Positions 1 to 64,000 of a stretch of DNA of 64,000 nucleotides are shown one piece after another. The notes beneath the pieces were generated by a model. It saw only the letters and a list, made by a program, of their open reading frames with translations. It was not told the origin of the DNA and made no database searches. The stretch's first letter is position 1. Each line of letters starts with the position of its first letter. This stretch comes from a virus: positions 1 through 64,000 of the IMG/VR virus record IMGVR_UViG_3300029787_000005; one strand, 5' to 3'. The position numbers and the translations under genes were made by a program.

Positions 1-9
1 AGTTCTCAT
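1..9 (-). CDS. Start of a leftward gene, truncated by window edge
   Basis: Only the first three codons (M-R-T) are in the window. A GGAGAG-type ribosome binding site lies just upstream of the ATG at 9-7 on the minus strand, and a well-formed minus-strand promoter lies at 78-106. Nothing can be said about the product. The call rests on the promoter, ribosome site and start codon only. Confidence 0.4.
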
Positions 10-77
10 ACTGTTCTCTCCAGCGTTCTCAATTTATTCTCTCTAAAAACATGGTTCTGTGAACTAGTTTATTATCT

Positions 78-106
78 ATTATCTCTCAAAAGTTCCCTAT
101 AGTCAA
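78..106 (-). promoter_or_regulatory. Early (sigma70-like) promoter, leftward
   Basis: On the minus strand, -35 TTGACT (106-101), 17-nt spacer and -10 GATAAT (83-78). Same architecture as the other early promoters in this window. It would transcribe the gene leaving the left edge. The rest of 10-282 holds no gene I can support. Confidence 0.7.
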
Positions 107-196
107 CCACATTCTGTTCTACCCCCGGGATGCTCCAGCGTTCCACTTTTGTGGCTCGTCAGTTAATCTAGCATCCACTCTCTCTATTGTTTGATG

Positions 197-227
197 TGGG
201 GGTCAGGAGAGAGAATACTGACCCCCA
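197..227. repeat. Perfect 9-bp inverted repeat (hairpin)
   Basis: TGGGGGTCA at 197-205 pairs with TGACCCCCA at 219-227 across a 13-nt loop. It lies downstream of the leftward gene ending at 283, so it may end or stabilise that transcript, but no T-run follows in either direction. Confidence 0.55.
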
Positions 228-282
228 CTGGCTTATGACTGCTTCAAAGGACCAGGGATCCTGAGCTTGTCATCGCCAATCT

Positions 283-621
283 CTAGGCTGCTGCCATCTC
301 CCTTTCAGTATCAACACCATACTCCATCATCAGTGGGCGGCCCAGGAACTCTGCGATTGCTGTCTCTAGCTCAGCTTGGATCGCATCTTTCTGCGGGCAT
401 GCCTTCATTCTTCTCCAGTGCCAGCCATACCAGCCGTGGTAGGCGATCTCGAACTCGACTGTTAGGTTGTGGTCCATGTCCCGGAAGGTGTGGACCCGGG
501 CTAGCTGGTCCTTCTTAGTCCGGCCATCGAACCTGAAGTGTCCGCCGACCTTGTGTCCGTACTTGGTGGACTCGTCTTCGAAGATGATTTCCGTAATATG
601 GCAGAATCCTGCGGTTTCCAT
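283..621 (-). CDS. Hypothetical early protein, 112 aa
   Basis: Not recognised. A soluble protein rich in Trp, His and acidic residues, with a central YHGWYGWHW stretch. The ATG at 621 was chosen over one eight codons upstream because a GAGGAGAG ribosome site ends four bases before it and the inferred transcript start leaves a short leader. The reading frame is visibly richer in G and C than its neighbours, which may mean a different origin. A weak TTGACC promoter at 650-680 precedes it and a strong hairpin (197-227) follows. Its position among small early genes suggests a host-takeover or regulatory role, but that is inference. Confidence 0.65.
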   Translation of the reverse strand: METAGFCHITEIIFEDESTKYGHKVGGHFRFDGRTKKDQLARVHTFRDMDHNLTVEFEIAYHGWYGWHWRRMKACPQKDAIQAELETAIAEFLGRPLMMEYGVDTEREMAAA

Positions 622-649
622 TTTTCTCTCCTCTAAATCTCTCATTCTC

Positions 650-680
650 TTATCATCCCATATAACAACGATAGGGTCAA
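650..680 (-). promoter_or_regulatory. Probable early promoter, leftward
   Basis: Minus-strand -35 TTGACC (680-675) is exact. The -10 is weaker: GATGAT at 657-652 with a 17-nt spacer, or TGATAA at 655-650 with 19. It would drive the 112-aa gene ending at 283. Confidence 0.5.
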
Positions 681-700
681 CATCTAAATCGACCCTATCG
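669..700 (+). terminator. 10-bp inverted repeat followed by T-run
   Basis: CGATAGGGTC (669-678) pairs with GACCCTATCG (691-700), and the plus strand continues into eight T residues (704-711). Read rightward it looks like an intrinsic terminator, although no rightward gene precedes it. Read leftward it overlaps the -35 element of the promoter at 650-680, so it could instead be an operator-like site. Confidence 0.45.
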
Positions 701-709
701 CCATTTTTT

Positions 710-901
710 TTAAATTAATTCACTTTTATTTTTACTTACTTCTATTTCTTCAATACTATCATCAATAGTATTATAATACATCATTACAAACCAATCTTTA
801 AACTCACCTTTACTTACTTTAAATAAATCTTCATTTTCAAATGCTTCAATAAGATCCATTTCAATTTCACTATCACTTACCATTTCAATTAATCTATCCA
901 T
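710..901 (-). CDS. Hypothetical small acidic protein, 63 aa
   Basis: Not recognised. Highly acidic, with many Asp and Glu residues and a short Lys-rich stretch near the C-terminus. The start has a strong AAGGAGAG ribosome site and an early promoter (930-958) just upstream. Small acidic early proteins are common in T4-like phages, where some act as DNA mimics or host inhibitors; no such role is shown here. Confidence 0.65.
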   Translation of the reverse strand: MDRLIEMVSDSEIEMDLIEAFENEDLFKVSKGEFKDWFVMMYYNTIDDSIEEIEVSKNKSELI

Positions 902-929
902 TTTTCTCTCCTTTTTTTTAACTATCTTT

Positions 930-958
930 ATTATGCTATAGTTTTAAGTAATAGTAAA
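930..958 (-). promoter_or_regulatory. Early promoter, leftward
   Basis: Minus-strand -35 TTTACT (958-953), 17-nt spacer, -10 CATAAT (935-930). Drives the 63-aa acidic gene at 710-901. Confidence 0.55.
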
Positions 959-993
959 GCATTTTTTTGAACTAAATTTGTAACCCGACAAAT

Positions 994-1015
994 AAAAAAC
1001 CGCACTATTCTGCGG
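994..1015 (-). terminator. Leftward intrinsic terminator between divergent genes
   Basis: On the minus strand, CCGCA and TGCGG form a 5-bp GC-rich stem with a 6-nt loop, followed at once by six T residues (plus-strand A-run 994-999). It lies between divergent promoters, so it would stop leftward antisense transcription from the rightward block entering the leftward genes. Confidence 0.5.
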
Positions 1016-1016
1016 G

Positions 1017-1058
1017 CCGTATATAGGGGGGGCGATATAGGGGGGGCGTATATAAGCT
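1017..1058. repeat. Short imperfect tandem repeats with two G7 runs
   Basis: Units resembling CGTATATAGGGGGGG occur nearly three times (from about 1017, 1033 and 1047), giving G7 runs at 1026-1032 and 1040-1046 directly upstream of the -35 at 1060. Could be a protein-binding or UP-like element; two G runs alone do not make an intramolecular quadruplex. Confidence 0.5.
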
Positions 1059-1059
1059 G

Positions 1060-1088
1060 TTGACCCAAACACGGATATATGGGACTAT
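1060..1088 (+). promoter_or_regulatory. Early promoter for the first rightward operon
   Basis: -35 TTGACC at 1060-1065 is exact. The -10 is imperfect, GACTAT at 1083-1088 after a 17-nt spacer, with CTATAG and TATAAG alternatives just downstream. It is followed by GGAGAG and an ATG at 1109. Confidence 0.5.
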
Positions 1089-1108
1089 AGGGTATAAGGA
1101 GAGATAAT

Positions 1109-1399
1109 ATGTTAAAATATGAAAATACCGCAGAAATAGGTGATGTAATCAAAGCTTTCGATTTTCAGCCAATGCCAGGTAGAGGCAACTGCTATATCAC
1201 AGGTAAGGTCCTAGAGAAGGGCAACATCGAGATGGGATATGCAGCATACAAGATCGAAGTGACCGGCCAGATGTGGGATGGCAAGCCTACAGATAGAGCA
1301 GTAGGCGAGATCTTCTATGTACCATTTGAGACATCAATGGAAGATAGATTTGATGACTACAACAACAGAGTAACTAAGGTAATGGGAGCAGCAGCATGA
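1109..1399 (+). CDS. Hypothetical early protein, 96 aa
   Basis: Not recognised. A compact, probably all-beta soluble protein with alternating hydrophobic residues and no signal or membrane segment. It has a GGAGAG ribosome site and lies directly behind the early promoter at 1060. Its stop overlaps the start of the next small membrane protein (ATGA), which indicates translational coupling. Confidence 0.7.
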   Translation: MLKYENTAEIGDVIKAFDFQPMPGRGNCYITGKVLEKGNIEMGYAAYKIEVTGQMWDGKPTDRAVGEIFYVPFETSMEDRFDDYNNRVTKVMGAAA

Positions 1400-1476
1400 G
1401 AGCGGCTATAGAGTTTGTAGGGCTAGTAGGGATGCTAGCAGTGATCCTAGGGTTTGGTGTTGCATTTGGTATGTAG
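1396..1476 (+). CDS. Small single-pass membrane protein, 26 aa
   Basis: The ATG overlaps the previous stop as ATGA. Almost the whole protein is one hydrophobic helix (about residues 4-25) with an Arg at position 2, consistent with insertion in the inner membrane. Function unknown. The ATGA coupling is the main support for its being real. Confidence 0.5.
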   Translation: MRAAIEFVGLVGMLAVILGFGVAFGM

Positions 1477-1497
1477 CACCACCCATGGGGGGGGTAG

Positions 1498-1526
1498 TTG
1501 AATCTTTTTTTTTAGTTAAATATAAT
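1498..1526 (+). promoter_or_regulatory. Early promoter
   Basis: -35 TTGAAT (1498-1503), 17-nt spacer, exact -10 TATAAT (1521-1526). The inferred transcript start near 1533 makes an upstream TTG at 1537 nearly leaderless and favours the ATG at 1555. The G/C-rich stretch at 1479-1497 followed by a T9 run (1505-1513) inside the spacer could also act as a weak terminator for the gene before it. Confidence 0.65.
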
Positions 1527-1554
1527 ACACTTTAGATTGGATCTAGATAAACCG

Positions 1555-1887
1555 ATGTCAAAAAATTTTCCTGACGAAAAAATGACCAAATATGGGTTCC
1601 ACAAAGTTCTTGTATCCGTTGGTGGGTATCCTGCCAAGTTGGTATACAAGTATGAATCTCCCCACTACATTATCTCCCCTCTCTCTGATGGCTCATGGAA
1701 TGTAATCTCAAAGAAGCTGATGAAGATAGTTAAAAAGAAGCAGCAGCATGAGGCAATAGTCGGAAGAGTAAACGATGAAAAAGAATTGGATGATTTATTA
1801 AAGTATCTGTTGACCCATTATGGATATGGTGCTATAATAGAAGAACGTAACGACTTAAGCCTGCTAAAGCATGGGTCGTGTTATTAA
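1555..1887 (+). CDS. Hypothetical protein, 110 aa
   Basis: Not recognised. Soluble, with a Lys-rich middle (about residues 55-66) and a C-terminal helical segment. The ATG at 1555 is preferred to the TTG at 1537 because the promoter at 1498-1526 would start transcription at about 1533. Followed by another small gene after 25 nt. Confidence 0.6.
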   Translation: MSKNFPDEKMTKYGFHKVLVSVGGYPAKLVYKYESPHYIISPLSDGSWNVISKKLMKIVKKKQQHEAIVGRVNDEKELDDLLKYLLTHYGYGAIIEERNDLSLLKHGSCY

Positions 1888-1912
1888 TTGTTTTAACGAA
1901 TAAGGATTAATA

Positions 1913-2095
1913 ATGGAATATGCAATACCTGAAGGATTTGAGATTACATATTGTAAGCCTGGTAAGGCTCGAGGTCTCATTAACTTGACAGCGCGAAATA
2001 GAAAGAGTGTTAGTAATGGCACTAGGCGTTGTCCTAACCTTTATAGTAAATCAACTAGAACTCATAAGGAGATGAATAATGAAGTATGTATATAA
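1913..2095 (+). CDS. Small basic hypothetical protein, 60 aa
   Basis: Not recognised. Rich in Arg, Lys, Asn and Ser, with two Cys residues. An AAGGA ribosome site lies just upstream. Its last 17 bases overlap the start of the GIY-YIG-like gene, whose ribosome site (AAGGAG) is inside this gene. Could be a small nucleic-acid-binding protein. Confidence 0.5.
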   Translation: MEYAIPEGFEITYCKPGKARGLINLTARNRKSVSNGTRRCPNLYSKSTRTHKEMNNEVCI

Positions 2096-2456
2096 ATCAA
2101 TAAAAACTGTTGCCTGGGACTTCAGTGAGCCTACAAAGGATGTTACTCGCGATCGTGGCTTTGATGTGTATGAGCTGTTAGGCGATAGCGACACTCCTAT
2201 CCGTGTAGGATGTAGCATTAATCTTAGCAGCAGGTTATATGATTACAAGAAACAAGTTCGGACTTACTATCCGGAGATTATCTCTGAGACTAAAGCTGTC
2301 AAGGTGTATAGGTTTGCTACACTAGAGATGGCCGAGACTTATGAGAGGTATCTGATAGCTAAGTTTAAGCCTAAGTATAACATCGAAGGTGTCACTAAAG
2401 GTCACACTTACGATAACAGGCCTAGAGCTGATGTCTATATGCTGAGAGCTGCATAA
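2079..2456 (+). CDS. GIY-YIG-like nuclease domain protein, 125 aa
   Basis: The layout matches a GIY-YIG nuclease domain: a first strand with VYELL (about residue 31), a second with RVGCS in the place of YIG, an Arg in the following helix (SSRLYDY), and a helix with a Glu followed by KFKPKYN, the usual family ending. The first strand has VYE instead of GIY, so it is divergent and could be inactive. Phage proteins of this size are stand-alone nucleases acting on host DNA or mobile endonucleases. It ends just before a strong terminator at 2469-2501. Confidence 0.65.
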   Translation: MKYVYKSIKTVAWDFSEPTKDVTRDRGFDVYELLGDSDTPIRVGCSINLSSRLYDYKKQVRTYYPEIISETKAVKVYRFATLEMAETYERYLIAKFKPKYNIEGVTKGHTYDNRPRADVYMLRAA

Positions 2457-2468
2457 GGGTTCTTCATC

Positions 2469-2501
2469 AGGGGTGGTCTTAGGATCACCCCTCTCCTTTT
2501 T
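2469..2501 (+). terminator. Intrinsic terminator
   Basis: AGGGGTG (2469-2475) and CACCCCT (2486-2492) form a perfect 7-bp stem, followed by CTCC and five T residues. It ends the transcript containing the GIY-YIG-like gene. Confidence 0.75.
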
Positions 2502-2514
2502 GGATAAATATTAT

Positions 2515-2646
2515 ATGAAAAAGGACTGGAAGCAAATCTGGGAAGAGGCTGAGAAGGCGAGTAGGCAATACGGCTCGCTCGAAGCAAAAGACTACATTGC
2601 ATTGGGCTTTGTAGCAATATTCTTAATGGTGTTCGTAATACTATGA
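2515..2646 (+). CDS. Small membrane protein, 43 aa
   Basis: A charged amphipathic N-terminal half (about residues 1-25) is followed by one C-terminal hydrophobic helix (about residues 28-43). The stop overlaps the start of the next small membrane protein (ATGA). GATAAATA at 2503-2510 is one base off the late promoter motif. Function unknown. Confidence 0.55.
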   Translation: MKKDWKQIWEEAEKASRQYGSLEAKDYIALGFVAIFLMVFVIL

Positions 2647-2705
2647 CATATCTTATCATCTGGTTCTGTATATCTTTAATCCTTATAGACACTATACCAC
2701 TATGA
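2643..2705 (+). CDS. Very small membrane peptide, 20 aa
   Basis: Starts in an ATGA overlap with the previous gene and ends in an ATGA overlap with the DUF1289 gene at 2702, so it sits in a coupled chain of three. Nearly all residues form one hydrophobic segment. The two overlaps are the main evidence that it is translated. Confidence 0.4.
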   Translation: MTYLIIWFCISLILIDTIPL

Positions 2706-2893
2706 AGATAAAAAGAGGAATGTTAACACCTTGCAGATCTCTGTGCAATATCAAAGATGATGTGTGCCAGGGATGTGGCAGGACGTCTGAGCATATCCGC
2801 AATTGGCGTAGCTATGACGGGAACACTAGAGAGAAGATATGTGCCGAGATTGCTGATTGGGTGACTCCAAGAGAGTTTGGCGCATGGCAGTAG
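2702..2893 (+). CDS. DUF1289-type small Cys protein, 63 aa
   Basis: Carries the DUF1289 pattern: PC near residue 11, a second Cys four residues on, then a CQGCGRT element (about residues 22-28) and a conserved Trp-containing helix. The four Cys probably bind a metal ion. The family is widespread in proteobacteria with unclear function and is often encoded near iron-sulfur genes. Here the next gene is a MIP18-type Fe-S assembly protein and the two overlap by ten bases, so a shared role in metal-cluster handling is a reasonable inference. Confidence 0.7.
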   Translation: MKIKRGMLTPCRSLCNIKDDVCQGCGRTSEHIRNWRSYDGNTREKICAEIADWVTPREFGAWQ

Positions 2894-3198
2894 CACAAGT
2901 GCGAGAGCAAATAGTAGACAATCTTAGACAATGCTATGATCCGGAGATCAGCATAAATATATACGATCTCGGATTGATATATGATATAGACACTGACCAT
3001 CTACCTAAAGTAACAATAACCCATACTCTTACGTCAGCATTCTGTCCTGCGGCAGATGACATCATAAGTGATATAGAGGCAGCTGCTGGGATGGTAGATG
3101 GAGTTGATGGTGTTGATGTGGTGACAACATTTGAGCCACCTTTTGGTCCAGAGATGATGAGCGAAGAGGCTAAACTAATGCTGGGGATAGATTGGTGA
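2884..3198 (+). CDS. MIP18/PaaD-like Fe-S cluster assembly protein (DUF59), 104 aa
   Basis: Matches the DUF59 fold: a DPEI motif near residue 18, then NIYDLGLIY and a VTITHTLTSAFCPAAD segment containing the family's reactive Cys, and a C-terminal PPFGPEMM element. Members such as SufT and the CIA protein MIP18 help mature Fe-S proteins. The start at 2884 (MAVAQVRE) gives the family's normal length; an in-frame TTG/ATG upstream would add only residues shadowing the DUF1289 gene. With the IscA-like protein at 40397 it may help load the phage's many radical SAM enzymes (inference). Confidence 0.75.
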   Translation: MAVAQVREQIVDNLRQCYDPEISINIYDLGLIYDIDTDHLPKVTITHTLTSAFCPAADDIISDIEAAAGMVDGVDGVDVVTTFEPPFGPEMMSEEAKLMLGIDW

Positions 3199-4088
3199 AG
3201 ATAGGATTTTTTGGAGACAGTTTTTGTGAGACATATGAGTACTGGGGGCAAATAGCACTTCCATGGAAAGAGCTTGATGTAACAGGAAAGAAGAAAGACC
3301 GCAAGTTCAAAGGAATGCGTATCAATCAGATGCGGAGTGATGATGGGGATGCTGAGACATGGCTCAAGAAAATATGCGATCACTTTGATGCTGAATGTGT
3401 TCACACAGGGGTTGCTGGTACTTCAATATGGGATACTATCATAAACCAGTTCCAAGAATACATGCTAACAAAAGGACTTCCAGATGTTGCAGTGTTCTGT
3501 TGGACTGATCATACAAGACTGTATCATAAAGAACACAGAGTGATGAATTACAACGCTGTAATGAACCACAAGAATACAACAGTACCAAAGAAGACATGGC
3601 TAGCTGCAAGAATGTACTATGAAGAGCTGTTTGATATGCAGCAATCAAAGCATGCGTTCTTTGGTGCGATGCACTACTTTGATAATCTACTTGAAACGAT
3701 TGAAGGTTCTGGCCATGGTCAGATGAAAGTTATCCATTGCCATAACTATGGACTAGTCAATGACTTTAATCCAGGAGATAGACATGAGTGGCGTAATCTA
3801 TTGTCATATCCTCATGAGTGGAAGAATGGAAAGATGATCAAGCCATCTTTAGCTAATCTTATGGTTGAAGGTCATGTATTTGGAGATCTCTCTAAAGACG
3901 TTATTGAAATTTACAGTGCAAATCATATCCACGGAGATGATAAGAACCAAAGACTTGCAGAAGCTGTTATCAGAGCTATAGAAGATTATGATAGTAAGAA
4001 GAGAAAAAGCTACAAATACAAAGTAAGAAAACTTAGAATGACAAAAGAAATTATAGAAAATGGCAGAATACCGTTGACTTCAATTTAA
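3195..4088 (+). CDS. SGNH/GDSL-like hydrolase, 297 aa
   Basis: Opens with IGFFGDSFCE, the block I Ser motif of SGNH esterases and acyltransferases, in the usual N-terminal place. A later HTGVAGTSIWD element resembles block II/III, and near the C-terminus SANHIHGDDKNQRLAE resembles the catalytic Asp/His block V. The GTG at 3195 overlaps the previous stop (GTGA). SGNH enzymes commonly add or remove acetyl groups on sugars. A second SGNH-like gene lies at 27909 beside the radical SAM cluster. The lysine-rich tail (about residues 270-285) is unusual. Confidence 0.65.
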   Translation: MKIGFFGDSFCETYEYWGQIALPWKELDVTGKKKDRKFKGMRINQMRSDDGDAETWLKKICDHFDAECVHTGVAGTSIWDTIINQFQEYMLTKGLPDVAVFCWTDHTRLYHKEHRVMNYNAVMNHKNTTVPKKTWLAARMYYEELFDMQQSKHAFFGAMHYFDNLLETIEGSGHGQMKVIHCHNYGLVNDFNPGDRHEWRNLLSYPHEWKNGKMIKPSLANLMVEGHVFGDLSKDVIEIYSANHIHGDDKNQRLAEAVIRAIEDYDSKKRKSYKYKVRKLRMTKEIIENGRIPLTSI

Positions 4089-4101
4089 AAAGGTATATAA
4101 T
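4075..4101 (+). promoter_or_regulatory. Early promoter
   Basis: -35 TTGACT (4075-4080) and exact -10 TATAAT (4096-4101) with a short 15-nt spacer. Inferred transcript start near 4108, which favours the ATG at 4127 with its own GGGGA site over a GTG at 4109. Confidence 0.6.
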
Positions 4102-4126
4102 AAACTTTGTGTCCCGGGGAAATAGT

Positions 4127-4411
4127 ATGTACACTTTAGATACACAACAACAGCTGTTTGCAATAACCGCAGAGGAGTGTGGTGAACTAACACAGGTTTG
4201 TATGAAGATACTCCGCAAAGCCAACGTTGATGCTACATGGAATAAAAGACTACTAGAAGAAGTAGGAGACGTATACTGTATGTTGGATCTAATAGTTCAA
4301 CATGGTTACCTTAACTGGGATGATATTATTGATAGAAGTAATGTGAAAAAACAAAAACTCAGTAAGTGGAGTAATTTAATTAAGGAGACAAGATGGCAAC
4401 TAAGAGATTGA
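4127..4411 (+). CDS. MazG-like nucleotide pyrophosphohydrolase, 94 aa
   Basis: Shows the all-alpha MazG/NTP-PPase signature: EECGE (Glu16, Glu17, Glu20) and EEVGD (Glu45, Asp48), which bind the Mg ions that hydrolyse NTPs to NMP and pyrophosphate. The length fits a single MazG domain. MazG-like genes are common in marine T4-like phages, where roles in nucleotide-pool cleaning or (p)ppGpp signalling have been proposed. It heads an early operon that continues with three small basic or unknown genes and two oxygenases. Confidence 0.8.
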   Translation: MYTLDTQQQLFAITAEECGELTQVCMKILRKANVDATWNKRLLEEVGDVYCMLDLIVQHGYLNWDDIIDRSNVKKQKLSKWSNLIKETRWQLRD

Positions 4412-4548
4412 ATGAACGTGGTATTGGTATTCCTGGTACTGCACATAAGTTTAAACACAAAACTTCCATAGGGAAGAGTGTGTTCTCAAGACCAAGTAAT
4501 AAGAACCAAAGACGGTCATGGAAAAAGTACAGGGGGCAAGGTGCTTGA
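4393..4548 (+). CDS. Small basic protein, 51 aa
   Basis: Begins inside the end of the MazG gene with an AAGGAGA ribosome site nine bases upstream. Strongly basic, with a TAHKFKHKT stretch near residue 17 and a Lys/Arg-rich C-terminus. The KFKHK element recurs in the 133-aa basic protein at 4774 (TTKFKHNKK), so the two may be related or bind similar nucleic acid. Function unknown. Confidence 0.55.
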   Translation: MATKRLNERGIGIPGTAHKFKHKTSIGKSVFSRPSNKNQRRSWKKYRGQGA

Positions 4549-4777
4549 TAAAGTACTAATGCTAGCATACTTGATCAACCCTATAGACGATAATAATGCC
4601 TTTGTTGTAGTAGAGCCGTGGTTCCATAATAAAATAGAATGTGGATACCATGTCCGTAACAACTATCTTGGATTACGGCATAAAATTTTACAGTTGACTA
4701 AGGCCGAATCTTTGGATAAAATAGTATGTATAAGAGAACGTGATTTACTTAATGGACTAGGGATGGAAAACTCATGA
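4541..4777 (+). CDS. Hypothetical protein, 78 aa
   Basis: Not recognised. The frame opens with hydrophobic residues (VLMLAYLINP) and has a PWFHNK element near residue 35. The GTG at 4541 overlaps the previous gene; an ATG at 4559 is an alternative and would shorten it by six residues. It ends in an ATGA overlap with the next gene, so it belongs to the same coupled operon. Confidence 0.55.
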   Translation: MLDKVLMLAYLINPIDDNNAFVVVEPWFHNKIECGYHVRNNYLGLRHKILQLTKAESLDKIVCIRERDLLNGLGMENS

Positions 4778-5175
4778 CGATGCATTTACTTCCTGCATAT
4801 GTGACTACTACTAAGTTTAAACACAATAAGAAAAAGAAGTCCGCTTCTGCTATCAAAGCTGATATAGAACATGATAAGTTTCTAAAGAAGATGGGTGTAC
4901 ATCCAGATCAGCTGAAAGCTAAGAAGAGCTCGAATAAGGCTAAGTATAGTAGAAGGCCTAACATGCATGTTGCTGGAAAGCCACAGACTACTGTAAGCCA
5001 GAATTGGAAACGTGACACAGATCAAATCCCTGTTGGTGTTGCTGTAAAAAAAGATGCTAATATATATAGTGGCGAGAGAAAGCTGCTAGGTATATCTGCT
5101 ATGCACAAGTCAAGTCTAGTACCTGTCTTCTCATCCGATCAAGCAAAAGAGATAGCCAATATGAGAAGGGGATAA
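4774..5175 (+). CDS. Basic hypothetical protein, 133 aa
   Basis: Lys-rich throughout, with a KFKHNKKKK cluster near residue 14 and few hydrophobic residues in the middle, suggesting a partly disordered nucleic-acid-associated protein. The start is an ATGA overlap with the preceding gene. Proteins of similar composition occur in other marine T4-like phages, but no function is known to me. Confidence 0.65.
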   Translation: MTMHLLPAYVTTTKFKHNKKKKSASAIKADIEHDKFLKKMGVHPDQLKAKKSSNKAKYSRRPNMHVAGKPQTTVSQNWKRDTDQIPVGVAVKKDANIYSGERKLLGISAMHKSSLVPVFSSDQAKEIANMRRG

Positions 5176-5177
5176 CT

Positions 5178-5402
5178 ATGGCGGTAATGAGTACGTTCTA
5201 TGGTCAAGATAAATATCAAGACAGAAAAGCAAACGTTGTTTGGGATGGTCGTTGGTATCATGTTGACATGTATGTCAGTGAGAAGTTATGGGAATCAAGA
5301 CTCATAAAAGGCCATACTGAACAGTATTGTGAAGATACCGCAGAGAACTTTGTAATGGGAATATTCGATGCCAACACCAACCATGAGCCGCAGATCTCCT
5401 GA
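5178..5402 (+). CDS. Hypothetical protein, 74 aa
   Basis: Not recognised. Soluble, aromatic-rich (several Trp and Tyr), with no membrane segment. It starts two bases after the previous stop, with a GAAGGGG site upstream, and overlaps the oxygenase gene that follows, in line with one operon. Confidence 0.6.
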   Translation: MAVMSTFYGQDKYQDRKANVVWDGRWYHVDMYVSEKLWESRLIKGHTEQYCEDTAENFVMGIFDANTNHEPQIS

Positions 5403-6183
5403 TCAGCAAAGGGCTAAACCAAAAGAGATAAAGAAGAAGGTCATGACTGAGGGCGTGATCTTAGAATTTGTTGTTGATAACAAACAAGGTGTGATGCCTG
5501 ATATCCCTCAGTCGGATTATGGTTCATGTATAATGAACATGCCATTAATCCAACACCAGTTGATGACAACTGATGAAGATCGTGCACAGATACAACAGAT
5601 AAACCAACGTATCAAGAATGACATTGATATGGCCAGACGTACTGATGATGCAAAGAATGTAAGTGCACATCAGACAGACTTCTTATTCTATAAGCAGAGT
5701 CAAGGAGTCAATTGGGTGCGTCAGGTTGCATTCAGTTTCGTAGAGAGGATCATTGATCTTAATAGATGGAAGTTATATCCAGTAGATGGTTGGGGAATTA
5801 GATATCAAAAAGGTGATAGAACTAAGAAACACGCTCATTGGCCACATAGTTGGGCTTTCGTATACTTTGTTGACTGTGGTGATGATTGTAGTCCTCTCGA
5901 AATATATAGTGAACCTGATCCAGCTATACAGCAAACTTTAGACTTAGCTAGAGAGCATGACAAGTCTGGTCAAGCTATTCCAGCATCTATTTCATATCAA
6001 AGACATTCAATTACACCAGAGCCTGGTAAGTTATGCATCTTCCCAGGTTGGGTTCCTCATGAAGTGAAAGAACAACAAAGCGATCGCGCAAGGTATGTTG
6101 TTGCTGGTAATATTGCTCAAATTGCAATTCAGCCTCAAGGTATCGAAGTGAACGTAGACGGTTATATAAGTGGGAAAGCATAA
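5368..6183 (+). CDS. 2OG-Fe(II) oxygenase-like protein, 271 aa
   Basis: The C-terminal half has the double-stranded beta-helix pattern: a KKHAHWPHSWAFVYFVD element (about residue 150) with candidate iron ligands, then IFPGWVPHEV with the distal His and a downstream Arg (ARYVVAGN) placed to bind 2-oxoglutarate. The family hydroxylates proteins, nucleic acids or small molecules using Fe(II), O2 and 2OG. The first 25 residues are Lys/Pro-rich; an ATG at 5443 with an AAGAAGG site is a credible alternative start. It ends in a TAATG overlap with a second oxygenase, so the two are probably made together. Confidence 0.7.
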   Translation: MPTPTMSRRSPDQQRAKPKEIKKKVMTEGVILEFVVDNKQGVMPDIPQSDYGSCIMNMPLIQHQLMTTDEDRAQIQQINQRIKNDIDMARRTDDAKNVSAHQTDFLFYKQSQGVNWVRQVAFSFVERIIDLNRWKLYPVDGWGIRYQKGDRTKKHAHWPHSWAFVYFVDCGDDCSPLEIYSEPDPAIQQTLDLAREHDKSGQAIPASISYQRHSITPEPGKLCIFPGWVPHEVKEQQSDRARYVVAGNIAQIAIQPQGIEVNVDGYISGKA

Positions 6184-6887
6184 TGCAACAGACAGAGGTA
6201 GACGCTACATTTCAGCCATTAGGCGCATTCAATATTCTCCTGGTGAATATGCCAGCAGAATTGGTGAATCTTTTCAACGATTACATAGACGACAACTCAA
6301 AGGAGTTGAATTCCCTGTCAGACAGACTAGTGGGGCAAATACGTCAAAATCCTAAGTCTTCACAGCTAGATATTCCAATTGATGATGAATTTGGTGCTGT
6401 AATGAAGAATTTTCTCAATGGAATGGGTACTTCATACGTAAGACAAGGATATGATGGCGGGGCAACAGCAGAATGTTACGAGTTATGGTCAAATGATTCG
6501 TATGAAGGTGATTATCAACCGCTTCATATGCATGGATCACGCACTCCAGCAGGGCTTTCTGGCTTTGCTTACCTCGAAGTTCCACCTCAAATAGCTGCTG
6601 GACCGCCTGGCCACAGTGTAAATCACAAAAATGCAGCCGGTGAGAGCGATGGTTACACGCAGTTAGTGTGGGGAACCACCAATGCTCAGGACATAATGAT
6701 GATGAAACCGCAAACTTCCACGTTTATCAAGCCTACAAAAGGGCTGTTAGTGATGTTTCCTAACTGGTTATACCACCAAGTCCACCCATTTTTTGGTGAA
6801 GGATGCCGAAGGACGTTTGCATTTAACTGCAAAGTCAATAATTCTCGAGAATTTTTAGAAAAATTTGGTGCTGTAGACGTAATTTAG
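6183..6887 (+). CDS. 2OG-Fe(II) oxygenase (PF13759-like), 234 aa
   Basis: Contains PLHMHGSRTPAGLSGFAYLE (about residue 115), close to the H-x-H plus SGVYY-type motif of the putative 2OG-Fe(II) oxygenase family common in marine T4-like phages. Distal LVMFPNWLYHQVHPF and an Arg in RRTFAFN complete the iron/2OG site. Coupled to the oxygenase upstream by a TAATG overlap. Substrate unknown. The gene ends the operon; a new promoter begins at 6890. Confidence 0.78.
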   Translation: MQQTEVDATFQPLGAFNILLVNMPAELVNLFNDYIDDNSKELNSLSDRLVGQIRQNPKSSQLDIPIDDEFGAVMKNFLNGMGTSYVRQGYDGGATAECYELWSNDSYEGDYQPLHMHGSRTPAGLSGFAYLEVPPQIAAGPPGHSVNHKNAAGESDGYTQLVWGTTNAQDIMMMKPQTSTFIKPTKGLLVMFPNWLYHQVHPFFGEGCRRTFAFNCKVNNSREFLEKFGAVDVI

Positions 6888-6889
6888 TG

Positions 6890-6918
6890 TTGACCCTTTT
6901 TCGTTTTTGATGTATACT
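6890..6918 (+). promoter_or_regulatory. Early promoter
   Basis: -35 TTGACC (6890-6895), 17-nt spacer, -10 TATACT (6913-6918). The segment TGATGTATACTAAGGTAT is identical to that at the 38644 promoter, marking a conserved early promoter class. Followed by a GAGAGAGG ribosome site. Confidence 0.8.
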
Positions 6919-6946
6919 AAGGTATAAACATTGAGAGAGGAAATAC

Positions 6947-7183
6947 ATGATGTTAGGTATGCAGTTTGTTGAGGAAAATGGTGATTTCATTTCTACTAAT
7001 GCGTATGAGACTGTCTTTATTGTAAAAGATATGCTTGGTGATTGGTCAGTTCAGTGTCCTACAAAGATGATTGACGAAATTGGTTTTGTTGATTTTGATA
7101 GTGCTAAGCGTTTTGCTGAGCAGCATGTAGTTCATACCTGGTATCCTGGTGAATTCACAAGTAGCAACCGAGAGCTTTCTTAA
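6947..7183 (+). CDS. Hypothetical early protein, 78 aa
   Basis: Not recognised. Small, acidic and soluble. Preceded by a strong early promoter and a GAGAGAGG site. Its stop overlaps the start of the glycoside-hydrolase-like gene (TAATG), so that enzyme would be transcribed early from the same promoter. Confidence 0.65.
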   Translation: MMLGMQFVEENGDFISTNAYETVFIVKDMLGDWSVQCPTKMIDEIGFVDFDSAKRFAEQHVVHTWYPGEFTSSNRELS

Positions 7184-8352
7184 TGAAAGCTCTGGGTACT
7201 TCCATATCTACTTGGAATAGGTGGGATATGGATACTGATGACCAAGGAGCGCAAGCTCCTCATTGGTATGCTGACTGGGATACACAGTTTCCTGAAGTTA
7301 TAGAGCGTATTGCACAGGATGGATCTAACTCTGTATTGATTCATGTTAACTATACGTTGGATAAAAAGGATTCAACGCTCTCTGAAACAGAGATTACACC
7401 AGACCAAGAGAACATTGAAGATGGATTGCAGGCATCCATCGATGCTGGACTGCAACCTATCCTATATCCTACGATCACATTGCCTGATTGGGGTGGATCT
7501 CAGCTGTGGGACAATGCAGCTGGTGGCCGAGTTACCATAAAAGACCCGGATCAGTGGTTCCAAGACTATACAGAGATCATTACAACCCATGCAGAGCTTG
7601 CCAATAAGTATGATTTACCGTATTTAAGCATTGGTTGTGAGCTTGGAACGATCACAGAAAGCCATGCAGCGCAGTGGAATACGCTGATTGATGGAGTCAA
7701 GGCGATATATGATGGCCCTCTGATGTATTCCAGTCACGTAGATCCACGTTGGAACTCATTTGAGCCTAAGGACTTAGTCTTTTATGACAAAATTGACGTG
7801 ATAGGTTTCAATTTATATCTTGAAACTAACTCTGCGGGTAATGATCTTACCCATATTGTCGAGGCAGCAGGTAAACCTGTGATGATTACTGAATATGGGT
7901 TTGCTGGTCCTAACCAAGATGATGCATTCAAGGCTTTCCTTGATCAATGGAAGGATGAGGATCTTGAGGGTATGTTTGCTTGGGATCTGGCTCCAGCCTT
8001 TGATAAGGATGTTGGCAGTCTGCATTACAACATCTGGGAAACTGAATCTATGGATATCGTAGCTGACGCATACCGAGAAATCAACCTCGATGAGGGCATG
8101 GCTCCAGTGTATAAGTTTGAGAATCTTGCTACTGAGACAGATTTCTTCACGATGAGTGAGGTTGAAGCGCAGATTGTTGCGGATATGGCCCAATTTGAGT
8201 CGCAAGGTATTGGATTCTATGCGCATGAAAGCGAAGGAACCGCAGTTTACCGCCATTTTGACACTACCACAGGAATCCACAGCTATGAATCTGAGATAAA
8301 AAACGATTTTTATGAAGGAATTGCGTATTATTCTGTTGACCTGTTTGCATAA
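7183..8352 (+). CDS. Glycoside-hydrolase-like TIM-barrel protein with C-terminal DUF5648-type domain, 389 aa
   Basis: Residues about 1-290 resemble glycoside hydrolases of the GH5/GH113 type. Candidate catalytic residues are Glu153 (SIGCELGT, end of strand 4) and Glu237 (MITEYGFAG, strand 7), with a Trp-rich active-site strand (MFAWDL) after them. Residues about 300-389 carry VYKFENLATETDFFTMS and AVYRHFDTTTG repeats typical of a DUF5648-like module found on secreted hydrolases. There is no signal peptide. It may cleave or remodel a host or capsule polysaccharide. It lies in an early operon, which is unusual for a virion-bound depolymerase. Confidence 0.7.
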   Translation: MKALGTSISTWNRWDMDTDDQGAQAPHWYADWDTQFPEVIERIAQDGSNSVLIHVNYTLDKKDSTLSETEITPDQENIEDGLQASIDAGLQPILYPTITLPDWGGSQLWDNAAGGRVTIKDPDQWFQDYTEIITTHAELANKYDLPYLSIGCELGTITESHAAQWNTLIDGVKAIYDGPLMYSSHVDPRWNSFEPKDLVFYDKIDVIGFNLYLETNSAGNDLTHIVEAAGKPVMITEYGFAGPNQDDAFKAFLDQWKDEDLEGMFAWDLAPAFDKDVGSLHYNIWETESMDIVADAYREINLDEGMAPVYKFENLATETDFFTMSEVEAQIVADMAQFESQGIGFYAHESEGTAVYRHFDTTTGIHSYESEIKNDFYEGIAYYSVDLFA

Positions 8353-8364
8353 TTATCGTATAAT
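8336..8364 (+). promoter_or_regulatory. Early promoter
   Basis: -35 TTGACC (8336-8341), 17-nt spacer, exact -10 TATAAT (8359-8364). It lies across the stop of the glycoside-hydrolase gene, giving a transcript start near 8371 and a short leader to the ATG at 8390. Confidence 0.8.
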
Positions 8365-8389
8365 AGGGTTAATGATAGAGGAGATAGTA

Positions 8390-8569
8390 ATGAGCAAGAT
8401 GAAAAGCTGGATGATGGATATGGAAGAAGCTGTTGTAGATTGTATCGAGAATGGCGCGTCTTCAATGAGTGATGTTTTAGCTGGAGTGCGAACTGCTGTA
8501 CCAATCTGTGATGACAAATTTGTAATGGAATATGTCAAGACTATCATGGGCCCCGATGAAGCTGACTAG
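8390..8569 (+). CDS. Hypothetical early protein, 59 aa
   Basis: Not recognised. Small helical protein, Met-rich at the N-terminus, with two Cys. ATG 8390 is chosen because GAGGAGAT lies just upstream and the promoter at 8336-8364 excludes earlier starts. Its stop meets the stop of a possible leftward small gene (8570-8692). Confidence 0.65.
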   Translation: MSKMKSWMMDMEEAVVDCIENGASSMSDVLAGVRTAVPICDDKFVMEYVKTIMGPDEAD

Positions 8570-8692
8570 CTAGATTCGCAGCCCCAGTCGAGCGAGCAGC
8601 ATGACGATGCAAAACGCGGTTAAGCCAGTAACGACTATAAACTCAAGTTCTGGTGGGAACGGAGATGCCCTCACAAGAAAGACCTCCACCAC
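8570..8692 (-). CDS. Possible small membrane protein, 40 aa
   Basis: An open frame on the minus strand begins GTG-GTG and encodes a short N-terminus, a P-F-P-P turn and one hydrophobic helix (about residues 18-35) ending in Arg and Leu. The codons are richer in G and C than neighbours. No good ribosome site is visible, so this is tentative. If it is not a gene, 8570-8725 holds no other gene I can support, only a T-rich tract at 8695-8715 that could end rightward transcription. Confidence 0.35.
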   Translation of the reverse strand: MVEVFLVRASPFPPELEFIVVTGLTAFCIVMLLARLGLRI

Positions 8693-8725
8693 TTCATTTT
8701 TTTTGTATTTTTTCCGTTTTTGATG

Positions 8726-8754
8726 TTGACCATAACGCAAATATGTAGGATACT
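8726..8754 (+). promoter_or_regulatory. Early promoter
   Basis: -35 TTGACC (8726-8731), 17-nt spacer, -10 GATACT (8749-8754). Inferred transcript start near 8761, which argues for the ATG at 8782 (GAGAGAG site) as the start of the next gene. Confidence 0.7.
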
Positions 8755-8781
8755 ATAATAATGATGAGAGAGAACACACAT

Positions 8782-9831
8782 ATGGAACATTTCGAGGACT
8801 TGTTATTCGAGTCCTGGGGATTTGAGCTGCTTGAGAAATTCAAGTCTAATGATGTTGAGTATACCCGTAAGTGGGATGGTGCTCCTAGTATCTTCTTTGG
8901 TAAGGATGAGGGTGGATATTGGATTGCTCGTAAGGGCATATTCAACAAGATTCCTCTGAAATATTACAAGCGATCCGACTTCGATGATGATCCTAAGTTT
9001 CCTGAAGATCTGAAGACTGCAATGTGGAACACTCTTGTGTATCTACAGAATGCATATATTGGACCATCCAACATTATGGTTCAAGGTGATCTGATGTTCT
9101 ATGGATCTAACGATACGTGGTCTGCATCTGAAACGATTGGCGGACCAGTTAGAGTGTTCCATCCTAATACTATCCGATATGAAACTACTGTTATTCCTAG
9201 AGCTGCTATCGTTGGCGTTGTATGGCATACAATGTATACAGCTGACGAAGTGATATATGGTGCTAAGGTCAAAGAGATGTTTAGGATTACTGATGAGCTT
9301 TGGATGATCAATGCTCATGATGAAGTATCTGAACCTAAGGATATTGATCTTCCACTTCGTATTGTTAAGTCTGTTGTTGGTCGTTATTCTGATCTGTCTG
9401 ATGAAACAAAATCTCTATATAAGATGTGGAGGAATGCTCAGATCAAAGGTACGATTACAAAGGATGATAACATAACAGACTTTATGTTTGATCGTATGTT
9501 GAAAGAAGTAAATTCTGTTAAGGATGCAGATAAGAAAGCTGAGAAGATTGAGAAGTATCGTTCAATTACAAACGAGCTAACTAATGTAATAACTCGTCTC
9601 AACAATGACTATGAGTTGATGATTGATGCGAAAGAAATGTTGTTAATGGAACTGAACAGACAGCCAACGTCTTTCAAGACGTCAGTTGTATGTGCTGGTG
9701 GTATTTACAGACCAGTTGACCATGAGGGCTATGCAATGTATACTGAAGGATATGCTGCAAAGCTAGTGAACCGAGAAGAGTTTTCTAAGAATAACTTCTC
9801 CGATGACATCTTGAAAGGATGGCAAAAATGA
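8782..9831 (+). CDS. Putative covalent nucleotidyltransferase (RNA/DNA ligase-like), 349 aa
   Basis: The N-terminal third has KWDGAPSIFFG with Lys30, which matches motif I (K-x-D-G) of the ATP-dependent ligase and capping-enzyme superfamily, where the Lys carries AMP. A strand MVQGDLMFYG (about residue 106) fits motif III. Near the C-terminus, TEGYAAKLVNRE fits motifs IV/V, with Lys327 as the motif V lysine. Spacing is longer than in T4 RNA ligases and the middle (about residues 215-295) is a charged helical insert. I therefore infer nick-sealing or another adenylyltransferase activity; it could instead be a degenerate homologue. Starts the long operon 8761-17513. Confidence 0.6.
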   Translation: MEHFEDLLFESWGFELLEKFKSNDVEYTRKWDGAPSIFFGKDEGGYWIARKGIFNKIPLKYYKRSDFDDDPKFPEDLKTAMWNTLVYLQNAYIGPSNIMVQGDLMFYGSNDTWSASETIGGPVRVFHPNTIRYETTVIPRAAIVGVVWHTMYTADEVIYGAKVKEMFRITDELWMINAHDEVSEPKDIDLPLRIVKSVVGRYSDLSDETKSLYKMWRNAQIKGTITKDDNITDFMFDRMLKEVNSVKDADKKAEKIEKYRSITNELTNVITRLNNDYELMIDAKEMLLMELNRQPTSFKTSVVCAGGIYRPVDHEGYAMYTEGYAAKLVNREEFSKNNFSDDILKGWQK

Positions 9832-10418
9832 AAGCAATGTTGATAGTCGCGTTAATGGGATTGGCACAGCCACATCAGGTCGTGTATGATTCAATGGAGC
9901 AGTGTATTGCTTCTAAAGTAGTTGTTGAAAAGCAAGAGATGGTAGAGGGTGCAGCTTGTGTACCACATCAGAATATTGCAAAACAACTAGAAGATCCAAT
10001 GAAGATAATTCTAGGTTTCATGAAGCAAATCAAACAACGACATAAGTGTGAAGATATGCAGAATATGATTCTGTTGGAAGAATGCTTAAAGAAGCCAATC
10101 AAGCTACCTCAAACAATGCATGAGCCTAGTAAGCTACCAGGACCATCTTGGCCTGAAGGAGTAAAGGTTCCTTGTCGTTGTGATATTCTAGCAATACCAT
10201 ATGACTTATGCTTGAAAGGTATTGGTAGAGAAGAGTGCTTTAAAAAAGAAAAGCCTAAGCAATCATCTGAGGCACCTAAGGTTACACTTCCAAAAGTTGT
10301 AGATCCTAAGAACTTTGTATTCAAACGTGAACCAAAGAATCATTGGGAAGATAAGTGGAACTTCTCTGATAACAAACACAGAGAGTATGTTGAGTCGGAG
10401 AGAAAGTTTAAGTGGTAG
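9828..10418 (+). CDS. Secreted Cys-rich hypothetical protein, 196 aa
   Basis: Begins with a short hydrophobic stretch (MKAMLIVALMGLA), probably a signal peptide, so the mature protein would be periplasmic. It has about nine Cys, including CxC (PCRCD), suggesting disulfides or metal binding, and a Lys/Trp-rich C-terminus. ATG 9828 is in an ATGA overlap with the ligase-like gene and has an AAGGA site at good spacing. Function unknown. Confidence 0.55.
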   Translation: MKAMLIVALMGLAQPHQVVYDSMEQCIASKVVVEKQEMVEGAACVPHQNIAKQLEDPMKIILGFMKQIKQRHKCEDMQNMILLEECLKKPIKLPQTMHEPSKLPGPSWPEGVKVPCRCDILAIPYDLCLKGIGREECFKKEKPKQSSEAPKVTLPKVVDPKNFVFKREPKNHWEDKWNFSDNKHREYVESERKFKW

Positions 10419-10885
10419 AGTACCGTCCTTTAAATGAGGATCTAATAACCTCTGATGTCTGCATCCAATGTGGTCGATGTTGTAAGACTACATGGTTGCA
10501 GCCTCGGTGGAATAAAGCTGAACGTAATAGAGAAAAATATGGAGATCGTGTTGACAAGATGCCATATTTGAGAGAAATGTTTAGCCAGAGTACGACTACT
10601 TTTGTTGAAGAGAGAGGTGATACGGCCGCTGTTATAACATGGTGTCCTAATCTGAAACAAGATGCATTTTGCCCAACAAAAGATTGGGATGGTAATCCAA
10701 CCTATAAGTGTAGTATATACAAAAATAGACCTGATGTATGTAGTGCGTACAATTGTTTTACAGCAGCTAATGGTCAAAAGAGAAATCCAGAATACTTTGA
10801 ATTCATAAAAGGATTGATTGAGAGGGTACATGGTACAGATCCATATCAAAGGCGGACGGAAGAGTCAGAGAAGCAAGATAAGTGA
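10412..10885 (+). CDS. YkgJ-family CxxCxxCC protein, 157 aa
   Basis: Has the defining CxxCxxCC motif at residues 17-24 (CIQCGRCC), then further Cys in WCPNL, FCPTK and KCSIYKNRPDVCSAYNC; the C-x-IY-x-x-RP-x-x-C pattern is typical of the family, which is thought to bind zinc or an Fe-S cluster. Function is unknown in bacteria. Starts with GTG overlapping the previous stop. One more metal-binding protein in a phage already rich in iron enzymes. Confidence 0.75.
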   Translation: MVEYRPLNEDLITSDVCIQCGRCCKTTWLQPRWNKAERNREKYGDRVDKMPYLREMFSQSTTTFVEERGDTAAVITWCPNLKQDAFCPTKDWDGNPTYKCSIYKNRPDVCSAYNCFTAANGQKRNPEYFEFIKGLIERVHGTDPYQRRTEESEKQDK

Positions 10886-11273
10886 TGCTATCGTATTTGC
10901 TGCTTACGAGTTATGTCATTGGCGTATGGCTGACAACTTAGAGATAAATGTCGAGCTAAAAAAGATTCATGGCACACCAGTAGGATTCTGTATGTGGGCT
11001 GATGATAATATCAAGCCAAGAGAGTTTGATATTGAGATAGACAAAACACAAAATGATGAAGAGCTTCTTGTTACTGTAATGCATGAGATGGTACATGCAA
11101 GTCAGTATGCAAAAGGTCATCTACGTGAGAGGTTCATGCCACGTCACAGGGTTGTCTGGATGGATGGCAATAAGGTTTACGACAATACTAAATACAAGGA
11201 CTTGCCTTGGGAGCAGGAGGCTTACCAATTGCAAGAAGTATTGTATGAAAATTTTATTGAGAGGAGATGCTAA
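10830..11273 (+). CDS. SprT-like zinc metalloprotease domain, 147 aa
   Basis: Carries HEMVH at residues 85-89, the zinc-binding H-E-x-x-H of metalloproteases, followed by YAKGHL and an acidic-aromatic C-terminus (PWEQEAYQ). The short SprT-like layout resembles Spartan/SprT proteases, which cut DNA-bound proteins, but a target cannot be inferred. ATG 10830 has a GAGAGGG site; the gene overlaps the YkgJ-like gene by 56 bases in another frame. Confidence 0.65.
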   Translation: MVQIHIKGGRKSQRSKISDAIVFAAYELCHWRMADNLEINVELKKIHGTPVGFCMWADDNIKPREFDIEIDKTQNDEELLVTVMHEMVHASQYAKGHLRERFMPRHRVVWMDGNKVYDNTKYKDLPWEQEAYQLQEVLYENFIERRC

Positions 11274-12074
11274 TTGAACGTACCATCTGCTGCCCCTGAA
11301 GGAGCATCCAAACGAAGTGCCAAGGATGTTATGAAGAAGGCATCCACAAAGAATTTATTCAGACATTTTAAAAACAAAACCCCAATACTAGAAGAAGCTA
11401 GAGAGTATCTAGATTCAATTACTGGACCAGAAGGTGATTGGTTTGAAACTGAGCACTGGGATCCAACAAACAAATATGCATTCCATCATGCATACTTTCC
11501 TAAAGAGCTTATGTTCAAATGTCCTCTTTCTACATTCATCTATGAGAGGTTTGGTGAAATCCAACCTTGGATCTTAGGTGTTGGTCCTGGTGTTCAATTT
11601 GAACAGCATGTTGACCAATCCAAAGGTGCATCAATGAACTATGCTATCAGACCTCGTGGTCAAGTTATAACAACATTCAGACACTCAAATTATCATCGTA
11701 GATTCCAACAACAGATAGGTGGTATGGAATATTGTGATGAAGGTGGTGTTGTTCTACTTAATAATATGAAACCTCACAGTGTAATCAACTGGAGTCATGA
11801 ACCATCGTTTACATTTACAATACCGTGCGTATTGAAACGACCAGACTTTGATGATCTATTTGAGGATGGTGTGTATGAGTATCTTGCTAATGTAAAGGAA
11901 GATGGCACATACAGACCAGGGCAAGACTTAAACATGCCTTCAAATGATTCGTTGACTCCACAACATTTAGAGATTATAATATTTAACAAAGTCTTGAAAA
12001 TCTTAGTAGAGGAAGGTGGGTTTGAAATAGATGAACATTTTCGTGGTGGACAAAAATCCAAGAATAGCAGCTAG
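11274..12074 (+). CDS. 2OG-Fe(II) oxygenase-like protein, 266 aa
   Basis: A beta-helix oxygenase pattern is visible: FEQHVDQS supplies H-x-D (about residue 113), and LLNNMKPHSVINWSHEP supplies the distal His (about residue 168). No clear 2OG-binding Arg is obvious after it, so assignment to 2OG dioxygenases rather than cupins is provisional. The start is an unusual TTG at 11274, supported by GAGGAG seven bases upstream and by the lack of any in-frame ATG before residue 19. About 80 C-terminal residues after the core are helical and unassigned. Confidence 0.55.
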   Translation: MNVPSAAPEGASKRSAKDVMKKASTKNLFRHFKNKTPILEEAREYLDSITGPEGDWFETEHWDPTNKYAFHHAYFPKELMFKCPLSTFIYERFGEIQPWILGVGPGVQFEQHVDQSKGASMNYAIRPRGQVITTFRHSNYHRRFQQQIGGMEYCDEGGVVLLNNMKPHSVINWSHEPSFTFTIPCVLKRPDFDDLFEDGVYEYLANVKEDGTYRPGQDLNMPSNDSLTPQHLEIIIFNKVLKILVEEGGFEIDEHFRGGQKSKNSS

Positions 12075-12549
12075 GTCATTATGTGATCAGCATGTTGTTA
12101 AAATGCTTATTGAAAATTGTCAAATGTTGTCAGCAGTATTGGATGTTACTTATTCTGATAAGTATCGTGGTGGTGATGGGGATCCTCACGTCACTCTCGG
12201 GTTGGCTAATTATCCAAAGTCTGTTAGGAAGCACCCTTGTACTTTGTGGCTGATGGAATCTATTAACAATGTTAAGTGGTTGATAGCACATCATAGAGAA
12301 ATGATTATGGAGTATACAAGGCGGTATGGTAAGAACCATAAATATGAAGGTACTCCAATGATCTACGAAGCTCAATTGAAGTACACTGATCTACCTGCTG
12401 TGAAAGGTACACCATTTGTTAATGCTAACACTAACTTCAAACACATTGAGGATACCGTGGAAGCATATAGGACCTGTTACAATATTGAAAAGTCTAAGTT
12501 TGCAAGGTGGAAATATTGTGAGCCACCTAAATGGTATCAGCCAGCTTAG
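12031..12549 (+). CDS. Conserved T4-like phage protein of unknown function, 172 aa
   Basis: Begins MNIFVVDKNPRIAA, with a following DQHVVKMLIENCQMLS helix, HPCTLWLMES and a WL-x(n)-EYTRRYGKNHK segment. I recognise this pattern from proteins of marine T4-like phages but not a biochemical function. The several His, Cys and Lys residues in helices would suit a nucleic-acid enzyme. It overlaps the preceding oxygenase by 44 bases in another frame. Confidence 0.6.
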   Translation: MNIFVVDKNPRIAARSLCDQHVVKMLIENCQMLSAVLDVTYSDKYRGGDGDPHVTLGLANYPKSVRKHPCTLWLMESINNVKWLIAHHREMIMEYTRRYGKNHKYEGTPMIYEAQLKYTDLPAVKGTPFVNANTNFKHIEDTVEAYRTCYNIEKSKFARWKYCEPPKWYQPA

Positions 12550-13319
12550 CGGAGAAAAGATTGAAGAAAATAGATGAAGATGAAGAGGCATGGGTTGCGT
12601 TCCCACACCATAGATGGGTATTCAATAAATTACAAGTAGCATTGAAGTTGGGTTATGCGGCTGGCCCTGCCTGCGTTCCTGTTCAGCATGATGGGATGTA
12701 TATTGTAAGACCAATATACAATTTATATGGTATGAGTGTTGGAGCTAAGAAGCAGTGGCTCCGAATACAAGATGCTGAGGATATAAAAAGCCACAAGTTT
12801 ATGCCCGCAGGACATTTCTGGTGTGAGTTTTTTGAAGGTACTCACTACTCTATTGACTATCGTTGGGTTGAAGATGGTAAAGGTGGCATACATAGTCACT
12901 GGGAACCATTCTGCACGACAATAGGAAAGTGCCATCCAGACCAGATGTGGAAGTTTACACACTGGCAAACTATAGAGAGCTTTCCTCATATTTTACCTAA
13001 CTGGCTAGATGATTTTAGCGACTGTGGTGTTATAAATATTGAGTGGAAGAGAAATGGATCTCCATACAATCATGGTGGATCAGCTTTAGATAATAGGCTG
13101 CTTGAGATTCATTTACGATCTGGTAATGATGTCGTACATGAAGGTCCCGTGGGAACTGAAATGATACCTGTCTGGCAAAGTGATGGTATACGGCTTATAA
13201 AGAAGTATGAAGCACAAGGATGGGTCTACCATAACAACTATATCAAGGGAGAGATATATCACGCAGATGGCCAGATCTCAGATCCAAGAGTTGGTTACTT
13301 AACGAGATGCAAATTGTAA
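12531..13319 (+). CDS. Hypothetical protein, possible ATP-grasp-like fold, 262 aa
   Basis: A segment VPVQHDGMYIVRPIYNLYGMSVGA (split here: VPVQHDGMYIV, then RPIYNLYGMSVGA, about residues 50-72) and a later VINIEWKRNG / RLLEIHLRSGNDV pair resemble ATP-grasp strands, where a late Glu and Asn/Arg bind Mg-ATP. This is weak and no substrate is clear. Many Trp and His. It directly precedes the cobalamin-type radical SAM gene, overlapping it by 13 bases, so a shared pathway is possible. Confidence 0.45.
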   Translation: MVSASLAEKRLKKIDEDEEAWVAFPHHRWVFNKLQVALKLGYAAGPACVPVQHDGMYIVRPIYNLYGMSVGAKKQWLRIQDAEDIKSHKFMPAGHFWCEFFEGTHYSIDYRWVEDGKGGIHSHWEPFCTTIGKCHPDQMWKFTHWQTIESFPHILPNWLDDFSDCGVINIEWKRNGSPYNHGGSALDNRLLEIHLRSGNDVVHEGPVGTEMIPVWQSDGIRLIKKYEAQGWVYHNNYIKGEIYHADGQISDPRVGYLTRCKL

Positions 13320-14869
13320 TCTTCACAGAGGTTAGTTATCCAGGTTTTGGTAGATATGCAGGAACATATAGAGTAGCCACAGAACTTAGAGACTCAGGAT
13401 ACACAGTCCAGGTCATTGAGTTCTTTACTCGTATGGATAAAGATGAACTACTCAAAGTCATTGATAAGTTTGTTACAAAGGAGACCAAGCTAGTTGGTTT
13501 CTCTTGCACATTCTTTTTACCTAAAGCTATGGGCTGGGGTGGAAGATCAAAGATTAGAAAACTTATCAATACACAAAATATTGATGATGCACTAGATGAA
13601 ACAACACCATCTCCAGGAAGTAAAGTATCAACTGAAAGACATATGTCTACTGATGCAGCAACAGTCTCTGGTGTATCTAATCTGTTGTTTGGTAGAGATG
13701 ATATGTTTGAGATATTTGATCGTATCAAAGAAAGAGGTAATCCACGTATGATGGTTGGAGGTGCCAGAGCTTATCTTGCTGAAGATCCTCCATTCAACTC
13801 TGAGATAGACTATGTTATAAGAGGCCAAGCTGATACATCTGTTGTAGCTTTAGCTGATCATATATTCTATAATGCTGATCTCAAGATAGGATATCAAAAA
13901 GGCAAATGTAAGATTATTGAAGAAAAGGATTATCCGGTAGATGATTTTACTATATCAAGAATAAGATATACCGATAGTGATATCATTATGCCAAAAGAAG
14001 TGTTGCCTTTAGAACTTGCTAGAGGTTGTATATTCAAATGTGCATTCTGCTCATACAATCTTATTGGTAAGAAAGTTTGGGAGTTCAATAGAAACCCAGA
14101 TCTGGTTGCAAGAGATCTCCAAGAGATGTATGATAAGTATGGATCCACAGGATTCATGGTGTGTGACGACACGTATAACGACTCTATAGACAAGGTAGAG
14201 AGGTTCCATAAGGCATTCACTAGCCTGAACTTCCAACCCACCTTCTCAACGTATGCTAGGGCGGATATGATGGTGTCTAAGCCAGAGACAATGCCTTTAT
14301 TATATGAGAGTGGTATGCGTAGTGTGTTCTTTGGTATTGAGACATTGAACCACCGAGCTGGTAAAGCTATTGGTAAAGGTATGGATCCTGAAAAGATAAA
14401 GGATGGGTTATTTAAAGCTAAAGCTACTCCTGGCTGGAATGAGATCGTAACAACATCTGGTTTTATTATTGGATTGCCTTATGAGACTGAAGAGTCTATA
14501 CATGAAACATATCAATGGTTATTGAGAGATGATTGTCCACTAGATTCATTTAGTCCTACAGCTCTAACAATCAGTCCAGATTCTTCAATGGGATTGAATA
14601 TGGCTAAATACGGATATCAATGGGATGAGAATGGTAGCTGGTATAGTGAATGGATGACAGAGCAACAAGCTAAAGATCTGGCAATGTATTATTCCAGACA
14701 GCTTGTGAAGAAGAAAAGAGCTAGGTTCCAGTTTACATTCTTTGGCAGGATGCAAAATATTGGATGGACATTACAAGATTTTGATAATGAAAGATTCACT
14801 AATGATGAAAGTGACAGACGTAAAGATGTTGTTCAATATAACTACTTAGAACGATTAATGAACTTGTGA
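13307..14869 (+). CDS. B12-binding-type radical SAM enzyme, 520 aa
   Basis: N-terminal residues about 1-200 have the Rossmann-like layout of a B12-binding domain (YPGFGRYAGTYRVATELRDSG, then VGFSCTF and MMVGGARAY), but the DxHxxG cobalamin motif is not evident. The radical SAM core starts at ELARGCIFKCAFCSY with Cys241, Cys245 and Cys248 for the 4Fe-4S cluster. Later GIETLNHRAGKAIGKG and GFIIGLPYET are typical of this subclass. Members do methylations, rearrangements and methylthiolations. It differs from the six N-Cys proteins at 19248-27916. Coupled to the preceding gene. Confidence 0.8.
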   Translation: MQIVIFTEVSYPGFGRYAGTYRVATELRDSGYTVQVIEFFTRMDKDELLKVIDKFVTKETKLVGFSCTFFLPKAMGWGGRSKIRKLINTQNIDDALDETTPSPGSKVSTERHMSTDAATVSGVSNLLFGRDDMFEIFDRIKERGNPRMMVGGARAYLAEDPPFNSEIDYVIRGQADTSVVALADHIFYNADLKIGYQKGKCKIIEEKDYPVDDFTISRIRYTDSDIIMPKEVLPLELARGCIFKCAFCSYNLIGKKVWEFNRNPDLVARDLQEMYDKYGSTGFMVCDDTYNDSIDKVERFHKAFTSLNFQPTFSTYARADMMVSKPETMPLLYESGMRSVFFGIETLNHRAGKAIGKGMDPEKIKDGLFKAKATPGWNEIVTTSGFIIGLPYETEESIHETYQWLLRDDCPLDSFSPTALTISPDSSMGLNMAKYGYQWDENGSWYSEWMTEQQAKDLAMYYSRQLVKKKRARFQFTFFGRMQNIGWTLQDFDNERFTNDESDRRKDVVQYNYLERLMNL

Positions 14870-14875
14870 GGTGAC

Positions 14876-15751
14876 ATGAAAGTAGATCAGTGGGAAGTGT
14901 GTATGAATGCAGCTCAAGAAATTGTTCTTAGCAGCTCAAACGGTATATTGCATGATCAAGTTGATCAGTGGCACAATAAAGGATATTTCATAGTTAAGAA
15001 TGTCAATCTACCAGGAGAGGTCAATTCACTAAGAGATGCTTCAAGACAAGCAGAAGACATCAATGACGATAGATTTTTTGGTGAATATGATGGACGTGCA
15101 AGGACAGTTTGGGCACCACATTGGGAAGACTGGGGTAAGTGGTTAGAACACTATGCAAGGAATAATCCAGTACTTCCTGTAGTTAAATATTTAATGGGTG
15201 GCCAGGTTTATATAAACCAATTGCATTTCAACTACAAGCTAGCCAATGGTGGTGGAGCATTTGGATGGCATTCTGATTATACTGTATTCAAGTATCATGA
15301 TAAATGGCAGAATATGAATGGACTTAGTGTGTTCTTCATGCTTGATGATATGAATGAGACTAATGGTCAGTTTCATTTTGCACCAGGGAGTCATAAAGTT
15401 GATCTTCAGTTACAAGAAGGTTTTGATTTACCAGATAGCTTTACTCATGCAGAATATGGTGACAATCCTAGCCATGATAGAGGAAGCACGTCTTCCGATA
15501 CATTCACTGCACCCAGTTATGTTGGAGGACCTGCAGATGGTCCTACATACCCAATTGAAAGAATAGAAGCCAAAGCTGGTGATGCTTTAGTCTTTCATTC
15601 TAATGTGTGGCATATGAGTCCTAAGAATCTTTCAAAGAAGGATCGACGTACTTTCTGCGTATGTTACAATCACATAGACAATAAAACGCAGTGGCCTATC
15701 ACAAATGACCGTAAGAAATGGATGACTCTTAAAGACTTCACTCCTATTTAA
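14876..15751 (+). CDS. Phytanoyl-CoA dioxygenase (PhyH)-family hydroxylase, 291 aa
   Basis: Clear PhyH layout: GYFIVKNV near the start, WHSDYTVF with iron ligands His132 and Asp134, a GQFHFAPGSHK strand, and GDALVFHSNVWHMSPKN with distal His246, followed by RRTFCVCY with the 2OG-binding Arg. Family members hydroxylate lipids, amino acids (ectoine) or natural-product intermediates. It sits between two groups of biosynthetic enzymes and just upstream of the glutamine-riboswitch-like leader, so a tailoring role in the same pathway is plausible. Confidence 0.82.
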   Translation: MKVDQWEVCMNAAQEIVLSSSNGILHDQVDQWHNKGYFIVKNVNLPGEVNSLRDASRQAEDINDDRFFGEYDGRARTVWAPHWEDWGKWLEHYARNNPVLPVVKYLMGGQVYINQLHFNYKLANGGGAFGWHSDYTVFKYHDKWQNMNGLSVFFMLDDMNETNGQFHFAPGSHKVDLQLQEGFDLPDSFTHAEYGDNPSHDRGSTSSDTFTAPSYVGGPADGPTYPIERIEAKAGDALVFHSNVWHMSPKNLSKKDRRTFCVCYNHIDNKTQWPITNDRKKWMTLKDFTPI

Positions 15752-15759
15752 TATAAATA
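15752..15759 (+). promoter_or_regulatory. T4-type late promoter
   Basis: Exact TATAAATA, the T4 late -10 motif, immediately after the PhyH stop. No TTGAC-like -35 is placed upstream. Transcription would begin at about 15765, right at the first base of the riboswitch-like structure. Confidence 0.65.
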
Positions 15760-15764
15760 GATAT

Positions 15765-15808
15765 ACGTTCACCCATATAGGGCGGAAGTAGCGAAAGCGA
15801 AGGAACGC
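15765..15808 (+). ncRNA. Glutamine riboswitch-like leader (glnA / Downstream-peptide RNA class)
   Basis: Conserved elements line up: P1 CGTTC (15766-15770) pairs with GAACG (15803-15807); CCC (15772-15774) pairs with GGG (15780-15782); the single-stranded CGGAAGTA (15783-15790) follows; a small GC-GAAA-GC stem (15791-15798) precedes GAAGGAACGC. This arrangement matches my recollection of the two related RNA classes that bind L-glutamine; the Downstream-peptide class is known from cyanobacteria and their phages. It sits at the 5' end of a late transcript, and a strong AGGAGG site (15826-15831) and a short frame follow, as expected for the class. It would tune expression of the PP-loop genes to glutamine. 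Confidence 0.75.
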
Positions 15809-15836
15809 ATCTTACTTTTAACAAAAGGAGGGTGCT

Positions 15837-16043
15837 GTGAGATATGCAATCTTAAACCAATATCTTAAAAAAGAACGTACAAAAAAAAGCCACATAGCTT
15901 TATTGAAAACTCGAGGTAATTTATTATGTCAACAGAACAGCAAGGTGGGATCAAACCTGAAATATTTCCTGACCACGTTGAGCTTGAATTTACCTTTACT
16001 GAAAACGAGCTATCGTTCAGGGATGCTTTTCTCGAGACGTTAA
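15837..16043 (+). CDS. Possible riboswitch-controlled downstream peptide, up to 68 aa
   Basis: A GTG at 15837 lies five bases after a perfect AGGAGG. The first about 30 residues are basic (LKKERTKKSH) and lie outside other genes; the rest overlaps the PP-loop gene in another frame for 118 bases. Short frames after Downstream-peptide RNAs are known and give the class its name. The peptide may act as a leader that couples translation to the next gene. Whether the whole frame is translated to 16043 is uncertain. Confidence 0.45.
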   Translation: MRYAILNQYLKKERTKKSHIALLKTRGNLLCQQNSKVGSNLKYFLTTLSLNLPLLKTSYRSGMLFSRR

Positions 16044-16885
16044 TTGATATTGCCAGCAAGACCACAAAAGAGTTAGTAATATGCTTTAGTGGTGGAGCAG
16101 ACTCACAATTAGTAAAGTGGGGTTTCGATTATCTCGAAATCCCACATAGAGTCATGCATCAAAGATATCTATTAAATGGTGCTTATCTAAACTGGGAAGA
16201 AGCTGGTTTAGTTCCACCAGAGACAGAGTTTGTAGATATAGATGTAAAGAAGTATCAGAAGTCTAAATTCTTTCAAGATAGATTTGTTAAAGAGTTTCCA
16301 ACTAGTGTGCACTCATCTATTCAATGTGATCTAGATGGTAAGTACGATCCCAATGATATATTCTTAGTTAGTTGTTCATCACCATACAACATATACAAAT
16401 TTGGTTGGAGAGAAGACAAGAGATGGTCTTTTGCTCCATCTAATCTATGGAAGACAATTGGTTTCAGAGAGTATGATTACACTGGTGTATTCTATGATAA
16501 TCCATCAGTGTGTTATGCCCTGTTTGATGATCTTTACAAACAACAATCAAGAGAGTTGGAACAAGGTAAGTGGGAATATTGGTACAAGCATACGTTTTTT
16601 GAACATCACTTTCCAGAAGTGTCTGACAAGATAAAGCAGAAGCTCAATAACGATAAGTTTCCATACTTTTCAGATCTAGTATATGATAGAACAAGAGGCA
16701 TATATCAATATGATATAAATGATAATAGGTACTTGTATGACTGTTATCCTCAAAGGTCATTTATTGGTGTGGAGATGGAAGAGTTTTTTGAGCGTATAGA
16801 AAAAGGAACTACAGTAATGAAGTTTAGTCGTGAATGGTGTAGGTTGGGAGATCAAATAGTTGTTGACACTCCAATCATCGAATGA
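15926..16885 (+). CDS. PP-loop ATPase, asparagine-synthetase-like, 319 aa
   Basis: ICFSGGADSQLVKW (about residues 52-65) is the PP-loop signature SGGxDS of N-type ATP pyrophosphatases, which adenylate a carboxyl or carbonyl before amide, thiol or ring formation. The remainder lacks an obvious glutaminase domain, so ammonia or another nucleophile would come from elsewhere. The ATG has a GAGGT site ten bases upstream. It is the first full gene after the glutamine-riboswitch-like leader and overlaps a second, QueC-like PP-loop gene. A glutamine-sensing leader before amide-forming enzymes is logical. Confidence 0.7.
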   Translation: MSTEQQGGIKPEIFPDHVELEFTFTENELSFRDAFLETLIDIASKTTKELVICFSGGADSQLVKWGFDYLEIPHRVMHQRYLLNGAYLNWEEAGLVPPETEFVDIDVKKYQKSKFFQDRFVKEFPTSVHSSIQCDLDGKYDPNDIFLVSCSSPYNIYKFGWREDKRWSFAPSNLWKTIGFREYDYTGVFYDNPSVCYALFDDLYKQQSRELEQGKWEYWYKHTFFEHHFPEVSDKIKQKLNNDKFPYFSDLVYDRTRGIYQYDINDNRYLYDCYPQRSFIGVEMEEFFERIEKGTTVMKFSREWCRLGDQIVVDTPIIE

Positions 16886-17513
16886 TAGACTTGTTCAAAT
16901 ACCCTATAGGCAAGAACAGAGGGTTGGAATACTCTTATCAGGGGGTATGGACTCAGGTCTTCTACTTAACTTGCTTGATATTGCTTGTACTGATTGCACT
17001 TTTGTAATCTTTACAATGGACAAGCCTGATGGCAGTCTAAAGTATTCTGCAGACATTATACAAAAGAGTAAGTTAAGAAACAAATGGGAACAACACATAG
17101 TTAAAGGTGGAAAGGAAAATGAGATTGCTTCGTTGGGTATTACAGGTAAAACTGCATTTAGACACATTCTTGATGATTATATCACCGACTTGGATGTACT
17201 GTACAGCGGCAATACTTCTAATCCTCCTCAATCTCTTATGTCAACTACCGCACCCCCAGACAGGTCAGTAGCAAACAAAGCTGTAGAAAAGTATGATAAG
17301 TTTGAAATACCATTCATTGAATTGAACAAAGCTGAAACTATTGATCTGGTAAAGAGGCTTGATATAGAATGGTTGTTTGAAGCCTCACATACGTGTACTG
17401 AGTTTGATGTTGGCAGATGTTATCAACAAACAGAAACAATACATTGTTGGCAGTGTATGGAAAGACAATGGGGCTTCATAGAAAACAATATGAGAGATCC
17501 CGGTACAAAATAG
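16860..17513 (+). CDS. QueC-like PP-loop enzyme, 217 aa
   Basis: LLSGGMDSGLLL holds the PP-loop at residues 27-32. Four Cys at 179, 187, 196 and 199 (SHTCTEFD, RCYQQ, HCWQCMER) match the C-terminal zinc site of QueC, which makes 7-cyano-7-deazaguanine from a carboxylate, ATP and ammonia. QueD, QueE and FolE homologues are not recognisable in this window, so queuosine or deazaguanine DNA synthesis is not shown. Start is TTG 16860 (or 16863). An ATG at 16882 in an ATGA overlap is in the wrong frame to reach the PP-loop. Confidence 0.65.
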   Translation: MLTLQSSNDRLVQIPYRQEQRVGILLSGGMDSGLLLNLLDIACTDCTFVIFTMDKPDGSLKYSADIIQKSKLRNKWEQHIVKGGKENEIASLGITGKTAFRHILDDYITDLDVLYSGNTSNPPQSLMSTTAPPDRSVANKAVEKYDKFEIPFIELNKAETIDLVKRLDIEWLFEASHTCTEFDVGRCYQQTETIHCWQCMERQWGFIENNMRDPGTK

Positions 17514-17542
17514 TTGACTAAATACCACGTTAGTAGTATTAT
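17514..17542 (+). promoter_or_regulatory. Early promoter before carbamoyltransferase/radical SAM operon
   Basis: -35 TTGACT (17514-17519), 17-nt spacer, -10 TATTAT (17537-17542). Transcription would start near 17549 and could run about 13 kb to 30989, since no further promoter or terminator is evident in the tightly packed genes. Confidence 0.75.
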
Positions 17543-17573
17543 ACAATTATAATTGCTTGATAAGGAGTATATG

Positions 17574-17825
17574 ATGGCAAAAGACGATACAGATATGAGT
17601 CATATCGATCAAAGGCTATTTAAGATGGCTGCGATGATTGATACAACAATCCGATATAACTGTGATGGTATGGAACTCGATGAGTTTGAGCAAAACTATC
17701 TCAATGTCTGGTTGAAGAAAGAACGGGATCCTTTGATTGTCGTTATTCTAGCAACACTAACTGGTGCTAGAGATCCTAATGCGGACGTTGATGGTGAAGT
17801 GGAAGCAGAAGCAGATGCAGCATGA
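17574..17825 (+). CDS. Small acidic hypothetical protein, 83 aa
   Basis: Not recognised. First gene of the radical SAM operon. An AAGGAG site precedes tandem ATGs at 17571 and 17574; the second has better spacing. A helical N-terminal part with one Cys (about residue 33) is followed by a hydrophobic strand and a low-complexity acidic tail (EVEAEADAA). It overlaps the carbamoyltransferase start by four bases. Its small size and place suggest a regulator, carrier or substrate protein, but nothing proves this. Confidence 0.6.
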   Translation: MAKDDTDMSHIDQRLFKMAAMIDTTIRYNCDGMELDEFEQNYLNVWLKKERDPLIVVILATLTGARDPNADVDGEVEAEADAA

Positions 17826-19255
17826 GGGTACTCGGCTTCAGTGAAGGATTTCATGATGCCGCTGTAACTGTCTTAGATGGTAGTGAGATACTTTTTGCTG
17901 GTCACAGTGAAAGGTTCTCCAAAGTGAAAAATGACAAATACGTTTGTCAGGAGTTAAAAGATTATGTTAAAGAATACACGCACGGACTACGACCTCCTGA
18001 AATTGCTTTCTATGAACGGCCTTTTATCAAACGGACCCGTCAAGCGTATGCGGGGCAATGGAAGTCAGCTTTTAAAGCACGTCACCTTAACTATAACTAC
18101 GATCATTGCTTTAATCATCATCTTTCTCATGCTGCTGCCGCATTCCAATGTTCTCCATTCAGTAATGCAAATGCGCTTGTAGTAGATGCTATAGGAGAAT
18201 GGGATACCGTTAGTATATGGTATTGTGAATATGTTAACGAGAAAGCTGTATACAAAAAAGTAAAGTCTATGAGGTATCCCACTTCAATAGGTTTATTCTA
18301 TTCTGCTGTGACAGCTAGAGTAGGACTCAAACCTATGGAGGATGAATATATTACTATGGGTATGGCAGCATATGGCAAACCCAACAAAGAACTATATGAA
18401 GAATTAAGACGTCTAATGTTGAAGAAGAATCTTCACAGAGGAATGAATGGTTTACTATCAGAATATGATGATGTTGATATAGCATTCAATGCACAAAAGC
18501 TGGTAGAGAATATTCTAAAGACATTTGTAAACAAGTTAGACAAAAAACTTCCTATGGTATATGGTGGAGGTGTTGCGCTTAATAGTGTTGCAAATGGATT
18601 AATTTTGAGAAACAAACAACACTATGTGTTTCCTAATCCTGGTGATGCTGGTTCTTCATTAGGTGCAGCTGCATTGGTTCATAGGAATAAGATAAATTAT
18701 ACTCATTCATTTCATGGTTATAAATTATCAATGTTGACTGTTGATCAAATAAAACATGTTGTGGATGTGTTAGAGAAAGGAGAGCCAGTTGGTATTGCAG
18801 CTGGCAAAGCAGAATTTGGACCCAGAGCTTTAGGCAATAGAAGTTTATTATGTGATCCAAGAACATCAGAAAATAAAGATAGAGTTAATGACATAAAGAA
18901 ACGTCAGAAGTTTAGACCATTTGCTCCATCTATACTTTCTGAACATGCATCAAAATATTTTAGAACATTTAGACAACATGATTACAGCTATATGCAGAAT
19001 GTTGTTAAAGCTAGAGATTCATCATTCCTGGCTACCATGCATGAGGATGGTTCTGCCAGAGTGCATACAGTTGATCGATCTACCTGGTGTTATTCACCAT
19101 TGAGACATATACTTGAAATATGGTATGAAAGAACTGGATGTCCTACATTATTGAATACAAGTTTGAATATTAAAGGTCAACCTATGGTTAATGATAGTGC
19201 TGATGCAAAAGCATTTGCAGACGAATATGGAGTAGAAGTAGTTTGCAATGGATGA
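17822..19255 (+). CDS. NodU/CmcH-type carbamoyltransferase, 477 aa
   Basis: Shows the family's landmarks: a GFSEGFHDAAV start, SERFSKVK, the metal-binding HHLSHAAAAF (about residues 100-109), VVDAIGEWD, YGGGVALN, then the C-terminal FGPRALGNRSLL and LNTSLNIKGQP. These enzymes use carbamoyl phosphate and ATP to put a carbamoyl group on a hydroxyl of a sugar or antibiotic (nodulation factors, tobramycin, cephalosporins). Full length for the two-domain form, allowing a shorter N-terminal part. Starts in an overlap with the small acidic gene and overlaps the first tandem radical SAM gene, linking carbamoylation to that pathway. Confidence 0.88.
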   Translation: MRVLGFSEGFHDAAVTVLDGSEILFAGHSERFSKVKNDKYVCQELKDYVKEYTHGLRPPEIAFYERPFIKRTRQAYAGQWKSAFKARHLNYNYDHCFNHHLSHAAAAFQCSPFSNANALVVDAIGEWDTVSIWYCEYVNEKAVYKKVKSMRYPTSIGLFYSAVTARVGLKPMEDEYITMGMAAYGKPNKELYEELRRLMLKKNLHRGMNGLLSEYDDVDIAFNAQKLVENILKTFVNKLDKKLPMVYGGGVALNSVANGLILRNKQHYVFPNPGDAGSSLGAAALVHRNKINYTHSFHGYKLSMLTVDQIKHVVDVLEKGEPVGIAAGKAEFGPRALGNRSLLCDPRTSENKDRVNDIKKRQKFRPFAPSILSEHASKYFRTFRQHDYSYMQNVVKARDSSFLATMHEDGSARVHTVDRSTWCYSPLRHILEIWYERTGCPTLLNTSLNIKGQPMVNDSADAKAFADEYGVEVVCNG

Positions 19256-20651
19256 ACGTATTGGGCTTATCAAAGATAAGTTAGCTGAGCAAGTTAGTTC
19301 AACTTTTTGTTTGGCTAAGTTTCATCACGTAACAATATATCTACAAACTGGTGAGACTCACAGTTGTTATCATCCACCACCACATCACATCCCGCTTAAA
19401 GAACTTGAGCGGGATGCTTCAGCTCTACATAACACTGAACAAAAGAAACAAGAACGTAAATTGATGCTCGAAGGTAAGAAACCTAAGGGCTGTCAGTATT
19501 GTTGGAACGTTGAGTCATTAGGTAAAGAGTATGTCAGTGACAGACATGAACGTAATGCATCTATTCATAGAGATGAGAGAGTAGATGAAATAGTCAAGCA
19601 TGGCTATGATCATCATATAAATCCAGAGTACATTGAGATAAGTTTTGGTAATGAATGTCAGTTTAAATGTGGATACTGTCATCCAAAAGCAAGTAGTAGT
19701 TACTGGAAAGAGATAGAGAAGTTTGGTCCATATGATATGGTTGAAAACCATAGACTGGATATTGATTGGATCAAACTATTCAAAAGAGAAGAAGAGAACC
19801 CATATGTCGATGCTTGGTGGGAATGGTGGCCTGAGGTAAGAAAGACTCTTAGTATTTTGAGGATAACTGGTGGTGAGCCATTACTTCAACAAAGTACGTG
19901 GAAGTTGTTTGAGAACATCTCTAAGTATCCGCTACCAGATCTTGAGATCAATACAAATAGTAATCTTGGTATGACTAATAGAATAGTTAAGAGATTATCT
20001 AAGTATGTAAAAGAGTTTGAAGATGAAAATAAAATCAAAAGATTCAAACTATTCACTTCATTAGATACATGGGGTTCAAGAGCTGAGTATATAAGAACTG
20101 GTCTGGATCTAAAAGTATGGGAAGAAAATTTCCATACATATTTAACGGAGACTAGTGCCAACATTACATTTATGATGACGTTTAATATATTGACCGTCAC
20201 CACATTTAAGAGTTTGTTAAAGAAAATATTAGAGTGGAGAGAACAGTACCCTGATGTGACAAATGGGGCAGGACAGCTACATCGTGTTCGTTTTGATACA
20301 CCATATCTCAAAGAACCATTACAGTATGATATGAATCTGTTACCCAAGAATCAGTTTATGCATTATATGAATGACTCTCTACAATTTTTGAAAGATAATG
20401 TCAAAGAAGGTGATCCAACAAAGTTTAGTGACCTTGAGTATTGGAAGTTTAAGAGAGTTGTTGATTACATGCAACAAACAAACTATTCCAAAGAAAGAGT
20501 ATTAGAAGGTCGTATTGATTTTTATAATTGGTTTAATGAACTTGACAGAAGACGGAATACAAATTTTTACAACACTTTCCCTGAAATGAAGGAGTTCATG
20601 GATCAATGTCAGTCGTTAGCAAAAGCCCAGAGCAAAAGCAAGAACTCTTAA
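19248..20651 (+). CDS. Radical SAM enzyme with N-terminal Cys motifs (member 1 of tandem cluster), 467 aa
   Basis: The core Cys are 137, 141 and 144 (ECQFKCGYCHPK), followed by LRITGGEPLLQ for SAM binding. Before the core lies a variant of the cluster's N-terminal motif, FCLAKFHHVTIYLQTGETHSC (read as FCLAKFH and THSCYHPP), then GCQYCWNVE. Such paired Cys could hold an auxiliary Fe-S cluster, as SPASM/twitch domains do, though placed N-terminally. It starts inside the carbamoyltransferase gene. The C-terminal 60 residues are Lys-rich and helical. Substrate unknown. Confidence 0.82.
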   Translation: MDERIGLIKDKLAEQVSSTFCLAKFHHVTIYLQTGETHSCYHPPPHHIPLKELERDASALHNTEQKKQERKLMLEGKKPKGCQYCWNVESLGKEYVSDRHERNASIHRDERVDEIVKHGYDHHINPEYIEISFGNECQFKCGYCHPKASSSYWKEIEKFGPYDMVENHRLDIDWIKLFKREEENPYVDAWWEWWPEVRKTLSILRITGGEPLLQQSTWKLFENISKYPLPDLEINTNSNLGMTNRIVKRLSKYVKEFEDENKIKRFKLFTSLDTWGSRAEYIRTGLDLKVWEENFHTYLTETSANITFMMTFNILTVTTFKSLLKKILEWREQYPDVTNGAGQLHRVRFDTPYLKEPLQYDMNLLPKNQFMHYMNDSLQFLKDNVKEGDPTKFSDLEYWKFKRVVDYMQQTNYSKERVLEGRIDFYNWFNELDRRRNTNFYNTFPEMKEFMDQCQSLAKAQSKSKNS

Positions 20652-21967
20652 ACGAACGTAAGAGCTTCTGCATATTACCTTGGGTTCACTTATATGCAGA
20701 ACCAGATGGAACAGTATTTCCATGTTGTACAGCAACACCTTTATGGGATGGTGAAATGGGTGAGCCTGGGACTAGGACTGATCCTTACTTTGCAACATCT
20801 AATATAAAAGACAAGTCTATATTAGAGGCTTTGAATACTCCAAATTTCAATAAACTCAGATTAGATATGTTGAATGGAGAAGAATTACCAAGTACATGTA
20901 CAAGATGTAAGAGATTTGAAGATGTTGGTAATGATAGCTACAGACATTATGGTAGACGGCACTTTGGTCAGTTTATAGATGCTATTGACAATACAAATGA
21001 AGATGGAAGTTTAAAAAAACTTGATCTAAAGTTTTTAAATGTTAGATTCAGCAATCATTGTAACATGGCGTGTCTTACTTGTAATGCTCAATGGAGTACT
21101 ACTTGGTATGATAAGTCTCCTTGGTTATGGAAAGATAAAACAAGAACAAAACTTTTAGATCTCAATGACAACTCTAAGTATCCAATCTGGGAAGAGATAG
21201 AACCTTATTTGCACACAGTAGAAAAGATATACTTCACCGGTGGTGAACCGCTAATGATGCCAGCGCATTGGAAGATACTCAAGTACCTGGTTGATAATAA
21301 TCTTGAAGAGAAAGTAGAGTTGCAATACAATACTAATCTAAGTAGGTTAAAATTTGGTAAACAACATGCAATGGATTACTGGCCAAAGTTTAAAGAGATT
21401 GATCTTGGACTTAGTATTGATGGTGTTGAAAAAGATATAGAAATTATAAGATGGGGTACAAAGTGGAACGATGTTGTGGCTAACATCAAAGAGATACAAA
21501 AGTATGATAATATAAGATACTCAATAGATTCAGTTATCAGTATCTTTAATATATACCACCTACCAAAAATGGTCACCTACTTTCATAATGAAAAGTTAAC
21601 AAAATACAATACCAATACAGTTGCAAATATAGCTCATGAACCTGAGCCTTTGAGTCTCACATCTATTCCTTCAGATATGAAACCAACAGTTGAAGCATTC
21701 TTAAAAACAGAATGGGAAAAGCTACCAATAGAGATTAGATCAAAATATTTGAACACAAACTGGCAGACGTGTATAGACTATATGTATGCTCGTGATACAT
21801 ACAAACCTGGAAAACTTTCTGAGCATATAAACGCTACTCTGAATTTTGCAAAGGATTCATTATTAGAACATATACCATTGGTGAAAATGATATACGAACG
21901 TGATGCTCCATTTGATAGATGGAACAAGAATATTGGAGAATCTGGTGGCTATAAAGAACCCATCTGA
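20606..21967 (+). CDS. Radical SAM enzyme with N-terminal Cys motifs (member 2), 453 aa
   Basis: N-terminal FCILPWVHLYAEPDG and FPCCTATP (about residues 21-43) plus TCTRCKRFE (about residue 99) form a SPASM-like set of Cys before the core. Core Cys are 152, 156 and 159 (NHCNMACLTCNAQW), with YFTGGEPLMM about residue 209. Closest visible relative is member 3, sharing YAEP-G-x-x-FPCC and WSTxW. AAGGAG lies eleven bases before the ATG. The order of motifs suggests one auxiliary and one SAM cluster. Confidence 0.85.
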   Translation: MSVVSKSPEQKQELLNERKSFCILPWVHLYAEPDGTVFPCCTATPLWDGEMGEPGTRTDPYFATSNIKDKSILEALNTPNFNKLRLDMLNGEELPSTCTRCKRFEDVGNDSYRHYGRRHFGQFIDAIDNTNEDGSLKKLDLKFLNVRFSNHCNMACLTCNAQWSTTWYDKSPWLWKDKTRTKLLDLNDNSKYPIWEEIEPYLHTVEKIYFTGGEPLMMPAHWKILKYLVDNNLEEKVELQYNTNLSRLKFGKQHAMDYWPKFKEIDLGLSIDGVEKDIEIIRWGTKWNDVVANIKEIQKYDNIRYSIDSVISIFNIYHLPKMVTYFHNEKLTKYNTNTVANIAHEPEPLSLTSIPSDMKPTVEAFLKTEWEKLPIEIRSKYLNTNWQTCIDYMYARDTYKPGKLSEHINATLNFAKDSLLEHIPLVKMIYERDAPFDRWNKNIGESGGYKEPI

Positions 21968-23159
21968 TAACGAAAATTTTTGCATACTTCCATGGATGCA
22001 TCTGTACGCAGAACCAAACGGTGATGTGTTTCCATGCTGTACGGCTGTACCATATCCAGGAATAGAAGAACTAAAAGGTAGTCTCAAAGACAACACATTG
22101 GCAGAAATATATCATTCTGATGAGTGGAATAAGCTCAGAAAAGATATGATGGAAGGCAAGAGAAATGATGCTTGTACCAGATGTTGGCAGTTTGATGATG
22201 CAGGAGGATCTTCATATAGAAAACATAACAACAATCTATTCAAGAAACATTTTAATCTTGTAGACTTAACAGCTGAAGATGGTAGCATAGAAGAGTTTCA
22301 TTTTAAAGCTATCAATATAAGGTTCAGTACAGAATGTAACTTTGCATGTTTAACTTGTGGTCCTTCTTGGAGTACTGGATGGAACAAATATATCATTGGA
22401 CCAAAAGGACCAAATCTTAAACTAGAAGACAATACAAAAGAGTCTGTGTGGGAACAGATCAAAGAACATTTACCAACGGTTGATGAGATATACTTCACCG
22501 GTGGTGAACCATTAATGATGCCTGAACATTATAAGATTCTAGATTATCTAATACAACATGGTCTTACAGAAATGACTCTTAGATACAATACTAATATGAG
22601 CAATCTTAACTTCTACAAATACAACGTAGTTGATAAGTGGAAGATGTTTAAGAAGGTTGAAGTAGGAGCAAGTATTGATGCATATGGTGAAAGAGCAGAG
22701 TTAATTAGACTTGGTACTAAGTGGCAACAAGTTGAAGATAATTTATTATCTCTCAAAGGTATTGACAACATTAACTTAGGTATTGATAGTGTTATAAGTA
22801 TACTGAATGTTGATCATATTCCTAAGTTTCACATCTATCTTGAACACAGGGGAATTGTTGACGAAACAAGTATAATGTCGTATAATATAGCATTCAGCCC
22901 ACCAGAATTCAATATACAAGCTATACCAAGAAGTATAAAAGGGGAGATTGAACAATACCTAGACATACACCTAGAGAACTACTCTGGACGGATGACCCAT
23001 CCCAGATGGGGATTCCCTCAAATCATATCTTTTATGAAGGAGAAGGATACGTGGGATCGATCCAAGTTAGTTCACAATCTTCATTCAAGATTCAGACATG
23101 TATACAAGGAGATGACGGAGAACATTCCTATTATCAAACAGTGTCTACGACATGACTAA
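21945..23159 (+). CDS. Radical SAM enzyme with N-terminal Cys motifs (member 3), 404 aa
   Basis: FCILPWMHLYAEPNG and FPCCTAVP open the protein, then ACTRCWQFD, then core Cys 131, 135 and 138 (TECNFACLTCGPSW) and YFTGGEPLMM. A GTG at 21945 (MAIKNPSD) with GGAG six bases upstream is preferred to an earlier GTG or ATG near 21900 because it places FC-x-x-PW near residue 12 as in member 4. Very similar in layout to member 2, consistent with duplication. Confidence 0.83.
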   Translation: MAIKNPSDNENFCILPWMHLYAEPNGDVFPCCTAVPYPGIEELKGSLKDNTLAEIYHSDEWNKLRKDMMEGKRNDACTRCWQFDDAGGSSYRKHNNNLFKKHFNLVDLTAEDGSIEEFHFKAINIRFSTECNFACLTCGPSWSTGWNKYIIGPKGPNLKLEDNTKESVWEQIKEHLPTVDEIYFTGGEPLMMPEHYKILDYLIQHGLTEMTLRYNTNMSNLNFYKYNVVDKWKMFKKVEVGASIDAYGERAELIRLGTKWQQVEDNLLSLKGIDNINLGIDSVISILNVDHIPKFHIYLEHRGIVDETSIMSYNIAFSPPEFNIQAIPRSIKGEIEQYLDIHLENYSGRMTHPRWGFPQIISFMKEKDTWDRSKLVHNLHSRFRHVYKEMTENIPIIKQCLRHD

Positions 23160-24408
23160 AGAGGCTTATCTAAACAACAAAACATTTTGTATGCTACCAT
23201 GGACTCATTTGCATATGTGGCCTAATGGTGAAACCTATCCTTGTTGTTTAGCAGATTCAAGAATGCCAATTGGAAGTTCTCATGATAATACCATACAAGA
23301 GTTATGGAACAATGATAAGATGAGATCTCTTAGAAATGCTATGCTTGAAGGAAGAGAGAGTCAAGAGTGTAGAAGATGTTATGAGCAAGAAAGATCAGGT
23401 ATACAAACACTAAGAATGTCTAGCAATAAAGAGTTTGCTGATCATTGGTGGAAGGTAGAAGAAACAGAAGAAGATGGAAGTGCTGGTATGGTGAATATGG
23501 CATATCTTGATATCCGTTTCTCAAACCTATGCAATCTAAGATGCCGTACTTGTGGACCTAACTTCAGTACTAGCTGGTATGATGATCATGTTAAGATGCA
23601 TGGTGATCCAGGTATACCTCAACTACTTAAAGTTGGTAAAGATATGGATACATTCTTCAAAGAACTTGAACCTATGTTACTTGATGTGGAGAAAGTATAC
23701 TTTGCAGGCGGTGAAGCAATCATAACAGAAGAACATTATAGAGTATTAGACTATTGGTTGCATCATAAAATGACTGATGTCAAGTTAAGCTACACTACTA
23801 ACTTTACTAACATGAGATTCAAGAAGAAGACTATCTTTGAATATTGGAATTCATTTGAGACTGTAGAAGTGGCTGCTAGTTTAGATGGTAATCATGAACG
23901 AGGTGAATATCTTAGAAAGAATCTAAAGTGGGATAGAGTTGTACAAAATAGAAAAGATATGATGGAACAATGTCCTAATGTTAGCTTTTGGATAACACCT
24001 ACAGTTAGTATATTTAATGTTTTCAATGTATCTGAGTTTCATAAAGAGTGGGTTGATCTAGGATTGTTAGAACCAGAGAACTTTAGAATCAATCCATTGT
24101 TAGATCCTGAGTTTTATAGAACACAATGCCTACCACGAAAATGTAAAAAGATGGTAGAACAAAAGTATCTTGAGTGGATAAAGGAGCTTAGACAATATGG
24201 TAGCAGAGTTGATAAAGTCATAAGCGACTATGAAAGTTTGATTCATTTTATGTGGGAAGAAGATAAAACTGAACTGCTGACTGTATTCTTTGATAAGGTA
24301 ATTCAATTAGATAAGCTCAGAGGTGAATCATTCTTTGACACGTATACTGAGTTTGCCAAGTTGAAAGAGTACTATTTTCACAATGAGTTTTGGAAGAATC
24401 GTGGCTGA
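23152..24408 (+). CDS. Radical SAM enzyme with N-terminal Cys motifs (member 4), 418 aa
   Basis: FCMLPWTHLHMWPNG with YPCCLADS, then ECRRCYEQE, then core Cys 127, 131 and 134 (NLCNLRCRTCGPNF). The SAM-binding element reads YFAGGEAI, with Ala in place of the usual Pro of GGEP, a small deviation. The ATG overlaps the previous stop by eight bases. Contains a long C-terminal helical part that may shape a peptide or glycan site. Confidence 0.83.
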   Translation: MTKEAYLNNKTFCMLPWTHLHMWPNGETYPCCLADSRMPIGSSHDNTIQELWNNDKMRSLRNAMLEGRESQECRRCYEQERSGIQTLRMSSNKEFADHWWKVEETEEDGSAGMVNMAYLDIRFSNLCNLRCRTCGPNFSTSWYDDHVKMHGDPGIPQLLKVGKDMDTFFKELEPMLLDVEKVYFAGGEAIITEEHYRVLDYWLHHKMTDVKLSYTTNFTNMRFKKKTIFEYWNSFETVEVAASLDGNHERGEYLRKNLKWDRVVQNRKDMMEQCPNVSFWITPTVSIFNVFNVSEFHKEWVDLGLLEPENFRINPLLDPEFYRTQCLPRKCKKMVEQKYLEWIKELRQYGSRVDKVISDYESLIHFMWEEDKTELLTVFFDKVIQLDKLRGESFFDTYTEFAKLKEYYFHNEFWKNRG

Positions 24409-25612
24409 GACATTTTGCATATATCCATGGACAAATATTCATACAAATACTGATGGTAGATGTAAGCTATGCTGTAACATCTACACAGAAGATTATATAA
24501 CAATTGATGATAAGTATGCTATTCTAGGTCATCAAGAGTTTGATGAAATATGGCATGGTAAGTATATGACTGATGTTAGAAAGGCAATGTTACAAGGTGA
24601 ACGTATTGATGCATGCCACAGATGTTATGAGCATGAAGAGAAAGGATTGGAAAGTTCAAGACAATGGGCAAACGCAAACTTCTTCACTGAGAGTTTAGAT
24701 CCAGTATTTGATCCAAATCTACTTGAACTAAGACTTGGTAATGTATGTAATTTAAAGTGTAGCGGATGCTGGGCTGTAAGTTCTGATCAATTGTATAACG
24801 AAAGAAAAAGGATACTTGATAATGAGAAGGTTCCTCAATGGTTACAGAATGTATGGCGACATGAGTTGGATAGTGTTGATCAGTTTGATTATGATTGGTT
24901 CAATACACCAATGTTTGACAAATTCATTGATAGAGTGGCGCCTAATCTCAAAAGATTGTATCTTACGGGGGGAGAACCAACGCTCATCCAAAAAAATAGA
25001 GAGATCCTAGACAAGTTAGTAGAAGTTGGTAACAATGAATGTTATGTTTGTTGGACTACTAATCTTACTAATTTTCCAGATGAGTTTTATGATAAATTAG
25101 AATTCTTTGATGAGTCAGAGATCCAGATGAGTATTGATGGGTATGAAATGACTAACTCATATGTAAGATATCCAACCAATTGGAAATCAGTAGAAAAGAA
25201 CTTTGCAAAGGCTCAACAGTTAACTGAGAAGTGTATACTAAAAGTATACTTTGTATATCAAGCATGGAATGTATATGATGTAACAAAAGTAATAAGATGG
25301 ATAGAACGTAATCAAAAACGTAGAGTAGACTTTGTTCCTATCTTTCTTGAAAGCCCAGATTATATTCACAGCTGTGTGTGGCCAGAAGAGATAAGAACAG
25401 ATGTAGTGAACAAACTACAAGCATTTGATACACAATATGAAGGTGCAATACGTAATATAATAAACTATACAAAAAATACAGATAAGTATAAAGGCGAGCT
25501 TATCAATAAAATGAGAACGTATATACACTTCCTTGATAAGTATAGGAAGTATAAATTTGAAGATGTGTTTCCAGATATGGTAAAAGTGATATCTCATGCC
25601 CACCCTGACTAA
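24383..25612 (+). CDS. Radical SAM enzyme with N-terminal Cys motifs (member 5), 409 aa
   Basis: FCIYPWTNIHTNTDG with KLCCNIYT, then ACHRCYEHE, then core Cys 122, 126 and 129 (NVCNLKCSGCWAV) and YLTGGEPTLI. The ATG at 24383 overlaps the previous gene; a GTG at 24401 (MAETFC) with GGAAGA upstream is an equally good start. The insert between core and C-terminus differs from members 2-4, so its substrate may differ. Confidence 0.83.
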   Translation: MSFGRIVAETFCIYPWTNIHTNTDGRCKLCCNIYTEDYITIDDKYAILGHQEFDEIWHGKYMTDVRKAMLQGERIDACHRCYEHEEKGLESSRQWANANFFTESLDPVFDPNLLELRLGNVCNLKCSGCWAVSSDQLYNERKRILDNEKVPQWLQNVWRHELDSVDQFDYDWFNTPMFDKFIDRVAPNLKRLYLTGGEPTLIQKNREILDKLVEVGNNECYVCWTTNLTNFPDEFYDKLEFFDESEIQMSIDGYEMTNSYVRYPTNWKSVEKNFAKAQQLTEKCILKVYFVYQAWNVYDVTKVIRWIERNQKRRVDFVPIFLESPDYIHSCVWPEEIRTDVVNKLQAFDTQYEGAIRNIINYTKNTDKYKGELINKMRTYIHFLDKYRKYKFEDVFPDMVKVISHAHPD

Positions 25613-26558
25613 GATTGTACCAGCCAAAGAAAAATGGTTGAGTATTGTTTGGCAAGTAAATGACTTTTGTAACTTTCGTTGCACTTATTGTAATGAAGGA
25701 AACTGGGGTGGTAGGTTTAAACATGAGGATGACATTGATAAGATCCTCACAACATTAGACTATATCATAGATCTGTATCAGGATCGTGGTTATCGCTACT
25801 TTAAACTGTTTCTAAGCGGTGGTGAGCCTACTCTATGGCCAGGACTCATACCAACCATAGAGCTGTTTAGAGAGCGTGTAGAGTTCCCTGGAAGCTGTGT
25901 AGGTGTCAATACAAACTTATCAAGAGGTCTGAAGTGGTGGCAAGAAAACTACACCTTGTTTGATGATATAGTAGCAAGCTATCATGCAGAATTTACAAAG
26001 GACGACAGATACTTTGAGAACTATGATTGGTTGTGTACAAGAATAGCATATATGTGTGCCAGAGTGATGATGCACAAAGACAAATGGGACCAATGTATTG
26101 CTATGACAGAGAGACTCAAAGAATGTACAAACCACATTATTGATTACGTGCCAGTGTTAGATTCTCTTAGACCAGACACAGAAGAATATCATTATGATGA
26201 GGACTATCAGATTGAGTTTTTCAAATCTAATCCAGATGTAAAGACAACCAATTTTACTATATTCAAAGATCCAAATTACGCTTATGCAAACATGATAGTT
26301 GATGGTGAAGAGATGCCAATAGAATCAAATATGATAATGCAAAATGGTTGGAACTTCTGGAAGGGTTGGGAATGTAACATACAAGACAGTCTCCACATAT
26401 ATCCAGATGGAAGAATAAGACAAGCTAGCTGTGGTGTAGGACCAATAGTTGGTAATATAGCTGGCAAGTTTGATTCAAGTAATATCAAACCAATAATTTG
26501 TCCGAAGCATCACTGTCATTGTGCTGCTGATTTTAATATTGCAAAAGGTCCAATATAA
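25596..26558 (+). CDS. Radical SAM enzyme with C-terminal Cys motifs (member 6), 320 aa
   Basis: The core comes at the very start: Cys25, Cys29 and Cys32 (DFCNFRCTYCNEG), then LFLSGGEPTLWP. Unlike its neighbours, the extra Cys are at the C-terminus (WECNIQDS, IRQASCG, ICPKHHCHC, about residues 255-305), the normal SPASM-like arrangement. GRF and IYPDGRIRQ recall SPASM strands. ATG overlaps the previous stop; its own stop overlaps the next ATG (TAATG). Confidence 0.83.
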   Translation: MPTLTKIVPAKEKWLSIVWQVNDFCNFRCTYCNEGNWGGRFKHEDDIDKILTTLDYIIDLYQDRGYRYFKLFLSGGEPTLWPGLIPTIELFRERVEFPGSCVGVNTNLSRGLKWWQENYTLFDDIVASYHAEFTKDDRYFENYDWLCTRIAYMCARVMMHKDKWDQCIAMTERLKECTNHIIDYVPVLDSLRPDTEEYHYDEDYQIEFFKSNPDVKTTNFTIFKDPNYAYANMIVDGEEMPIESNMIMQNGWNFWKGWECNIQDSLHIYPDGRIRQASCGVGPIVGNIAGKFDSSNIKPIICPKHHCHCAADFNIAKGPI

Positions 26559-27916
26559 TGTATTGTTATTATGCTATGAACGGTTTGAGTATAAACAACT
26601 TTGGTAGAGTAAGACCATGTTGTGTGGCAAAAACATTTAAGTCAATATCAGGAGCTCCTGGTGTAATTAACTCTCATGACTTAGACTATATCAATACGTG
26701 GCCAATCAAAATGAACAATGGTAAGTTTGGATTCCAACCACAGATTCAAGCAATGAATCATGTTAAAGAACTTCTTAATGATCCTGTGTTGTGTCATCTT
26801 AGAGAGAAGCTAAAGAAGAATAGAAGACCTGCAGAATGTGAAAGATGCTTCTATGTTGAGGACCAAGGCGGAGTCTCATATAGAATGGATGCAAACGAAA
26901 CTCACAAACATCTTATATATGAAGAATCCATCCAAGAAAAAGATGGGATAATGATTGATATGGAGCATATATCATACTTGGATATTACTCTTGGTAATGT
27001 GTGCAATTTACAATGCAAGACATGCAATCCATGGAGTAGTCACAACTGGATAGAAGAAGCGCAAGTTATACCTCACCAAGAACACAAACCAGAATACATT
27101 CCTTACTTAAAGCAAGGTAGAGAACAGCCTTGGTTTGTAAAAGCATTCAGAGAAAGATTCTTTGATCCTATACTTGGTCAGATAAGAACAATCAACTTTC
27201 TTGGTGGAGAGCCACTAGTTGTTAAAGAACACTATGAGTGGTTGAAGCATATCATAAACAAAGGATGGGCAAAGAATAAGACACTACAATATACATCAAA
27301 TGGAACTACAATACCTAACGCATTGATTGATTTGTGGTCACATTTTGAGCATGTAAATCTTGGTATAAGTATTGACGCCATAGGTGATAAAGCATACTAT
27401 ATAAGGCATCCTAGTAAATGGTCAGTGATTGAGAAAAACTTCGACAAACTAAGACAAAGGTGTAAAGAGGTTAAGCATATCAATGTGCAGTTGCATACAA
27501 CGGTAAGTATGCTTAACATCTTAGACATCGGCGAAGTGTATGAGTTTTCGAGGAATCAATATCAGAAATTTCACTATTTCGATGGAGAAGCCAGGACTCC
27601 TCACGGTTATATTAACATACTTCCTCATATCAACATTGTTGACTTCCCTAGGTATTACCATATCCGCCATCTACCTACTGAGTTGAAACACCAAGCAGTT
27701 AAACAAATAAAGTTGACTTATGATCGAGTTAAAGGTACAATAGAAAATCATTGGGAACAAAGTAATCTCATCAATCTAAATAACTTAGCAGAAATTATTA
27801 TGGAAGATCGTGATCCTCATATGTGGGATCAATTCTTAGATGTGCAAAGAGCGTCAGATAAATTTAGAAAATTAAAAGGAAGCGATTACCTACCATGGAT
27901 GAGTCAATATGTCTGA
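26558..27916 (+). CDS. Radical SAM enzyme with N-terminal Cys motifs (member 7), 452 aa
   Basis: Starts MYCYYAMNGLSINNFG with VRPCCVAK, then ECERCFYVE, then core Cys 149, 153 and 156 (NVCNLQCKTCNPWS) and FLGGEPLVV. The N-terminal FC-x-x-PW is replaced by YCYYAM, but the G-x-x-x-PCC and C-x-x-C spacing remain. Coupled to member 6 by TAATG and to the SGNH-like gene by an eight-base overlap. Last of the tandem run. Confidence 0.83.
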   Translation: MYCYYAMNGLSINNFGRVRPCCVAKTFKSISGAPGVINSHDLDYINTWPIKMNNGKFGFQPQIQAMNHVKELLNDPVLCHLREKLKKNRRPAECERCFYVEDQGGVSYRMDANETHKHLIYEESIQEKDGIMIDMEHISYLDITLGNVCNLQCKTCNPWSSHNWIEEAQVIPHQEHKPEYIPYLKQGREQPWFVKAFRERFFDPILGQIRTINFLGGEPLVVKEHYEWLKHIINKGWAKNKTLQYTSNGTTIPNALIDLWSHFEHVNLGISIDAIGDKAYYIRHPSKWSVIEKNFDKLRQRCKEVKHINVQLHTTVSMLNILDIGEVYEFSRNQYQKFHYFDGEARTPHGYINILPHINIVDFPRYYHIRHLPTELKHQAVKQIKLTYDRVKGTIENHWEQSNLINLNNLAEIIMEDRDPHMWDQFLDVQRASDKFRKLKGSDYLPWMSQYV

Positions 27917-28811
27917 AGAAGTAGAATGGAGTCACATAACCGAAGCTAACAAGTCTACTTGGCCAAATTGGGATGATTATAATGGAGTGTTTATATCTCT
28001 TGGTTGCAGTCACACAGCCGGAAGTGAGATTGATAGTATGGGTGATAATGACGAACAGAGACAAAAATCTTATGGTGCTAAACTAGCAGAGAAGTTTGGT
28101 TACCAGCATTTGAACTATGCACAGTGTGGTGGTAGTAATCATAGAATATTTGATCAGTTCTGTGCAATCATGGCCGACATAGAATCTGGATATGGTTACT
28201 ATGCTCCTGTAAGAGAAGACTTCAACTATTTCTTTCTAATAGGATGGACTAGTTTGAATAGACTTGATCTGAGATACAAACAAGAAGACGATAATGAGTG
28301 GAAACAAGCTGGTCATTATGGTGACCGAGCTGATAACAAATATATTCCAGCTACTGTTGGTACTAATCCACTTATGATTAAAGATAAAGAGATACGTAAG
28401 GCATTTGATATGGCTTATATCTATGCAGATGATGTGATTGCTGCTAATAGACTAGCATCTTATATCTTTGCAATACAAAATATCATGATATCGTCTCCAT
28501 ATAAATACTATATGTTCAATGCGATTGAAAACTTTTACGATACACATACATCTCGTAAAGACCTTAATCAATCGTACAATCCAATTAGGTTTCCCCCATT
28601 TGTAGGAAACCAAAAGATTTATCAGAATATTGATACAAGGTTTTACTACAAGCCCATGGACAAACATTTCAACTATTATAGATGGTGCACTGAGGTTAAA
28701 GGTCATTCACCAAAAAGCCAAACATATTGGCATCTTGGAGAACAAGCTCATATAGATTGGGCAGAACATATTTACCCGGAGATAATTAATGCTTATCCAG
28801 ATTTGGCATAG
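27909..28811 (+). CDS. SGNH-like hydrolase or acyltransferase, 300 aa
   Basis: VFISLGCSHTAGSE near residue 28 is a block I-type motif (GCS-x-T in place of GDS). NYAQCGGSNHRIFD (about residue 70) resembles the following Gly/Asn block, and YWHLGEQAHIDWAEHI near residue 277 carries the expected C-terminal His. The family acts on acyl esters, often on sugars. It directly follows the radical SAM run with an overlap, so it probably serves the same product. The first SGNH gene is at 3195. Confidence 0.65.
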   Translation: MSEEVEWSHITEANKSTWPNWDDYNGVFISLGCSHTAGSEIDSMGDNDEQRQKSYGAKLAEKFGYQHLNYAQCGGSNHRIFDQFCAIMADIESGYGYYAPVREDFNYFFLIGWTSLNRLDLRYKQEDDNEWKQAGHYGDRADNKYIPATVGTNPLMIKDKEIRKAFDMAYIYADDVIAANRLASYIFAIQNIMISSPYKYYMFNAIENFYDTHTSRKDLNQSYNPIRFPPFVGNQKIYQNIDTRFYYKPMDKHFNYYRWCTEVKGHSPKSQTYWHLGEQAHIDWAEHIYPEIINAYPDLA

Positions 28812-28908
28812 TTTTATTGATTGGATAACATATCCATACATAAGATACAAAAGAAGAAAAAGACTTGCAGAGATCCGTAAACACGATCCATTTATCTATG
28901 AGGAATGA
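28789..28908 (+). CDS. Small basic amphipathic protein, 39 aa
   Basis: ATG 28789 lies in the end of the SGNH gene with GGAG eight bases upstream. An aromatic hydrophobic N-terminal segment (IQIWHSFIDWITYPYI) is followed by a strongly basic RYKRRKRLAEIRK helix and an acidic end. This suggests membrane-surface or nucleic-acid binding. Its stop sits just before the glutaredoxin start and contains that gene's ribosome site. Confidence 0.55.
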   Translation: MLIQIWHSFIDWITYPYIRYKRRKRLAEIRKHDPFIYEE

Positions 28909-28911
28909 GTG

Positions 28912-29163
28912 ATGGCACTATATACTATCTACACCAGAGATCTATGTGGCTTTTGTGATGCAGCAAAGGCACTTATGGATTCATTGAATCTTCCATACGA
29001 AGAATTTAATCTTGAATCACATCCACACCACAGAGATGAGTTACTTTCAAAGGTACCTCCTGGAACTACTACTGTTCCACAAATATTTGTCGGTGACCTA
29101 CACATTGGTGGCTTTGATGACTTCAAAGTATATGTAGAGGAATCAGTACAAAGCGGAAGATAA
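28912..29163 (+). CDS. Glutaredoxin, 83 aa
   Basis: Thioredoxin-fold glutaredoxin with the active-site CGFC (Cys12, Cys15), cis-Pro strand TTVPQIFV and glutathione-binding GGFDDF. Normal length. Reduces disulfides such as ribonucleotide reductase with glutathione; monothiol and some dithiol members also carry Fe-S clusters. In an operon of iron-sulfur enzymes either role could matter. ATG 28912 has GAGGAA six bases upstream; a GTG immediately before is less likely. Confidence 0.88.
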   Translation: MALYTIYTRDLCGFCDAAKALMDSLNLPYEEFNLESHPHHRDELLSKVPPGTTTVPQIFVGDLHIGGFDDFKVYVEESVQSGR

Positions 29164-29169
29164 TTTATT

Positions 29170-30141
29170 ATGGTAAAATTGACAATAATGGACAGTGGTC
29201 CAGAAAAAAATGAGTTGAATAAAAATGCTTGGGGTGGTACTGAGCTTATGCAAAATAGATTGTATAAGGAGATGCCAAAAGATCTGATTGATCAATTCCA
29301 AATTATTTGTTCTAGACCTCGTAAGTTAAAAGAAGATAAGAAGAGGATACTTTGGTGTCATGATCTTGCACAAGATCCTGAGGTAGAACATTTAAAAGAT
29401 GGTGGTCATGAGAAGTATGACAAACTTGTGTTTGTATCTCATTGGCAATTTCAAGACTACATGTATCATCTTGGTATACCTCATTCATCAGGTTATGTTC
29501 TTCAAAATGCTATTGATCCAATAGATGAACATGAAAAACCAACAGATGAGATCAACCTCGTATACTTTTCAACACCACATAGAGGGTTGGATATATTGGT
29601 TCCTGTATTTGAGGAGATGAGAAACAATCACTTTCAGAGTATAAAGAAACCAGTTAACCTACATGTATACTCTAGTTTCAAATTGTATGGGTGGCCCGAG
29701 AGGGACAAAGAACACAAAGCTCTTATTGATAAGTGTAAGAACACTGAAGGTATTCATTATCATGGAGCTGTACCAAATGCAGAGATGAGAGAAAACTTGA
29801 AGAAGATGCATATCCTTGCATACCCATGTGTATGGCCTGAGACAAGCTGTATGGTTCTTATGGAAGCTATGTCAGCAAAGTTATTGTGTGTTCATAGTTC
29901 ATTTGCTGGGTTACCAGAGACAGCTGCTAACTGGACTATGATGTATCCAGTACATGAAGTAGCTAATGATCATGCTCAGATCTTTGCACAGAATTTGTTT
30001 AACGCAGTATCATTAGTAGATGACAGTGCATTACAAGATAGGTTACATATGCAGAAACAATATACTGATGCATTCTACAATTGGGATGTAAGAGCTATGC
30101 AGTGGAAAATATTTTTGGAAGGCTTAGCAAATGGGGGTTGA
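29170..30141 (+). CDS. GT4-like glycosyltransferase, 323 aa
   Basis: GT-B fold features: an N-terminal Rossmann part with GGTELMQNRLYKE, VFVSHWQFQDY and NAIDP, and a C-terminal part with ILAYPCVWPETSCMVLMEAM, where the PETSC-x(n)-EA motif is the nucleotide-sugar binding signature of GT4. The N-terminal acceptor domain is short. It would transfer a sugar from an NDP-sugar. Position after the radical SAM/carbamoyl/SGNH genes suggests glycan or glycoside assembly. Confidence 0.8.
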   Translation: MVKLTIMDSGPEKNELNKNAWGGTELMQNRLYKEMPKDLIDQFQIICSRPRKLKEDKKRILWCHDLAQDPEVEHLKDGGHEKYDKLVFVSHWQFQDYMYHLGIPHSSGYVLQNAIDPIDEHEKPTDEINLVYFSTPHRGLDILVPVFEEMRNNHFQSIKKPVNLHVYSSFKLYGWPERDKEHKALIDKCKNTEGIHYHGAVPNAEMRENLKKMHILAYPCVWPETSCMVLMEAMSAKLLCVHSSFAGLPETAANWTMMYPVHEVANDHAQIFAQNLFNAVSLVDDSALQDRLHMQKQYTDAFYNWDVRAMQWKIFLEGLANGG

Positions 30142-30142
30142 T

Positions 30143-30364
30143 ATGTCACCAGAAGAATTTATGGAAATGAAAAAAATAGAGTCCGGTGCCAATATATTAT
30201 GGGATAGGATATCAGACCAAGGTAGATATAATGTATATAAGGTTGTATCAGAACTTCAAGAACTATTAGATACCATAGATGATGAGTTTGCTGTAACAAA
30301 GAAACAAAGAGAGTATTTAAGAAGAGTGAGGTTATCCTGTGACAAAGTATTCGGTTCCAACTAG
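30143..30364 (+). CDS. Hypothetical helical protein, 73 aa
   Basis: Not recognised. Charged and predicted helical. The ATG at 30143 lies two bases after the previous stop, with a GGGGGT stretch upstream; an ATG at 30131 would overlap the glycosyltransferase. It overlaps the next gene by 26 bases. Confidence 0.55.
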   Translation: MSPEEFMEMKKIESGANILWDRISDQGRYNVYKVVSELQELLDTIDDEFAVTKKQREYLRRVRLSCDKVFGSN

Positions 30365-30989
30365 CGAAAAACTAACACCAGACAATCAAGAAGAGTTCAG
30401 AGAGTTCTTAATTCAACAAAGAGAGTTAGGAATGGCTGATCGTAATGCTGATTGGTTTGACTATCTACTTGATAAAGATTTCTGGAAAACATATCCTATG
30501 TGGACATTCTCAAAGATAGATGGTGAGATATGGTGTTGTGCAGCTGTACAAAAGCATAACTTTCCTGTTGGTATCTATAGAGTAATGTCAAGACTTTATG
30601 TAGCACCTAAGTTCCGTAAGAGGACCAGTGAGCTACTTGGACCGGTTCAGAGAGGCGTATACAAGGCTGATTGGCCGGCTAAATCAGCTTATCTGTTTCC
30701 TATGCAAAGAAAAATGGCATCATCTGGTAGAAACTCAATGATCATGACAATGGAACATGTCCAGAGAATCAGACCATTGAATGTTATATGTAAGTTTTTC
30801 AATAAGCAATATGATACTAGCTTCAAGGTAGTCAAGGATAAAATGTTTAAGACATTCCCAGATGAGAACAATTGGAAAGCATGGCAAGTACTTGCGTGGG
30901 AAGGGAATCATACCCCACCCATTGAAAATATTAGTGTAGATGAATGGAAAGAAAGATTTCCTGAAGCTACTCTTTCAATTTCCAAGTAG
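30339..30989 (+). CDS. Hypothetical protein, possible acyltransferase-like, 216 aa
   Basis: Starts with GTG in an overlap with the preceding gene. YRVMSRLYVAPKFRKR (about residue 81) faintly resembles the GNAT pattern, where a beta-strand is followed by Arg/Gly acyl-CoA contacts, but the canonical RGxG is absent. Many Trp. It is the last gene of the long rightward block; its end overlaps the convergent gene at 30967 by 23 bases. Confidence 0.5.
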   Translation: MTKYSVPTSEKLTPDNQEEFREFLIQQRELGMADRNADWFDYLLDKDFWKTYPMWTFSKIDGEIWCCAAVQKHNFPVGIYRVMSRLYVAPKFRKRTSELLGPVQRGVYKADWPAKSAYLFPMQRKMASSGRNSMIMTMEHVQRIRPLNVICKFFNKQYDTSFKVVKDKMFKTFPDENNWKAWQVLAWEGNHTPPIENISVDEWKERFPEATLSISK

Positions 30990-31293
30990 TGGCAGTTACT
31001 TTATTACCAAATACAATAACACAAGCAGTAGTACCTCCTCTAGCTGGAGCTAACTCTACAGCATGGACTACGTTTAGTACCGTATTATAGTATATTACAC
31101 CTATTGTATTGTGTAATGGATCTTCATACTTAAAGATAACCTGTTCGTTCTTGTCATCATTAAACTTTTTAAACATTGCATTAGTATTCATACATGCTGC
31201 TGGTTTACTGCTCATGTATGCACCATCTGCTTGAGCTAAGGCTGCCGTACTAACAAATAGCGAGATCAGTACACCAACTAAAATTTTATACAC
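30967..31293 (-). CDS. Secreted hypothetical protein, 108 aa
   Basis: The GTG at 31293 is preceded by AAGGAG with a seven-base spacer, and begins with a clear signal peptide (YKILVGVLISLFVSTAALA) with cleavage after AQA likely. The mature protein has two Cys (AACMN, TACVI) that may form a disulfide, in keeping with a periplasmic place. Function unknown. Earlier in-frame starts would spoil the signal peptide. Confidence 0.65.
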   Translation of the reverse strand: MYKILVGVLISLFVSTAALAQADGAYMSSKPAACMNTNAMFKKFNDDKNEQVIFKYEDPLHNTIGVIYYNTVLNVVHAVELAPARGGTTACVIVFGNKVTATTWKLKE

Positions 31294-31948
31294 TGTATTT
31301 CTCCTTATAAAGAGATCTATATTGTTGGAAGAGATTGATATAATCATCTCTCTTTTCAATAAATAATTGAGGTTCATCTTGTTCTACAGCTATCACAGTT
31401 ACTATTCTTGAGATAGGTATTTTTGTCCGTTCTTCAAACATAACTGCATATGCTGCTTCTTGCATAAAGTAATTGTGAATCCAAGACCGCTGCTTTCTTT
31501 TGTTTGCTGTCTTGAAGTCAATGATTGCAGGCTTACCTTTGAATGTACCAATACAATCAACACGACCTGCAGTCTCAAGGTAGTCACTATACAATGGACA
31601 TTCTATTGCATAGACGTTCTCTAAGTATGTATCTAATATAGGCTTGATCTGTTTGAACATAAACAGATTAACTGGTAACACATTCTCAAAGTCTAGTTCT
31701 TTATTGTTAACATAATCTTCAACCAACTTATGCACCTTAGTACCTCGTGATGAGGCCTTTGATGATATTTTATTGGCTTGTTCGTTACCAACTCTCTTAC
31801 GCCACTTCTTGATACTATCAATGGTAGCTAGACTACACACAGTAGTTACAGAAGGATACTTATTACCTTCTGGTGTAAGATAGAATCTTTTCTTATCTTC
31901 TGTAATAGTTTCAAGCTCATCAAATTCAACTAATGTGTGTTTAAACAT
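31286..31948 (-). CDS. PD-(D/E)XK nuclease (RecB/Cas4-like), 220 aa
   Basis: Central GRVDCIGTFKGKPAIIDFKT has the nuclease core: an Asp on one strand, then I-I-D-F-K as the (D/E)xK strand, followed by QEAAYAVMF, the Q-x(n)-Y helix of RecB-type enzymes. An upstream HKLVEDYV contributes a metal-binding His. Similar proteins occur beside phoH and recombination genes in marine T4-like phages. Likely acts on DNA ends. The ATG at 31948 overlaps the PhoH-like gene by eight bases. Confidence 0.78.
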   Translation of the reverse strand: MFKHTLVEFDELETITEDKKRFYLTPEGNKYPSVTTVCSLATIDSIKKWRKRVGNEQANKISSKASSRGTKVHKLVEDYVNNKELDFENVLPVNLFMFKQIKPILDTYLENVYAIECPLYSDYLETAGRVDCIGTFKGKPAIIDFKTANKRKQRSWIHNYFMQEAAYAVMFEERTKIPISRIVTVIAVEQDEPQLFIEKRDDYINLFQQYRSLYKEKYSV

Positions 31949-32696
31949 ACCCAAGGTTGCTCTTCTCAATAATATACTCCCGGACTATACCGGATCTCAC
32001 TATGTCGTCCACTCCAAATTCAAAACTTGTAAACGACTCAATGTTATTTAGTATCTTTTGAAACTGCTTCAAACCATTTTTATCTTGCTCAAGAGTTAAG
32101 TCCGTTTGTCTGTAATCACCACAAAATATAATCCTACAGTTCTCACCTACTCTGGTTATAAGACTATCAAGTTCGTGGAAGTTCATGTTGTTCATTTCAT
32201 CTACAACAATAACACAGTTGCGAAATGTAGTACCTCTGACAAAACTTGTTGTGATAAACTCTACCATATTCTTGTTGGATAGTATATCATATGCATCACC
32301 ACGTCCATATAACTCACTGGCTATCTGCCTATATGGCTCTGAATAAACCGCAGATTTCTGCTGCCAATTGCCAGGCAAAAACCCCATGTCTCTTGTGGGA
32401 ACTACCGATCTAACAATGTATACTTTCTGAGGTCCATCACCAAGAGGGTTATTCTGTATCTCATTCAATGCAAGATACATTGAAAGAAAAGTCTTACCTG
32501 TACCTGCCATACCATGTAACACTAAGTGGTTACCAGACTCATATGCATCCAAGACCTGTTCTTGAGTATCAGTTAGATCAAAGGCACTTTCAATATCAAT
32601 AAGATTGAACTTACCTTGTCGGACTTCATTGTGTTCATCCAACAGCCCATCTTGACGTAGCATACGCTTCTGACGCTTAGTTAATCTACGAGCCAT
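31941..32696 (-). CDS. phoH: PhoH-like P-loop ATPase, 251 aa
   Basis: Walker A GMAGTGKT at residues 62-69, then IVRSVVPTRDMGFLPG, Walker B IVVDEMNN and IIFCGDYRQTDL as sensor motif, all in the order of PhoH proteins. The N-terminal RRLTKRQKRMLRQ is basic. PhoH-like genes are nearly universal in marine T4-like phages; cellular role may involve RNA metabolism or phosphate-stress response. ATG at 32696 is four bases after the preceding stop; a TTG at 32708 is a weaker alternative. Confidence 0.9.
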   Translation of the reverse strand: MARRLTKRQKRMLRQDGLLDEHNEVRQGKFNLIDIESAFDLTDTQEQVLDAYESGNHLVLHGMAGTGKTFLSMYLALNEIQNNPLGDGPQKVYIVRSVVPTRDMGFLPGNWQQKSAVYSEPYRQIASELYGRGDAYDILSNKNMVEFITTSFVRGTTFRNCVIVVDEMNNMNFHELDSLITRVGENCRIIFCGDYRQTDLTLEQDKNGLKQFQKILNNIESFTSFEFGVDDIVRSGIVREYIIEKSNLGYV

Positions 32697-32697
32697 A

Positions 32698-32925
32698 TCA
32701 AATATCAATCGTATTACCGGCGCCAGATCCTTTTTTAACAGTCTTCAGAAGGTCTTTCCACCCTGAGTCTGTTTTGAAGCCTCCAACACCACCAATAATG
32801 TTAGGAGCTGTTATTACTTTTCTTAGATGGGGATGTTGTACTAATAACTCTTGGAGCTCAGTATACTTCACATTTACATCATATGTTTTGTTTGTCTTGG
32901 TGTCTTCGATAGTATAAGTTGGCAC
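32698..32925 (-). CDS. Small conserved phage protein, FmdB-like N-terminus, 75 aa
   Basis: MPTYTIEDTKTN looks like the start of FmdB-type zinc-ribbon proteins, but the Cys pairs are absent, so no zinc is expected. GGVGGFKTDSGWKDLLKTV at the end is typical of a small protein found near phoH in marine T4-like phages. The GTG start overlaps the stop of the next upstream gene. Confidence 0.65.
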   Translation of the reverse strand: MPTYTIEDTKTNKTYDVNVKYTELQELLVQHPHLRKVITAPNIIGGVGGFKTDSGWKDLLKTVKKGSGAGNTIDI

Positions 32926-33092
32926 TAGATTTCGTCTTCCATATCCATTATATATTGCACATCTTTTGTACGAAGAGCTGCATTTACTTTGTTTTTATTT
33001 TTACGAGCATTGATAGCTTTTTTGAACTTGAGAGATTTTTTCTCATCTCCTTCATCATATTCATAAGGGGATGACTTGTGGACGGGACTCAT
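32925..33092 (-). CDS. Small basic protein, 55 aa
   Basis: ATG at 33092 with a GGAGG site ten bases before. Lys-rich middle (KFKKAINARKNKNK) with acidic ends. Not recognised. Its stop overlaps the GTG of the next gene, so both would be made from one transcript. Confidence 0.55.
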   Translation of the reverse strand: MSPVHKSSPYEYDEGDEKKSLKFKKAINARKNKNKVNAALRTKDVQYIMDMEDEI

Positions 33093-33101
33093 GTTAGCCT
33101 C

Positions 33102-33548
33102 CTATTTTGTTTGGATCTGGGGGAAAGCCTTTTCTACCACACCAGTGGATACACCTTTAATTGCTCCACTTTTCATTTCTAAAACTAACTTAGCATCCTT
33201 GGGGGCTATTGTTTCAAGGAGCTGTATAAACACTACCTCTCTTTTTGCTGGTTTGATATTTTCCAATACATTACCATCAACTGAAATGAAGTACTTCATC
33301 ATTCTCATCTTGCCTATAAGGGCACCTTCTAGATCTGTACCTTCACCATCTTCATTCACACCTTCAGCTGGTTTATATGGAGGCTCACCTTCTGGGAGCA
33401 ACCATTTGATACCTGGATTGTATGTCAGTTGTAGTAAGTCAATTAGTGCTGTAGATTCATTATTTTGTAGAATCTCAGACTTTATTTTAACGTTTTTAGA
33501 TTTCCTAACTTCGTCAATTATCTCATACAGAGCTTTAGTATAAGCCAT
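33102..33548 (-). CDS. Conserved T4-like phage protein, 148 aa
   Basis: A helical N-terminus (YTKALYEIIDEVRKSKNVKIK), LLQLTYNP-x-IKWLLPEG and a C-terminal PKDAKLVLEMK helix. I recognise it as a protein conserved beside the RNase H gene in marine T4-like phages; function unknown. ATG is two bases from the RNase H stop. Confidence 0.7.
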   Translation of the reverse strand: MAYTKALYEIIDEVRKSKNVKIKSEILQNNESTALIDLLQLTYNPGIKWLLPEGEPPYKPAEGVNEDGEGTDLEGALIGKMRMMKYFISVDGNVLENIKPAKREVVFIQLLETIAPKDAKLVLEMKSGAIKGVSTGVVEKAFPQIQTK

Positions 33549-34423
33549 TAAAAATCACCTATGTTTTCTATTAATCCTTTAAGTTTCTTGTTGAGGAAAT
33601 ACGTATAGAGTTGATCACGTTTTGGTTCAAATTCCTCATTATATTGCTTCTTCACTTCATCTTTAATATAGTCTGGAATAAGAGACAAGTCAACGAGTCG
33701 TCTATTCCTATTCCAATTAGTTATGTGATCTGTATGATAGTTCTCTATTTCTTCAATATTTCTCATATCAACAAAAGTATTTAGTACTTTAGAACGCAAT
33801 GGCTTTTGTCTGCCATTGATAAAGCAATCATCTTTAGATAAGATGTTTGGTATACCATCACCTCGGTCACCCTTGGCAATGTGTTCAATTAAATACTTCT
33901 CAGGATTGTCATGCTTGATCCAACGCTTACGTACTGGGTCATACTGACTTACATTACTGTATTTGTGAAGCTGTATAAAGTCTTTATCACCAGACATTAT
34001 CAATACTGGCTTAGAGTGACCATTCATTAGATGAGAACCCTCAATGTCATGAATGATAGTAGCTATGAGATCATCTGCCTCAGCAGACTCAACTTGTATA
34101 ACTTTATATGGAAAGTACTCTCTTATCTCTTCTCTGATAGCATTCAAACACGAGAACAGATTACTCCAATCAAGATCAGATTCATTTCTTGCTTTCTTAC
34201 GATTGGCTTTGTAATATGGATATAGCTTTTTACGCCAGAAGTTCTTATCATCACAGCATATTACTAACTCACCATATTGTTCTGTAAATTTGTTTCTGTA
34301 TCCTCTGAGAGAATTCAGGACCATATGTCTAACTAGGTCTTCATTAAGTTCAACGTTATGGTGACTTCCTATCTGTGCCATCAAATTAGAAATCATCACT
34401 TGGTTCATATCAACTAAAATCAT
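33548..34423 (-). CDS. rnh: T4-type RNase H (5'-3' flap/exonuclease), 291 aa
   Basis: Flap-nuclease fold with acidic metal ligands in order: ILVDMNQ (Asp5), ICCDDKNFWRK, VESAEADDLIA and IMSGDKDF. LRGYRNKFTEQYG and the helical arch KLYPYYKANRKK are typical of T4 RNase H, which removes RNA primers during lagging-strand synthesis with gp32. Slightly shorter than T4 RNase H. A near neighbour of phoH and other replication genes. Confidence 0.88.
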   Translation of the reverse strand: MILVDMNQVMISNLMAQIGSHHNVELNEDLVRHMVLNSLRGYRNKFTEQYGELVICCDDKNFWRKKLYPYYKANRKKARNESDLDWSNLFSCLNAIREEIREYFPYKVIQVESAEADDLIATIIHDIEGSHLMNGHSKPVLIMSGDKDFIQLHKYSNVSQYDPVRKRWIKHDNPEKYLIEHIAKGDRGDGIPNILSKDDCFINGRQKPLRSKVLNTFVDMRNIEEIENYHTDHITNWNRNRRLVDLSLIPDYIKDEVKKQYNEEFEPKRDQLYTYFLNKKLKGLIENIGDF

Positions 34424-34438
34424 AACTATTCCTTTGTG

Positions 34439-34780
34439 TTAGCCATCCTCTTCATCAAAATCTTCAAAGCTGATATCGGCATCTTTTAAGTTAATGATGT
34501 TTTGAGCAAACTCTTGTAGAGGATGTTTTTGCTCAAGAGATCTGCACATTGCAGACTTAATAGCTTCACTGATTAATACAAGATCATATTTTATATCAGT
34601 GCTGCTTCGAAGGTCAAACCCATGCGTTTCCAGTGATCTGAATACATCAAAAGCAAAGTCAGTAGCATGATCTTGTATGAACTTCTGTCTTATAGCTTCC
34701 GCATGAGCTTTGAGTTCAGCTTCATTTTGCGGAGGACGTAAACCAACTTTGTGTGTGGGAAATGCAATTACATTCGACAT
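34439..34780 (-). CDS. Conserved phage protein, 113 aa
   Basis: Helical protein with an acidic C-terminus (FEDFDEEDG) and an FPTHKVGLRPPQNEAEL N-terminal segment. I recall similar short proteins in marine T4-like phages next to RNase H; role unknown. The acidic tail resembles those that bind basic replication proteins. Confidence 0.6.
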   Translation of the reverse strand: MSNVIAFPTHKVGLRPPQNEAELKAHAEAIRQKFIQDHATDFAFDVFRSLETHGFDLRSSTDIKYDLVLISEAIKSAMCRSLEQKHPLQEFAQNIINLKDADISFEDFDEEDG

Positions 34781-34807
34781 ATATAGCCCTCTAACATTGT
34801 TTACTTG

Positions 34808-35434
34808 TTATTTAGGCTTCTTTCGTGCCTTGGTTTTTCTCTTTACTTTTGTTTTTGTTTTAGGCTTTACGTCATCAAACTCAGGTATACCATAGTATTC
34901 ATCATTCATTTCTTGTGTCCAGAGACCAATATCTTGATACCATGTACCTACTTGACGTTTGACCATACCAATAAATGGATCGGCAGGATGCCAATGATAA
35001 GCATTGACTCTTACAATACTATTGATTCTGCCTTCCATATTCTCACCCCACCTAAAGTCCAACCACACTCCAGTACGGAGATATGATTGCATATTATGGA
35101 CATAGGTTTCGAGAATGTTAACCTCATTGTTTAGCTCTCTGTTCTTTTCATTGAGCTTGAGGCTTGCTTTTGCAGCCGCTAGTCTTTCTTGATTAGATCT
35201 GATCCACTTTCTCACAGTAGTGACATTTACTGGATCTTTATCATCTCTGCTTACAGAGTGATGTACAGACTTATGCTCAGAAGGACCTTTAGCTGCTCTA
35301 GCTTTAGCTAAACGCTCAGCACGTTCAGCTTTCTGTTCAGGAGTTAGTGGCTTCCTGATCTTGCGTATCTTCTTCTTGGGTGCCCCATCCTTCGGCAATG
35401 CTCGTGTCGATCTCTTTGCTAGTCGCATCTTCAT
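34808..35434 (-). CDS. Basic coiled-coil hypothetical protein, 208 aa
   Basis: Lys/Arg-rich N-terminus (about residues 1-50, KKKIRKIRKPLTPEQKAE) and C-terminus (KTKTKVKRKTKARKKP) flank a helical middle with a heptad-like stretch (about 80-115) and a globular WHPADPFIGMVKRQVGTWYQ segment. Likely binds nucleic acid. The first 98 bases overlap the 85-aa gene. Confidence 0.6.
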   Translation of the reverse strand: MKMRLAKRSTRALPKDGAPKKKIRKIRKPLTPEQKAERAERLAKARAAKGPSEHKSVHHSVSRDDKDPVNVTTVRKWIRSNQERLAAAKASLKLNEKNRELNNEVNILETYVHNMQSYLRTGVWLDFRWGENMEGRINSIVRVNAYHWHPADPFIGMVKRQVGTWYQDIGLWTQEMNDEYYGIPEFDDVKPKTKTKVKRKTKARKKPK

Positions 35435-35594
35435 CTCGCTTTAAGTGTTGTGTCCATTGGAAGAAGTCCATCTTGGCTTCTTCAGGGGTCATGTCAAATC
35501 TATGTTCTAAGTGCCTAGGCGCTTCAAACATATTTACCTTCCCGGATGCTCTTAACTCATCCAGGAAGACAAATACTTCATTTCTTGATACCAT
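35337..35594 (-). CDS. Conserved small phage protein, 85 aa
   Basis: Helical N-terminal part with RHLEHRFDMTPEEAKMDFFQW, then an acidic disordered C-terminus. A GAGTACAT stretch precedes the ATG. Resembles small DNA-binding or regulatory proteins of marine T4-like phages but no function is known. A TATAAATA at 35634-35627 on the minus strand lies 33 bases upstream. Confidence 0.55.
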   Translation of the reverse strand: MVSRNEVFVFLDELRASGKVNMFEAPRHLEHRFDMTPEEAKMDFFQWTQHLKRDEDATSKEIDTSIAEGWGTQEEDTQDQEATNS

Positions 35595-35603
35595 TATGTA
35601 CTC

Positions 35604-35750
35604 CTAAGTGAAAGGGAATGTTACAATATTTATAACACCTTCCATAGCATATTGAGCCAAATCAACTGTGGTACCTATAATACCATATGCTGCCATAAAT
35701 GCCAAAGGAAGCGCAAAGAACACTCCACCTACTACTAATACAGTTTCCAT
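35604..35750 (-). CDS. Small membrane protein, 48 aa
   Basis: Hydrophobic stretch from about residue 4 to 27 (VLVVGGVFFALPLAFMAAYGI) is followed by a short amphipathic part. It starts one base into the end of the 114-aa-region gene (35750 shared), so it is coupled to the secreted proteins upstream. Function unknown; holin-like size but no second helix of note. Confidence 0.5.
   Translation of the reverse strand: METVLVVGGVFFALPLAFMAAYGIIGTTVDLAQYAMEGVINIVTFPFT
35627..35634 (-). promoter_or_regulatory. Possible late promoter
   Basis: TATAAATA on the minus strand, suitably placed before the 85-aa gene at 35594. It lies inside the 48-aa gene and the motif occurs by chance in this AT-rich DNA, so the call is weak. 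Confidence 0.25.
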
Positions 35751-36064
35751 TATTTCATACTCCATTTTCCGTTTTCATAACACATTGCACCCTCAGTATC
35801 AGGAATAGACCTGCAAAACTTTTCATCAAAGTTTAGTTGTAATCCATTCTTTCTGATATCCTCAAAGCGCGCTTGCTGATGTTGTCTAGTCTTATAAAGA
35901 TCAATCAATTCCGTCTTATTGACAACGGTCTTACATGATATCATTTTACAAAAGATAGATCCACCAACTACACTAGCTGCAATAGAGAGCGGCTCAACAG
36001 CTTGAGCCGGACTTACTGCAATACTACTGGCCAGTATAAGACTTAATGACAGCTTGTTGTTCAT
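35750..36064 (-). CDS. Secreted small protein, 104 aa
   Basis: Signal peptide MNNKLSLSLILASSIAVSPAQA with cleavage after AQA. The mature part has four Cys (IFCK, SCKT, KFCRS, AMCY), spaced for two disulfides, and a helical charged middle. AAGGAG lies before tandem ATGs at 36067 and 36064; the latter has better spacing. Overlaps the lipoprotein gene by 41 bases in another frame. Likely periplasmic; function unknown. Confidence 0.6.
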   Translation of the reverse strand: MNNKLSLSLILASSIAVSPAQAVEPLSIAASVVGGSIFCKMISCKTVVNKTELIDLYKTRQHQQARFEDIRKNGLQLNFDEKFCRSIPDTEGAMCYENGKWSMK

Positions 36065-36689
36065 CATTCTTCTCCTTCTTGGATGCAGCAACATTCTTAT
36101 CTAACTCTTTAAATGCAGTGTTAGATCGGATCTTAGCCATCAACATCCTATCTTTCTTGAGACGATTCATGAGAACTTTACTAGCTTCCTCATCGTTATA
36201 CTTCAGTAGTACATAAGCTCGGAACTGATTACCAGCAGACTGTACAACATTCTCAACTAAGCTGTAGCCAGAGACATCAGTATCAGCAACTAGATTCTTA
36301 GTCACTCTTTCGAGCTCATTTATCACAGAGGTGTCTACAGCTGTAGAACCAACCTTAGCAATAAAGTTTTTAGTCTGAGATCTCAACTGACTCTGAAACC
36401 TATCAGCCAGAGTAGTCTTAGCCATTAGTATAGCCATATCAACAGACAATTGTAGATCTGGTGTAGCAGAAGTACCTACAGCATATATACTATCTTCAGA
36501 CTTAGGCATTTTCAGATACCAATCAGGGATCTTATCAACCTGTTCCTTATTAGCTTTCACATTATATGCATACAGAGCTTTAGCTCCATAAGGCGGTGTA
36601 TCTTCCAAACTAGATATGTTTGTAGATCCACAAGCAGTTAAGCCTAACAGACCCAACCCAGTTACACCAATCTTAATCGACCTATTCAT
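36024..36689 (-). CDS. LPP20-like lipoprotein, 221 aa
   Basis: A lipobox LTAC with Cys20 follows a hydrophobic signal, so it is probably lipid-anchored in the envelope. PDWYLKMP (about residue 55), SIYAVGTSAT and AILMAKTTLADRFQSQL match the LPP20 lipoprotein pattern. It shares an operon with three other secreted or membrane proteins. Phage-encoded lipoproteins often block superinfection or alter the outer membrane; that role is inferred. Confidence 0.7.
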   Translation of the reverse strand: MNRSIKIGVTGLGLLGLTACGSTNISSLEDTPPYGAKALYAYNVKANKEQVDKIPDWYLKMPKSEDSIYAVGTSATPDLQLSVDMAILMAKTTLADRFQSQLRSQTKNFIAKVGSTAVDTSVINELERVTKNLVADTDVSGYSLVENVVQSAGNQFRAYVLLKYNDEEASKVLMNRLKKDRMLMAKIRSNTAFKELDKNVAASKKEKNDEQQAVIKSYTGQ

Positions 36690-37126
36690 TATGAACTCCC
36701 TTCACGCAGGCCTTTGAAAAATCCTCTAAAGAACGCCTTAGTGTTCCATCGAGGTACTCGCTTACCTTTATAGTCTATCAAAAGCGGATCTTTGTCAACA
36801 GGTCCTAATAATACTACTTTCTGTACTGGTTCTACAGGAGCAGCCTTAGGTACCTTAGCAACTACAACAGGCTTTTGACGTTCTTCAATGTAGTCGAGTC
36901 TATTTTGGACTTCTCGCAATGTTGATTCTAACTTTCTTGTTCTTTCAAGAGCATTAGCATCAAAGCCACAGTCCGCAGTAATCTTGCTAGTGAGAATCTC
37001 CTTACCATTCTTATCTGTTGTGACAGTGGTAGTTTTTCTCACATTACAAGGATCAGGTCCAGCAGCCATTGCTTCAGTGCTCATCAGAGCAACTGAAGCG
37101 GCTACTAGAACAATTTTAGGAAGCAT
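36689..37126 (-). CDS. Secreted coiled-coil protein, 145 aa
   Basis: Signal peptide (MLPKIVLVAASVALMSTEAMA), then a small region with two Cys (DPCNV, TADCGF) and a heptad-type helix (LERTRKLESTLREVQNRLDYIEE in two parts, LERTRKLESTLR and EVQNRLDYIEE). A Val/Pro-rich linker precedes a basic C-terminus. ATG 37126 is preferred to a TTG at 37132. Partner of the lipoprotein downstream, perhaps in an envelope complex. Confidence 0.6.
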   Translation of the reverse strand: MLPKIVLVAASVALMSTEAMAAGPDPCNVRKTTTVTTDKNGKEILTSKITADCGFDANALERTRKLESTLREVQNRLDYIEERQKPVVVAKVPKAAPVEPVQKVVLLGPVDKDPLLIDYKGKRVPRWNTKAFFRGFFKGLREGSS

Positions 37127-38066
37127 ATTCAAGAGCTTTCTCTAAAGCACGAGTCTTTAGCTGCTTGTTAGATCCGTAGAAGTTAGAGATCAAACGAGAC
37201 TCTTGAGACTTACCGATCTCATGATCGACTAAGTAAGTAGCAGCATTAAGAGCCTGCCACCATGTACCTTTAGCATATTCTGCTCCAGGCTGTGTCTCAA
37301 GTACTTCAAAAGCTCTCAAAGCATTCTTAGAAGACTTCTTATCTTCTGTCTTCTTAGAGTAGCCAGGAAACACTTCATCGAAGTAGTCTGCTACAATTTC
37401 ATCCTTGTAAGACCTAGTGCCTAAGAACTGAGCCATTGATTTGAAGGATTCCATTTTATCAGCAGCTAGACCAAGAAGTTCTTTAGCTAGATCAGCATCA
37501 AAAGCACGACGATGATTGAATCGAACCTTATTCTTAGAAGGACCTTGTAGTGCAACATTTATAGTATTGTTACATACAACCCTAGTAAGAGTTTGTTGGA
37601 TATCAATTCCACGACCATAAATGTGTGGGTTAGAGAAAAGTAGATATCCTTCGATGGAATCACCACCGAACAACTCAAAGGTATCAGTCATCTTAGCCAA
37701 AGCCCAGACCCACTGTCCACCTTTCAATGAACCAGCAGTTTCCATTCTCATGGCTCCAACTTCACAGAACTCATTAAAGAACTCGAAAGCCTCAGAATTC
37801 TGTACTGGATTCCAATCACCAGTGATAATTGTAAGAGGCTTAGCATCAGTCTCACGAATCAGCATCTTATGACCTGACTCAATTCGATTGCCATTGAACT
37901 CTGCATACACAGGACGCTCAATAACATCCCAATCAAGACCAGCAGCTTTTTGAAATTCTGCAGGACTAAGATTCTCTTCAACCTTAACACCTAGACCATG
38001 CCATGGAACTTCTCCAGTGTAGGCCATTTGTGCTTCGCCATTTACTACTTCTAAATTATGTGACAT
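37116..38066 (-). CDS. DUF932 (phage/plasmid-like) protein, 316 aa
   Basis: Typical DUF932 landmarks: an N-terminal PWHGLG element, GDWNPVQNSEAFEFF near residue 83, VWALAKM, and a conserved R-V-V-C-N-N-T segment. Family proteins are frequent on phages and plasmids; their function is unknown. The ATG has AGGAGA upstream and a strong early promoter at 38098-38125. Confidence 0.82.
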   Translation of the reverse strand: MSHNLEVVNGEAQMAYTGEVPWHGLGVKVEENLSPAEFQKAAGLDWDVIERPVYAEFNGNRIESGHKMLIRETDAKPLTIITGDWNPVQNSEAFEFFNEFCEVGAMRMETAGSLKGGQWVWALAKMTDTFELFGGDSIEGYLLFSNPHIYGRGIDIQQTLTRVVCNNTINVALQGPSKNKVRFNHRRAFDADLAKELLGLAADKMESFKSMAQFLGTRSYKDEIVADYFDEVFPGYSKKTEDKKSSKNALRAFEVLETQPGAEYAKGTWWQALNAATYLVDHEIGKSQESRLISNFYGSNKQLKTRALEKALEYAS

Positions 38067-38097
38067 TTAAGTCTCCTATCTGTGTTTTCATTCTCTT

Positions 38098-38125
38098 ATT
38101 ATACACGTTATTCACTTTCGGTCAA
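38098..38125 (-). promoter_or_regulatory. Early promoter, leftward
   Basis: Minus-strand -35 TTGACC (38125-38120), 16-nt spacer, exact -10 TATAAT (38103-38098). Drives the DUF932 gene and possibly the secreted-protein operon beyond it. Confidence 0.75.
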
Positions 38126-38134
38126 CAGCTAAAT

Positions 38135-38545
38135 CTACTCCCTCCATTCTTTTTCAAAAACTTCAAGAAGAGCAGCATTGCACTCCTTACCATAATCGGT
38201 AAAGAGAACACCGTGCTCCCAGAAGAAGTGATCGATGTCTTGTGAATGGTCGATTTGACGACCATCCTGAATCAACCACCTAAGAGCGGTGATCTCATCA
38301 CCAGCACCATTCTCAATGGTGCGAGCAATAAGCCGCTTGAACTCAACAAGCTGCTGAGCTTCATGGTCAGCAGCAGCTTGGTCTGCCTCTTCCATCTCAG
38401 CAATGAGACCGTCCCAGATGGCTTGCTTGCCATCATTGTCGGCATTGTCCCACTTATCGCAGAACCAGTTACCAGGACGAGGACGAAATCCTCGTGCTTC
38501 TTTGTGAAGGTCTGAAATAATGGTCTCATCAAATGTATATGTCAT
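38135..38545 (-). CDS. Hypothetical acidic protein, 136 aa
   Basis: Not recognised. Helical, acidic, Trp-rich, with an RPGNWFCDKWDNADND segment near residue 25. G+C content is above that of the surroundings. ATG 38545 has GAGGAGAG upstream; the promoter at 38570-38598 would make an ATG at 38560 nearly leaderless. Confidence 0.6.
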   Translation of the reverse strand: MTYTFDETIISDLHKEARGFRPRPGNWFCDKWDNADNDGKQAIWDGLIAEMEEADQAAADHEAQQLVEFKRLIARTIENGAGDEITALRWLIQDGRQIDHSQDIDHFFWEHGVLFTDYGKECNAALLEVFEKEWRE

Positions 38546-38569
38546 ATCTGCTCTCCTCATTATTAATAT

Positions 38570-38598
38570 AGTATACTACCGATTATCAAAAAGGTCAA
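38570..38598 (-). promoter_or_regulatory. Early promoter, leftward
   Basis: Minus-strand -35 TTGACC (38598-38593), 17-nt spacer, -10 TATACT (38575-38570). Divergent from the rightward promoter at 38644. Confidence 0.8.
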
Positions 38599-38643
38599 CA
38601 CTAAAAAACAATTATTTTAAAAAAAAGTTTTTGAAAAAAGTTG

Positions 38644-38672
38644 TTGACCCTGTTTCAATTATGATGTATACT
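38644..38672 (+). promoter_or_regulatory. Early promoter, rightward
   Basis: -35 TTGACC (38644-38649), 17-nt spacer, -10 TATACT (38667-38672). Shares an 18-base identical stretch over the -10 with the promoter at 6890. The A/T tract between the two divergent promoters (38599-38643) could be an UP-type element. Confidence 0.8.
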
Positions 38673-38692
38673 AAGGTATGAGAGGAAATCAA

Positions 38693-38842
38693 ATGAAATA
38701 TAACTTCGAAGATCACCATGAAATTCCACACACATTAGCTAGTTACATTGTAATGTGTGCGGATGCGCATTCAGTTCATCAGATTCCACTAGATGAAATA
38801 AATGAGTTCTTAAACGAGATGGAGGAGCATTTCTATGAGTAA
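38693..38842 (+). CDS. Small acidic hypothetical protein, 49 aa
   Basis: Not recognised. Starts 21 bases after the -10 of an early promoter, with an AGAGGA site. His- and Glu-rich. Its stop overlaps the next start by eight bases, whose ribosome site (GGAGGAG) lies within this gene. Confidence 0.6.
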   Translation: MKYNFEDHHEIPHTLASYIVMCADAHSVHQIPLDEINEFLNEMEEHFYE

Positions 38843-39077
38843 ACGACCTTTAGAGTTCAAAATTGACGTTCTTGCAATGTATGAGAACAACTATATCACA
38901 GCAAAGCAGGCTTTCAGGATTGCTTGTAAAAAGTTCAATCAGAAGCCTTCTGGATGCATGACTAAATACGCTGGAAGCTATATTAGAGACTACCAGAACG
39001 AGATCAAAGCTAAATTGTTCGATAAAGATGGCCGAACAATGCTGCTATGTAAAGAGAATGGATTGTATGGGTTTTAA
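38835..39077 (+). CDS. Small basic hypothetical protein, 80 aa
   Basis: Helical, basic protein with an AYENN-like helix-turn pattern (YITAKQAFRIACKKFN) that could be a simple DNA-binding helix-turn-helix. No firm assignment. Coupled to both neighbours. Confidence 0.55.
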   Translation: MSKRPLEFKIDVLAMYENNYITAKQAFRIACKKFNQKPSGCMTKYAGSYIRDYQNEIKAKLFDKDGRTMLLCKENGLYGF

Positions 39078-40104
39078 GTTTTACAAAAAAGATATCCCAG
39101 ACTGTGATACAGTTGACTCTTTCATCAGACGAGAAACTGATATTGAAGAAAGAGTCAACCACGTAAAAAGAGCCTGGGCATGGCCACATAAGATATACAG
39201 ACTGGAAATGAATCTTCCAGTCAGTAACTTACAGACTGCTGTTGAAGCAGCTTTTGGTATGTATGGGTGGCATGGATTCTTGATAGCAAACTTTGGTGAA
39301 GGATACGGAGCATCAGATCTCCGTAGCCAAAGACTTGGTGGATTATCTATTACATACAACCCAGATTTCAAACAATCAGATATCAATATAAACTGTCAGA
39401 CACTAGGTAACAGGAAGTTCAATCTTCCACCAGAGATGTATGCTGGTAAAAGAGGCAATGAGATATTTGAACAAGTCAATATAAAAGACTTGCGTGTTGA
39501 GTTCTTTGACAAAGTAAACAATCACGGAGCTGGTGAAGCCTGGGACTTTTTATACAGTAAAGATATAATCACACATGAGGTGTGGTCAAAAGAGAGACCT
39601 TATTATCATCAATGGAAGTATAATCCAGCCGCAAAGAACCAAACCGGTAAGAACACCTATAGCGATGCTCTCGGATTTAATAGATTGACACCGGCTTGTG
39701 AATCTGGCTACCTTGGGGAAGTGTTCAGTCAGATACCTAGAACAATAGTTCGCGGTCGTATTGTGGAGATGAAGTCTGGTGATTTGCATTGGCATCGTGA
39801 CGAATCCTTCTATATGAACTTTCGTATTAACATTCCTTTGTACTTGGATAAAACAGCATACATAGCAACTGAAGATGAACAAATGCTTATGCATCCTGGC
39901 TATATGTATCATTTTGATACGGGACAACCGCATGCTGTTATAAGAAAAAAAGGTAAAATAACCAAAAGAATTAACATTATTTTGGGTGTCAGTCCTTGGT
40001 TTGATTGGAATGATGAAGACCAATCTTGGGAACAGAATGAGTTCTATGGAAAGATACATCCAGTAGAAATGTTTCATGAAGGATTGCTTGTTGACTTTGT
40101 ATGA
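39067..40104 (+). CDS. 2OG-Fe(II) oxygenase, aspartyl-hydroxylase-like, 345 aa
   Basis: C-terminal double-stranded beta-helix: LHWHRDESF with iron ligands His243 and Asp245, NIPLYLD, then YHFDTGQPHAV with distal His289 and KRINIILGV supplying the 2OG-binding Arg. This resembles aspartyl/asparaginyl beta-hydroxylase-type enzymes. The N-terminal 200 residues are unassigned and may bind the substrate. ATG 39067 is chosen near the preceding stop; in-frame ATGs at 39058 and 39028 are alternatives. Confidence 0.72.
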   Translation: MGFKFYKKDIPDCDTVDSFIRRETDIEERVNHVKRAWAWPHKIYRLEMNLPVSNLQTAVEAAFGMYGWHGFLIANFGEGYGASDLRSQRLGGLSITYNPDFKQSDININCQTLGNRKFNLPPEMYAGKRGNEIFEQVNIKDLRVEFFDKVNNHGAGEAWDFLYSKDIITHEVWSKERPYYHQWKYNPAAKNQTGKNTYSDALGFNRLTPACESGYLGEVFSQIPRTIVRGRIVEMKSGDLHWHRDESFYMNFRINIPLYLDKTAYIATEDEQMLMHPGYMYHFDTGQPHAVIRKKGKITKRINIILGVSPWFDWNDEDQSWEQNEFYGKIHPVEMFHEGLLVDFV

Positions 40105-40121
40105 TATGTAATGTATAAATA
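40091..40121 (+). promoter_or_regulatory. Overlapping early and late promoter for tmRNA
   Basis: -35 TTGACT (40091-40096), 17-nt spacer and -10 TATAAA (40114-40119), which is also part of an exact T4 late motif TATAAATA (40114-40121). The tmRNA precursor could thus be made through the whole infection, from about 40126. Confidence 0.65.
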
Positions 40122-40125
40122 TAAC

Positions 40126-40380
40126 GTAATGTTGAAGAGGAGCAAAAGCTATGCAGGACCAGGGTGCAAATCCCTGCACCTCCACCAAAAGTTCATCATG
40201 GTGAATTTCTGGGGGGTGTGTTAGGATCGACTGGTAGTAAATAGCAAATTGGAGTTACGAGGTTGATCGCTTAATAGATCAAAAAAGTAAATGCTAACGA
40301 TAATGTAGCATCTGATAATTTTGCTCTTGCAGCATAATTGATCGGGGTCCGGAGGTACCTGGCAACAGAAACCTCCACTT
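40126..40380 (+). ncRNA. ssrA: Circularly permuted (two-piece) tmRNA
   Basis: The acceptor piece comes first: T-arm CAGGG-TGCAAAT-CCCTG (40160-40176), CACCTCC, discriminator A and an encoded CCA (40185-40187). A loop segment with a TTCAT-CATG-GTGAA hairpin (40193-40206) follows. The coding piece starts GGGGGTG (40212-40218), which pairs over seven bases with CACCTCC to close the acceptor stem; ATAGC pairs with GCTAT as a P2-like helix. The tag frame at 40293-40337 reads A-N-D-N-V-A-S-D-N-F-A-L-A-A then TAA, a typical proteolysis tag. A GGAGGT/ACCTCC hairpin (40351-40376) ends it. Function: rescue of stalled ribosomes. Piece ends are approximate. Confidence 0.92.
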
Positions 40381-40396
40381 AATTAGGAGGAGAGAT

Positions 40397-40747
40397 ATGG
40401 TAGCAAGTCCAATAGAACTAACAGACAGCGCTAAAAATTATCTTCAAGACGCAGCTATAAATAGTGGCAAACAGTATGTCTGGTTTGGTGTAGAAGGTGG
40501 AGGATGTAGTGGATTTCAATACGCTTGGAAGTTTATTGATGATCCAGATCCTTCAGATTATAAAATGAATATTGGTAATGATCCATCTGACATGAGAGAA
40601 CTGTTCTTTGTAATTGATGTAGTTAGTGAGATGCATGTACTTGGTTCAACAATTGATTATGTTCAAGAACTTGGTGGTTCATTTCTCAAAGTTATTAATC
40701 CTTTGGCAACAGCAGGTTGTGGATGTGGAGAGAGCTTTAGTGTATGA
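40397..40747 (+). CDS. IscA/HesB-type Fe-S cluster carrier, 116 aa
   Basis: A-type carrier with the three Cys in canonical positions: Cys37 (GGGCSGF) and Cys108/Cys110 (GCGCGESFSV). LTDSAKNYL at the start and the total length are normal. These proteins accept and hand on Fe-S clusters, so it could supply the phage's radical SAM enzymes. AGGAGGAGAG ribosome site directly after the tmRNA; the stop overlaps the next start (ATGA). HesB genes are known in marine T4-like phages. Confidence 0.9.
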   Translation: MVASPIELTDSAKNYLQDAAINSGKQYVWFGVEGGGCSGFQYAWKFIDDPDPSDYKMNIGNDPSDMRELFFVIDVVSEMHVLGSTIDYVQELGGSFLKVINPLATAGCGCGESFSV

Positions 40748-41547
40748 TAACAATTAATTGGAAGGGCAAGATAGGTTATGGTGACATAATCTCGCCTCTT
40801 TGTTATGCTCATAATATGGCACAAAAGAACTGTGATGACGTCACCTTACATATGCACTGGATGCACAAACGAGGTGAGAAGTTTAAACCAGAAGATGCAG
40901 ATACATTAGACGTTAAGTTTAAATATTTGTGGTCTATATGTAAACCTATAAACTATCATCAAGTTCATCTTAAACAATCATTTGGTAAAGAGATAAACTA
41001 TAACCATGACAATTATGATGATGAATCAAATTTTCATAATCTGTGGTGGTCAAGAATAAAGAATCTCTCTATCAATAAACCATATGTTGTACTTAATACT
41101 ACAGCATCACACAAACAACAGTTCGAAGAATATGATCCGGGGAAACAATGGAAGGATCCAGTTGGACTAGACAAATGGAGACAAATTGAAAACCTTATTC
41201 AAACAAAGTGGGGCATGGATGTGGTCCATTGTGACTACACCGATGCCATTGCGGATGCGGTTGATAAATATAAGAAGGCATTTTTGGCTGTAGGTTATCA
41301 CGGATCTACTGCATGGGTGGCAAGGTATGTCAGAACACCTATGCTATTGTATTCAACAAAGAAGATTACTAAGAAGGCGTTTCCTTGGGCACTGGTAAAG
41401 TCCAAGTATGAGCACGGTGACTTCGAGTCTATAAACCCTTATGAAATAAGAGAGAAGGGTATAGAACGGATAAGAGAATTGGAGAAACAACTTGAAATAT
41501 ACCTCAACACTCCCAATATTCATAGGTTACGAGGAAAGAGAACATGA
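40744..41547 (+). CDS. GT9-like (GT-B) glycosyltransferase, 267 aa
   Basis: Glycosyltransferase-9-like layout: an N-terminal GYGDIISPL loop in place of the Gly-rich heptosyltransferase GSLGD, YVVLNTTASHKQ, and FLAVGYHGSTAWVARYVRTPMLLY, where the G-x-H-G-S-x(n)-A motif and TP-x-L strand match the sugar-nucleotide site. ATGA overlap with the IscA-like gene, and a 56-base overlap with the next glycosyltransferase. Confidence 0.6.
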   Translation: MITINWKGKIGYGDIISPLCYAHNMAQKNCDDVTLHMHWMHKRGEKFKPEDADTLDVKFKYLWSICKPINYHQVHLKQSFGKEINYNHDNYDDESNFHNLWWSRIKNLSINKPYVVLNTTASHKQQFEEYDPGKQWKDPVGLDKWRQIENLIQTKWGMDVVHCDYTDAIADAVDKYKKAFLAVGYHGSTAWVARYVRTPMLLYSTKKITKKAFPWALVKSKYEHGDFESINPYEIREKGIERIRELEKQLEIYLNTPNIHRLRGKRT

Positions 41548-42259
41548 TGCATACGAGGTATGTAGGTTCTCAATAGAATATCAAAACCGACGAAGAAAAG
41601 AAACAGGAACTTGGGCATGGGATGATCATCCAGATATTATCCAGCTAAGATCAAAAAGCATACCTGAATACAATCGTAATCATGGTGAACCTCAATCCAC
41701 CGACTTCACATTTACTAGATTCTGGGTTCCATATATGTGTGACTTCACGGGATTTAGTATGTTTGTTGATTGTGACTTCTTATTCTTATCATCACCATAT
41801 GAACTTATCAATGAGATTGATACAAGTAAAGCTGTCAGTGTAGTACAACATCCAGAGTATATTCCTCTTGGTGATATCAAGATGGATGGTATTGCTCAGC
41901 ATAGATCGTTCAGAAAGAACTGGGCTTCATTAATGATTTTCAACAACGAACATCCAAAGAATCAAATACTGAAACCTGACTATCTTAATGATCATTTACC
42001 AGGTTTAGACTTTCATCATCTTAAATGGTTAGATGATGATGACATTGGTTCACTACCTATGGAGTGGAATTGTTTAGATCAATACTATCATTTGGCTGAT
42101 CCAAAAGCAATACATTATACAGAAGGTGGTCCTTGGTTTATCGATATGGAAGCAGAGAAGACACATCCGTTTCACAATACGAGATACGGACAAGAATGGG
42201 TAAAATATAAAGATAGGTTTGATCAAAATGATATATCTCATCACACCACAGACGTATAA
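41492..42259 (+). CDS. GT-A glycosyltransferase-like protein, 255 aa
   Basis: IFIGYEEREHDAYEVCRFSIEYQ at the start and SMFVDCDFLFLSSPYEL (about residue 85) with a D-x-D motif, as in GT8-type enzymes using Mn-bound UDP-sugars. Later WNCLDQYYH and HYTEGGPW fit the GT8 end. Start is TTG at 41492, supported by GGAGA six bases upstream. No membrane segment. Second of three adjacent glycosyltransferases. Confidence 0.65.
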   Translation: MKYTSTLPIFIGYEEREHDAYEVCRFSIEYQNRRRKETGTWAWDDHPDIIQLRSKSIPEYNRNHGEPQSTDFTFTRFWVPYMCDFTGFSMFVDCDFLFLSSPYELINEIDTSKAVSVVQHPEYIPLGDIKMDGIAQHRSFRKNWASLMIFNNEHPKNQILKPDYLNDHLPGLDFHHLKWLDDDDIGSLPMEWNCLDQYYHLADPKAIHYTEGGPWFIDMEAEKTHPFHNTRYGQEWVKYKDRFDQNDISHHTTDV

Positions 42260-43086
42260 TGATGGATGAATCTGATGAGTGGTTTGATGATGTATCGTGG
42301 AACTTTAATGATACAAATGACATCACAATATCACTAACATATTATGGTCAAGTAGATAAGTTAATACACCACTGTGAGTTCTTTTCTGGTATGACTGACT
42401 GGTTAAAGAACCACATTACAGTACAGTTTATTAATGATGCTGCTCCAGATCAAGGTATATTTGAAGACATATGTCATGCTTATAAAAACAGATTCAAACT
42501 GAAATCTTACACTATAAAACAAGATATTGGATTCAATAATCATGGTTGTAGGAATCTTGCAATGCTACAATCTGAGACTCATTGGAACTGGTTGATTGAT
42601 ATAGACGTGTTCTTTAATGAAGAATTGCTACAAGCAATGACAAGTACTCACCTAGAGAACAATCAATTTTATGTGTTCAAAGTACGGTTTGACCACTATG
42701 ATAACCCAGAAGACTATGAGTTATTTGATGAGAAAAAGCTATTGAAATGGGTTGCACACCCTAATGTTTGGCTGATAAACAAGCCATGTTTCTGGTCTAC
42801 TGGTGGATATGATATGGAATTTGCTGGTATGAGACATGGTGATAAAGAGTTTTTTGAGGCTATTGATAAGAAAAAATACGAACATTTTCTCTTCCATCCA
42901 TACCTTGAAGAGGAGTATGATATCCATGTACAGATGCCAAATAGGACAAAGTCTTATTTGAACCAGATAACTGAGCATGTAGGTTATTTACAAAAATGTG
43001 TTGACTTTGTCAAGAAAAGGAACGATAATAAAGAACGTAAGCACAAGAAGCGCTTACTTTGTTTTGATTGGCAAAGGAATGTATAA
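42259..43086 (+). CDS. GT2-like (GT-A) glycosyltransferase, 275 aa
   Basis: ISLTYYGQVDKL, WNWLIDIDVFFN (a D-x-D motif near residue 113) and FWSTGGYDMEFAG with a G-G-Y-D element and HGDKEFFEA are the usual GT2 landmarks. The C-terminus is Lys-rich (KKRNDNKERKHKKR). Starts in an overlap (TAATG) with the GT8-like gene. May add a sugar to a modified base, glycan or surface structure. Confidence 0.72.
   Translation: MMDESDEWFDDVSWNFNDTNDITISLTYYGQVDKLIHHCEFFSGMTDWLKNHITVQFINDAAPDQGIFEDICHAYKNRFKLKSYTIKQDIGFNNHGCRNLAMLQSETHWNWLIDIDVFFNEELLQAMTSTHLENNQFYVFKVRFDHYDNPEDYELFDEKKLLKWVAHPNVWLINKPCFWSTGGYDMEFAGMRHGDKEFFEAIDKKKYEHFLFHPYLEEEYDIHVQMPNRTKSYLNQITEHVGYLQKCVDFVKKRNDNKERKHKKRLLCFDWQRNV
43001..43029 (+). 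promoter_or_regulatory. Early promoter inside end of GT gene
   Basis: -35 TTGACT (43001-43006), 17-nt spacer, -10 GATAAT (43024-43029). It would start a transcript for the SleB-like, gp33, gp59 and gp32 genes. Confidence 0.6.
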
Positions 43087-43625
43087 TGTTGAAGAGAGTG
43101 ACAATCGTGACTGCATTAGGTGTTACTTTGTGGTCTGGAGCATTAGTATCAGCTAGTGAGCCGATTACAGATGCAGAACACAAAGAACGATTCTGTATGG
43201 CAGAGGCTTTGTTCTTTGAAACTGGCAACCAGCCTATGATAGGAATATTAGGTGCTGCTGAAGTTATATTGAATAGAGTTAAGAGTGAGAAATGGCCTAA
43301 CACTGTATGCGGAGTTGTACATCAAGGTCCAATTAATAAGTGGTGGAAGAAACGAGGTAAGATAGTTCCTGTCAAATGGAAGTGTCAGTTCACATATTAT
43401 TGTGATGGCAAAAGTGATGATGTATCTAATATTGTTGGTACTAAGACTTGGGCTAAAGTTATCAAAGCTGTAAACTTTATTTACAGTCAGTTTGGAAAGT
43501 TACAACGTGATGGTATATCAATTACTAATGGTGCCACTCACTATCATACAACACAAGTTAATCCAAGATGGGGACAACTATTGGAACATACAATTACAAT
43601 TCAAGATCATAAGTTTTTTCGATGA
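43086..43625 (+). CDS. SleB-like cell-wall hydrolase (endolysin candidate), 179 aa
   Basis: Signal peptide (about residues 1-22, ending VSASE), then CMAEALFFETGNQPMIGILGAAEVILNRV and a CGVVHQG element with WKCQFTYYCDG, all as in the SleB/CwlJ 'hydrolase 2' family, which cuts peptidoglycan glycan strands. The catalytic Glu is in AEALFFE. The signal sequence suggests Sec-dependent export. No holin gene is obvious next to it. TAATG overlap with the preceding gene. Confidence 0.8.
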   Translation: MLKRVTIVTALGVTLWSGALVSASEPITDAEHKERFCMAEALFFETGNQPMIGILGAAEVILNRVKSEKWPNTVCGVVHQGPINKWWKKRGKIVPVKWKCQFTYYCDGKSDDVSNIVGTKTWAKVIKAVNFIYSQFGKLQRDGISITNGATHYHTTQVNPRWGQLLEHTITIQDHKFFR

Positions 43626-43858
43626 TAGAGTTAAAGATAAATACTCCATCTCAGTTCGCTATGGAAATTGAAAAGATAGTCAAAGAAAAATCTATTGAGT
43701 ATCTTGATGCTGTAATGTACTACGTTGAGAAGAATGGTATAGAGGTTGAGACTGCTGCTTCGTTAATAAAGAGTAGTCAAATTCTAAAAGCTAAGATTGC
43801 AACAGAAGCTGAAGACCTTCGGCTTCTAAAAACAAAAGGAGCTCGCTTACCATTATGA
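43622..43858 (+). CDS. 33: gp33 late transcription coactivator, 78 aa
   Basis: Short helical acidic protein: NTPSQFAMEIEKIV, EYLDAVMYYVEKNGIEVETAASLI and EAEDLRLLKTKGARLPL match the pattern of T4-like gp33, which bridges the sliding clamp and host RNA polymerase at TATAAATA late promoters. The gene order 33-59-32 is that of T4. ATGA overlap with the hydrolase gene. Its presence supports the calling of late promoters here. Confidence 0.85.
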   Translation: MIELKINTPSQFAMEIEKIVKEKSIEYLDAVMYYVEKNGIEVETAASLIKSSQILKAKIATEAEDLRLLKTKGARLPL

Positions 43859-44433
43859 ATGCTCATGAAACATATCAGAAATATATGGCATTGAAAAGAC
43901 ACTTCACGTCAGATTATGATATTTTCAAGTACAATGGCAAAGTAAAAAATACAGAACACTCTAGGTTTGAAGTTAGAAGAGACAAGATGTTCTTTCATAA
44001 GTTATCTAAGTTAAAGAACCCAGATGACTTTATGTTAGCTAATATGTTGCAGAACATTAACTTCTGGCCTGGTGATATAAACAATATGGAGACTCATGCT
44101 GTCTATGCTAACTGGCAAAAGAGACAACAGAGTATGTCATATATGTTCAAACAAGACCTCATGAAGTTGAAAGATTCATATGATGAGAATATTTTAACTA
44201 AGGGTGATACACATCCTTATCTAATGAGGTTAGTTATTAGAGAAGATGTTGGCGTCGAGACTATGATAGTTATGAATGAACTAACACCCTTCTTTGATTA
44301 CTGGACCAAAAAACTTGGTCTGGATATGGTCTGGCAAGACCTACAGAAGAAAGCTGAGAAATATAAGCCTTTCTTTATAAATACTGTTGACTTATCTAAG
44401 TATAAGTCGTATATTATGGAACGCTTTGAATAA
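43855..44433 (+). CDS. 59: gp59 helicase loader, 192 aa
   Basis: YQKYMALKRHFTSDYDIFKYNGK and the following KLSKLKNPDDFMLANML match T4 gp59, the all-helical protein that loads gp41 helicase on forked DNA and binds gp32. Length close to T4's 217. Starts in an ATGA overlap with gp33; gp32 follows 39 bases after its stop. Confidence 0.88.
   Translation: MNAHETYQKYMALKRHFTSDYDIFKYNGKVKNTEHSRFEVRRDKMFFHKLSKLKNPDDFMLANMLQNINFWPGDINNMETHAVYANWQKRQQSMSYMFKQDLMKLKDSYDENILTKGDTHPYLMRLVIREDVGVETMIVMNELTPFFDYWTKKLGLDMVWQDLQKKAEKYKPFFINTVDLSKYKSYIMERFE
44387..44415 (+). promoter_or_regulatory. Early promoter for gp32
   Basis: -35 TTGACT (44387-44392), 17-nt spacer, -10 TATATT (44410-44415), inside the end of gp59. 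A TATAAATA at 44376-44383 is nearby and could give late expression, though it lies in coding sequence. Confidence 0.65.
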
Positions 44434-44472
44434 AACGTATACATCGCATATATCGCACATAAGGAGAAACAT

Positions 44473-45378
44473 ATGTCGCTTGCACAATGGAAGAAGAAGA
44501 ACTCTACGTCTAATATAGATAAATTGACTGAAGAGTTAAGTAAACTCACTGATAAAGGTCCACGTCGTGATGACGATGGGTTCTGGAAACCTGAAGTTGA
44601 TAAGTCTGGTAATGGCTCTGCTATTATTAGGTTCTTACCATCTCCAGATTCAGATGTACCTTTTGTACGTATCTGGGATCATGGATTCCAAGGTCCTGGT
44701 GGATGGTTTATTGAGAAATCACTAACCACTATCAATCAAGCCTGTCCTATTTCTGAGTATAACTCTATGCTGTGGAACTCTGGAACAGAAGCTGATAAGA
44801 CGTTTGTTCGTACTAAGACTAAACGTCGACTATCCTTTATCTCTAATATAGTTGTGATTAAGGATCCTTCACGACCTGAGAATGAAGGGCAAGTATTCTT
44901 GTATAAGTTTGGCAAGAAAATCTTTGATAAGATCAATGATGCTGCTATGCCTGAGTTTGATGATGAGGAAAAGGTTGATGCATTCTCTCTTGGAGAAGGT
45001 GCTAACTTTAGACTCAAGATTCGTAATGTAGAAGGATATCGTAACTATGATAAGTCTGAGTTTGATTCACCTTCTGAAATTCCAGAAGACGACTTAGAAG
45101 GTATCTACAATCAATTGAAGCCTTTACAAGAACTTGTAGATCCTAAGAACTTTAAGTCTTACGATGAACTTAAAACAAAGCTCTATAGAGTTCTTGCTTT
45201 AGGTGGTGGTGAGACTGCTAATACAATAACTGCTGATGAGTTGTCTGAAGTTAAACAGGCTCCTGCACCAGCAGCAGCACCATCACAACCAGCTGCTGCG
45301 TCAGCTCCATGGGATGAACAATCCAATGATGATGACGACGATGGTCTATCTTTCTTTAAGAAGCTGGCAGACGAATAG
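44473..45378 (+). CDS. 32: gp32 single-stranded DNA-binding protein, 301 aa
   Basis: MSLAQWKKKN, SAIIRFLPSP, FIEKSLTTINQACPISEYNSMLW, RLSFISNIVVIKDP and PENEGQVFLYKFGKKIFDKI are gp32 motifs, with an Ala/Pro linker and acidic C-terminal tail (DDDDDGLSFFKKLADE) for protein contacts. T4 gp32 binds zinc with His64, Cys77, Cys87 and Cys90; here only one Cys is present in that stretch, so the zinc site appears lost. AAGGAG at good spacing. Confidence 0.92.
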   Translation: MSLAQWKKKNSTSNIDKLTEELSKLTDKGPRRDDDGFWKPEVDKSGNGSAIIRFLPSPDSDVPFVRIWDHGFQGPGGWFIEKSLTTINQACPISEYNSMLWNSGTEADKTFVRTKTKRRLSFISNIVVIKDPSRPENEGQVFLYKFGKKIFDKINDAAMPEFDDEEKVDAFSLGEGANFRLKIRNVEGYRNYDKSEFDSPSEIPEDDLEGIYNQLKPLQELVDPKNFKSYDELKTKLYRVLALGGGETANTITADELSEVKQAPAPAAAPSQPAAASAPWDEQSNDDDDDGLSFFKKLADE

Positions 45379-45386
45379 TCAACTGA

Positions 45387-45413
45387 TGGTATGGGGCTTA
45401 TAGTCCCATACCA
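45387..45413. terminator. 9-bp inverted repeat at convergent junction
   Basis: TGGTATGGG (45387-45395) pairs with CCCATACCA (45405-45413). It lies between gp32 and the leftward 639-aa gene, whose stop (45400-45398) is in the loop. No T-run on either side, so it is structural or an RNA-stability hairpin rather than a standard terminator. Confidence 0.5.
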
Positions 45414-47317
45414 TAGGCTATCTTAGCGCCTATTTTAGGCATATCCCCATCAGTCTTAACGACGACTACTGGGGTTGATGTGCCTCCTCCACCACCTTCT
45501 TGATTGATTGTGGTGTCACCATCTCTGTTGATTGTAACATTGTTACCACCAGCGGCTGCTTGTTGTATTGCAGCTTGATTAACCATTGCAGCCTTTTGTG
45601 TTGGAGTAGCTGCTGCTAATCTTTGCGCAGCTGGACCAGGAGATGATACTGATGGAATGGAACCTTCAAGAGCCTCAGGACTCATTGAAGTGCTCATTGC
45701 AGCAGGGTCACCCATATCTGAAGTACCACCACCAGCACTCATTGTAGTAGGTTTAGGCTGATTGTAACTTCCTGAAACACCAAGACCTCTTCTTTGTCTT
45801 GCACCTCCAGGCAAATCTCTATTTCTTCTACGTGATGGTGTTGGTTTTGCCGGTGCGCCAGATTGTTCTGATGATGTATCACCCTTAGTTAATGAAAAAG
45901 GATTAATTGCATCTATTGCACTATTAATACCTTTGTTTATTGCTGATGCATCAATTCCTACATTTTCTTTTAATTTAGTTGCAACAGCACTTAATCTATT
46001 AATCACTCCAGCTGGATCAACTGGAGTATCACTCAATAAAAATCTAACTAATAATTCAGCTCCAGCTCTACCAACCATGTCGCCACCATAGTAACCAAGT
46101 ACACCAAAACCAACAGCTCCAACAAAACCTGTGATTGGTGCGGCTATCCCACCGGTGATTGCAGTAAGAACAACAGCACCAATTGCAGCTCCAACCAATC
46201 CAGCAATAGTTCCTGTTAACAAGCCAGCAGCTGTTTCAATTAATGCTTCTCGTTTCTCTTCTAATGATGCAGTGGGGTCTTGTAAAATTGTAAGACTTTC
46301 AAGAGCAGCGAAAAAACCTGAGAGAAGAAGACCAGCTTTACCAAGTTTTGAATTGGTTCCTGTTATTCTTTGCAATTGTTTCAATTTTTTCATAGCTCTG
46401 GCTACTTCTTTTTCTCCTGCAGTTTGCTTGATTGGTTTAACTTGATCAAATTTTTCTACTGGAGCTGCGTTTGCTTTTGCTGCTGCAACTGACTTTGGAG
46501 CAAATTTTTCCAATTCCGGATTTTTTATTTGTTTCCCTTTAAATGAAACACCACCACCTTTAGTGCTATATCCTTTTGGAAGATTCTGTGGCCTACTTTT
46601 AATTTCTTCTAACATTTGAGCTCTGGTTGGACCTCTACCACGTCCACCAGCTGCAGGTTGTCGACCAGCATTAGGACCTATATCATCAACACCACCCATA
46701 CCACCTTTAGGAGTTTTTCTGCCATCTGGTATTGGTTCACCAGGTACTCCACCTTTAGGAGTCTTTGTTTTTTCTAATTCAATTTCTTGTTGTTTAGTTG
46801 CTGATATGAATCTTGTTTGAGCTTTTTCCAATAATTTATTGAATCTTCTTTGCGCAGTTAGAAATCCTGCTGTAGCTCCTGTTATGAGACTCTTTTCAAA
46901 ATCTCTTACATAACCTTGAGCTAATTCTCTAAACGCTGCAATTTCCTCTTCAAATGCTTTTGTTAGACCACTAAAGAATCCTTTGAGAAAGTCTGCAATC
47001 TGTTTTCTAAATGCTACAATCAATCCTAGTAGTGCACCATAATCTAATAATTTATTTCCTGTTGATATTGGTAAGTTTGGAGCCTTATCTATCAAACCTC
47101 CAACACCAGTGCCAGTTGGCTTTGCACCAGCTCTTTCTTTAAGTCCTTCTCTTGCTGCTTCACCAGAAGTTTGACCTGTTCTTTCCCTTTCAGTCAAATC
47201 TTTTGGACCAGATGGTATAGGTTTGACACCACGTAGTCCATCAAGTTTTGAATTGTTTCTTACAAGTTGACCCTTTATTTCTCCAAGGGTTTCATTTACT
47301 GCAGCAAGAGTTGACAT
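45398..47317 (-). CDS. Large structural protein, tape-measure candidate, 639 aa
   Basis: N-terminal helical, Gly/Thr-rich linkers, an aromatic helix (about residues 105-150), Pro/Gly-rich middle, then a long hydrophobic Gly/Ala stretch (about 345-420) that could span membrane twice, and a Gln/Ala-rich C-terminus. Its place just downstream of gp26, gp51 and the EF-hand protein, and its length near T4 gp29 (590 aa), suggest the tail tape measure. That identity is inferred from position, since the sequence itself is not distinctive. Confidence 0.5.
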   Translation of the reverse strand: MSTLAAVNETLGEIKGQLVRNNSKLDGLRGVKPIPSGPKDLTERERTGQTSGEAAREGLKERAGAKPTGTGVGGLIDKAPNLPISTGNKLLDYGALLGLIVAFRKQIADFLKGFFSGLTKAFEEEIAAFRELAQGYVRDFEKSLITGATAGFLTAQRRFNKLLEKAQTRFISATKQQEIELEKTKTPKGGVPGEPIPDGRKTPKGGMGGVDDIGPNAGRQPAAGGRGRGPTRAQMLEEIKSRPQNLPKGYSTKGGGVSFKGKQIKNPELEKFAPKSVAAAKANAAPVEKFDQVKPIKQTAGEKEVARAMKKLKQLQRITGTNSKLGKAGLLLSGFFAALESLTILQDPTASLEEKREALIETAAGLLTGTIAGLVGAAIGAVVLTAITGGIAAPITGFVGAVGFGVLGYYGGDMVGRAGAELLVRFLLSDTPVDPAGVINRLSAVATKLKENVGIDASAINKGINSAIDAINPFSLTKGDTSSEQSGAPAKPTPSRRRNRDLPGGARQRRGLGVSGSYNQPKPTTMSAGGGTSDMGDPAAMSTSMSPEALEGSIPSVSSPGPAAQRLAAATPTQKAAMVNQAAIQQAAAGGNNVTINRDGDTTINQEGGGGGTSTPVVVVKTDGDMPKIGAKIAYGMGL

Positions 47318-47640
47318 TATTTCTTACTCATATATGCTGTCATACCCATATAAGCACCGACCACACCGGCCATACCAATATAGAATAGAGCAGACAAGTC
47401 TCCAAGTAATTTAAGTCTAGTTTCTGGAATGAATCCAGGAATCATTGCAAGTACTGTGAAGATGATCATTGCTGCCATGGCAATCCATGCCATACGTCTT
47501 TGAGCATCTGCTTTTTCTTCTTGCATTTCTATTTCTTCAATTTTGGCTATAGCAGCCATCTCTTCATCAGTCACAACACCATCTCCATCTAAGTCATACT
47601 TATTGTACTCTGAGTTTGATTGTAGCTTCTTTTGTACCAT
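47317..47640 (-). CDS. EF-hand membrane protein, 107 aa
   Basis: Residues 16-27 form a perfect EF-hand calcium loop (Asp16, Asp18, Asp20, Gly21, Glu27). Then a charged helix, and two hydrophobic segments (about 49-68 and 80-103) with a short loop. A calcium-binding, two-pass membrane protein between tail genes is unusual. It may sense calcium at the envelope, or be a virion component in contact with membrane. Its stop overlaps the 639-aa start. Confidence 0.65.
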   Translation of the reverse strand: MVQKKLQSNSEYNKYDLDGDGVVTDEEMAAIAKIEEIEMQEEKADAQRRMAWIAMAAMIIFTVLAMIPGFIPETRLKLLGDLSALFYIGMAGVVGAYMGMTAYMSKK

Positions 47641-47641
47641 G

Positions 47642-47803
47642 TTACTCTTCTTTCTGCGACTCTATGTATTCCAATAACATATCAACATACAAATCACGTT
47701 CAAAGGGATAACAATTCTCTAGTTCTTTTATACTGTATTTATGGTGCTGAACCATACTGAACATTGTCTGGTAGTAATTAGCCAGATTAGTATGGGACAG
47801 CAC
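47642..47803 (-). CDS. 51: gp51-like baseplate hub assembly protein, 53 aa (possible -1 frameshift extension of gp26)
   Basis: YYQTMFSMVQHHKYSIKELEN and PFERDLYVDMLLEYIE match the small gp51 proteins of marine T4-like phages. GTG 47803 is three bases after the gp26 stop and has no ribosome site. The frame is open back to a T-TTT-TTC heptamer in gp26 (47815-47809), so a -1 shift would fuse it to gp26 as a 287-aa product. It could also be translated by coupling. Confidence 0.7.
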   Translation of the reverse strand: MLSHTNLANYYQTMFSMVQHHKYSIKELENCYPFERDLYVDMLLEYIESQKEE

Positions 47804-47805
47804 TA

Positions 47806-48504
47806 CTAGAAAAAATCATTTAGACCTTTCAATACAGTCTTTTTATTCTTATTCTTTCCATTCTTTTTAATTTTATAATCTACTTCCATTTCTACTGATG
47901 GTAGACTTGTTAAGAAGTTTTGTATGTTTTGAAATGCTTCTGCTGGAAGAGAGTTAATAAACTCTGTTTGTTCTTCTTCTGAGAAATCTTTCAGCTCATA
48001 AACTTCTTCACCTTCGTAAATTTTTTCAATTACTCTCGTAACCATGTCTATTGATTCTGACATTTGATCATTATCACCTAATACCAACAAATCTGTAAAA
48101 GAAGGAGGTCTCAGTTGTAATTTTACATCATCATTTACATCTATAATGTTGGTTGGTATCTCCCCAGAACATTCTACCTTATCAAGGTCAACTTCTATTT
48201 GAACATAGTCTTCTGTCTCATCATCCCAAACTTGTATCTTTGCAAGAGTGGAAACGCTGCTAGCTCTGAGTTTCAAAAACATATATTCAATATCAAAACT
48301 TGCTAGCTTATCAACACTATAATCCATCGTACAATTGTTAAGTACTTGTATCATAGCTTTTATAAACTCATCTGGTTGTCCTGTTTGTTGTGCAACCAAT
48401 AGAATCTTTTCTTCTTTGACCAAGAATGGTCTGTATCTAATTTCTTCTTTCGTCGACGGTATTGTCAATCCAAAAGTAGGGTGTTGAATAATTGGTAACC
48501 CCAT
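47806..48504 (-). CDS. 26: gp26 baseplate hub assembly protein, 232 aa
   Basis: The T4 gp26 family pattern is clear: MGLPIIQHPTFGLTIPST, RPFLVKEEKILLVAQQTG, MIQVLNNCT, FDIEYMFLKLRA and LRPPSFTDLLVLG. In T4 gp26 helps assemble the baseplate hub; it is related in logic to tail-assembly chaperones of other phages. GGAGG lies before the ATG. Ends in GAT TTT TTC TAG, which contains a slippery heptamer. Confidence 0.85.
   Translation of the reverse strand: MGLPIIQHPTFGLTIPSTKEEIRYRPFLVKEEKILLVAQQTGQPDEFIKAMIQVLNNCTMDYSVDKLASFDIEYMFLKLRASSVSTLAKIQVWDDETEDYVQIEVDLDKVECSGEIPTNIIDVNDDVKLQLRPPSFTDLLVLGDNDQMSESIDMVTRVIEKIYEGEEVYELKDFSEEEQTEFINSLPAEAFQNIQNFLTSLPSVEMEVDYKIKKNGKNKNKKTVLKGLNDFF
47809..47815 (-). 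promoter_or_regulatory. Candidate -1 programmed frameshift site
   Basis: The heptamer T_TTT_TTC is in the canonical X_XXY_YYZ phase with the gp26 reading frame, one codon before its stop. After a -1 slip the reading continues CTA GTA GTG into gp51 with no stop. A 5-bp hairpin (TCTGG/CCAGA, 47767-47786) lies 22 bases downstream. Confidence 0.55.
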
Positions 48505-48519
48505 AGTGTATCCTCCATA

Positions 48520-49365
48520 TTAAAATAACTTGAACGTGCTGTTCACAGCTCCTAATGCTAGTCCAACTCGAGAAGCATTACTCAAGTTTGGATTCAGTAG
48601 ATCATTGATTCCAAATCCTTGAAATCTACTATTGTTTAATCTTGATACTACTCCTAAACCATTCTTCAAAAGTCCCAAGAAACCTCTACCACTACCTGGT
48701 ACTGCTGTCTCAATAGTGTTTAGTGTATAATATCTATATGTAAAGTTAACTGCTACTGATGCAAACGAATCATTCTCAGCCCAAGCTAGTGATACATCAC
48801 CTATTTGCATTGGAAAGCATTCGTGTAATGTGTATTCCAAAAATCTTTGTTGCGCATCATCAAACCAAGCAATTTGTACTGTGGAAATGTATTCAGACCT
48901 GAAACGTATGTTGAATGTTGGTGTTCCTCCTGGACTGCTTCCTTCACCACCATTTCTTGCGTCAGTGTAAAATATGTTATCAAGCCACGAGTTGAAGTAT
49001 GTTAATGGCTCTCCATTTGTTCCAACAAAAAATGTTAAGCTGACATCTGGATTAACTGCACCAGATACCCTTCTATCTAACGTACCGTATCCTAATCTTT
49101 TGTGATCAACAGGTATGATTTGCTTGCCTGGTAATGTTGCTGAGCTACAAAGTAGTGGCTGTGGTCCTGCTCCTACTAATGCTCTAGGTGGATTGACTGT
49201 AGCAAGGAATAGAGGAGGTCTAGCTAGACCGCCCATTGAGTTTATATCAGAACGTATCTTACCTACGTTGAATGTTTGTTGGCCTCCATCAGCACCAATG
49301 CCAAGAAAGCCTTCAAACTGACTAATGCCAGTTCCTATCCTGTTAATTAAATCTGTTATTGCCAT
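48520..49365 (-). CDS. 54: gp54-like baseplate tail-tube initiator, 281 aa
   Basis: Layout resembles T4 gp54: a short helical N-terminus, PPLFLATVNPP, LPGKQIIPVDHKRLGYGTLDR, VSLTFFVGTNGEPLTYFNSWL, then TLHECFPMQIGDVSLAWAENDSFASV and a final VNFTYRYYTL strand, typical of a tail-tube fold. gp54 starts tube polymerisation. Could be gp19-like, but gene context favours gp54. Confidence 0.65.
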   Translation of the reverse strand: MAITDLINRIGTGISQFEGFLGIGADGGQQTFNVGKIRSDINSMGGLARPPLFLATVNPPRALVGAGPQPLLCSSATLPGKQIIPVDHKRLGYGTLDRRVSGAVNPDVSLTFFVGTNGEPLTYFNSWLDNIFYTDARNGGEGSSPGGTPTFNIRFRSEYISTVQIAWFDDAQQRFLEYTLHECFPMQIGDVSLAWAENDSFASVAVNFTYRYYTLNTIETAVPGSGRGFLGLLKNGLGVVSRLNNSRFQGFGINDLLNPNLSNASRVGLALGAVNSTFKLF

Positions 49366-49941
49366 TTAGTACTTACCAATTGAATCTGCGTATACTGAAG
49401 CTTTGCTTGCTTTTGCAAACCGTTCTGTTGGTAAAAACACAGCAATATTCCATTCTTCAGGGTATACCGTTACAAAACGAGACTTTACATGATTATTTAG
49501 ATACCTTTTTACACAAGGCTTGAAGTATCTTAAACGTGATGCTCTTTTGAGTGTTTGGTAACTTATTTTCAATCTACTGCCAGGAGTCATGTTTTCATTG
49601 TCAATAAGTGGCCACAAACCATCCATCAACTTAGCTCTAGCTAGAGGAGGAAGATAATGTAGATTTAATCCCATGAATCCTCCTGGAGCACTATCAAATG
49701 GAAAGACTAATGGAAATCTATCGTAGTATGGTAGTTTATCTTTTGTTTTTGGATCATAATTAAACATATACATACGGCCTGGCTGTACACTATCAGTTTG
49801 TCTTTGTCTATCACCAGTTAGAATCCTATTTGTAGTTACAGTTGTCACATTATCTTGCATCCATGATCTTGCATCAGCAACATTGTTCCTGATACTCATT
49901 GGAGCTTTAGACAACAAATCTTGAAATATATAACTTGCCAT
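49366..49941 (-). CDS. Conserved T4-like virion or end-processing protein, 191 aa
   Basis: GRMYMFNYDPKTKDKLPYYD, FPLVFPFDSAPGGFMGLNLHYLPP and SRLKISYQTLKR are a pattern I know from a conserved gene of marine T4-like phages located near gp4. It may be a tail-completion or DNA-end-protecting protein (gp3 or gp2 type), but I cannot decide. ATG shares a base with the upstream gene's stop. Confidence 0.55.
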   Translation of the reverse strand: MASYIFQDLLSKAPMSIRNNVADARSWMQDNVTTVTTNRILTGDRQRQTDSVQPGRMYMFNYDPKTKDKLPYYDRFPLVFPFDSAPGGFMGLNLHYLPPLARAKLMDGLWPLIDNENMTPGSRLKISYQTLKRASRLRYFKPCVKRYLNNHVKSRFVTVYPEEWNIAVFLPTERFAKASKASVYADSIGKY

Positions 49942-50240
49942 TATTGATATACGCTAGCTTTAAGATATTCCAATTCAGTACGCATGATATCCATCTTCTT
50001 TTCTAATTCTCTAACAGACTTAACTGTTTCTTGTACAGCTTCTGGTGGTTTAAAGTTATCAATCCAGTTATCATTCTCTTCAATCTCTACTGCCATCATC
50101 TGCGTATTGTGTTCCAACATTGACAGCCTTTCTTCAATTCCAAAGTATCCCCACACTGCAATACCTGTTACAGCAATCATAGCTATAAGATTCTTTAATG
50201 GTATAGTAAATTCACTACCTTCGTTTAATTTGTTTGCCAT
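49941..50240 (-). CDS. Membrane-anchored coiled-coil protein, 99 aa
   Basis: One hydrophobic segment (about residues 15-33) and a C-terminal heptad helix (about 60-96). N-terminus inside, coiled coil in the periplasm is likely. It looks like a spanin- or holin-associated type of small membrane protein, but this is a guess. Overlaps neighbours by one base on each side. Confidence 0.5.
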   Translation of the reverse strand: MANKLNEGSEFTIPLKNLIAMIAVTGIAVWGYFGIEERLSMLEHNTQMMAVEIEENDNWIDNFKPPEAVQETVKSVRELEKKMDIMRTELEYLKASVYQ

Positions 50241-50683
50241 CAGACACCTAAATCTTTCTCGGTCATTATCTTAAACTCCCATTTCCTATCTCTACAGTAA
50301 GCATAAGCAGCCTTCCACTTAGCTTCGTTTATACCGTATGTTTTTACTTCGTTAAGATATCTTCTACTTGGTCTTCCTGACTTTGTGTTATTCTTTTTCT
50401 TAGGATCTGGTGGTTTCGTTTGAGCTGCTGGCTTAACTTCAATAATTACACATCTTCCGTTCTTTTTCTTTATCCAGAAATCTGGATAGTATCTGTGTCT
50501 TTTACCATCTATTGGACTTTTGTATGGTATGCAAAACTCTTCACTAGCCCACTTAACGATGTCAGAATGTTCATCTAAATAGATCATAAGTTTGAGTTCC
50601 CACGAACTTCTATAAATAATGTTAGTGGGGTCTCCGTTATATTTATGTGGATTTGTTGGACGGAATTTGCCTTTATAACTCAT
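50240..50683 (-). CDS. 4: gp4 head completion protein, 147 aa
   Basis: YKGKFRPTNPHKYNGDPTNI, YRSSWELKLMIYLDEH, KYYPDFW-like RYYPDFWIKKKNG and VIIEVKPA are gp4 features; the D-x(n)-E-x-K pattern shows a PD-(D/E)XK nuclease-type core, thought to trim DNA ends at head completion. First gene of the leftward tail block; divergent from gp48. Confidence 0.88.
   Translation of the reverse strand: MSYKGKFRPTNPHKYNGDPTNIIYRSSWELKLMIYLDEHSDIVKWASEEFCIPYKSPIDGKRHRYYPDFWIKKKNGRCVIIEVKPAAQTKPPDPKKKNNTKSGRPSRRYLNEVKTYGINEAKWKAAYAYCRDRKWEFKIMTEKDLGV
50611..50618 (+). promoter_or_regulatory. T4-type late promoter for baseplate operon
   Basis: Exact TATAAATA 78 bases before the gp48 start on the rightward strand (within the opposite gp4 gene). 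Fits late expression of the whole baseplate operon. Confidence 0.55.
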
Positions 50684-50695
50684 AGGAATATTTAG

Positions 50696-51730
50696 ATGAC
50701 CAATATATTACAAGGAGCTGGAGGATCCAGAGACCCTGTTGGTGTTCAAAGTAGAGCCAGAACACAGAATCAATTGATGGCTGCAAAGAAAGCTGGCTTC
50801 TCCCAAACTGATCAAGGCTTCACATTCCCGTCAGACTTGTCTGCTGATTATTGTTTTCAAATGGCAATGGTTGAGTTTGAGTATGCTTCTAAGGGTCAAG
50901 GAGGTGCCACTAGTGGTGTCCCTGATCAAATTTCTGGTAGTGGTAATCAAACAGTTTTAAGAAAAGTAGGACGAAATTATTTTTTGCCTGTACCAACTAG
51001 TATGAAAGATACCCAAGGAGTTGATTACAGCACTATGGAACTTGGTGCAATTGGTGGTAAGCTAGCTGGAAAAGTAGATGAAATAGCTCAAAAATTAGGT
51101 GCTGCTACTACTGTGGAAGAGGCAGGAAGAATTTTAGGTAGAGCAGTTGGTGAAGGAGCAAAAACATTATCTAATGCTAAACCAGCAGACGCAATTGGAG
51201 CTGTACAATCTATAGTAGGAACCAACAATAGAGTTGGTGCCGTAGCTGGAGCAATACTTGGTCAAGTACCAAATCCTCATGTAACAGCTTTCTTCAAAGG
51301 AGTAAAACTAAAAAATTATACTTTTGATTGGCAACTATGGCCACAATCAGCTGAAGAGACTCTTACCATTGAGAAAATGATCAATTCTTTGAAATCAGAT
51401 ATATTACCAAAAACAGGAGATGGTTCTCTTGGATTAACTTTAAAATATCCTAAAGAAGCACATTGCCGTATCCATACACTAAATGGTAATCAAAGTCATA
51501 TAAATTTTAAACCTGCATTTGTTACAGATGTTAGTGTTGATTATACACCACAAGGACCTGCATTCTTAGAGAACGGACATCCTGCTGGTATAGGACTATC
51601 AATTAGCTTACAAGAAACTTCTATATGGTTGTCAACTGACTATCCTGATAATGGATTAAATTTAAGCGAAGGTGCAAGTAACGCAGCTAGGATTGTTAAG
51701 TCCCAAGGTTTACAAGGATCGGTGGGCTAA
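50696..51730 (+). CDS. 48: gp48 baseplate tail-tube cap, 344 aa
   Basis: ADYCFQMAMVEFEYASKG, LPVPTSMKDTQGVDY, NPHVTAFFKGVKLKNYTFDWQL (given as NPHVTAFFKGVKL and NYTFDWQLWP) and TDVSVDYTPQGPAFLENGHPAG match the tail-tube-like gp48. The Ala/Gly-rich insert at about residues 120-185 is variable among phages. Preceded by AAGGAG-like AGGAATATTTAG; a late promoter lies upstream. Confidence 0.82.
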   Translation: MTNILQGAGGSRDPVGVQSRARTQNQLMAAKKAGFSQTDQGFTFPSDLSADYCFQMAMVEFEYASKGQGGATSGVPDQISGSGNQTVLRKVGRNYFLPVPTSMKDTQGVDYSTMELGAIGGKLAGKVDEIAQKLGAATTVEEAGRILGRAVGEGAKTLSNAKPADAIGAVQSIVGTNNRVGAVAGAILGQVPNPHVTAFFKGVKLKNYTFDWQLWPQSAEETLTIEKMINSLKSDILPKTGDGSLGLTLKYPKEAHCRIHTLNGNQSHINFKPAFVTDVSVDYTPQGPAFLENGHPAGIGLSISLQETSIWLSTDYPDNGLNLSEGASNAARIVKSQGLQGSVG

Positions 51731-52242
51731 TGGCACTTAATAAACTTCCATTGACAACATTCCAGAATCAAACTATAAGAGATATCACAAAAGGATATAA
51801 ACTTATAGAGTTGATACCAAGTCAATTTGGATTGAACAATTATGAAATCCAAGATGGCGAAAGACCAGACACCGTATCATTCTTTGCATATGATGATTCA
51901 TCTCTATCTTGGTTGGTGTTATTACCAAACGTACAACTTGATCCATATTATGAGTGGCCTCTTTCTACAAGAGAGTTTGAAAAACATATGGAAGCAAAGT
52001 ATGGATCAGTAGCTACTAGCCAATCAACTATATTGTTCTATGAACATCAAACAAAAGATATTACTATATCAACAGATACATACAATCATGCAGGATTTTA
52101 TAGTGAAATAACAGCTGGAGACTTCACAGGAGTCTCTGCATATAGTTATTTTGAGAGAGTTAACGACAACAAAAGACACATAAAATTAGTACCACCAAGT
52201 ATGGTGAGTAGAGTTCTAACCCAATTGGATAGGTTATTTTAA
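51730..52242 (+). CDS. 53: gp53 baseplate wedge protein, 170 aa
   Basis: GERPDTVSFFAYDDSSLSWL and LDPYYEWPLSTREFEKHM match the T4 gp53 pattern (x-RPEELA-x-x-YG-x-x-x-L-x-W-x-L; DPYYGW). It starts sharing its first base with the gp48 stop. gp53 clamps wedges together in the assembled baseplate. Confidence 0.8.
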   Translation: MALNKLPLTTFQNQTIRDITKGYKLIELIPSQFGLNNYEIQDGERPDTVSFFAYDDSSLSWLVLLPNVQLDPYYEWPLSTREFEKHMEAKYGSVATSQSTILFYEHQTKDITISTDTYNHAGFYSEITAGDFTGVSAYSYFERVNDNKRHIKLVPPSMVSRVLTQLDRLF

Positions 52243-52283
52243 TGTGGCCTTATACTGACGAAGAAGAAGAATGGCTAAACTAG
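52242..52283 (+). CDS. Possible 13-aa leader peptide
   Basis: A short frame ATG-TGG-CCT... encodes a Trp- and Glu-rich peptide (MWPYTDEEEEWLN) starting on the last base of gp53 and overlapping the hub gene start. The GAAGAAGAAGAA stretch inside it also serves as ribosome site for the next gene, so coding may be accidental. Confidence 0.25.
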   Translation: MWPYTDEEEEWLN

Positions 52284-53608
52284 GTAATCTAGTTATTGAT
52301 AACTTACATCTTGTTACATTAAATAAAGATGGAAGTATTAAAGCTGGACCAGTAGAATTATTTACTAAGATTGTATCAGCAGTCTTGACCCAAAGTTTGT
52401 TTGAGAGTTCTATTACTCTCACGCTCACTATCAGTGAAGCTACAGGAATGCTAACAAGGTTCAATAAGAAAGGCATTCTTGGCCAAGAGTTTGTTATACT
52501 TACAGCTCGTAATGATCATGCAAACGATAGACCAATAAATCTTCAATTTTATGTACGATCAGCAAAAAATGCTGAGTTGTCTACACAAGGTCAAAGTGTT
52601 TTGATGACATTGGAATGTGTAACAAAAGAATCTTTAATAGATTCATACACTAGTGTTAATCAATCATTCAATAAAACATATTCTAAGACAGTAGAGTCTA
52701 TATGGGACAGATATATAACTAAAAGTCCAAAGCAAGAATTTTTTAAGAATACACCACTAACACCATTTGATAAAAGAACAATTGAAGTACATGATACACA
52801 ACAAGTTATAAACTCTTTTATTATACCAGGAAGAAGTCCTTTTGGTGCTATTGATATGTGTGGTAGAAGAGCTCATGATTTTACATTTGGTGGTAGTATG
52901 TTTTTATTTTATGAAACTATAAATGGATACTATTTTCACAATATTGAAAAGTTAATTAATGATCAAAATGAGTTATTAGAATCAGAACCACAGCTCAGAT
53001 CATATAGATGGAGTCCTTTGGATGATTCTAGTGAAGGTGTTATTGATGAAATAAAGAAAATTAGGTCACTAGATGAGTTAAAACTTCCTGATCAACACCT
53101 ATTGGGTGCAACAGGATCACTTAGAAACACTGCGAGAGCGCTTGATGTTGTGGGTAAGACTTATAGAGATGTTGCCTTTGACTACCAGGAAAAAACCAGA
53201 GGAGCATATCAACTTGTGGATCCTGCTGGTGATACTTTTATTGATGATGACTTTCATGATATGTTTGTGGAAGATACGTATGAGTTCCTAATAGTCAAAG
53301 ATACAACAAAGAGAAACCAATTTTATGAACACGTTGTCAGTCAACGTATGCCATTTGTACATCATTTAATGTCTCAACAATTGAATGTTACATTAACTGG
53401 TGACATTACATTAGTACCTGGTGAAATGGTTGATCTCCAAATACCAGAACAGTCTGCATACAAGGGTGACAAACAAACAGATGTACCTTCCAATAGACTT
53501 GGTGGTAGATGGATGATAGCATCTGTTAAACAAATATTTGATGCACAAGAAAGCCATACTACTGTACTATCTTGTATGAAAAATTCTGGTGTTCCAGGAG
53601 AAAAATAA
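52271..53608 (+). CDS. gp27-like baseplate hub protein, 445 aa
   Basis: The domain layout is that of a gp27/gpD-type hub: LVTLNKDGSIKAGPVELFTKIV, LTISEATGMLTRFN, LQFYVRSAKNAELSTQGQ and C-terminal HLMSQQLNVTLTGDITLVPGEMVDLQ. It precedes gp5 as expected for partners in the hub. Slightly longer than T4 gp27 (391 aa). Stop overlaps gp5's ATG (TAATG). Confidence 0.75.
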   Translation: MAKLGNLVIDNLHLVTLNKDGSIKAGPVELFTKIVSAVLTQSLFESSITLTLTISEATGMLTRFNKKGILGQEFVILTARNDHANDRPINLQFYVRSAKNAELSTQGQSVLMTLECVTKESLIDSYTSVNQSFNKTYSKTVESIWDRYITKSPKQEFFKNTPLTPFDKRTIEVHDTQQVINSFIIPGRSPFGAIDMCGRRAHDFTFGGSMFLFYETINGYYFHNIEKLINDQNELLESEPQLRSYRWSPLDDSSEGVIDEIKKIRSLDELKLPDQHLLGATGSLRNTARALDVVGKTYRDVAFDYQEKTRGAYQLVDPAGDTFIDDDFHDMFVEDTYEFLIVKDTTKRNQFYEHVVSQRMPFVHHLMSQQLNVTLTGDITLVPGEMVDLQIPEQSAYKGDKQTDVPSNRLGGRWMIASVKQIFDAQESHTTVLSCMKNSGVPGEK

Positions 53609-55050
53609 TGTCATTAAACTCAGCTGAAGCATTGATTAATGTCCAACATTTTATTGGTGTTGTTGAAAATAGAAATGATCCATTGAATATTGGCCGTTGT
53701 CAAGTTAGAGTTTATGGTGTACACACTGAAGATAAAGTAGATATTCCAACAGCTGACTTGCCTTGGGCAATGCCAGTAATGCCATACAACAGTGCATCTA
53801 TAAGTGGAGTTGGTATAAGTCCAACGGGTCCTGTTGAAGGTACATGGGTGTTTGGTATGTTCATTGATGGTGTTGAATTACAACAACCAATCATACTTGG
53901 TACATTAGTAGGTATACCAAAAGAAAAGATTGCATCTAATCTTGGGTTTGGTGATCCAAGAGGAGTATATCCAAAAGAAAAATATCTTAGGCAAAGTGAT
54001 GTTAACAAGCTAGCTAGAGGTCCTATGGCTGAAGGTGAAGAGTCTTTAGCTGTAAAAAATAGAGATAGAGTCACTCAAATACCAACAGCAGTACCTCCTA
54101 TAGCAGAAACAGTTAGAAAACTAGATGGACCAAAGATTCCAACTAGTGATAAGCACAATGCTGGCAATCCAGGAGACTTTTACTATAGAAACCATTGGAA
54201 TGAACCATTTCCAAGATATGGTGGACAAGAAGATGGTGATACATGTTTCCTAGATGATACAAGCAATGGACAAATATGGGAAGGTAGGACTGGAGAGAAG
54301 CCACCTAATCAATCAGCATATCCATATAATCACACATATACATCTGAATCTGGTCATGTTATGGAGTATGATGACACACCAGGAAGTGAAAGAATTCATC
54401 AGTATCATACTAAAGGTAGTTTTTATGAGATACAACCAGATGGTTCAAGAGTTACAAAGATAGTTGGTGATGATTATGAAATGTTTCTTAAAGGAAAGAA
54501 TGTTGTAGTTGATGGCAACATGAACCTCACTGTAAGAGGTGATGTAAGATTACTTGTTGAGAAGAATATGTATCAAGAAGTCAGGGGTGATTATCATCTT
54601 CGTGTTGATGGAGATATGGTTACCAAGATCAGAGGTAATGAACAAAAAGAAATTCAAACAAGTAAATCAACACAGATCAATGAGAATAGAAGTTTGAGAA
54701 TTGGTGGTAATGAGGACAGTACTATCGATGGTAGTACCAGAGAAAAGTTCAAAGGTGACATGTATCAAGTATACTCAAACAATGTTACAATGACAATCAA
54801 AGGCTTTGAGAGACATCTTATCACTAATGGATCGTTTACAATGTATACAAGTGGTAACACAAACATTATGACTGATTCAAACTTTACTGTTAAGACTACT
54901 TCTAATGTTAACATTCATACAGAAGATAATCTAAACATGGATGCTACTTCTAATGTTACTATTGATACTCCAGCACAGTTTCTTGTAGGTACAAGCACTA
55001 CCCCAGCTAACACATTTATTAAATCAACCAGGATTGATCTAAATGAATAA
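53608..55050 (+). CDS. 5: gp5-like hub/spike protein without lysozyme domain, 480 aa
   Basis: An OB-fold domain (FIGVVENRNDPLNIGRCQVRVYG then LPWAMPVMP) is followed by a spacer with GDFYYRNHWNEPFPRYGG, and then a long series of short repeats (about residues 270-460; VDGNMNLTVRGDVRLLVEKN, MTIKGFERHL, NIHTEDNLNMDATSNV) forming a triple beta-helix needle. T4's gp5 carries lysozyme between these; no E-x(8)-D/C-x(5)-T lysozyme triad is visible here. Confidence 0.82.
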   Translation: MSLNSAEALINVQHFIGVVENRNDPLNIGRCQVRVYGVHTEDKVDIPTADLPWAMPVMPYNSASISGVGISPTGPVEGTWVFGMFIDGVELQQPIILGTLVGIPKEKIASNLGFGDPRGVYPKEKYLRQSDVNKLARGPMAEGEESLAVKNRDRVTQIPTAVPPIAETVRKLDGPKIPTSDKHNAGNPGDFYYRNHWNEPFPRYGGQEDGDTCFLDDTSNGQIWEGRTGEKPPNQSAYPYNHTYTSESGHVMEYDDTPGSERIHQYHTKGSFYEIQPDGSRVTKIVGDDYEMFLKGKNVVVDGNMNLTVRGDVRLLVEKNMYQEVRGDYHLRVDGDMVTKIRGNEQKEIQTSKSTQINENRSLRIGGNEDSTIDGSTREKFKGDMYQVYSNNVTMTIKGFERHLITNGSFTMYTSGNTNIMTDSNFTVKTTSNVNIHTEDNLNMDATSNVTIDTPAQFLVGTSTTPANTFIKSTRIDLNE

Positions 55051-56341
55051 TTTAGATATAACACAATTTACAACTGCACTACAGAATAGTGGTATTGATA
55101 CTAAGCTAATATCTATCACTGAACAAGTTGCTACAGAACTGAGTACTATCCTCGATACGGATATTGCAGCTAGTACTCCAAGTAGTCTTAAATCAATACT
55201 ACAAGCATCAACTGATGCTATTGCTGATGTAACTAACACATTGCATGAAGCTACTGAAGCATTGAAACCAGACCTAACAAGCCTACAAGAAGAGATGGGT
55301 AAAGTACTATCTGGTAGTGTTCCTCCAAACAGTCTTCAAGGATTGCTTGATAGCGTAGCAAATGATATAGCAATACCTTCTATTGAATCATTACAAGACA
55401 GTTTAGGTAGTGCTATCAACGCTCCACAGTTAACAGGACTTGAAGCATTTGCAAATGAAATACAAGGAACAGTTGCTGGTAGTGAATGGACAGATCCTAC
55501 CGGTGCATTAAGAAGAAGGTTTACAGAAACAACAGAAGCTGCTTCTGCTACTGCATTTGATCCTGGTACATTGATACCCAACTTTAAGTTCAAGACAGAG
55601 CCTACCTTTGATGAGGATGGTGTTCAAAATGGTGAAAGGCTAGTAGCATTCAAATTTGGTAATGCTGCTGTGCAACCTATTAAAGATGCATTGTCTGAAG
55701 TTATTCCAGAGCCTTATGAAGTAGAAGCAATGGCTGCTACAATAAAGAATGAGTTGTTAGAAGATAAAGGAGTATCTATAGCTACCCTAGGTCCTGTTAT
55801 AAATAAATTTAAGGAAAGGCTTGCAACTGAAGTTAAGTTTGATCCTTCTACTGGAGAGAACTTTGTCTTTCAAAAAACTATTGATGAAGATGGAGCTGAG
55901 ATATTGATACCATTTGGCTTTGCTTCAAAAGAAGATTGGGAAGAGTCATTTAAGCAAGGTCGTGCTGCAGCACAAGGTATGATGCAAGTTAATGCTGGAG
56001 CATTGAAGAAGTTCATTGGTGAAAATACTGAAGTTGCACAAGATACATTTAAAAGATTAAGTGAGATTGATATTACAATACCAACCTCAGAAAATATATC
56101 TGAAGGTGCAATTAATGAATTTGCTAAAGATCCAACTACAGGTCTTGCAGTAAATTTTGATAATATAATGAATGCTTTTGGTCCAACTATTGAGTCAGCT
56201 AAGAAAGCTGCTCCTGGAGTGGAAGCTAACTTAAAAGAATTAGATAGTAACTTTAAAAACTTTTTTACTCAATTGGGTAAAGAATTACCACCAGGGCAAA
56301 AACCAGAGCCTTTTGTTGATCCTGAGGAGGGCGCAGAGTGA
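55043..56341 (+). CDS. Virion structural protein, unknown, 432 aa
   Basis: Predicted largely helical, Ala/Thr/Ser-rich with a central DEDGVQNGERLVAFKFG beta segment and a Pro-rich acidic C-terminus (PPGQKPEPFVDPEEG). No match known to me. Its place between gp5 and gp25, with overlapping starts and stops, suggests a baseplate or spike-associated protein. Confidence 0.6.
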   Translation: MNNLDITQFTTALQNSGIDTKLISITEQVATELSTILDTDIAASTPSSLKSILQASTDAIADVTNTLHEATEALKPDLTSLQEEMGKVLSGSVPPNSLQGLLDSVANDIAIPSIESLQDSLGSAINAPQLTGLEAFANEIQGTVAGSEWTDPTGALRRRFTETTEAASATAFDPGTLIPNFKFKTEPTFDEDGVQNGERLVAFKFGNAAVQPIKDALSEVIPEPYEVEAMAATIKNELLEDKGVSIATLGPVINKFKERLATEVKFDPSTGENFVFQKTIDEDGAEILIPFGFASKEDWEESFKQGRAAAQGMMQVNAGALKKFIGENTEVAQDTFKRLSEIDITIPTSENISEGAINEFAKDPTTGLAVNFDNIMNAFGPTIESAKKAAPGVEANLKELDSNFKNFFTQLGKELPPGQKPEPFVDPEEGAE

Positions 56342-56760
56342 GTAAAGTAGCAGTAGTAACACAAAATAGAGCTGCAACAACTACTGTATATTCAGACTTT
56401 TTTACTGACTTTACAAGGAATGCTGTCACAGGTCAATTGAATAAAAAAACTAATGCTGAAGCAGTAAAGCAATCTGTAAGAAATTTATTGTTGACAGATA
56501 AACTTGAAAGAGTTTTTCAACCTAATGTTGGTGGTGGTTTGAAAGCATTATTGTTTGAAAATGCTACACCATTCACACAAATGCAAGTACAAGCATATAT
56601 TAATGAAACAATAACAAACTTTGAGCCAAGAGCTGAGTTAATATCAACAGAGCTTGAGTTTATCAACGATAAACATGAAGCTAGAATAACAATTACTTTT
56701 GCTATTATAAATATTGAAGACCCAGTTACTTTTACTTTAGGCCTAGAAAGGACTAGATAA
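56338..56760 (+). CDS. 25: gp25 baseplate wedge protein, 140 aa
   Basis: Small gp25/lysozyme-like fold: YSDFFTDFTRNAVTGQL, NAEAVKQSVRNLLLTDKLERVFQPNVGG, LLFENATPF and IITITFAI-type strand (ARITITFAI). Conserved in contractile injection systems as a wedge component. Starts with GTG overlapping the previous stop (GTGA). Confidence 0.88.
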   Translation: MSKVAVVTQNRAATTTVYSDFFTDFTRNAVTGQLNKKTNAEAVKQSVRNLLLTDKLERVFQPNVGGGLKALLFENATPFTQMQVQAYINETITNFEPRAELISTELEFINDKHEARITITFAIINIEDPVTFTLGLERTR

Positions 56761-58577
56761 TGGCTACGACCAATACAGAATTCTCGGTCGCCAATTTGGA
56801 CTTTAGCACAATTAAGTCTAACCTAATCACGTTCATGCAAGGCCAAGATGTTTTTGCTGATTATGACTTCACAGGTTCAAACTTAAATGTATTGATGGAT
56901 CTGTTAGCATACAACACATACTATAATGGAATCTATCTTAATCACGTTGCAACAGAGATGTTTCTTGATAGTGCACAGTTGAGAGACAGTGTTTATTCTA
57001 TATCTAAATCATTAAACTATCTTCCAAGATCCCATAGATCATCTGTTGCATATGTTAACATTAATGTCAACCCATCAAGCAATCCACATCAGATTACTAT
57101 TCCAAGACTTACAAAGCTAACATCTACTATTGGTGACAATACATATACATTCTCAACCAACTCAGATATAATTGTATATTCAAATAACAGCTATCTTGCT
57201 TCTAATGTTGCAATATATGAAGGTGATCTTGTTCAAGAGGCATTCTTAGTTACAAATACATCACCTAATACTTCTTCATTCTATATTAACAACTCAGATA
57301 TTGACTTAACTAGTCTTGCAGTTAAGATACGAACATCTAATACTGATAGTACTAATAGTGAGTACACAAGAGCAAATTCATTATTTGGATTGACAGCTAC
57401 AAGTAATGTATACTTTGTTGAACCATCAACAAATGGTAGTTATACTATTGTTCTTGGAAATGGAACATTTGGTAGACAGCCTTCTAATAATAACTTGTTG
57501 GAGATATCCTACAGAAGATCAAACGGAGAAGAACCAAATGGAGCTAATAGTTTTTCTGCTGATAGTATCGCTGGCCACAGCGCTGCTATTTCGTTGGTAA
57601 CAAGAGCAACTGGAGGTTCTGGTTCTCAAAACTTAGATGACATTAGATTTTCAGCACCAAGAGCATTAGCTGTTCAAGAGAGAGCTGTTACAAAAGAAGA
57701 TTATAAGACATTAGTTGTTAATGAGTTCAATGATATATCATCTTTGAATGTGTATGATGGTGCAGATGAACCTGTACCTCAAATGGGTGTTGTTAAGTTA
57801 GCAATACGAAGTGATTCATTTGATGTTCTTCCAACAACATTGAAGACACAGATAACTAACTTCTTGAAGGATAAGACACCTATTGGTATTAGAACAGATA
57901 TAGTTGATCCTACATTCATCAATATTGATGTACATGCAGACGTTAAGTACAATAGAAATGCAACAGACGATAACGTAGCTACTATTCAAACAGCTGTAGA
58001 AACAACAATTGATACATTCAATAGCGATAACTTAGATGACTTCTTTAAAACATTTAGAAAAAGTAAATTGATTGAAAAGATTAATGAAACCAAAACATCT
58101 ATTCTAAGTTGTGATGTTACTGTTAGAATGATGAAGCTAATCAGTCCTCAAGCAAACGTTGCGTTTGATGAAACATTAATATACAATCAACCATTCAAAA
58201 GAGACAATCCAGTGGAACCTGTTGATCAAGGTGAGTTTGTATCCTTTTCTACTCCATCTGTTGAATCTGAACCATTTGTATTCCAAAATATTACTGGTGC
58301 ATCAATAAGAGATAATGGTGCAGGAGCTTTGCAAGTTGTCACAGCTAACTTATCAAGCATAGAAGTATTGAGTTCAAATGTTGGTACTGTTGACTATGAT
58401 TTAGGACAAATTGTAGTATCTAACTTGATCATAAATTCTTATTCATCTGGTGCATCATCTGGCACATTGAAGATATTTGCAAGACCTAAAGATCAAGACA
58501 TTGAAGGAAAACGAAACGATGTGATCAGGATTAGAACAAATGAGACTAACGTGACCGTCATTGAATTAAGAGAATAG
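56760..58577 (+). CDS. 6: gp6 baseplate wedge protein, 605 aa
   Basis: DFSTIKSNLITFMQGQDVFADYDFTGSNLNVLMDLLAYNTYYNGIYLN (seen as SNLITFMQGQ, DYDFTGSNLNVLMDLLAYN) and DSVYSISKSLNYLPRSHRS are the hallmark gp6/gpJ pattern; GTFGRQP, ALAVQERAVTKEDYKTLV and the C-terminal half agree. Forms the baseplate inner ring. Length near T4 gp6 (660 aa). Confidence 0.9.
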   Translation: MATTNTEFSVANLDFSTIKSNLITFMQGQDVFADYDFTGSNLNVLMDLLAYNTYYNGIYLNHVATEMFLDSAQLRDSVYSISKSLNYLPRSHRSSVAYVNINVNPSSNPHQITIPRLTKLTSTIGDNTYTFSTNSDIIVYSNNSYLASNVAIYEGDLVQEAFLVTNTSPNTSSFYINNSDIDLTSLAVKIRTSNTDSTNSEYTRANSLFGLTATSNVYFVEPSTNGSYTIVLGNGTFGRQPSNNNLLEISYRRSNGEEPNGANSFSADSIAGHSAAISLVTRATGGSGSQNLDDIRFSAPRALAVQERAVTKEDYKTLVVNEFNDISSLNVYDGADEPVPQMGVVKLAIRSDSFDVLPTTLKTQITNFLKDKTPIGIRTDIVDPTFINIDVHADVKYNRNATDDNVATIQTAVETTIDTFNSDNLDDFFKTFRKSKLIEKINETKTSILSCDVTVRMMKLISPQANVAFDETLIYNQPFKRDNPVEPVDQGEFVSFSTPSVESEPFVFQNITGASIRDNGAGALQVVTANLSSIEVLSSNVGTVDYDLGQIVVSNLIINSYSSGASSGTLKIFARPKDQDIEGKRNDVIRIRTNETNVTVIELRE

Positions 58578-58578
58578 T

Positions 58579-61245
58579 ATGTCAGTGCTCAACACAGTTC
58601 AGGATAAGATATCTCCTCTAATACAAGAGCAGTTCCCAGACGTCTATAAAGAAGATGGGAATCTTATGACTTTGTTTGTCAAAGCATACTATGAATTCCT
58701 TGAGCAATCAGACAAACCATTAGGTCAATCAAGAGATCTTGCTTCTCAACTAGATGTTGATCAAACAACAACAGAGTTTTTGAACCACTTCAGAGAAACA
58801 TATCTGTTTAGTATTCCAATGACAATGACTGTGGATGCTCCATATGTTATTAAACATATACTTGATTTGTATAGATCAAAAGGATCTAAGAGAGCTCTTG
58901 AGTTATTTTTCAAGTTGATATATGGTAAAAATGCTGATCTTTATATTCCAAATGAACATCTAGCTAAAGCATCTGATGCCACATTTGTTACACCAAGATA
59001 TATTGAAATCTTTGCTGACTCTACAGTAATACAAGCATTCTTAGGAAACAAAATAGAAGGTCAGCTATCTGGTGCAACAGCTTTTGTTACTTCTATTGTT
59101 GATACTAGTGTACAAGGAAAAGCATTACAGATTGTTTACCTTGAGAATCTTGTTGGTGAATTCATAAGGAATGAGTTGGTTTTTGATCCAACTGGTGTGC
59201 ACTTTGCACGAACAAATGGTTCTCTTTCTGCTGTCAACATAACAGATGGTGGTAACAGTTATACTGTTGGTCAAGAACTTACAGTTAAATCACAAGCTAA
59301 CACATCTACTGTTGGTGAGATAAGAGTTACTGCAGTTGCAGATGGTACTGGTGTTCCTGAATTAGTATTACAAGTTGGTGGATCTGGTTACAGTGCTAAT
59401 GTTGCATTGTCCAATGTTATTGTAAGTAACACAATACTACAAGTAAATAACATATCCAATACCTATACAAATCCATACGGTGGTGCTAATACTACACCAG
59501 CAAACACGTTTCAGATATTTGAAAATGTATTTGCTCCAAGAGTTGAAGTAACTTATACTTCTGAAGATAATATATTTGCTTCTACAGCTAACACCTCAAG
59601 TTATGTACAAGGAATTAATTCTACAGCTGGTGTTATAGCTAATGGACATATTGCAATTAATGATGCTGCTGCTGGAGCAACTAATGGTACGTTGTTAATA
59701 TATGAAACATCTGGATCGTTTGCAGCAGACAATGGTGTTGTTAAACTAAGATTTGGTGGTGATGCTGATGTAAACTCTGACTTTGGTGCATTTACAAATG
59801 TATATTCAACAGGTAGATTCATAGGTAAAAGAGCAAACAATATAGGAATAACCGACAACAATATGGTGTTTCCTGTAGAACCTCAAGGATTCATCAAAGG
59901 TGAAGTAACAAATACATATGCTGATATTGTTGCAAATAGATCAGGACTTAATGCAAATGTGTTGATCAATGCAGTTGGTAATGCTGTAGCCACAAATGTT
60001 TACACTGACATGATTGAGTTTACTAACTCTGGTAATGTACTTTCATTAGATATAATAATAAGTGGTTCAAATAGTAATGTTGCTGCTGCTGGTTATGGGT
60101 TCTCTAAAGATACATCTGCCGGTATTGATAATGTTATTGACAAAGCATTAAGATTTGAAACTAGTGAACTACTAGGTGAGGTGACATCATTTACAGTTGT
60201 TAGTAGTGGTAATTCATTTACTGCTGATCCTATAGTGATGGCTCAAAATAGATTTGTAGATAGTTTCTTTCAAAAAGACTTAGAGATAACATATCTGAAT
60301 AGAGCTGGTGACACTCCTGCTGTAGGTGATATGTATCGTCAATACTTTGCTCATGATACAAGAACATTAACATTTTCAACTAACACAGCTAATCAATTCT
60401 CTGTTGGTGAAGGTCTCAAACAAGTTATCAATAGTAGTACAAATACATTCATGCAAATAAGATCAATTACCAATACAACACATATGGTAGTTGGTGGATT
60501 GTATACATCAAATACAACAGCTGGTGCTGAGAGATTGATTGGTGATAATGCAACAATCAATGCAACTATAAACATAACTGGATTGTTATCTGGTGCAACT
60601 ATAAACACTATAACAGCATCATCTAACACTAGTGAAAACACAGTTGCTGTTGGTAAAGTATTAGAATCTAATACATCAAACAACTACTTGAAGATGAGAA
60701 TGCATTCTATTGAACATGATTTCAAAGTATCTGATGTTACCTCAGAGAGATTACAGTCAAACAATAATAACAAATCATTCCAGATCAATACTATAGATGA
60801 AGATACAAACAATTACAACAGGTTTGTTAAAGCTGGTGTCAATGCAAATACGTTTGCTAATGTTACCATTGGTCAAGGATTGATACAACAGGCAGAAGTT
60901 GTAACATCAGGTTTAGGATTCAAAGACGGGGAAATATTAGACTTTACATTAGGATCAAATGCACAAGCAGTTGTTGGAACAGCTGTTGCCAATGGCACAG
61001 GTATTGGTGTAGGGTATGTTAAGCTCGATAGTGGTGTACTTGGAGAAGAGTTTTTCCTCCATGATAACAACTTCTTCCAACAGTTCTCATACGAGGTGTT
61101 GTCTGAGTTTGAACTAAATAAGTATGAAAGAATTCTTAAAGAAGTAATCCATACAGCTGGATACAAACTATTTGGTCGGCCTGTTGTAGAGTCGTTCAAC
61201 AATACAGCAATCTCAGTTGCTAATTCAGCTGTAAGTCAGGCGTAG
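58579..61245 (+). CDS. Large baseplate wedge protein, probable gp7 counterpart, 888 aa
   Basis: N-terminal LIQEQFPDVYKEDGNLMTLFVKAYYEFLEQ (short parts: EQFPDVYKEDG, KAYYEFLEQ) and FKLIYGKNADLYIPNEHLAKASDATFV resemble the gp7-like N-terminus of marine T4-like phages. The rest is a series of beta-rich repeats with many N-x-x-N-T/S units. C-terminal NKYERILKEVIHTAGYKLFGRPVVE is conserved in that group. Positioned between gp6 and gp8 as gp7 is in T4. Confidence 0.7.
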   Translation: MSVLNTVQDKISPLIQEQFPDVYKEDGNLMTLFVKAYYEFLEQSDKPLGQSRDLASQLDVDQTTTEFLNHFRETYLFSIPMTMTVDAPYVIKHILDLYRSKGSKRALELFFKLIYGKNADLYIPNEHLAKASDATFVTPRYIEIFADSTVIQAFLGNKIEGQLSGATAFVTSIVDTSVQGKALQIVYLENLVGEFIRNELVFDPTGVHFARTNGSLSAVNITDGGNSYTVGQELTVKSQANTSTVGEIRVTAVADGTGVPELVLQVGGSGYSANVALSNVIVSNTILQVNNISNTYTNPYGGANTTPANTFQIFENVFAPRVEVTYTSEDNIFASTANTSSYVQGINSTAGVIANGHIAINDAAAGATNGTLLIYETSGSFAADNGVVKLRFGGDADVNSDFGAFTNVYSTGRFIGKRANNIGITDNNMVFPVEPQGFIKGEVTNTYADIVANRSGLNANVLINAVGNAVATNVYTDMIEFTNSGNVLSLDIIISGSNSNVAAAGYGFSKDTSAGIDNVIDKALRFETSELLGEVTSFTVVSSGNSFTADPIVMAQNRFVDSFFQKDLEITYLNRAGDTPAVGDMYRQYFAHDTRTLTFSTNTANQFSVGEGLKQVINSSTNTFMQIRSITNTTHMVVGGLYTSNTTAGAERLIGDNATINATINITGLLSGATINTITASSNTSENTVAVGKVLESNTSNNYLKMRMHSIEHDFKVSDVTSERLQSNNNNKSFQINTIDEDTNNYNRFVKAGVNANTFANVTIGQGLIQQAEVVTSGLGFKDGEILDFTLGSNAQAVVGTAVANGTGIGVGYVKLDSGVLGEEFFLHDNNFFQQFSYEVLSEFELNKYERILKEVIHTAGYKLFGRPVVESFNNTAISVANSAVSQA

Positions 61246-61248
61246 GGT

Positions 61249-63018
61249 ATGACAGAAAGAGTATACAAAGAGTTTAATGTTCATAGTGCAGAGCAGCTTA
61301 CTGAGTCTATAACAGAAGCCTCTAACACAATGTACTATGTGTTTAGTACAAAGCATACTGCATATAGTGAAAGTAGTACACCAACTCCTAATGCATCTAT
61401 TGCTAACTCATTATTCCAAACATATGATGAAATGTTATTTGGTAAACTTGTTACATCTAATGACATATCACAAGCAATATACAATAATGCATGGTCAAAT
61501 GGTACAATATACTACGCATATGATGATCAAGATGCAACATTAAACGATAAAGTTTATTATGTATCAACATCAGAAGGATCTGATTATCACGTATGGAAAT
61601 GTATAGATAACAATGGAAATAGTGTTTCAAACTCACAACCATTGTTTTCTGATGTTTCGTCTTCATTAAGTTCATTGTATTTAAAGACTGCTACTGATGG
61701 ATATCAGTGGAGATTTATGTATACAATACCAGCTGCTACATATACTAAATTTACATCAAACAATTATATTCCTGTTGTAGCTCATGCAAATGCATCTGGT
61801 AATGCAATCAATGGTGCGTTAGATGCATTCGTTGTATCCAATAGTGGCAACAACTACAATGAGTTTGCAAATGGATCTGTAGTATTAGGTACTAATGGTA
61901 TGTTGTTTACCATTAACTCTACTTCATTTACTTTATCAGGTAACAATGATTTCTACAACAACTGTTCAATATATTTTACAGCTGGTACATCAAATGGTGA
62001 AATAAGAGAGATCACAGATTATGTTTCAAACTCTACTGGTAAGTTTGTAACGGTCAATACTGCATTTTCATCTACACCAGATAGTACTTCTAAGTTTGAA
62101 ATCACACCTACAGTTAGAATAAAAGGTGATGGTTCAAATGCAATTGCTAGAGCACTAATCAATACAAGCACAAATACAGTTGCAAACATTCAAGTATTGC
62201 AACGAGGTTCTAAGTACACGTATGCTGATGTAACTATTGAAGCAAATAATATGGCTTCAGCAAATCTTGCAGTTGTTAGAGCAGTGATAGGTCCTTTTGG
62301 TGGACACGCACATAATCCAGCATCAGAGTTGGATGGTAGATATGTTATTATATCTACAAACTTTGCTAACAATGAATCAACTAATATTCAAACAGATAAT
62401 GACTTTAGAACAATAGGTCTAATTAAAGATCCGTTCTATGCAAATACAAGAATAACAATTGATGCTCCAACAGCTAACTTCCAAGTTGATGAAACAGTAA
62501 CTGATTCTGGCACTGGAGCTACTGGTACATTAGTTGCATCTAACACTACAACAGTTAACTTAACTAATGCATCAGGTATTTTCTTATTGTCATCTAATGT
62601 CACAGGAAGTATAACAGGAGCAACTGCAAACGTAACTGCTGTAAGAGTAAATGATTCAGACTCTGGTAGAGCCAACTATCACTACTTTCAACAAACAACT
62701 AAATTTGAACACAACTTAGTATCTGGTTCTGTATTCACTGAAGATGAAGCTGTATCACAAGCTACCAGTGGAGCAAATGGAGTTGTATATCAAAGTAACA
62801 CTACACACACTTCTTTGACAACAGTCCGCGGAGACTTTGAAGCAGCCAACAGCTATATAGTTACTGGAGGTACTTCATCGCAAACAGCTAGATTCAAGTC
62901 TACAATACCTGGTGATCTTGTGAGAGGATCTGGAGAGGTATTATTTCTCAAGAATATAGAAGCTGTGTCGAGATCAAACACTTTAACCGAAACAGTCAAA
63001 CTCGTGTTAAAATTTTAG
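61249..63018 (+). CDS. 8: gp8 baseplate wedge protein, 589 aa
   Basis: YYVFSTKHTAYSESST, SNDISQAIYNNAWSNGTIYYAYDD, YHVWKCIDNNGNSVSNSQP and ATDGYQWRFMYTIPA are the gp8 signatures. The extra middle of Asn/Thr-rich beta structure makes it longer than T4 gp8 (334 aa), as is common in marine relatives. GGGT start region follows the gp7-like gene closely. Confidence 0.87.
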   Translation: MTERVYKEFNVHSAEQLTESITEASNTMYYVFSTKHTAYSESSTPTPNASIANSLFQTYDEMLFGKLVTSNDISQAIYNNAWSNGTIYYAYDDQDATLNDKVYYVSTSEGSDYHVWKCIDNNGNSVSNSQPLFSDVSSSLSSLYLKTATDGYQWRFMYTIPAATYTKFTSNNYIPVVAHANASGNAINGALDAFVVSNSGNNYNEFANGSVVLGTNGMLFTINSTSFTLSGNNDFYNNCSIYFTAGTSNGEIREITDYVSNSTGKFVTVNTAFSSTPDSTSKFEITPTVRIKGDGSNAIARALINTSTNTVANIQVLQRGSKYTYADVTIEANNMASANLAVVRAVIGPFGGHAHNPASELDGRYVIISTNFANNESTNIQTDNDFRTIGLIKDPFYANTRITIDAPTANFQVDETVTDSGTGATGTLVASNTTTVNLTNASGIFLLSSNVTGSITGATANVTAVRVNDSDSGRANYHYFQQTTKFEHNLVSGSVFTEDEAVSQATSGANGVVYQSNTTHTSLTTVRGDFEAANSYIVTGGTSSQTARFKSTIPGDLVRGSGEVLFLKNIEAVSRSNTLTETVKLVLKF

Positions 63019-63027
63019 AGGAACGAG

Positions 63028-64000
63028 ATGTCTAAAACCCTTGATACTAACTTAAACGTAAGTCCGTACTTTGACGACTACGATGTTGATTCACAACATC
63101 ACAGAGTATTGTTCAAACCTTCTGTTCCTATTCAGGCAAGAGAGTTAACACAACTTCAAAGTATACTACAGAACCAAATTGAAAAGTTTGGTGATGTTGT
63201 TGTTAAAGAAGGATCAATTGTTGAGGGTTGTTCCTTTAACATAAAAAACACAGAATATGTAAAACTACTTGATAGAGACACCGGCGCAGCATTGTATACT
63301 GTTTCTGAATTTGCTAATGGTTTCTTACAACACGAATCATCTAACTTAATTATGCAAACTATTGATTCATCAGCTGGTTTTGAAATAACAAACCCTGATT
63401 TGAATACATTGTACGGTAAATATGTCAATAGTGGTAACTCTAGTGGTACAGATAAACTTAGGTTTGTTGCTGGTGAAACATTAAAGTTCTATCCAGCTAA
63501 TGGACAGATATCAAATACATTTACTATCAATGACGGTGGATCGGCTTTTACTAATGGTGACACTCTTATCTTTACAGCTACTCGTGGTATTAACGCTAGT
63601 GCTAATGTAACAACAAACAGCACTGGTGGCATTACAGCAGTATCATTAATTAAAGCAGGACAAGATTTCAAAATCAATGATGTACCTGTCATTACATTCA
63701 GCACAGCTGGCGGTACTGGTGCTAATGTTACTTGTACAATTAACTCAACAGCTTCGTTTGAGATTGCTGGATTGGGATTTACAGTATCTGGTAACACAGA
63801 GTTTGATCCAGTTGGACAAACAAAACGTGTTAATGTCTCTGATGGTACGATATATCAAAAAGGTCATTTTGTTGAGGTAGACCAACAAGGTGTCAATGTA
63901 CTAAGATACAATTCAAATCCAAACAATATGTCAGTTGGATTCATTACTGCTGAAACTATTGTAAACAGTTCATCAAACACATCACTATTAGACAACTCTT
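63028..64000 (+). CDS. DUF4815-type structural protein, truncated by window edge
   Basis: 324 codons are visible and the frame is still open at the edge. SPYFDDYDVDSQHHRVLFKP, IQARELTQLQSILQNQIEKFG and VVVKEGSIVEGCSF are the start of DUF4815 proteins, found after gp8 in marine T4-like phages and presumed tail-fibre or baseplate components. GAGGAACG ribosome site. C-terminal part unknown. Confidence 0.8.
   Translation, partial: MSKTLDTNLNVSPYFDDYDVDSQHHRVLFKPSVPIQARELTQLQSILQNQIEKFGDVVVKEGSIVEGCSFNIKNTEYVKLLDRDTGAALYTVSEFANGFLQHESSNLIMQTIDSSAGFEITNPDLNTLYGKYVNSGNSSGTDKLRFVAGETLKFYPANGQISNTFTINDGGSAFTNGDTLIFTATRGINASANVTTNSTGGITAVSLIKAGQDFKINDVPVITFSTAGGTGANVTCTINSTASFEIAGLGFTVSGNTEFDPVGQTKRVNVSDGTIYQKGHFVEVDQQGVNVLRYNSNPNNMSVGFITAETIVNSSSNTSLLDNS

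What the first reader, a model, noticed from the sequence alone, without database searches (positions are those of the whole stretch)
19248..27916. Seven radical SAM enzymes in tandem, six with Cys-rich motifs before the core
Seven consecutive, overlapping genes each hold the C-x3-C-x2-C core and a GGEP-like motif. Six of them (all but 25596) carry Cys pairs N-terminal to the core: FC-x-x-PW...PCC or variants, then C-x-x-C. This reversed placement of a SPASM/twitch-like auxiliary site is unusual. The genes appear to have been amplified by duplication yet have diverged in their linkers, so they may act one after another on one substrate, or each on a different one. I know of no described phage pathway with this many.
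Basis: partly seen in the sequence, partly recalled or inferred. Interest (0 to 1): 0.95.

Follow-up and report, generated by a model that had tools for sequence, protein, structure and literature searches.

The report
Phage operon of seven radical-SAM enzymes
A T4-like aquatic phage carries seven overlapping genes for radical-chemistry (radical SAM) enzymes as one conserved operon that recurs in well over a hundred uncultivated phages next to sugar-transfer genes, so it probably builds an unusual chemical decoration, most likely a modified surface sugar, that nobody has characterised.

Summary
Seven overlapping genes (19248-27916), all under purifying selection, encode radical SAM enzymes; six have a twitch-type cysteine set before the core. 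The seventh (25596) is not without one: its twitch cysteines lie after the core. The "reversed" layout is already a named family, NCBIfam NF033640; the six score 297-395 bits against a cut-off of 170. New here is the organised system. Across 156 non-redundant viral loci, orthologues keep their order, and 423 of 430 neighbouring radical-SAM genes overlap or lie within 10 bp. Of loci of at least 14 kb, 114 of 121 hold a glycosyltransferase-like gene. Fusions join these enzymes to glycosyltransferase-like domains and to each other. Most duplications are ancient; only B and C are recent twins. Some bacteria hold tandem arrays too, so multiplication is not phage-specific. GenBank phages show no match to gene A or F, but two vibriophages carry smaller sets. 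A T4-like virus with 12 radical-SAM genes plus Fe-S helper genes was noted in 2017; this phage has the same helpers. Best reading: one pathway of radical tailoring on a glycan or glycoconjugate; the substrate is inferred (about 45%). Peptide or virion-protein modification is the main rival.

The parts
19248..20651 (+). A: N-terminal-twitch radical SAM enzyme (twitch Cys C21, C40, C82, C85 at 19308-19502; core C137-C144 at 19656-19679)
   Evidence: NF033640 306 bits (cut-off 170); orthologues in at least 573 viral contig stretches; alignment
20606..21967 (+). B: N-terminal-twitch radical SAM enzyme (twitch 20669-20908), recent sister of C
   Evidence: NF033640 338 bits; SPASM PF13186 5.9e-10; tree
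21900..23159 (+). C: N-terminal-twitch radical SAM enzyme (twitch 21981-22184); likely start GTG 21945
   Evidence: NF033640 348 bits; SPASM 1e-10; relatives start at the position matching 21945
23152..24408 (+). D: N-terminal-twitch radical SAM enzyme (twitch 23188-23379); its clade also holds bacterial members
   Evidence: NF033640 395 bits; profile hit to BtrN twitch; AlphaFold2 pLDDT 94.5; tree
24383..25612 (+). E: N-terminal-twitch radical SAM enzyme (twitch 24416-24625)
   Evidence: NF033640 297 bits; alignment
25596..26558 (+). F: radical SAM enzyme with the core at the N-terminus and a C-terminal twitch-like Cys set (26373-26522)
   Evidence: not NF033640 (21.9 bits); AlphaFold2 pLDDT 90.5; folds like BlsE, anSME, viperin, BtrN
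26558..27916 (+). G: N-terminal-twitch radical SAM enzyme (twitch 26564-26848)
   Evidence: NF033640 305 bits; alignment
17822..19255 (+). NodU/TobZ-type carbamoyltransferase, overlaps A
   Evidence: PF16861 5.5e-45 and PF02543; same order in L014, L015, L019
27909..28811 (+). DUF6071 protein with an SGNH-like GCSHTAGS motif, overlaps G; its family is the gene most often following the cassette
   Evidence: PF19547 1.8e-6
28909..29163 (+). glutaredoxin
   Evidence: PDB glutaredoxin 3, 2e-13
29170..30141 (+). GT4-type glycosyltransferase
   Evidence: PF00534 2.8e-11
16860..17513 (+). PP-loop ATPase, QueC-like; conserved companion upstream
   Evidence: PF06508 4.2e-8; conserved in L019
15926..16885 (+). 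possible PP-loop ATPase (motif CFSGGADSQL read by eye; no database hit); conserved companion upstream
   Evidence: no hit; conserved in L019
14876..15751 (+). PhyH-type 2-oxoglutarate oxygenase
   Evidence: PF05721 1.5e-24
13307..14869 (+). B12-type radical SAM enzyme; its family occurs in 60 of 121 cassette loci of at least 14 kb
   Evidence: PF04055 8e-16
40397..40747 (+). A-type Fe-S carrier (IscA/SufA/ErpA-like)
   Evidence: PDB HI1723 4e-16, IscA, SufA
2857..3198 (+). DUF59/MIP18-type Fe-S helper (PaaD/SufT-like)
   Evidence: PDB TM0487 1.9e-18

Best explanation
Genes 19248-27916 are one operon. It encodes six N-terminal-twitch radical SAM enzymes (A-E, G) and one radical SAM enzyme with a C-terminal twitch-like site (F). 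Together they make a fixed set of radical modifications (for example dehydrogenation, epimerisation, deoxygenation or cross-linking) on a sugar-containing substrate, that is, a nucleotide sugar, a glycan or a glycosylated protein, which neighbouring glycosyltransferases, carbamoyltransferase and SGNH/DUF6071 proteins build and decorate. Each enzyme would bind SAM at its core [4Fe-4S] cluster; the twitch cluster would hold the substrate or take up an electron. The phage brings its own Fe-S carrier, DUF59 helper and glutaredoxin, which would help mature about 14 clusters during infection. The product probably alters the host envelope or the tail fibres. Shown: gene set, order, family, cysteine motif, selection, neighbours, fusions. 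Inferred: co-transcription (from overlaps), cluster binding, sugar substrate, place of the product.
For: Six of seven are NF033640. Twitch motif in 418 of 451 relatives and a profile match to the twitch of BtrN, whose substrate is an aminocyclitol. F's model resembles BlsE, viperin, BtrN and the spectinomycin enzyme SpeY, enzymes of sugar or nucleotide substrates, besides anSME and SuiB. A glycosyltransferase-like gene lies directly upstream of A in 105 of 126 cases and somewhere in 114 of 121 loci; SGNH/DUF6071-like genes in 84 of 121. One of these clusters is GT8-like (glycogenin, E 5e-5). Fusions: cluster-0 domain plus radical SAM (L124), cluster-1 domain plus radical SAM (L028), two twitch enzymes in one chain (L061, L065 examined; same length in further loci). 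UDP-glucose dehydrogenase and DegT aminotransferase occur beside related cassettes. Vibrio phage K566 has four such enzymes interleaved with GT-like genes. Fe-S helpers in the window and an A-type carrier in 20 of 42 large cassette contigs. Pelagimyophage radical-SAM cassettes lie in the host-recognition cluster with glycosyltransferases (PMC7029224).
Against: SPASM/twitch enzymes act more often on peptides than on sugars. Clusters 0 and 1 are only GT-like by motif: no Pfam hit except one weak GT10 match (E 0.0015). D's best fold matches include the peptide enzymes SuiB and anSME. Bacterial relatives carry TPR domains or sit beside Asp/Asn hydroxylases, which hints at protein substrates. Neighbour genes differ between phage groups. 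No random-locus control was run for the neighbour counts, and aquatic T4-like phages are rich in glycosyltransferases anyway.
Confidence: 0.45

Rival explanations
1. The enzymes modify proteins or peptides, for example tail-fibre or other virion proteins, or a ribosomal peptide made by the phage.
For: Most described SPASM/twitch enzymes are peptide maturases; D's model resembles SuiB, anSME and PFL-AE. In many relatives the cassette follows phage structural-type genes (clusters 3, 5, 12, 13). TPR-fused relatives in an Elusimicrobia genome suggest protein binding.
Against: No conserved short precursor ORF near the cassettes; the only conserved 90-aa ORF (17553) is confined to the window's own group (5 loci) and has one Cys. 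In the window itself the cassette is not next to structural genes. Fusions in phages are to GT-like domains.
Confidence: 0.27
2. The cassette makes a secreted or intracellular small molecule resembling an aminocyclitol or other natural product.
For: Carbamoyltransferase, PP-loop ATPase and PhyH oxygenase in the window. In L229-L231 of a related phage, ORFs that by motif look like a halogenase, an AMP-ligase, a sugar epimerase and an amidinotransferase, beside a DegT-like cluster member (read by eye).
Against: Glycosyltransferase-like and structural-type neighbours and the position in the host-recognition region of related phages fit an envelope or virion target better.
Confidence: 0.12
3. The enzymes hypermodify phage DNA or a tRNA.
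For: The phage has a QueC-like gene at 16860 and, by sequence reading, QueE-, QueD- and FolE-like genes at 117940-121276.
Against: QueD-type genes are seen in only a minority of related cassette loci (18 loci, cluster 25); twitch proteins carry no added nucleic-acid-binding domain; these genes are common in T4-like phages without the cassette (general knowledge).
Confidence: 0.07
4. There is no common pathway: each enzyme is a separate auxiliary metabolic gene acting on its own host substrate, collected in a hypervariable region.
For: Copy number varies (1-10 per locus) and the order is sometimes interrupted.
Against: Orthologues stay in the same order down to 27-39% identity; F is preceded by a twitch enzyme in 116 of 119 cases; 423 of 430 pairs overlap or abut; two-enzyme fusions exist.
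Confidence: 0.09

Closest known systems
NCBIfam NF033640, twitch domain-containing radical SAM protein (N_Twi_rSAM)
   Same: A-E and G score 297-395 bits over a cut-off of 170, full length
   Different: The family has no assigned function; the organised multi-gene cassette, the F partner and the fusions were not found described in the papers searched
T4-like viral genome TARA_ERS488813_N000010 (Nishimura 2017, PMC5332604)
   Same: Many radical-SAM genes (12) with A-type carrier, glutaredoxin and paaD, the same helper set as here
   Different: Reported only as a gene count under Fe-S metabolism; no tandem operon, domain order, neighbours or pathway; whether those 12 are twitch enzymes was not tested
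Pelagimyophage host-recognition cluster radical-SAM cassettes (PMC7029224)
   Same: Radical-SAM cassettes in a region of tail fibres and glycosyltransferases
   Different: Mentioned in one sentence, no family or function; the window's cassette lies outside the tail-fibre region of its genome
BtrN and SpeY, twitch radical SAM dehydrogenases of aminoglycoside biosynthesis
   Same: Same twitch cysteine pattern; BtrN matched by profile and, for F, BtrN and SpeY by fold
   Different: Their twitch lies after the core, they act singly, and sequence identity is low
Tandem NF033640 arrays in Bdellovibrionota and an Elusimicrobia genome
   Same: Many family members side by side; D-F neighbours (L184, L186) and A relatives
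   Different: Bacterial; in Elusimicrobia fused to TPR repeats; function unknown

Membership tests
NF033640 N-terminal-twitch radical SAM | score above the curated cut-off (170 bits) | tested here: met
   A 306, B 338, C 348, D 395, E 297, G 305 bits; F 21.9, so F is not a member
NF033640 N-terminal-twitch radical SAM | twitch cysteines C-x9-15-G-x4-C..C-x2-C before the CxxxCxxC core | tested here: met
   present in A-E and G and in 418 of 451 relatives; 0 in shuffles
SPASM/twitch radical SAM enzymes | recognisable SPASM/twitch domain | tested here: met
   PF13186 over cut-off in B, C, D, E; G below (18.5 vs 21.5 bits); no A hit; BtrN twitch matched by the D profile
SPASM/twitch radical SAM enzymes | auxiliary Fe-S cluster bound close to the SAM site | not testable with these tools
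   no coordinates released and no metals modelled; secondary structure is compatible
SPASM/twitch radical SAM enzymes (classic, C-terminal) | auxiliary cysteines after the core, for F | tested here: met
   C260, C279, C302, C307, C309 invariant in 35 orthologues; spacing is a variant (G-x6-C and C-x4-C-x-C)
Viperin-type antiviral radical SAM (NF038283) | score above the curated cut-off (180 bits) | tested here: not met
   best 42.8 bits (B), 33 bits (F)
RiPP maturase system | precursor peptide encoded beside the maturase | tested here: not met
   no short ORF conserved across cassettes; a precursor elsewhere is not excluded
Phage surface-glycan modification gene set | glycosyltransferases in the same operon or locus | tested here: met
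   114 of 121 loci by GT-like clusters; GT4 at 29170 in the window; no random-locus control
Phage surface-glycan modification gene set | changed envelope or virion glycan | not testable with these tools
   needs mass spectrometry

The most novel reading that the evidence does not exclude
A previously undescribed, common phage biosynthetic system in which four to seven permuted-twitch radical SAM enzymes, each an orthologue with its own step, tailor one glycan or glycoconjugate that changes the infected cell surface or the virion, with the phage helping to mature the Fe-S clusters itself.
Probability: 0.45. Interest if true: 0.87.

Novelty: new variant of a known kind. Interest (0 to 1): 0.66.

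Why it matters
Radical SAM enzymes do chemistry that ordinary enzymes cannot, and here aquatic phages devote about 9 kb, with Fe-S helpers, to seven at once. Gene A alone is in at least 573 viral contig stretches, yet has no match in 50,697 GenBank phage records. A product would reveal new carbohydrate or protein chemistry and possibly a new way for phages to alter the host surface or escape rivals. The N-terminal-twitch family has no known function; its cassette order, its fusions and the existence of named vibriophages with smaller sets (K566, QD01) make the question testable.

Tried and rejected
Searching viral contigs with the six-paralogue alignment failed for lack of conserved stretches; orthologue alignments worked. 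Recent amplification of all seven was rejected by the tree. Viperin, QueE and RiPP-maturase identities were rejected by sub-cut-off scores. A precursor-peptide search found nothing conserved across cassettes. Clusters 0 and 1 could not be shown to be glycosyltransferases by PDB profile search; cluster 2 could; cluster 0 does not align with cluster 2 beyond 24 columns. The possible PP-loop ATPase 15926 gave no hit. Papers naming an N-terminal twitch: none found. Structure models gave no coordinates, so Cys-to-SAM distances were not measured. The tree is a quick one with long branches (G of L024/L025, n of L069/L072), so deep branching is uncertain. The host of the window phage was not determined.
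Full report
What was checked. The window is bases 1-64000 of a 128,318-base virus record. It encodes a T4-like phage: its baseplate-wedge-like protein matches 2,329 phage records including Caulobacter phage Cr30 and Pelagibacter phage HTVC008M. The seven ORFs exist at the stated places, on one strand, each overlapping the next. All are under purifying selection against two relatives, dN/dS 0.02-0.15. The genome has at least two more radical-SAM genes, at 13307 and about 91,935, plus a QueE-like one by sequence.

What the enzymes are. A-E and G belong to NCBIfam NF033640, "twitch domain-containing radical SAM protein", at 297-395 bits over a cut-off of 170; F does not (21.9 bits). Pfam's SPASM model reaches its cut-off on the N-terminal part of B-E. 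The D-orthologue profile aligns its N-terminal 86 positions with the C-terminal twitch of BtrN (E 2e-4). The cysteine pattern is the one given for SPASM/twitch domains, CX9-15GX4C-gap-CX2C (PMC6231123). It precedes the core in 418 of 451 relatives and in no shuffled copy; in the F family a like set follows the core in 98 of 98. The D model (pLDDT 94.5) has a beta-hairpin between the first and second Cys and helices before the C-x2-C pair, as described for twitch domains. Distances could not be measured.

How old the cassette is. Orthologous cassettes occur in viral contigs at 99% down to 27-39% identity with the order D-E-F-G kept. In a tree of 86 sequences A, D, E and G form separate clades across phages; A and D contain Bdellovibrionota; B and C are sisters in the window and L019 with a single L021 gene outside them. 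So six of the seven slots are old and B/C is the only recent duplication. Among 156 non-redundant viral loci, 4 or 5 radical-SAM genes are commonest and 10 the most within the stretch fetched; across whole contigs up to 21 matches (G166, G167).

Neighbours. Of 430 adjacent radical-SAM pairs, 423 overlap or lie within 10 bases. F is preceded by a twitch enzyme in 116 of 119 cases. A is directly preceded by a GT-like gene (cluster 0) in 105 of 126. In the 121 loci of at least 14 kb, 114 hold a GT-like cluster, 84 an SGNH/DUF6071-like gene and 60 a B12-type radical SAM gene. Cluster 2 is GT8-like by profile (glycogenin, 5e-5); clusters 0 and 1 are GT-like only by motif, with one member of the mixed set weakly hitting GT10. 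Domain fusions join a cluster-0 domain (L124) or a cluster-1 domain (L028) to a twitch enzyme, and two twitch enzymes in one chain (L061, L065). In many relatives the cassette follows structural-type genes, which fits the host-recognition cluster of pelagimyophages, where radical-SAM cassettes were mentioned in passing (PMC7029224). In the window's own group the upstream partners are two PP-loop-like ATPases and a carbamoyltransferase, the downstream ones DUF6071, glutaredoxin and a GT4. A single-cell marine virus record also has the carbamoyltransferase followed by a twitch enzyme.

Fe-S supply. The window encodes an A-type carrier, a DUF59 helper and a glutaredoxin. The same trio with 12 radical-SAM genes was reported for one T4-like viral genome in 2017 (PMC5332604). 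An A-type carrier is in 20 of 42 large cassette contigs, many of them fragments.

Beyond phages. Bdellovibrionota and other bacterial genomes carry this family in number: 86 matches (all strengths) in one Elusimicrobia genome, 31 in one Bdellovibrionia genome; 41 of 144 genomes of that phylum have a strong match. In Elusimicrobia they are fused to TPR repeats. In the Bdellovibrionia array they lie beside Asp/Asn-hydroxylase and sulfatase genes. These leave a protein substrate open.

Mechanism. Shown: family, motif, order, overlap, selection, neighbours, fusions, helpers. Inferred: one transcript, two clusters per enzyme, successive or parallel radical steps on one substrate, and that the substrate contains sugar. 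The sugar reading rests on GT-like neighbours and fusions and on the BtrN/SpeY/BlsE likeness; the protein reading rests on the usual peptide role of SPASM/twitch enzymes, TPR fusions and structural-type neighbours. I put sugar or glycoconjugate at 0.45 and protein or peptide at 0.27.

Novelty. The domain order and the existence of radical-SAM-rich T4-like phages are known. The conserved operon, the F partner, the fusions, the ancient division into orthologues and the scale were not found described in the papers searched; that library lacks most subscription journals.

Noticed in passing
G167 (IMGVR_UViG_3300047378_000694), loci L229-L231: A 170-kb viral contig with about 21 radical-SAM matches and a biosynthetic island that by motif includes B12-radical-SAM, halogenase-, AMP-ligase-, sugar-epimerase-, amidinotransferase- and nitroreductase-like genes.
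   Followed up: partly
G006 (Elusimicrobia MAG CAIRTQ01), loci L220-L224: 86 matches to NF033640, many in tandem and fused to long TPR arrays (frames of 600-1221 aa).
   Followed up: partly
G002 contig C192, loci L225-L226: Bdellovibrionia genome with about 15 twitch radical-SAM genes in 33 kb beside Asp/Asn-hydroxylase and sulfatase genes.
   Followed up: partly
L219 (Vibrio phage K566) 11959-18701 and L233 (Vibrio phage QD01): GenBank phages with smaller sets: four twitch radical-SAM enzymes interleaved with GT-like genes in K566; three annotated radical-SAM genes in QD01, whose recorded host is V. natriegens Vmax.
   Followed up: partly
window 17553-17825: Conserved 90-aa ORF with an acidic tail between the QueC-like gene and the carbamoyltransferase; no function found; only in the window's own group.
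   Followed up: partly
window 5368-6887, 14876-15751: Two adjacent 2OG-FeII_Oxy_5 oxygenases and a PhyH oxygenase in the same early region.
   Followed up: no
window 7183-8352: GH113-type glycoside hydrolase domain with a DUF5648 domain.
   Followed up: no
L009-L012 (genome 117940-121276): By sequence reading, QueE-, QueD- and FolE-like genes, suggesting a 7-deazaguanine pathway.
   Followed up: no
L195 (Rhodobacteraceae MAG NAT686 contig): A contig binned as bacterial that carries the phage structural-type genes plus the cassette; probably a misbinned phage.
   Followed up: no
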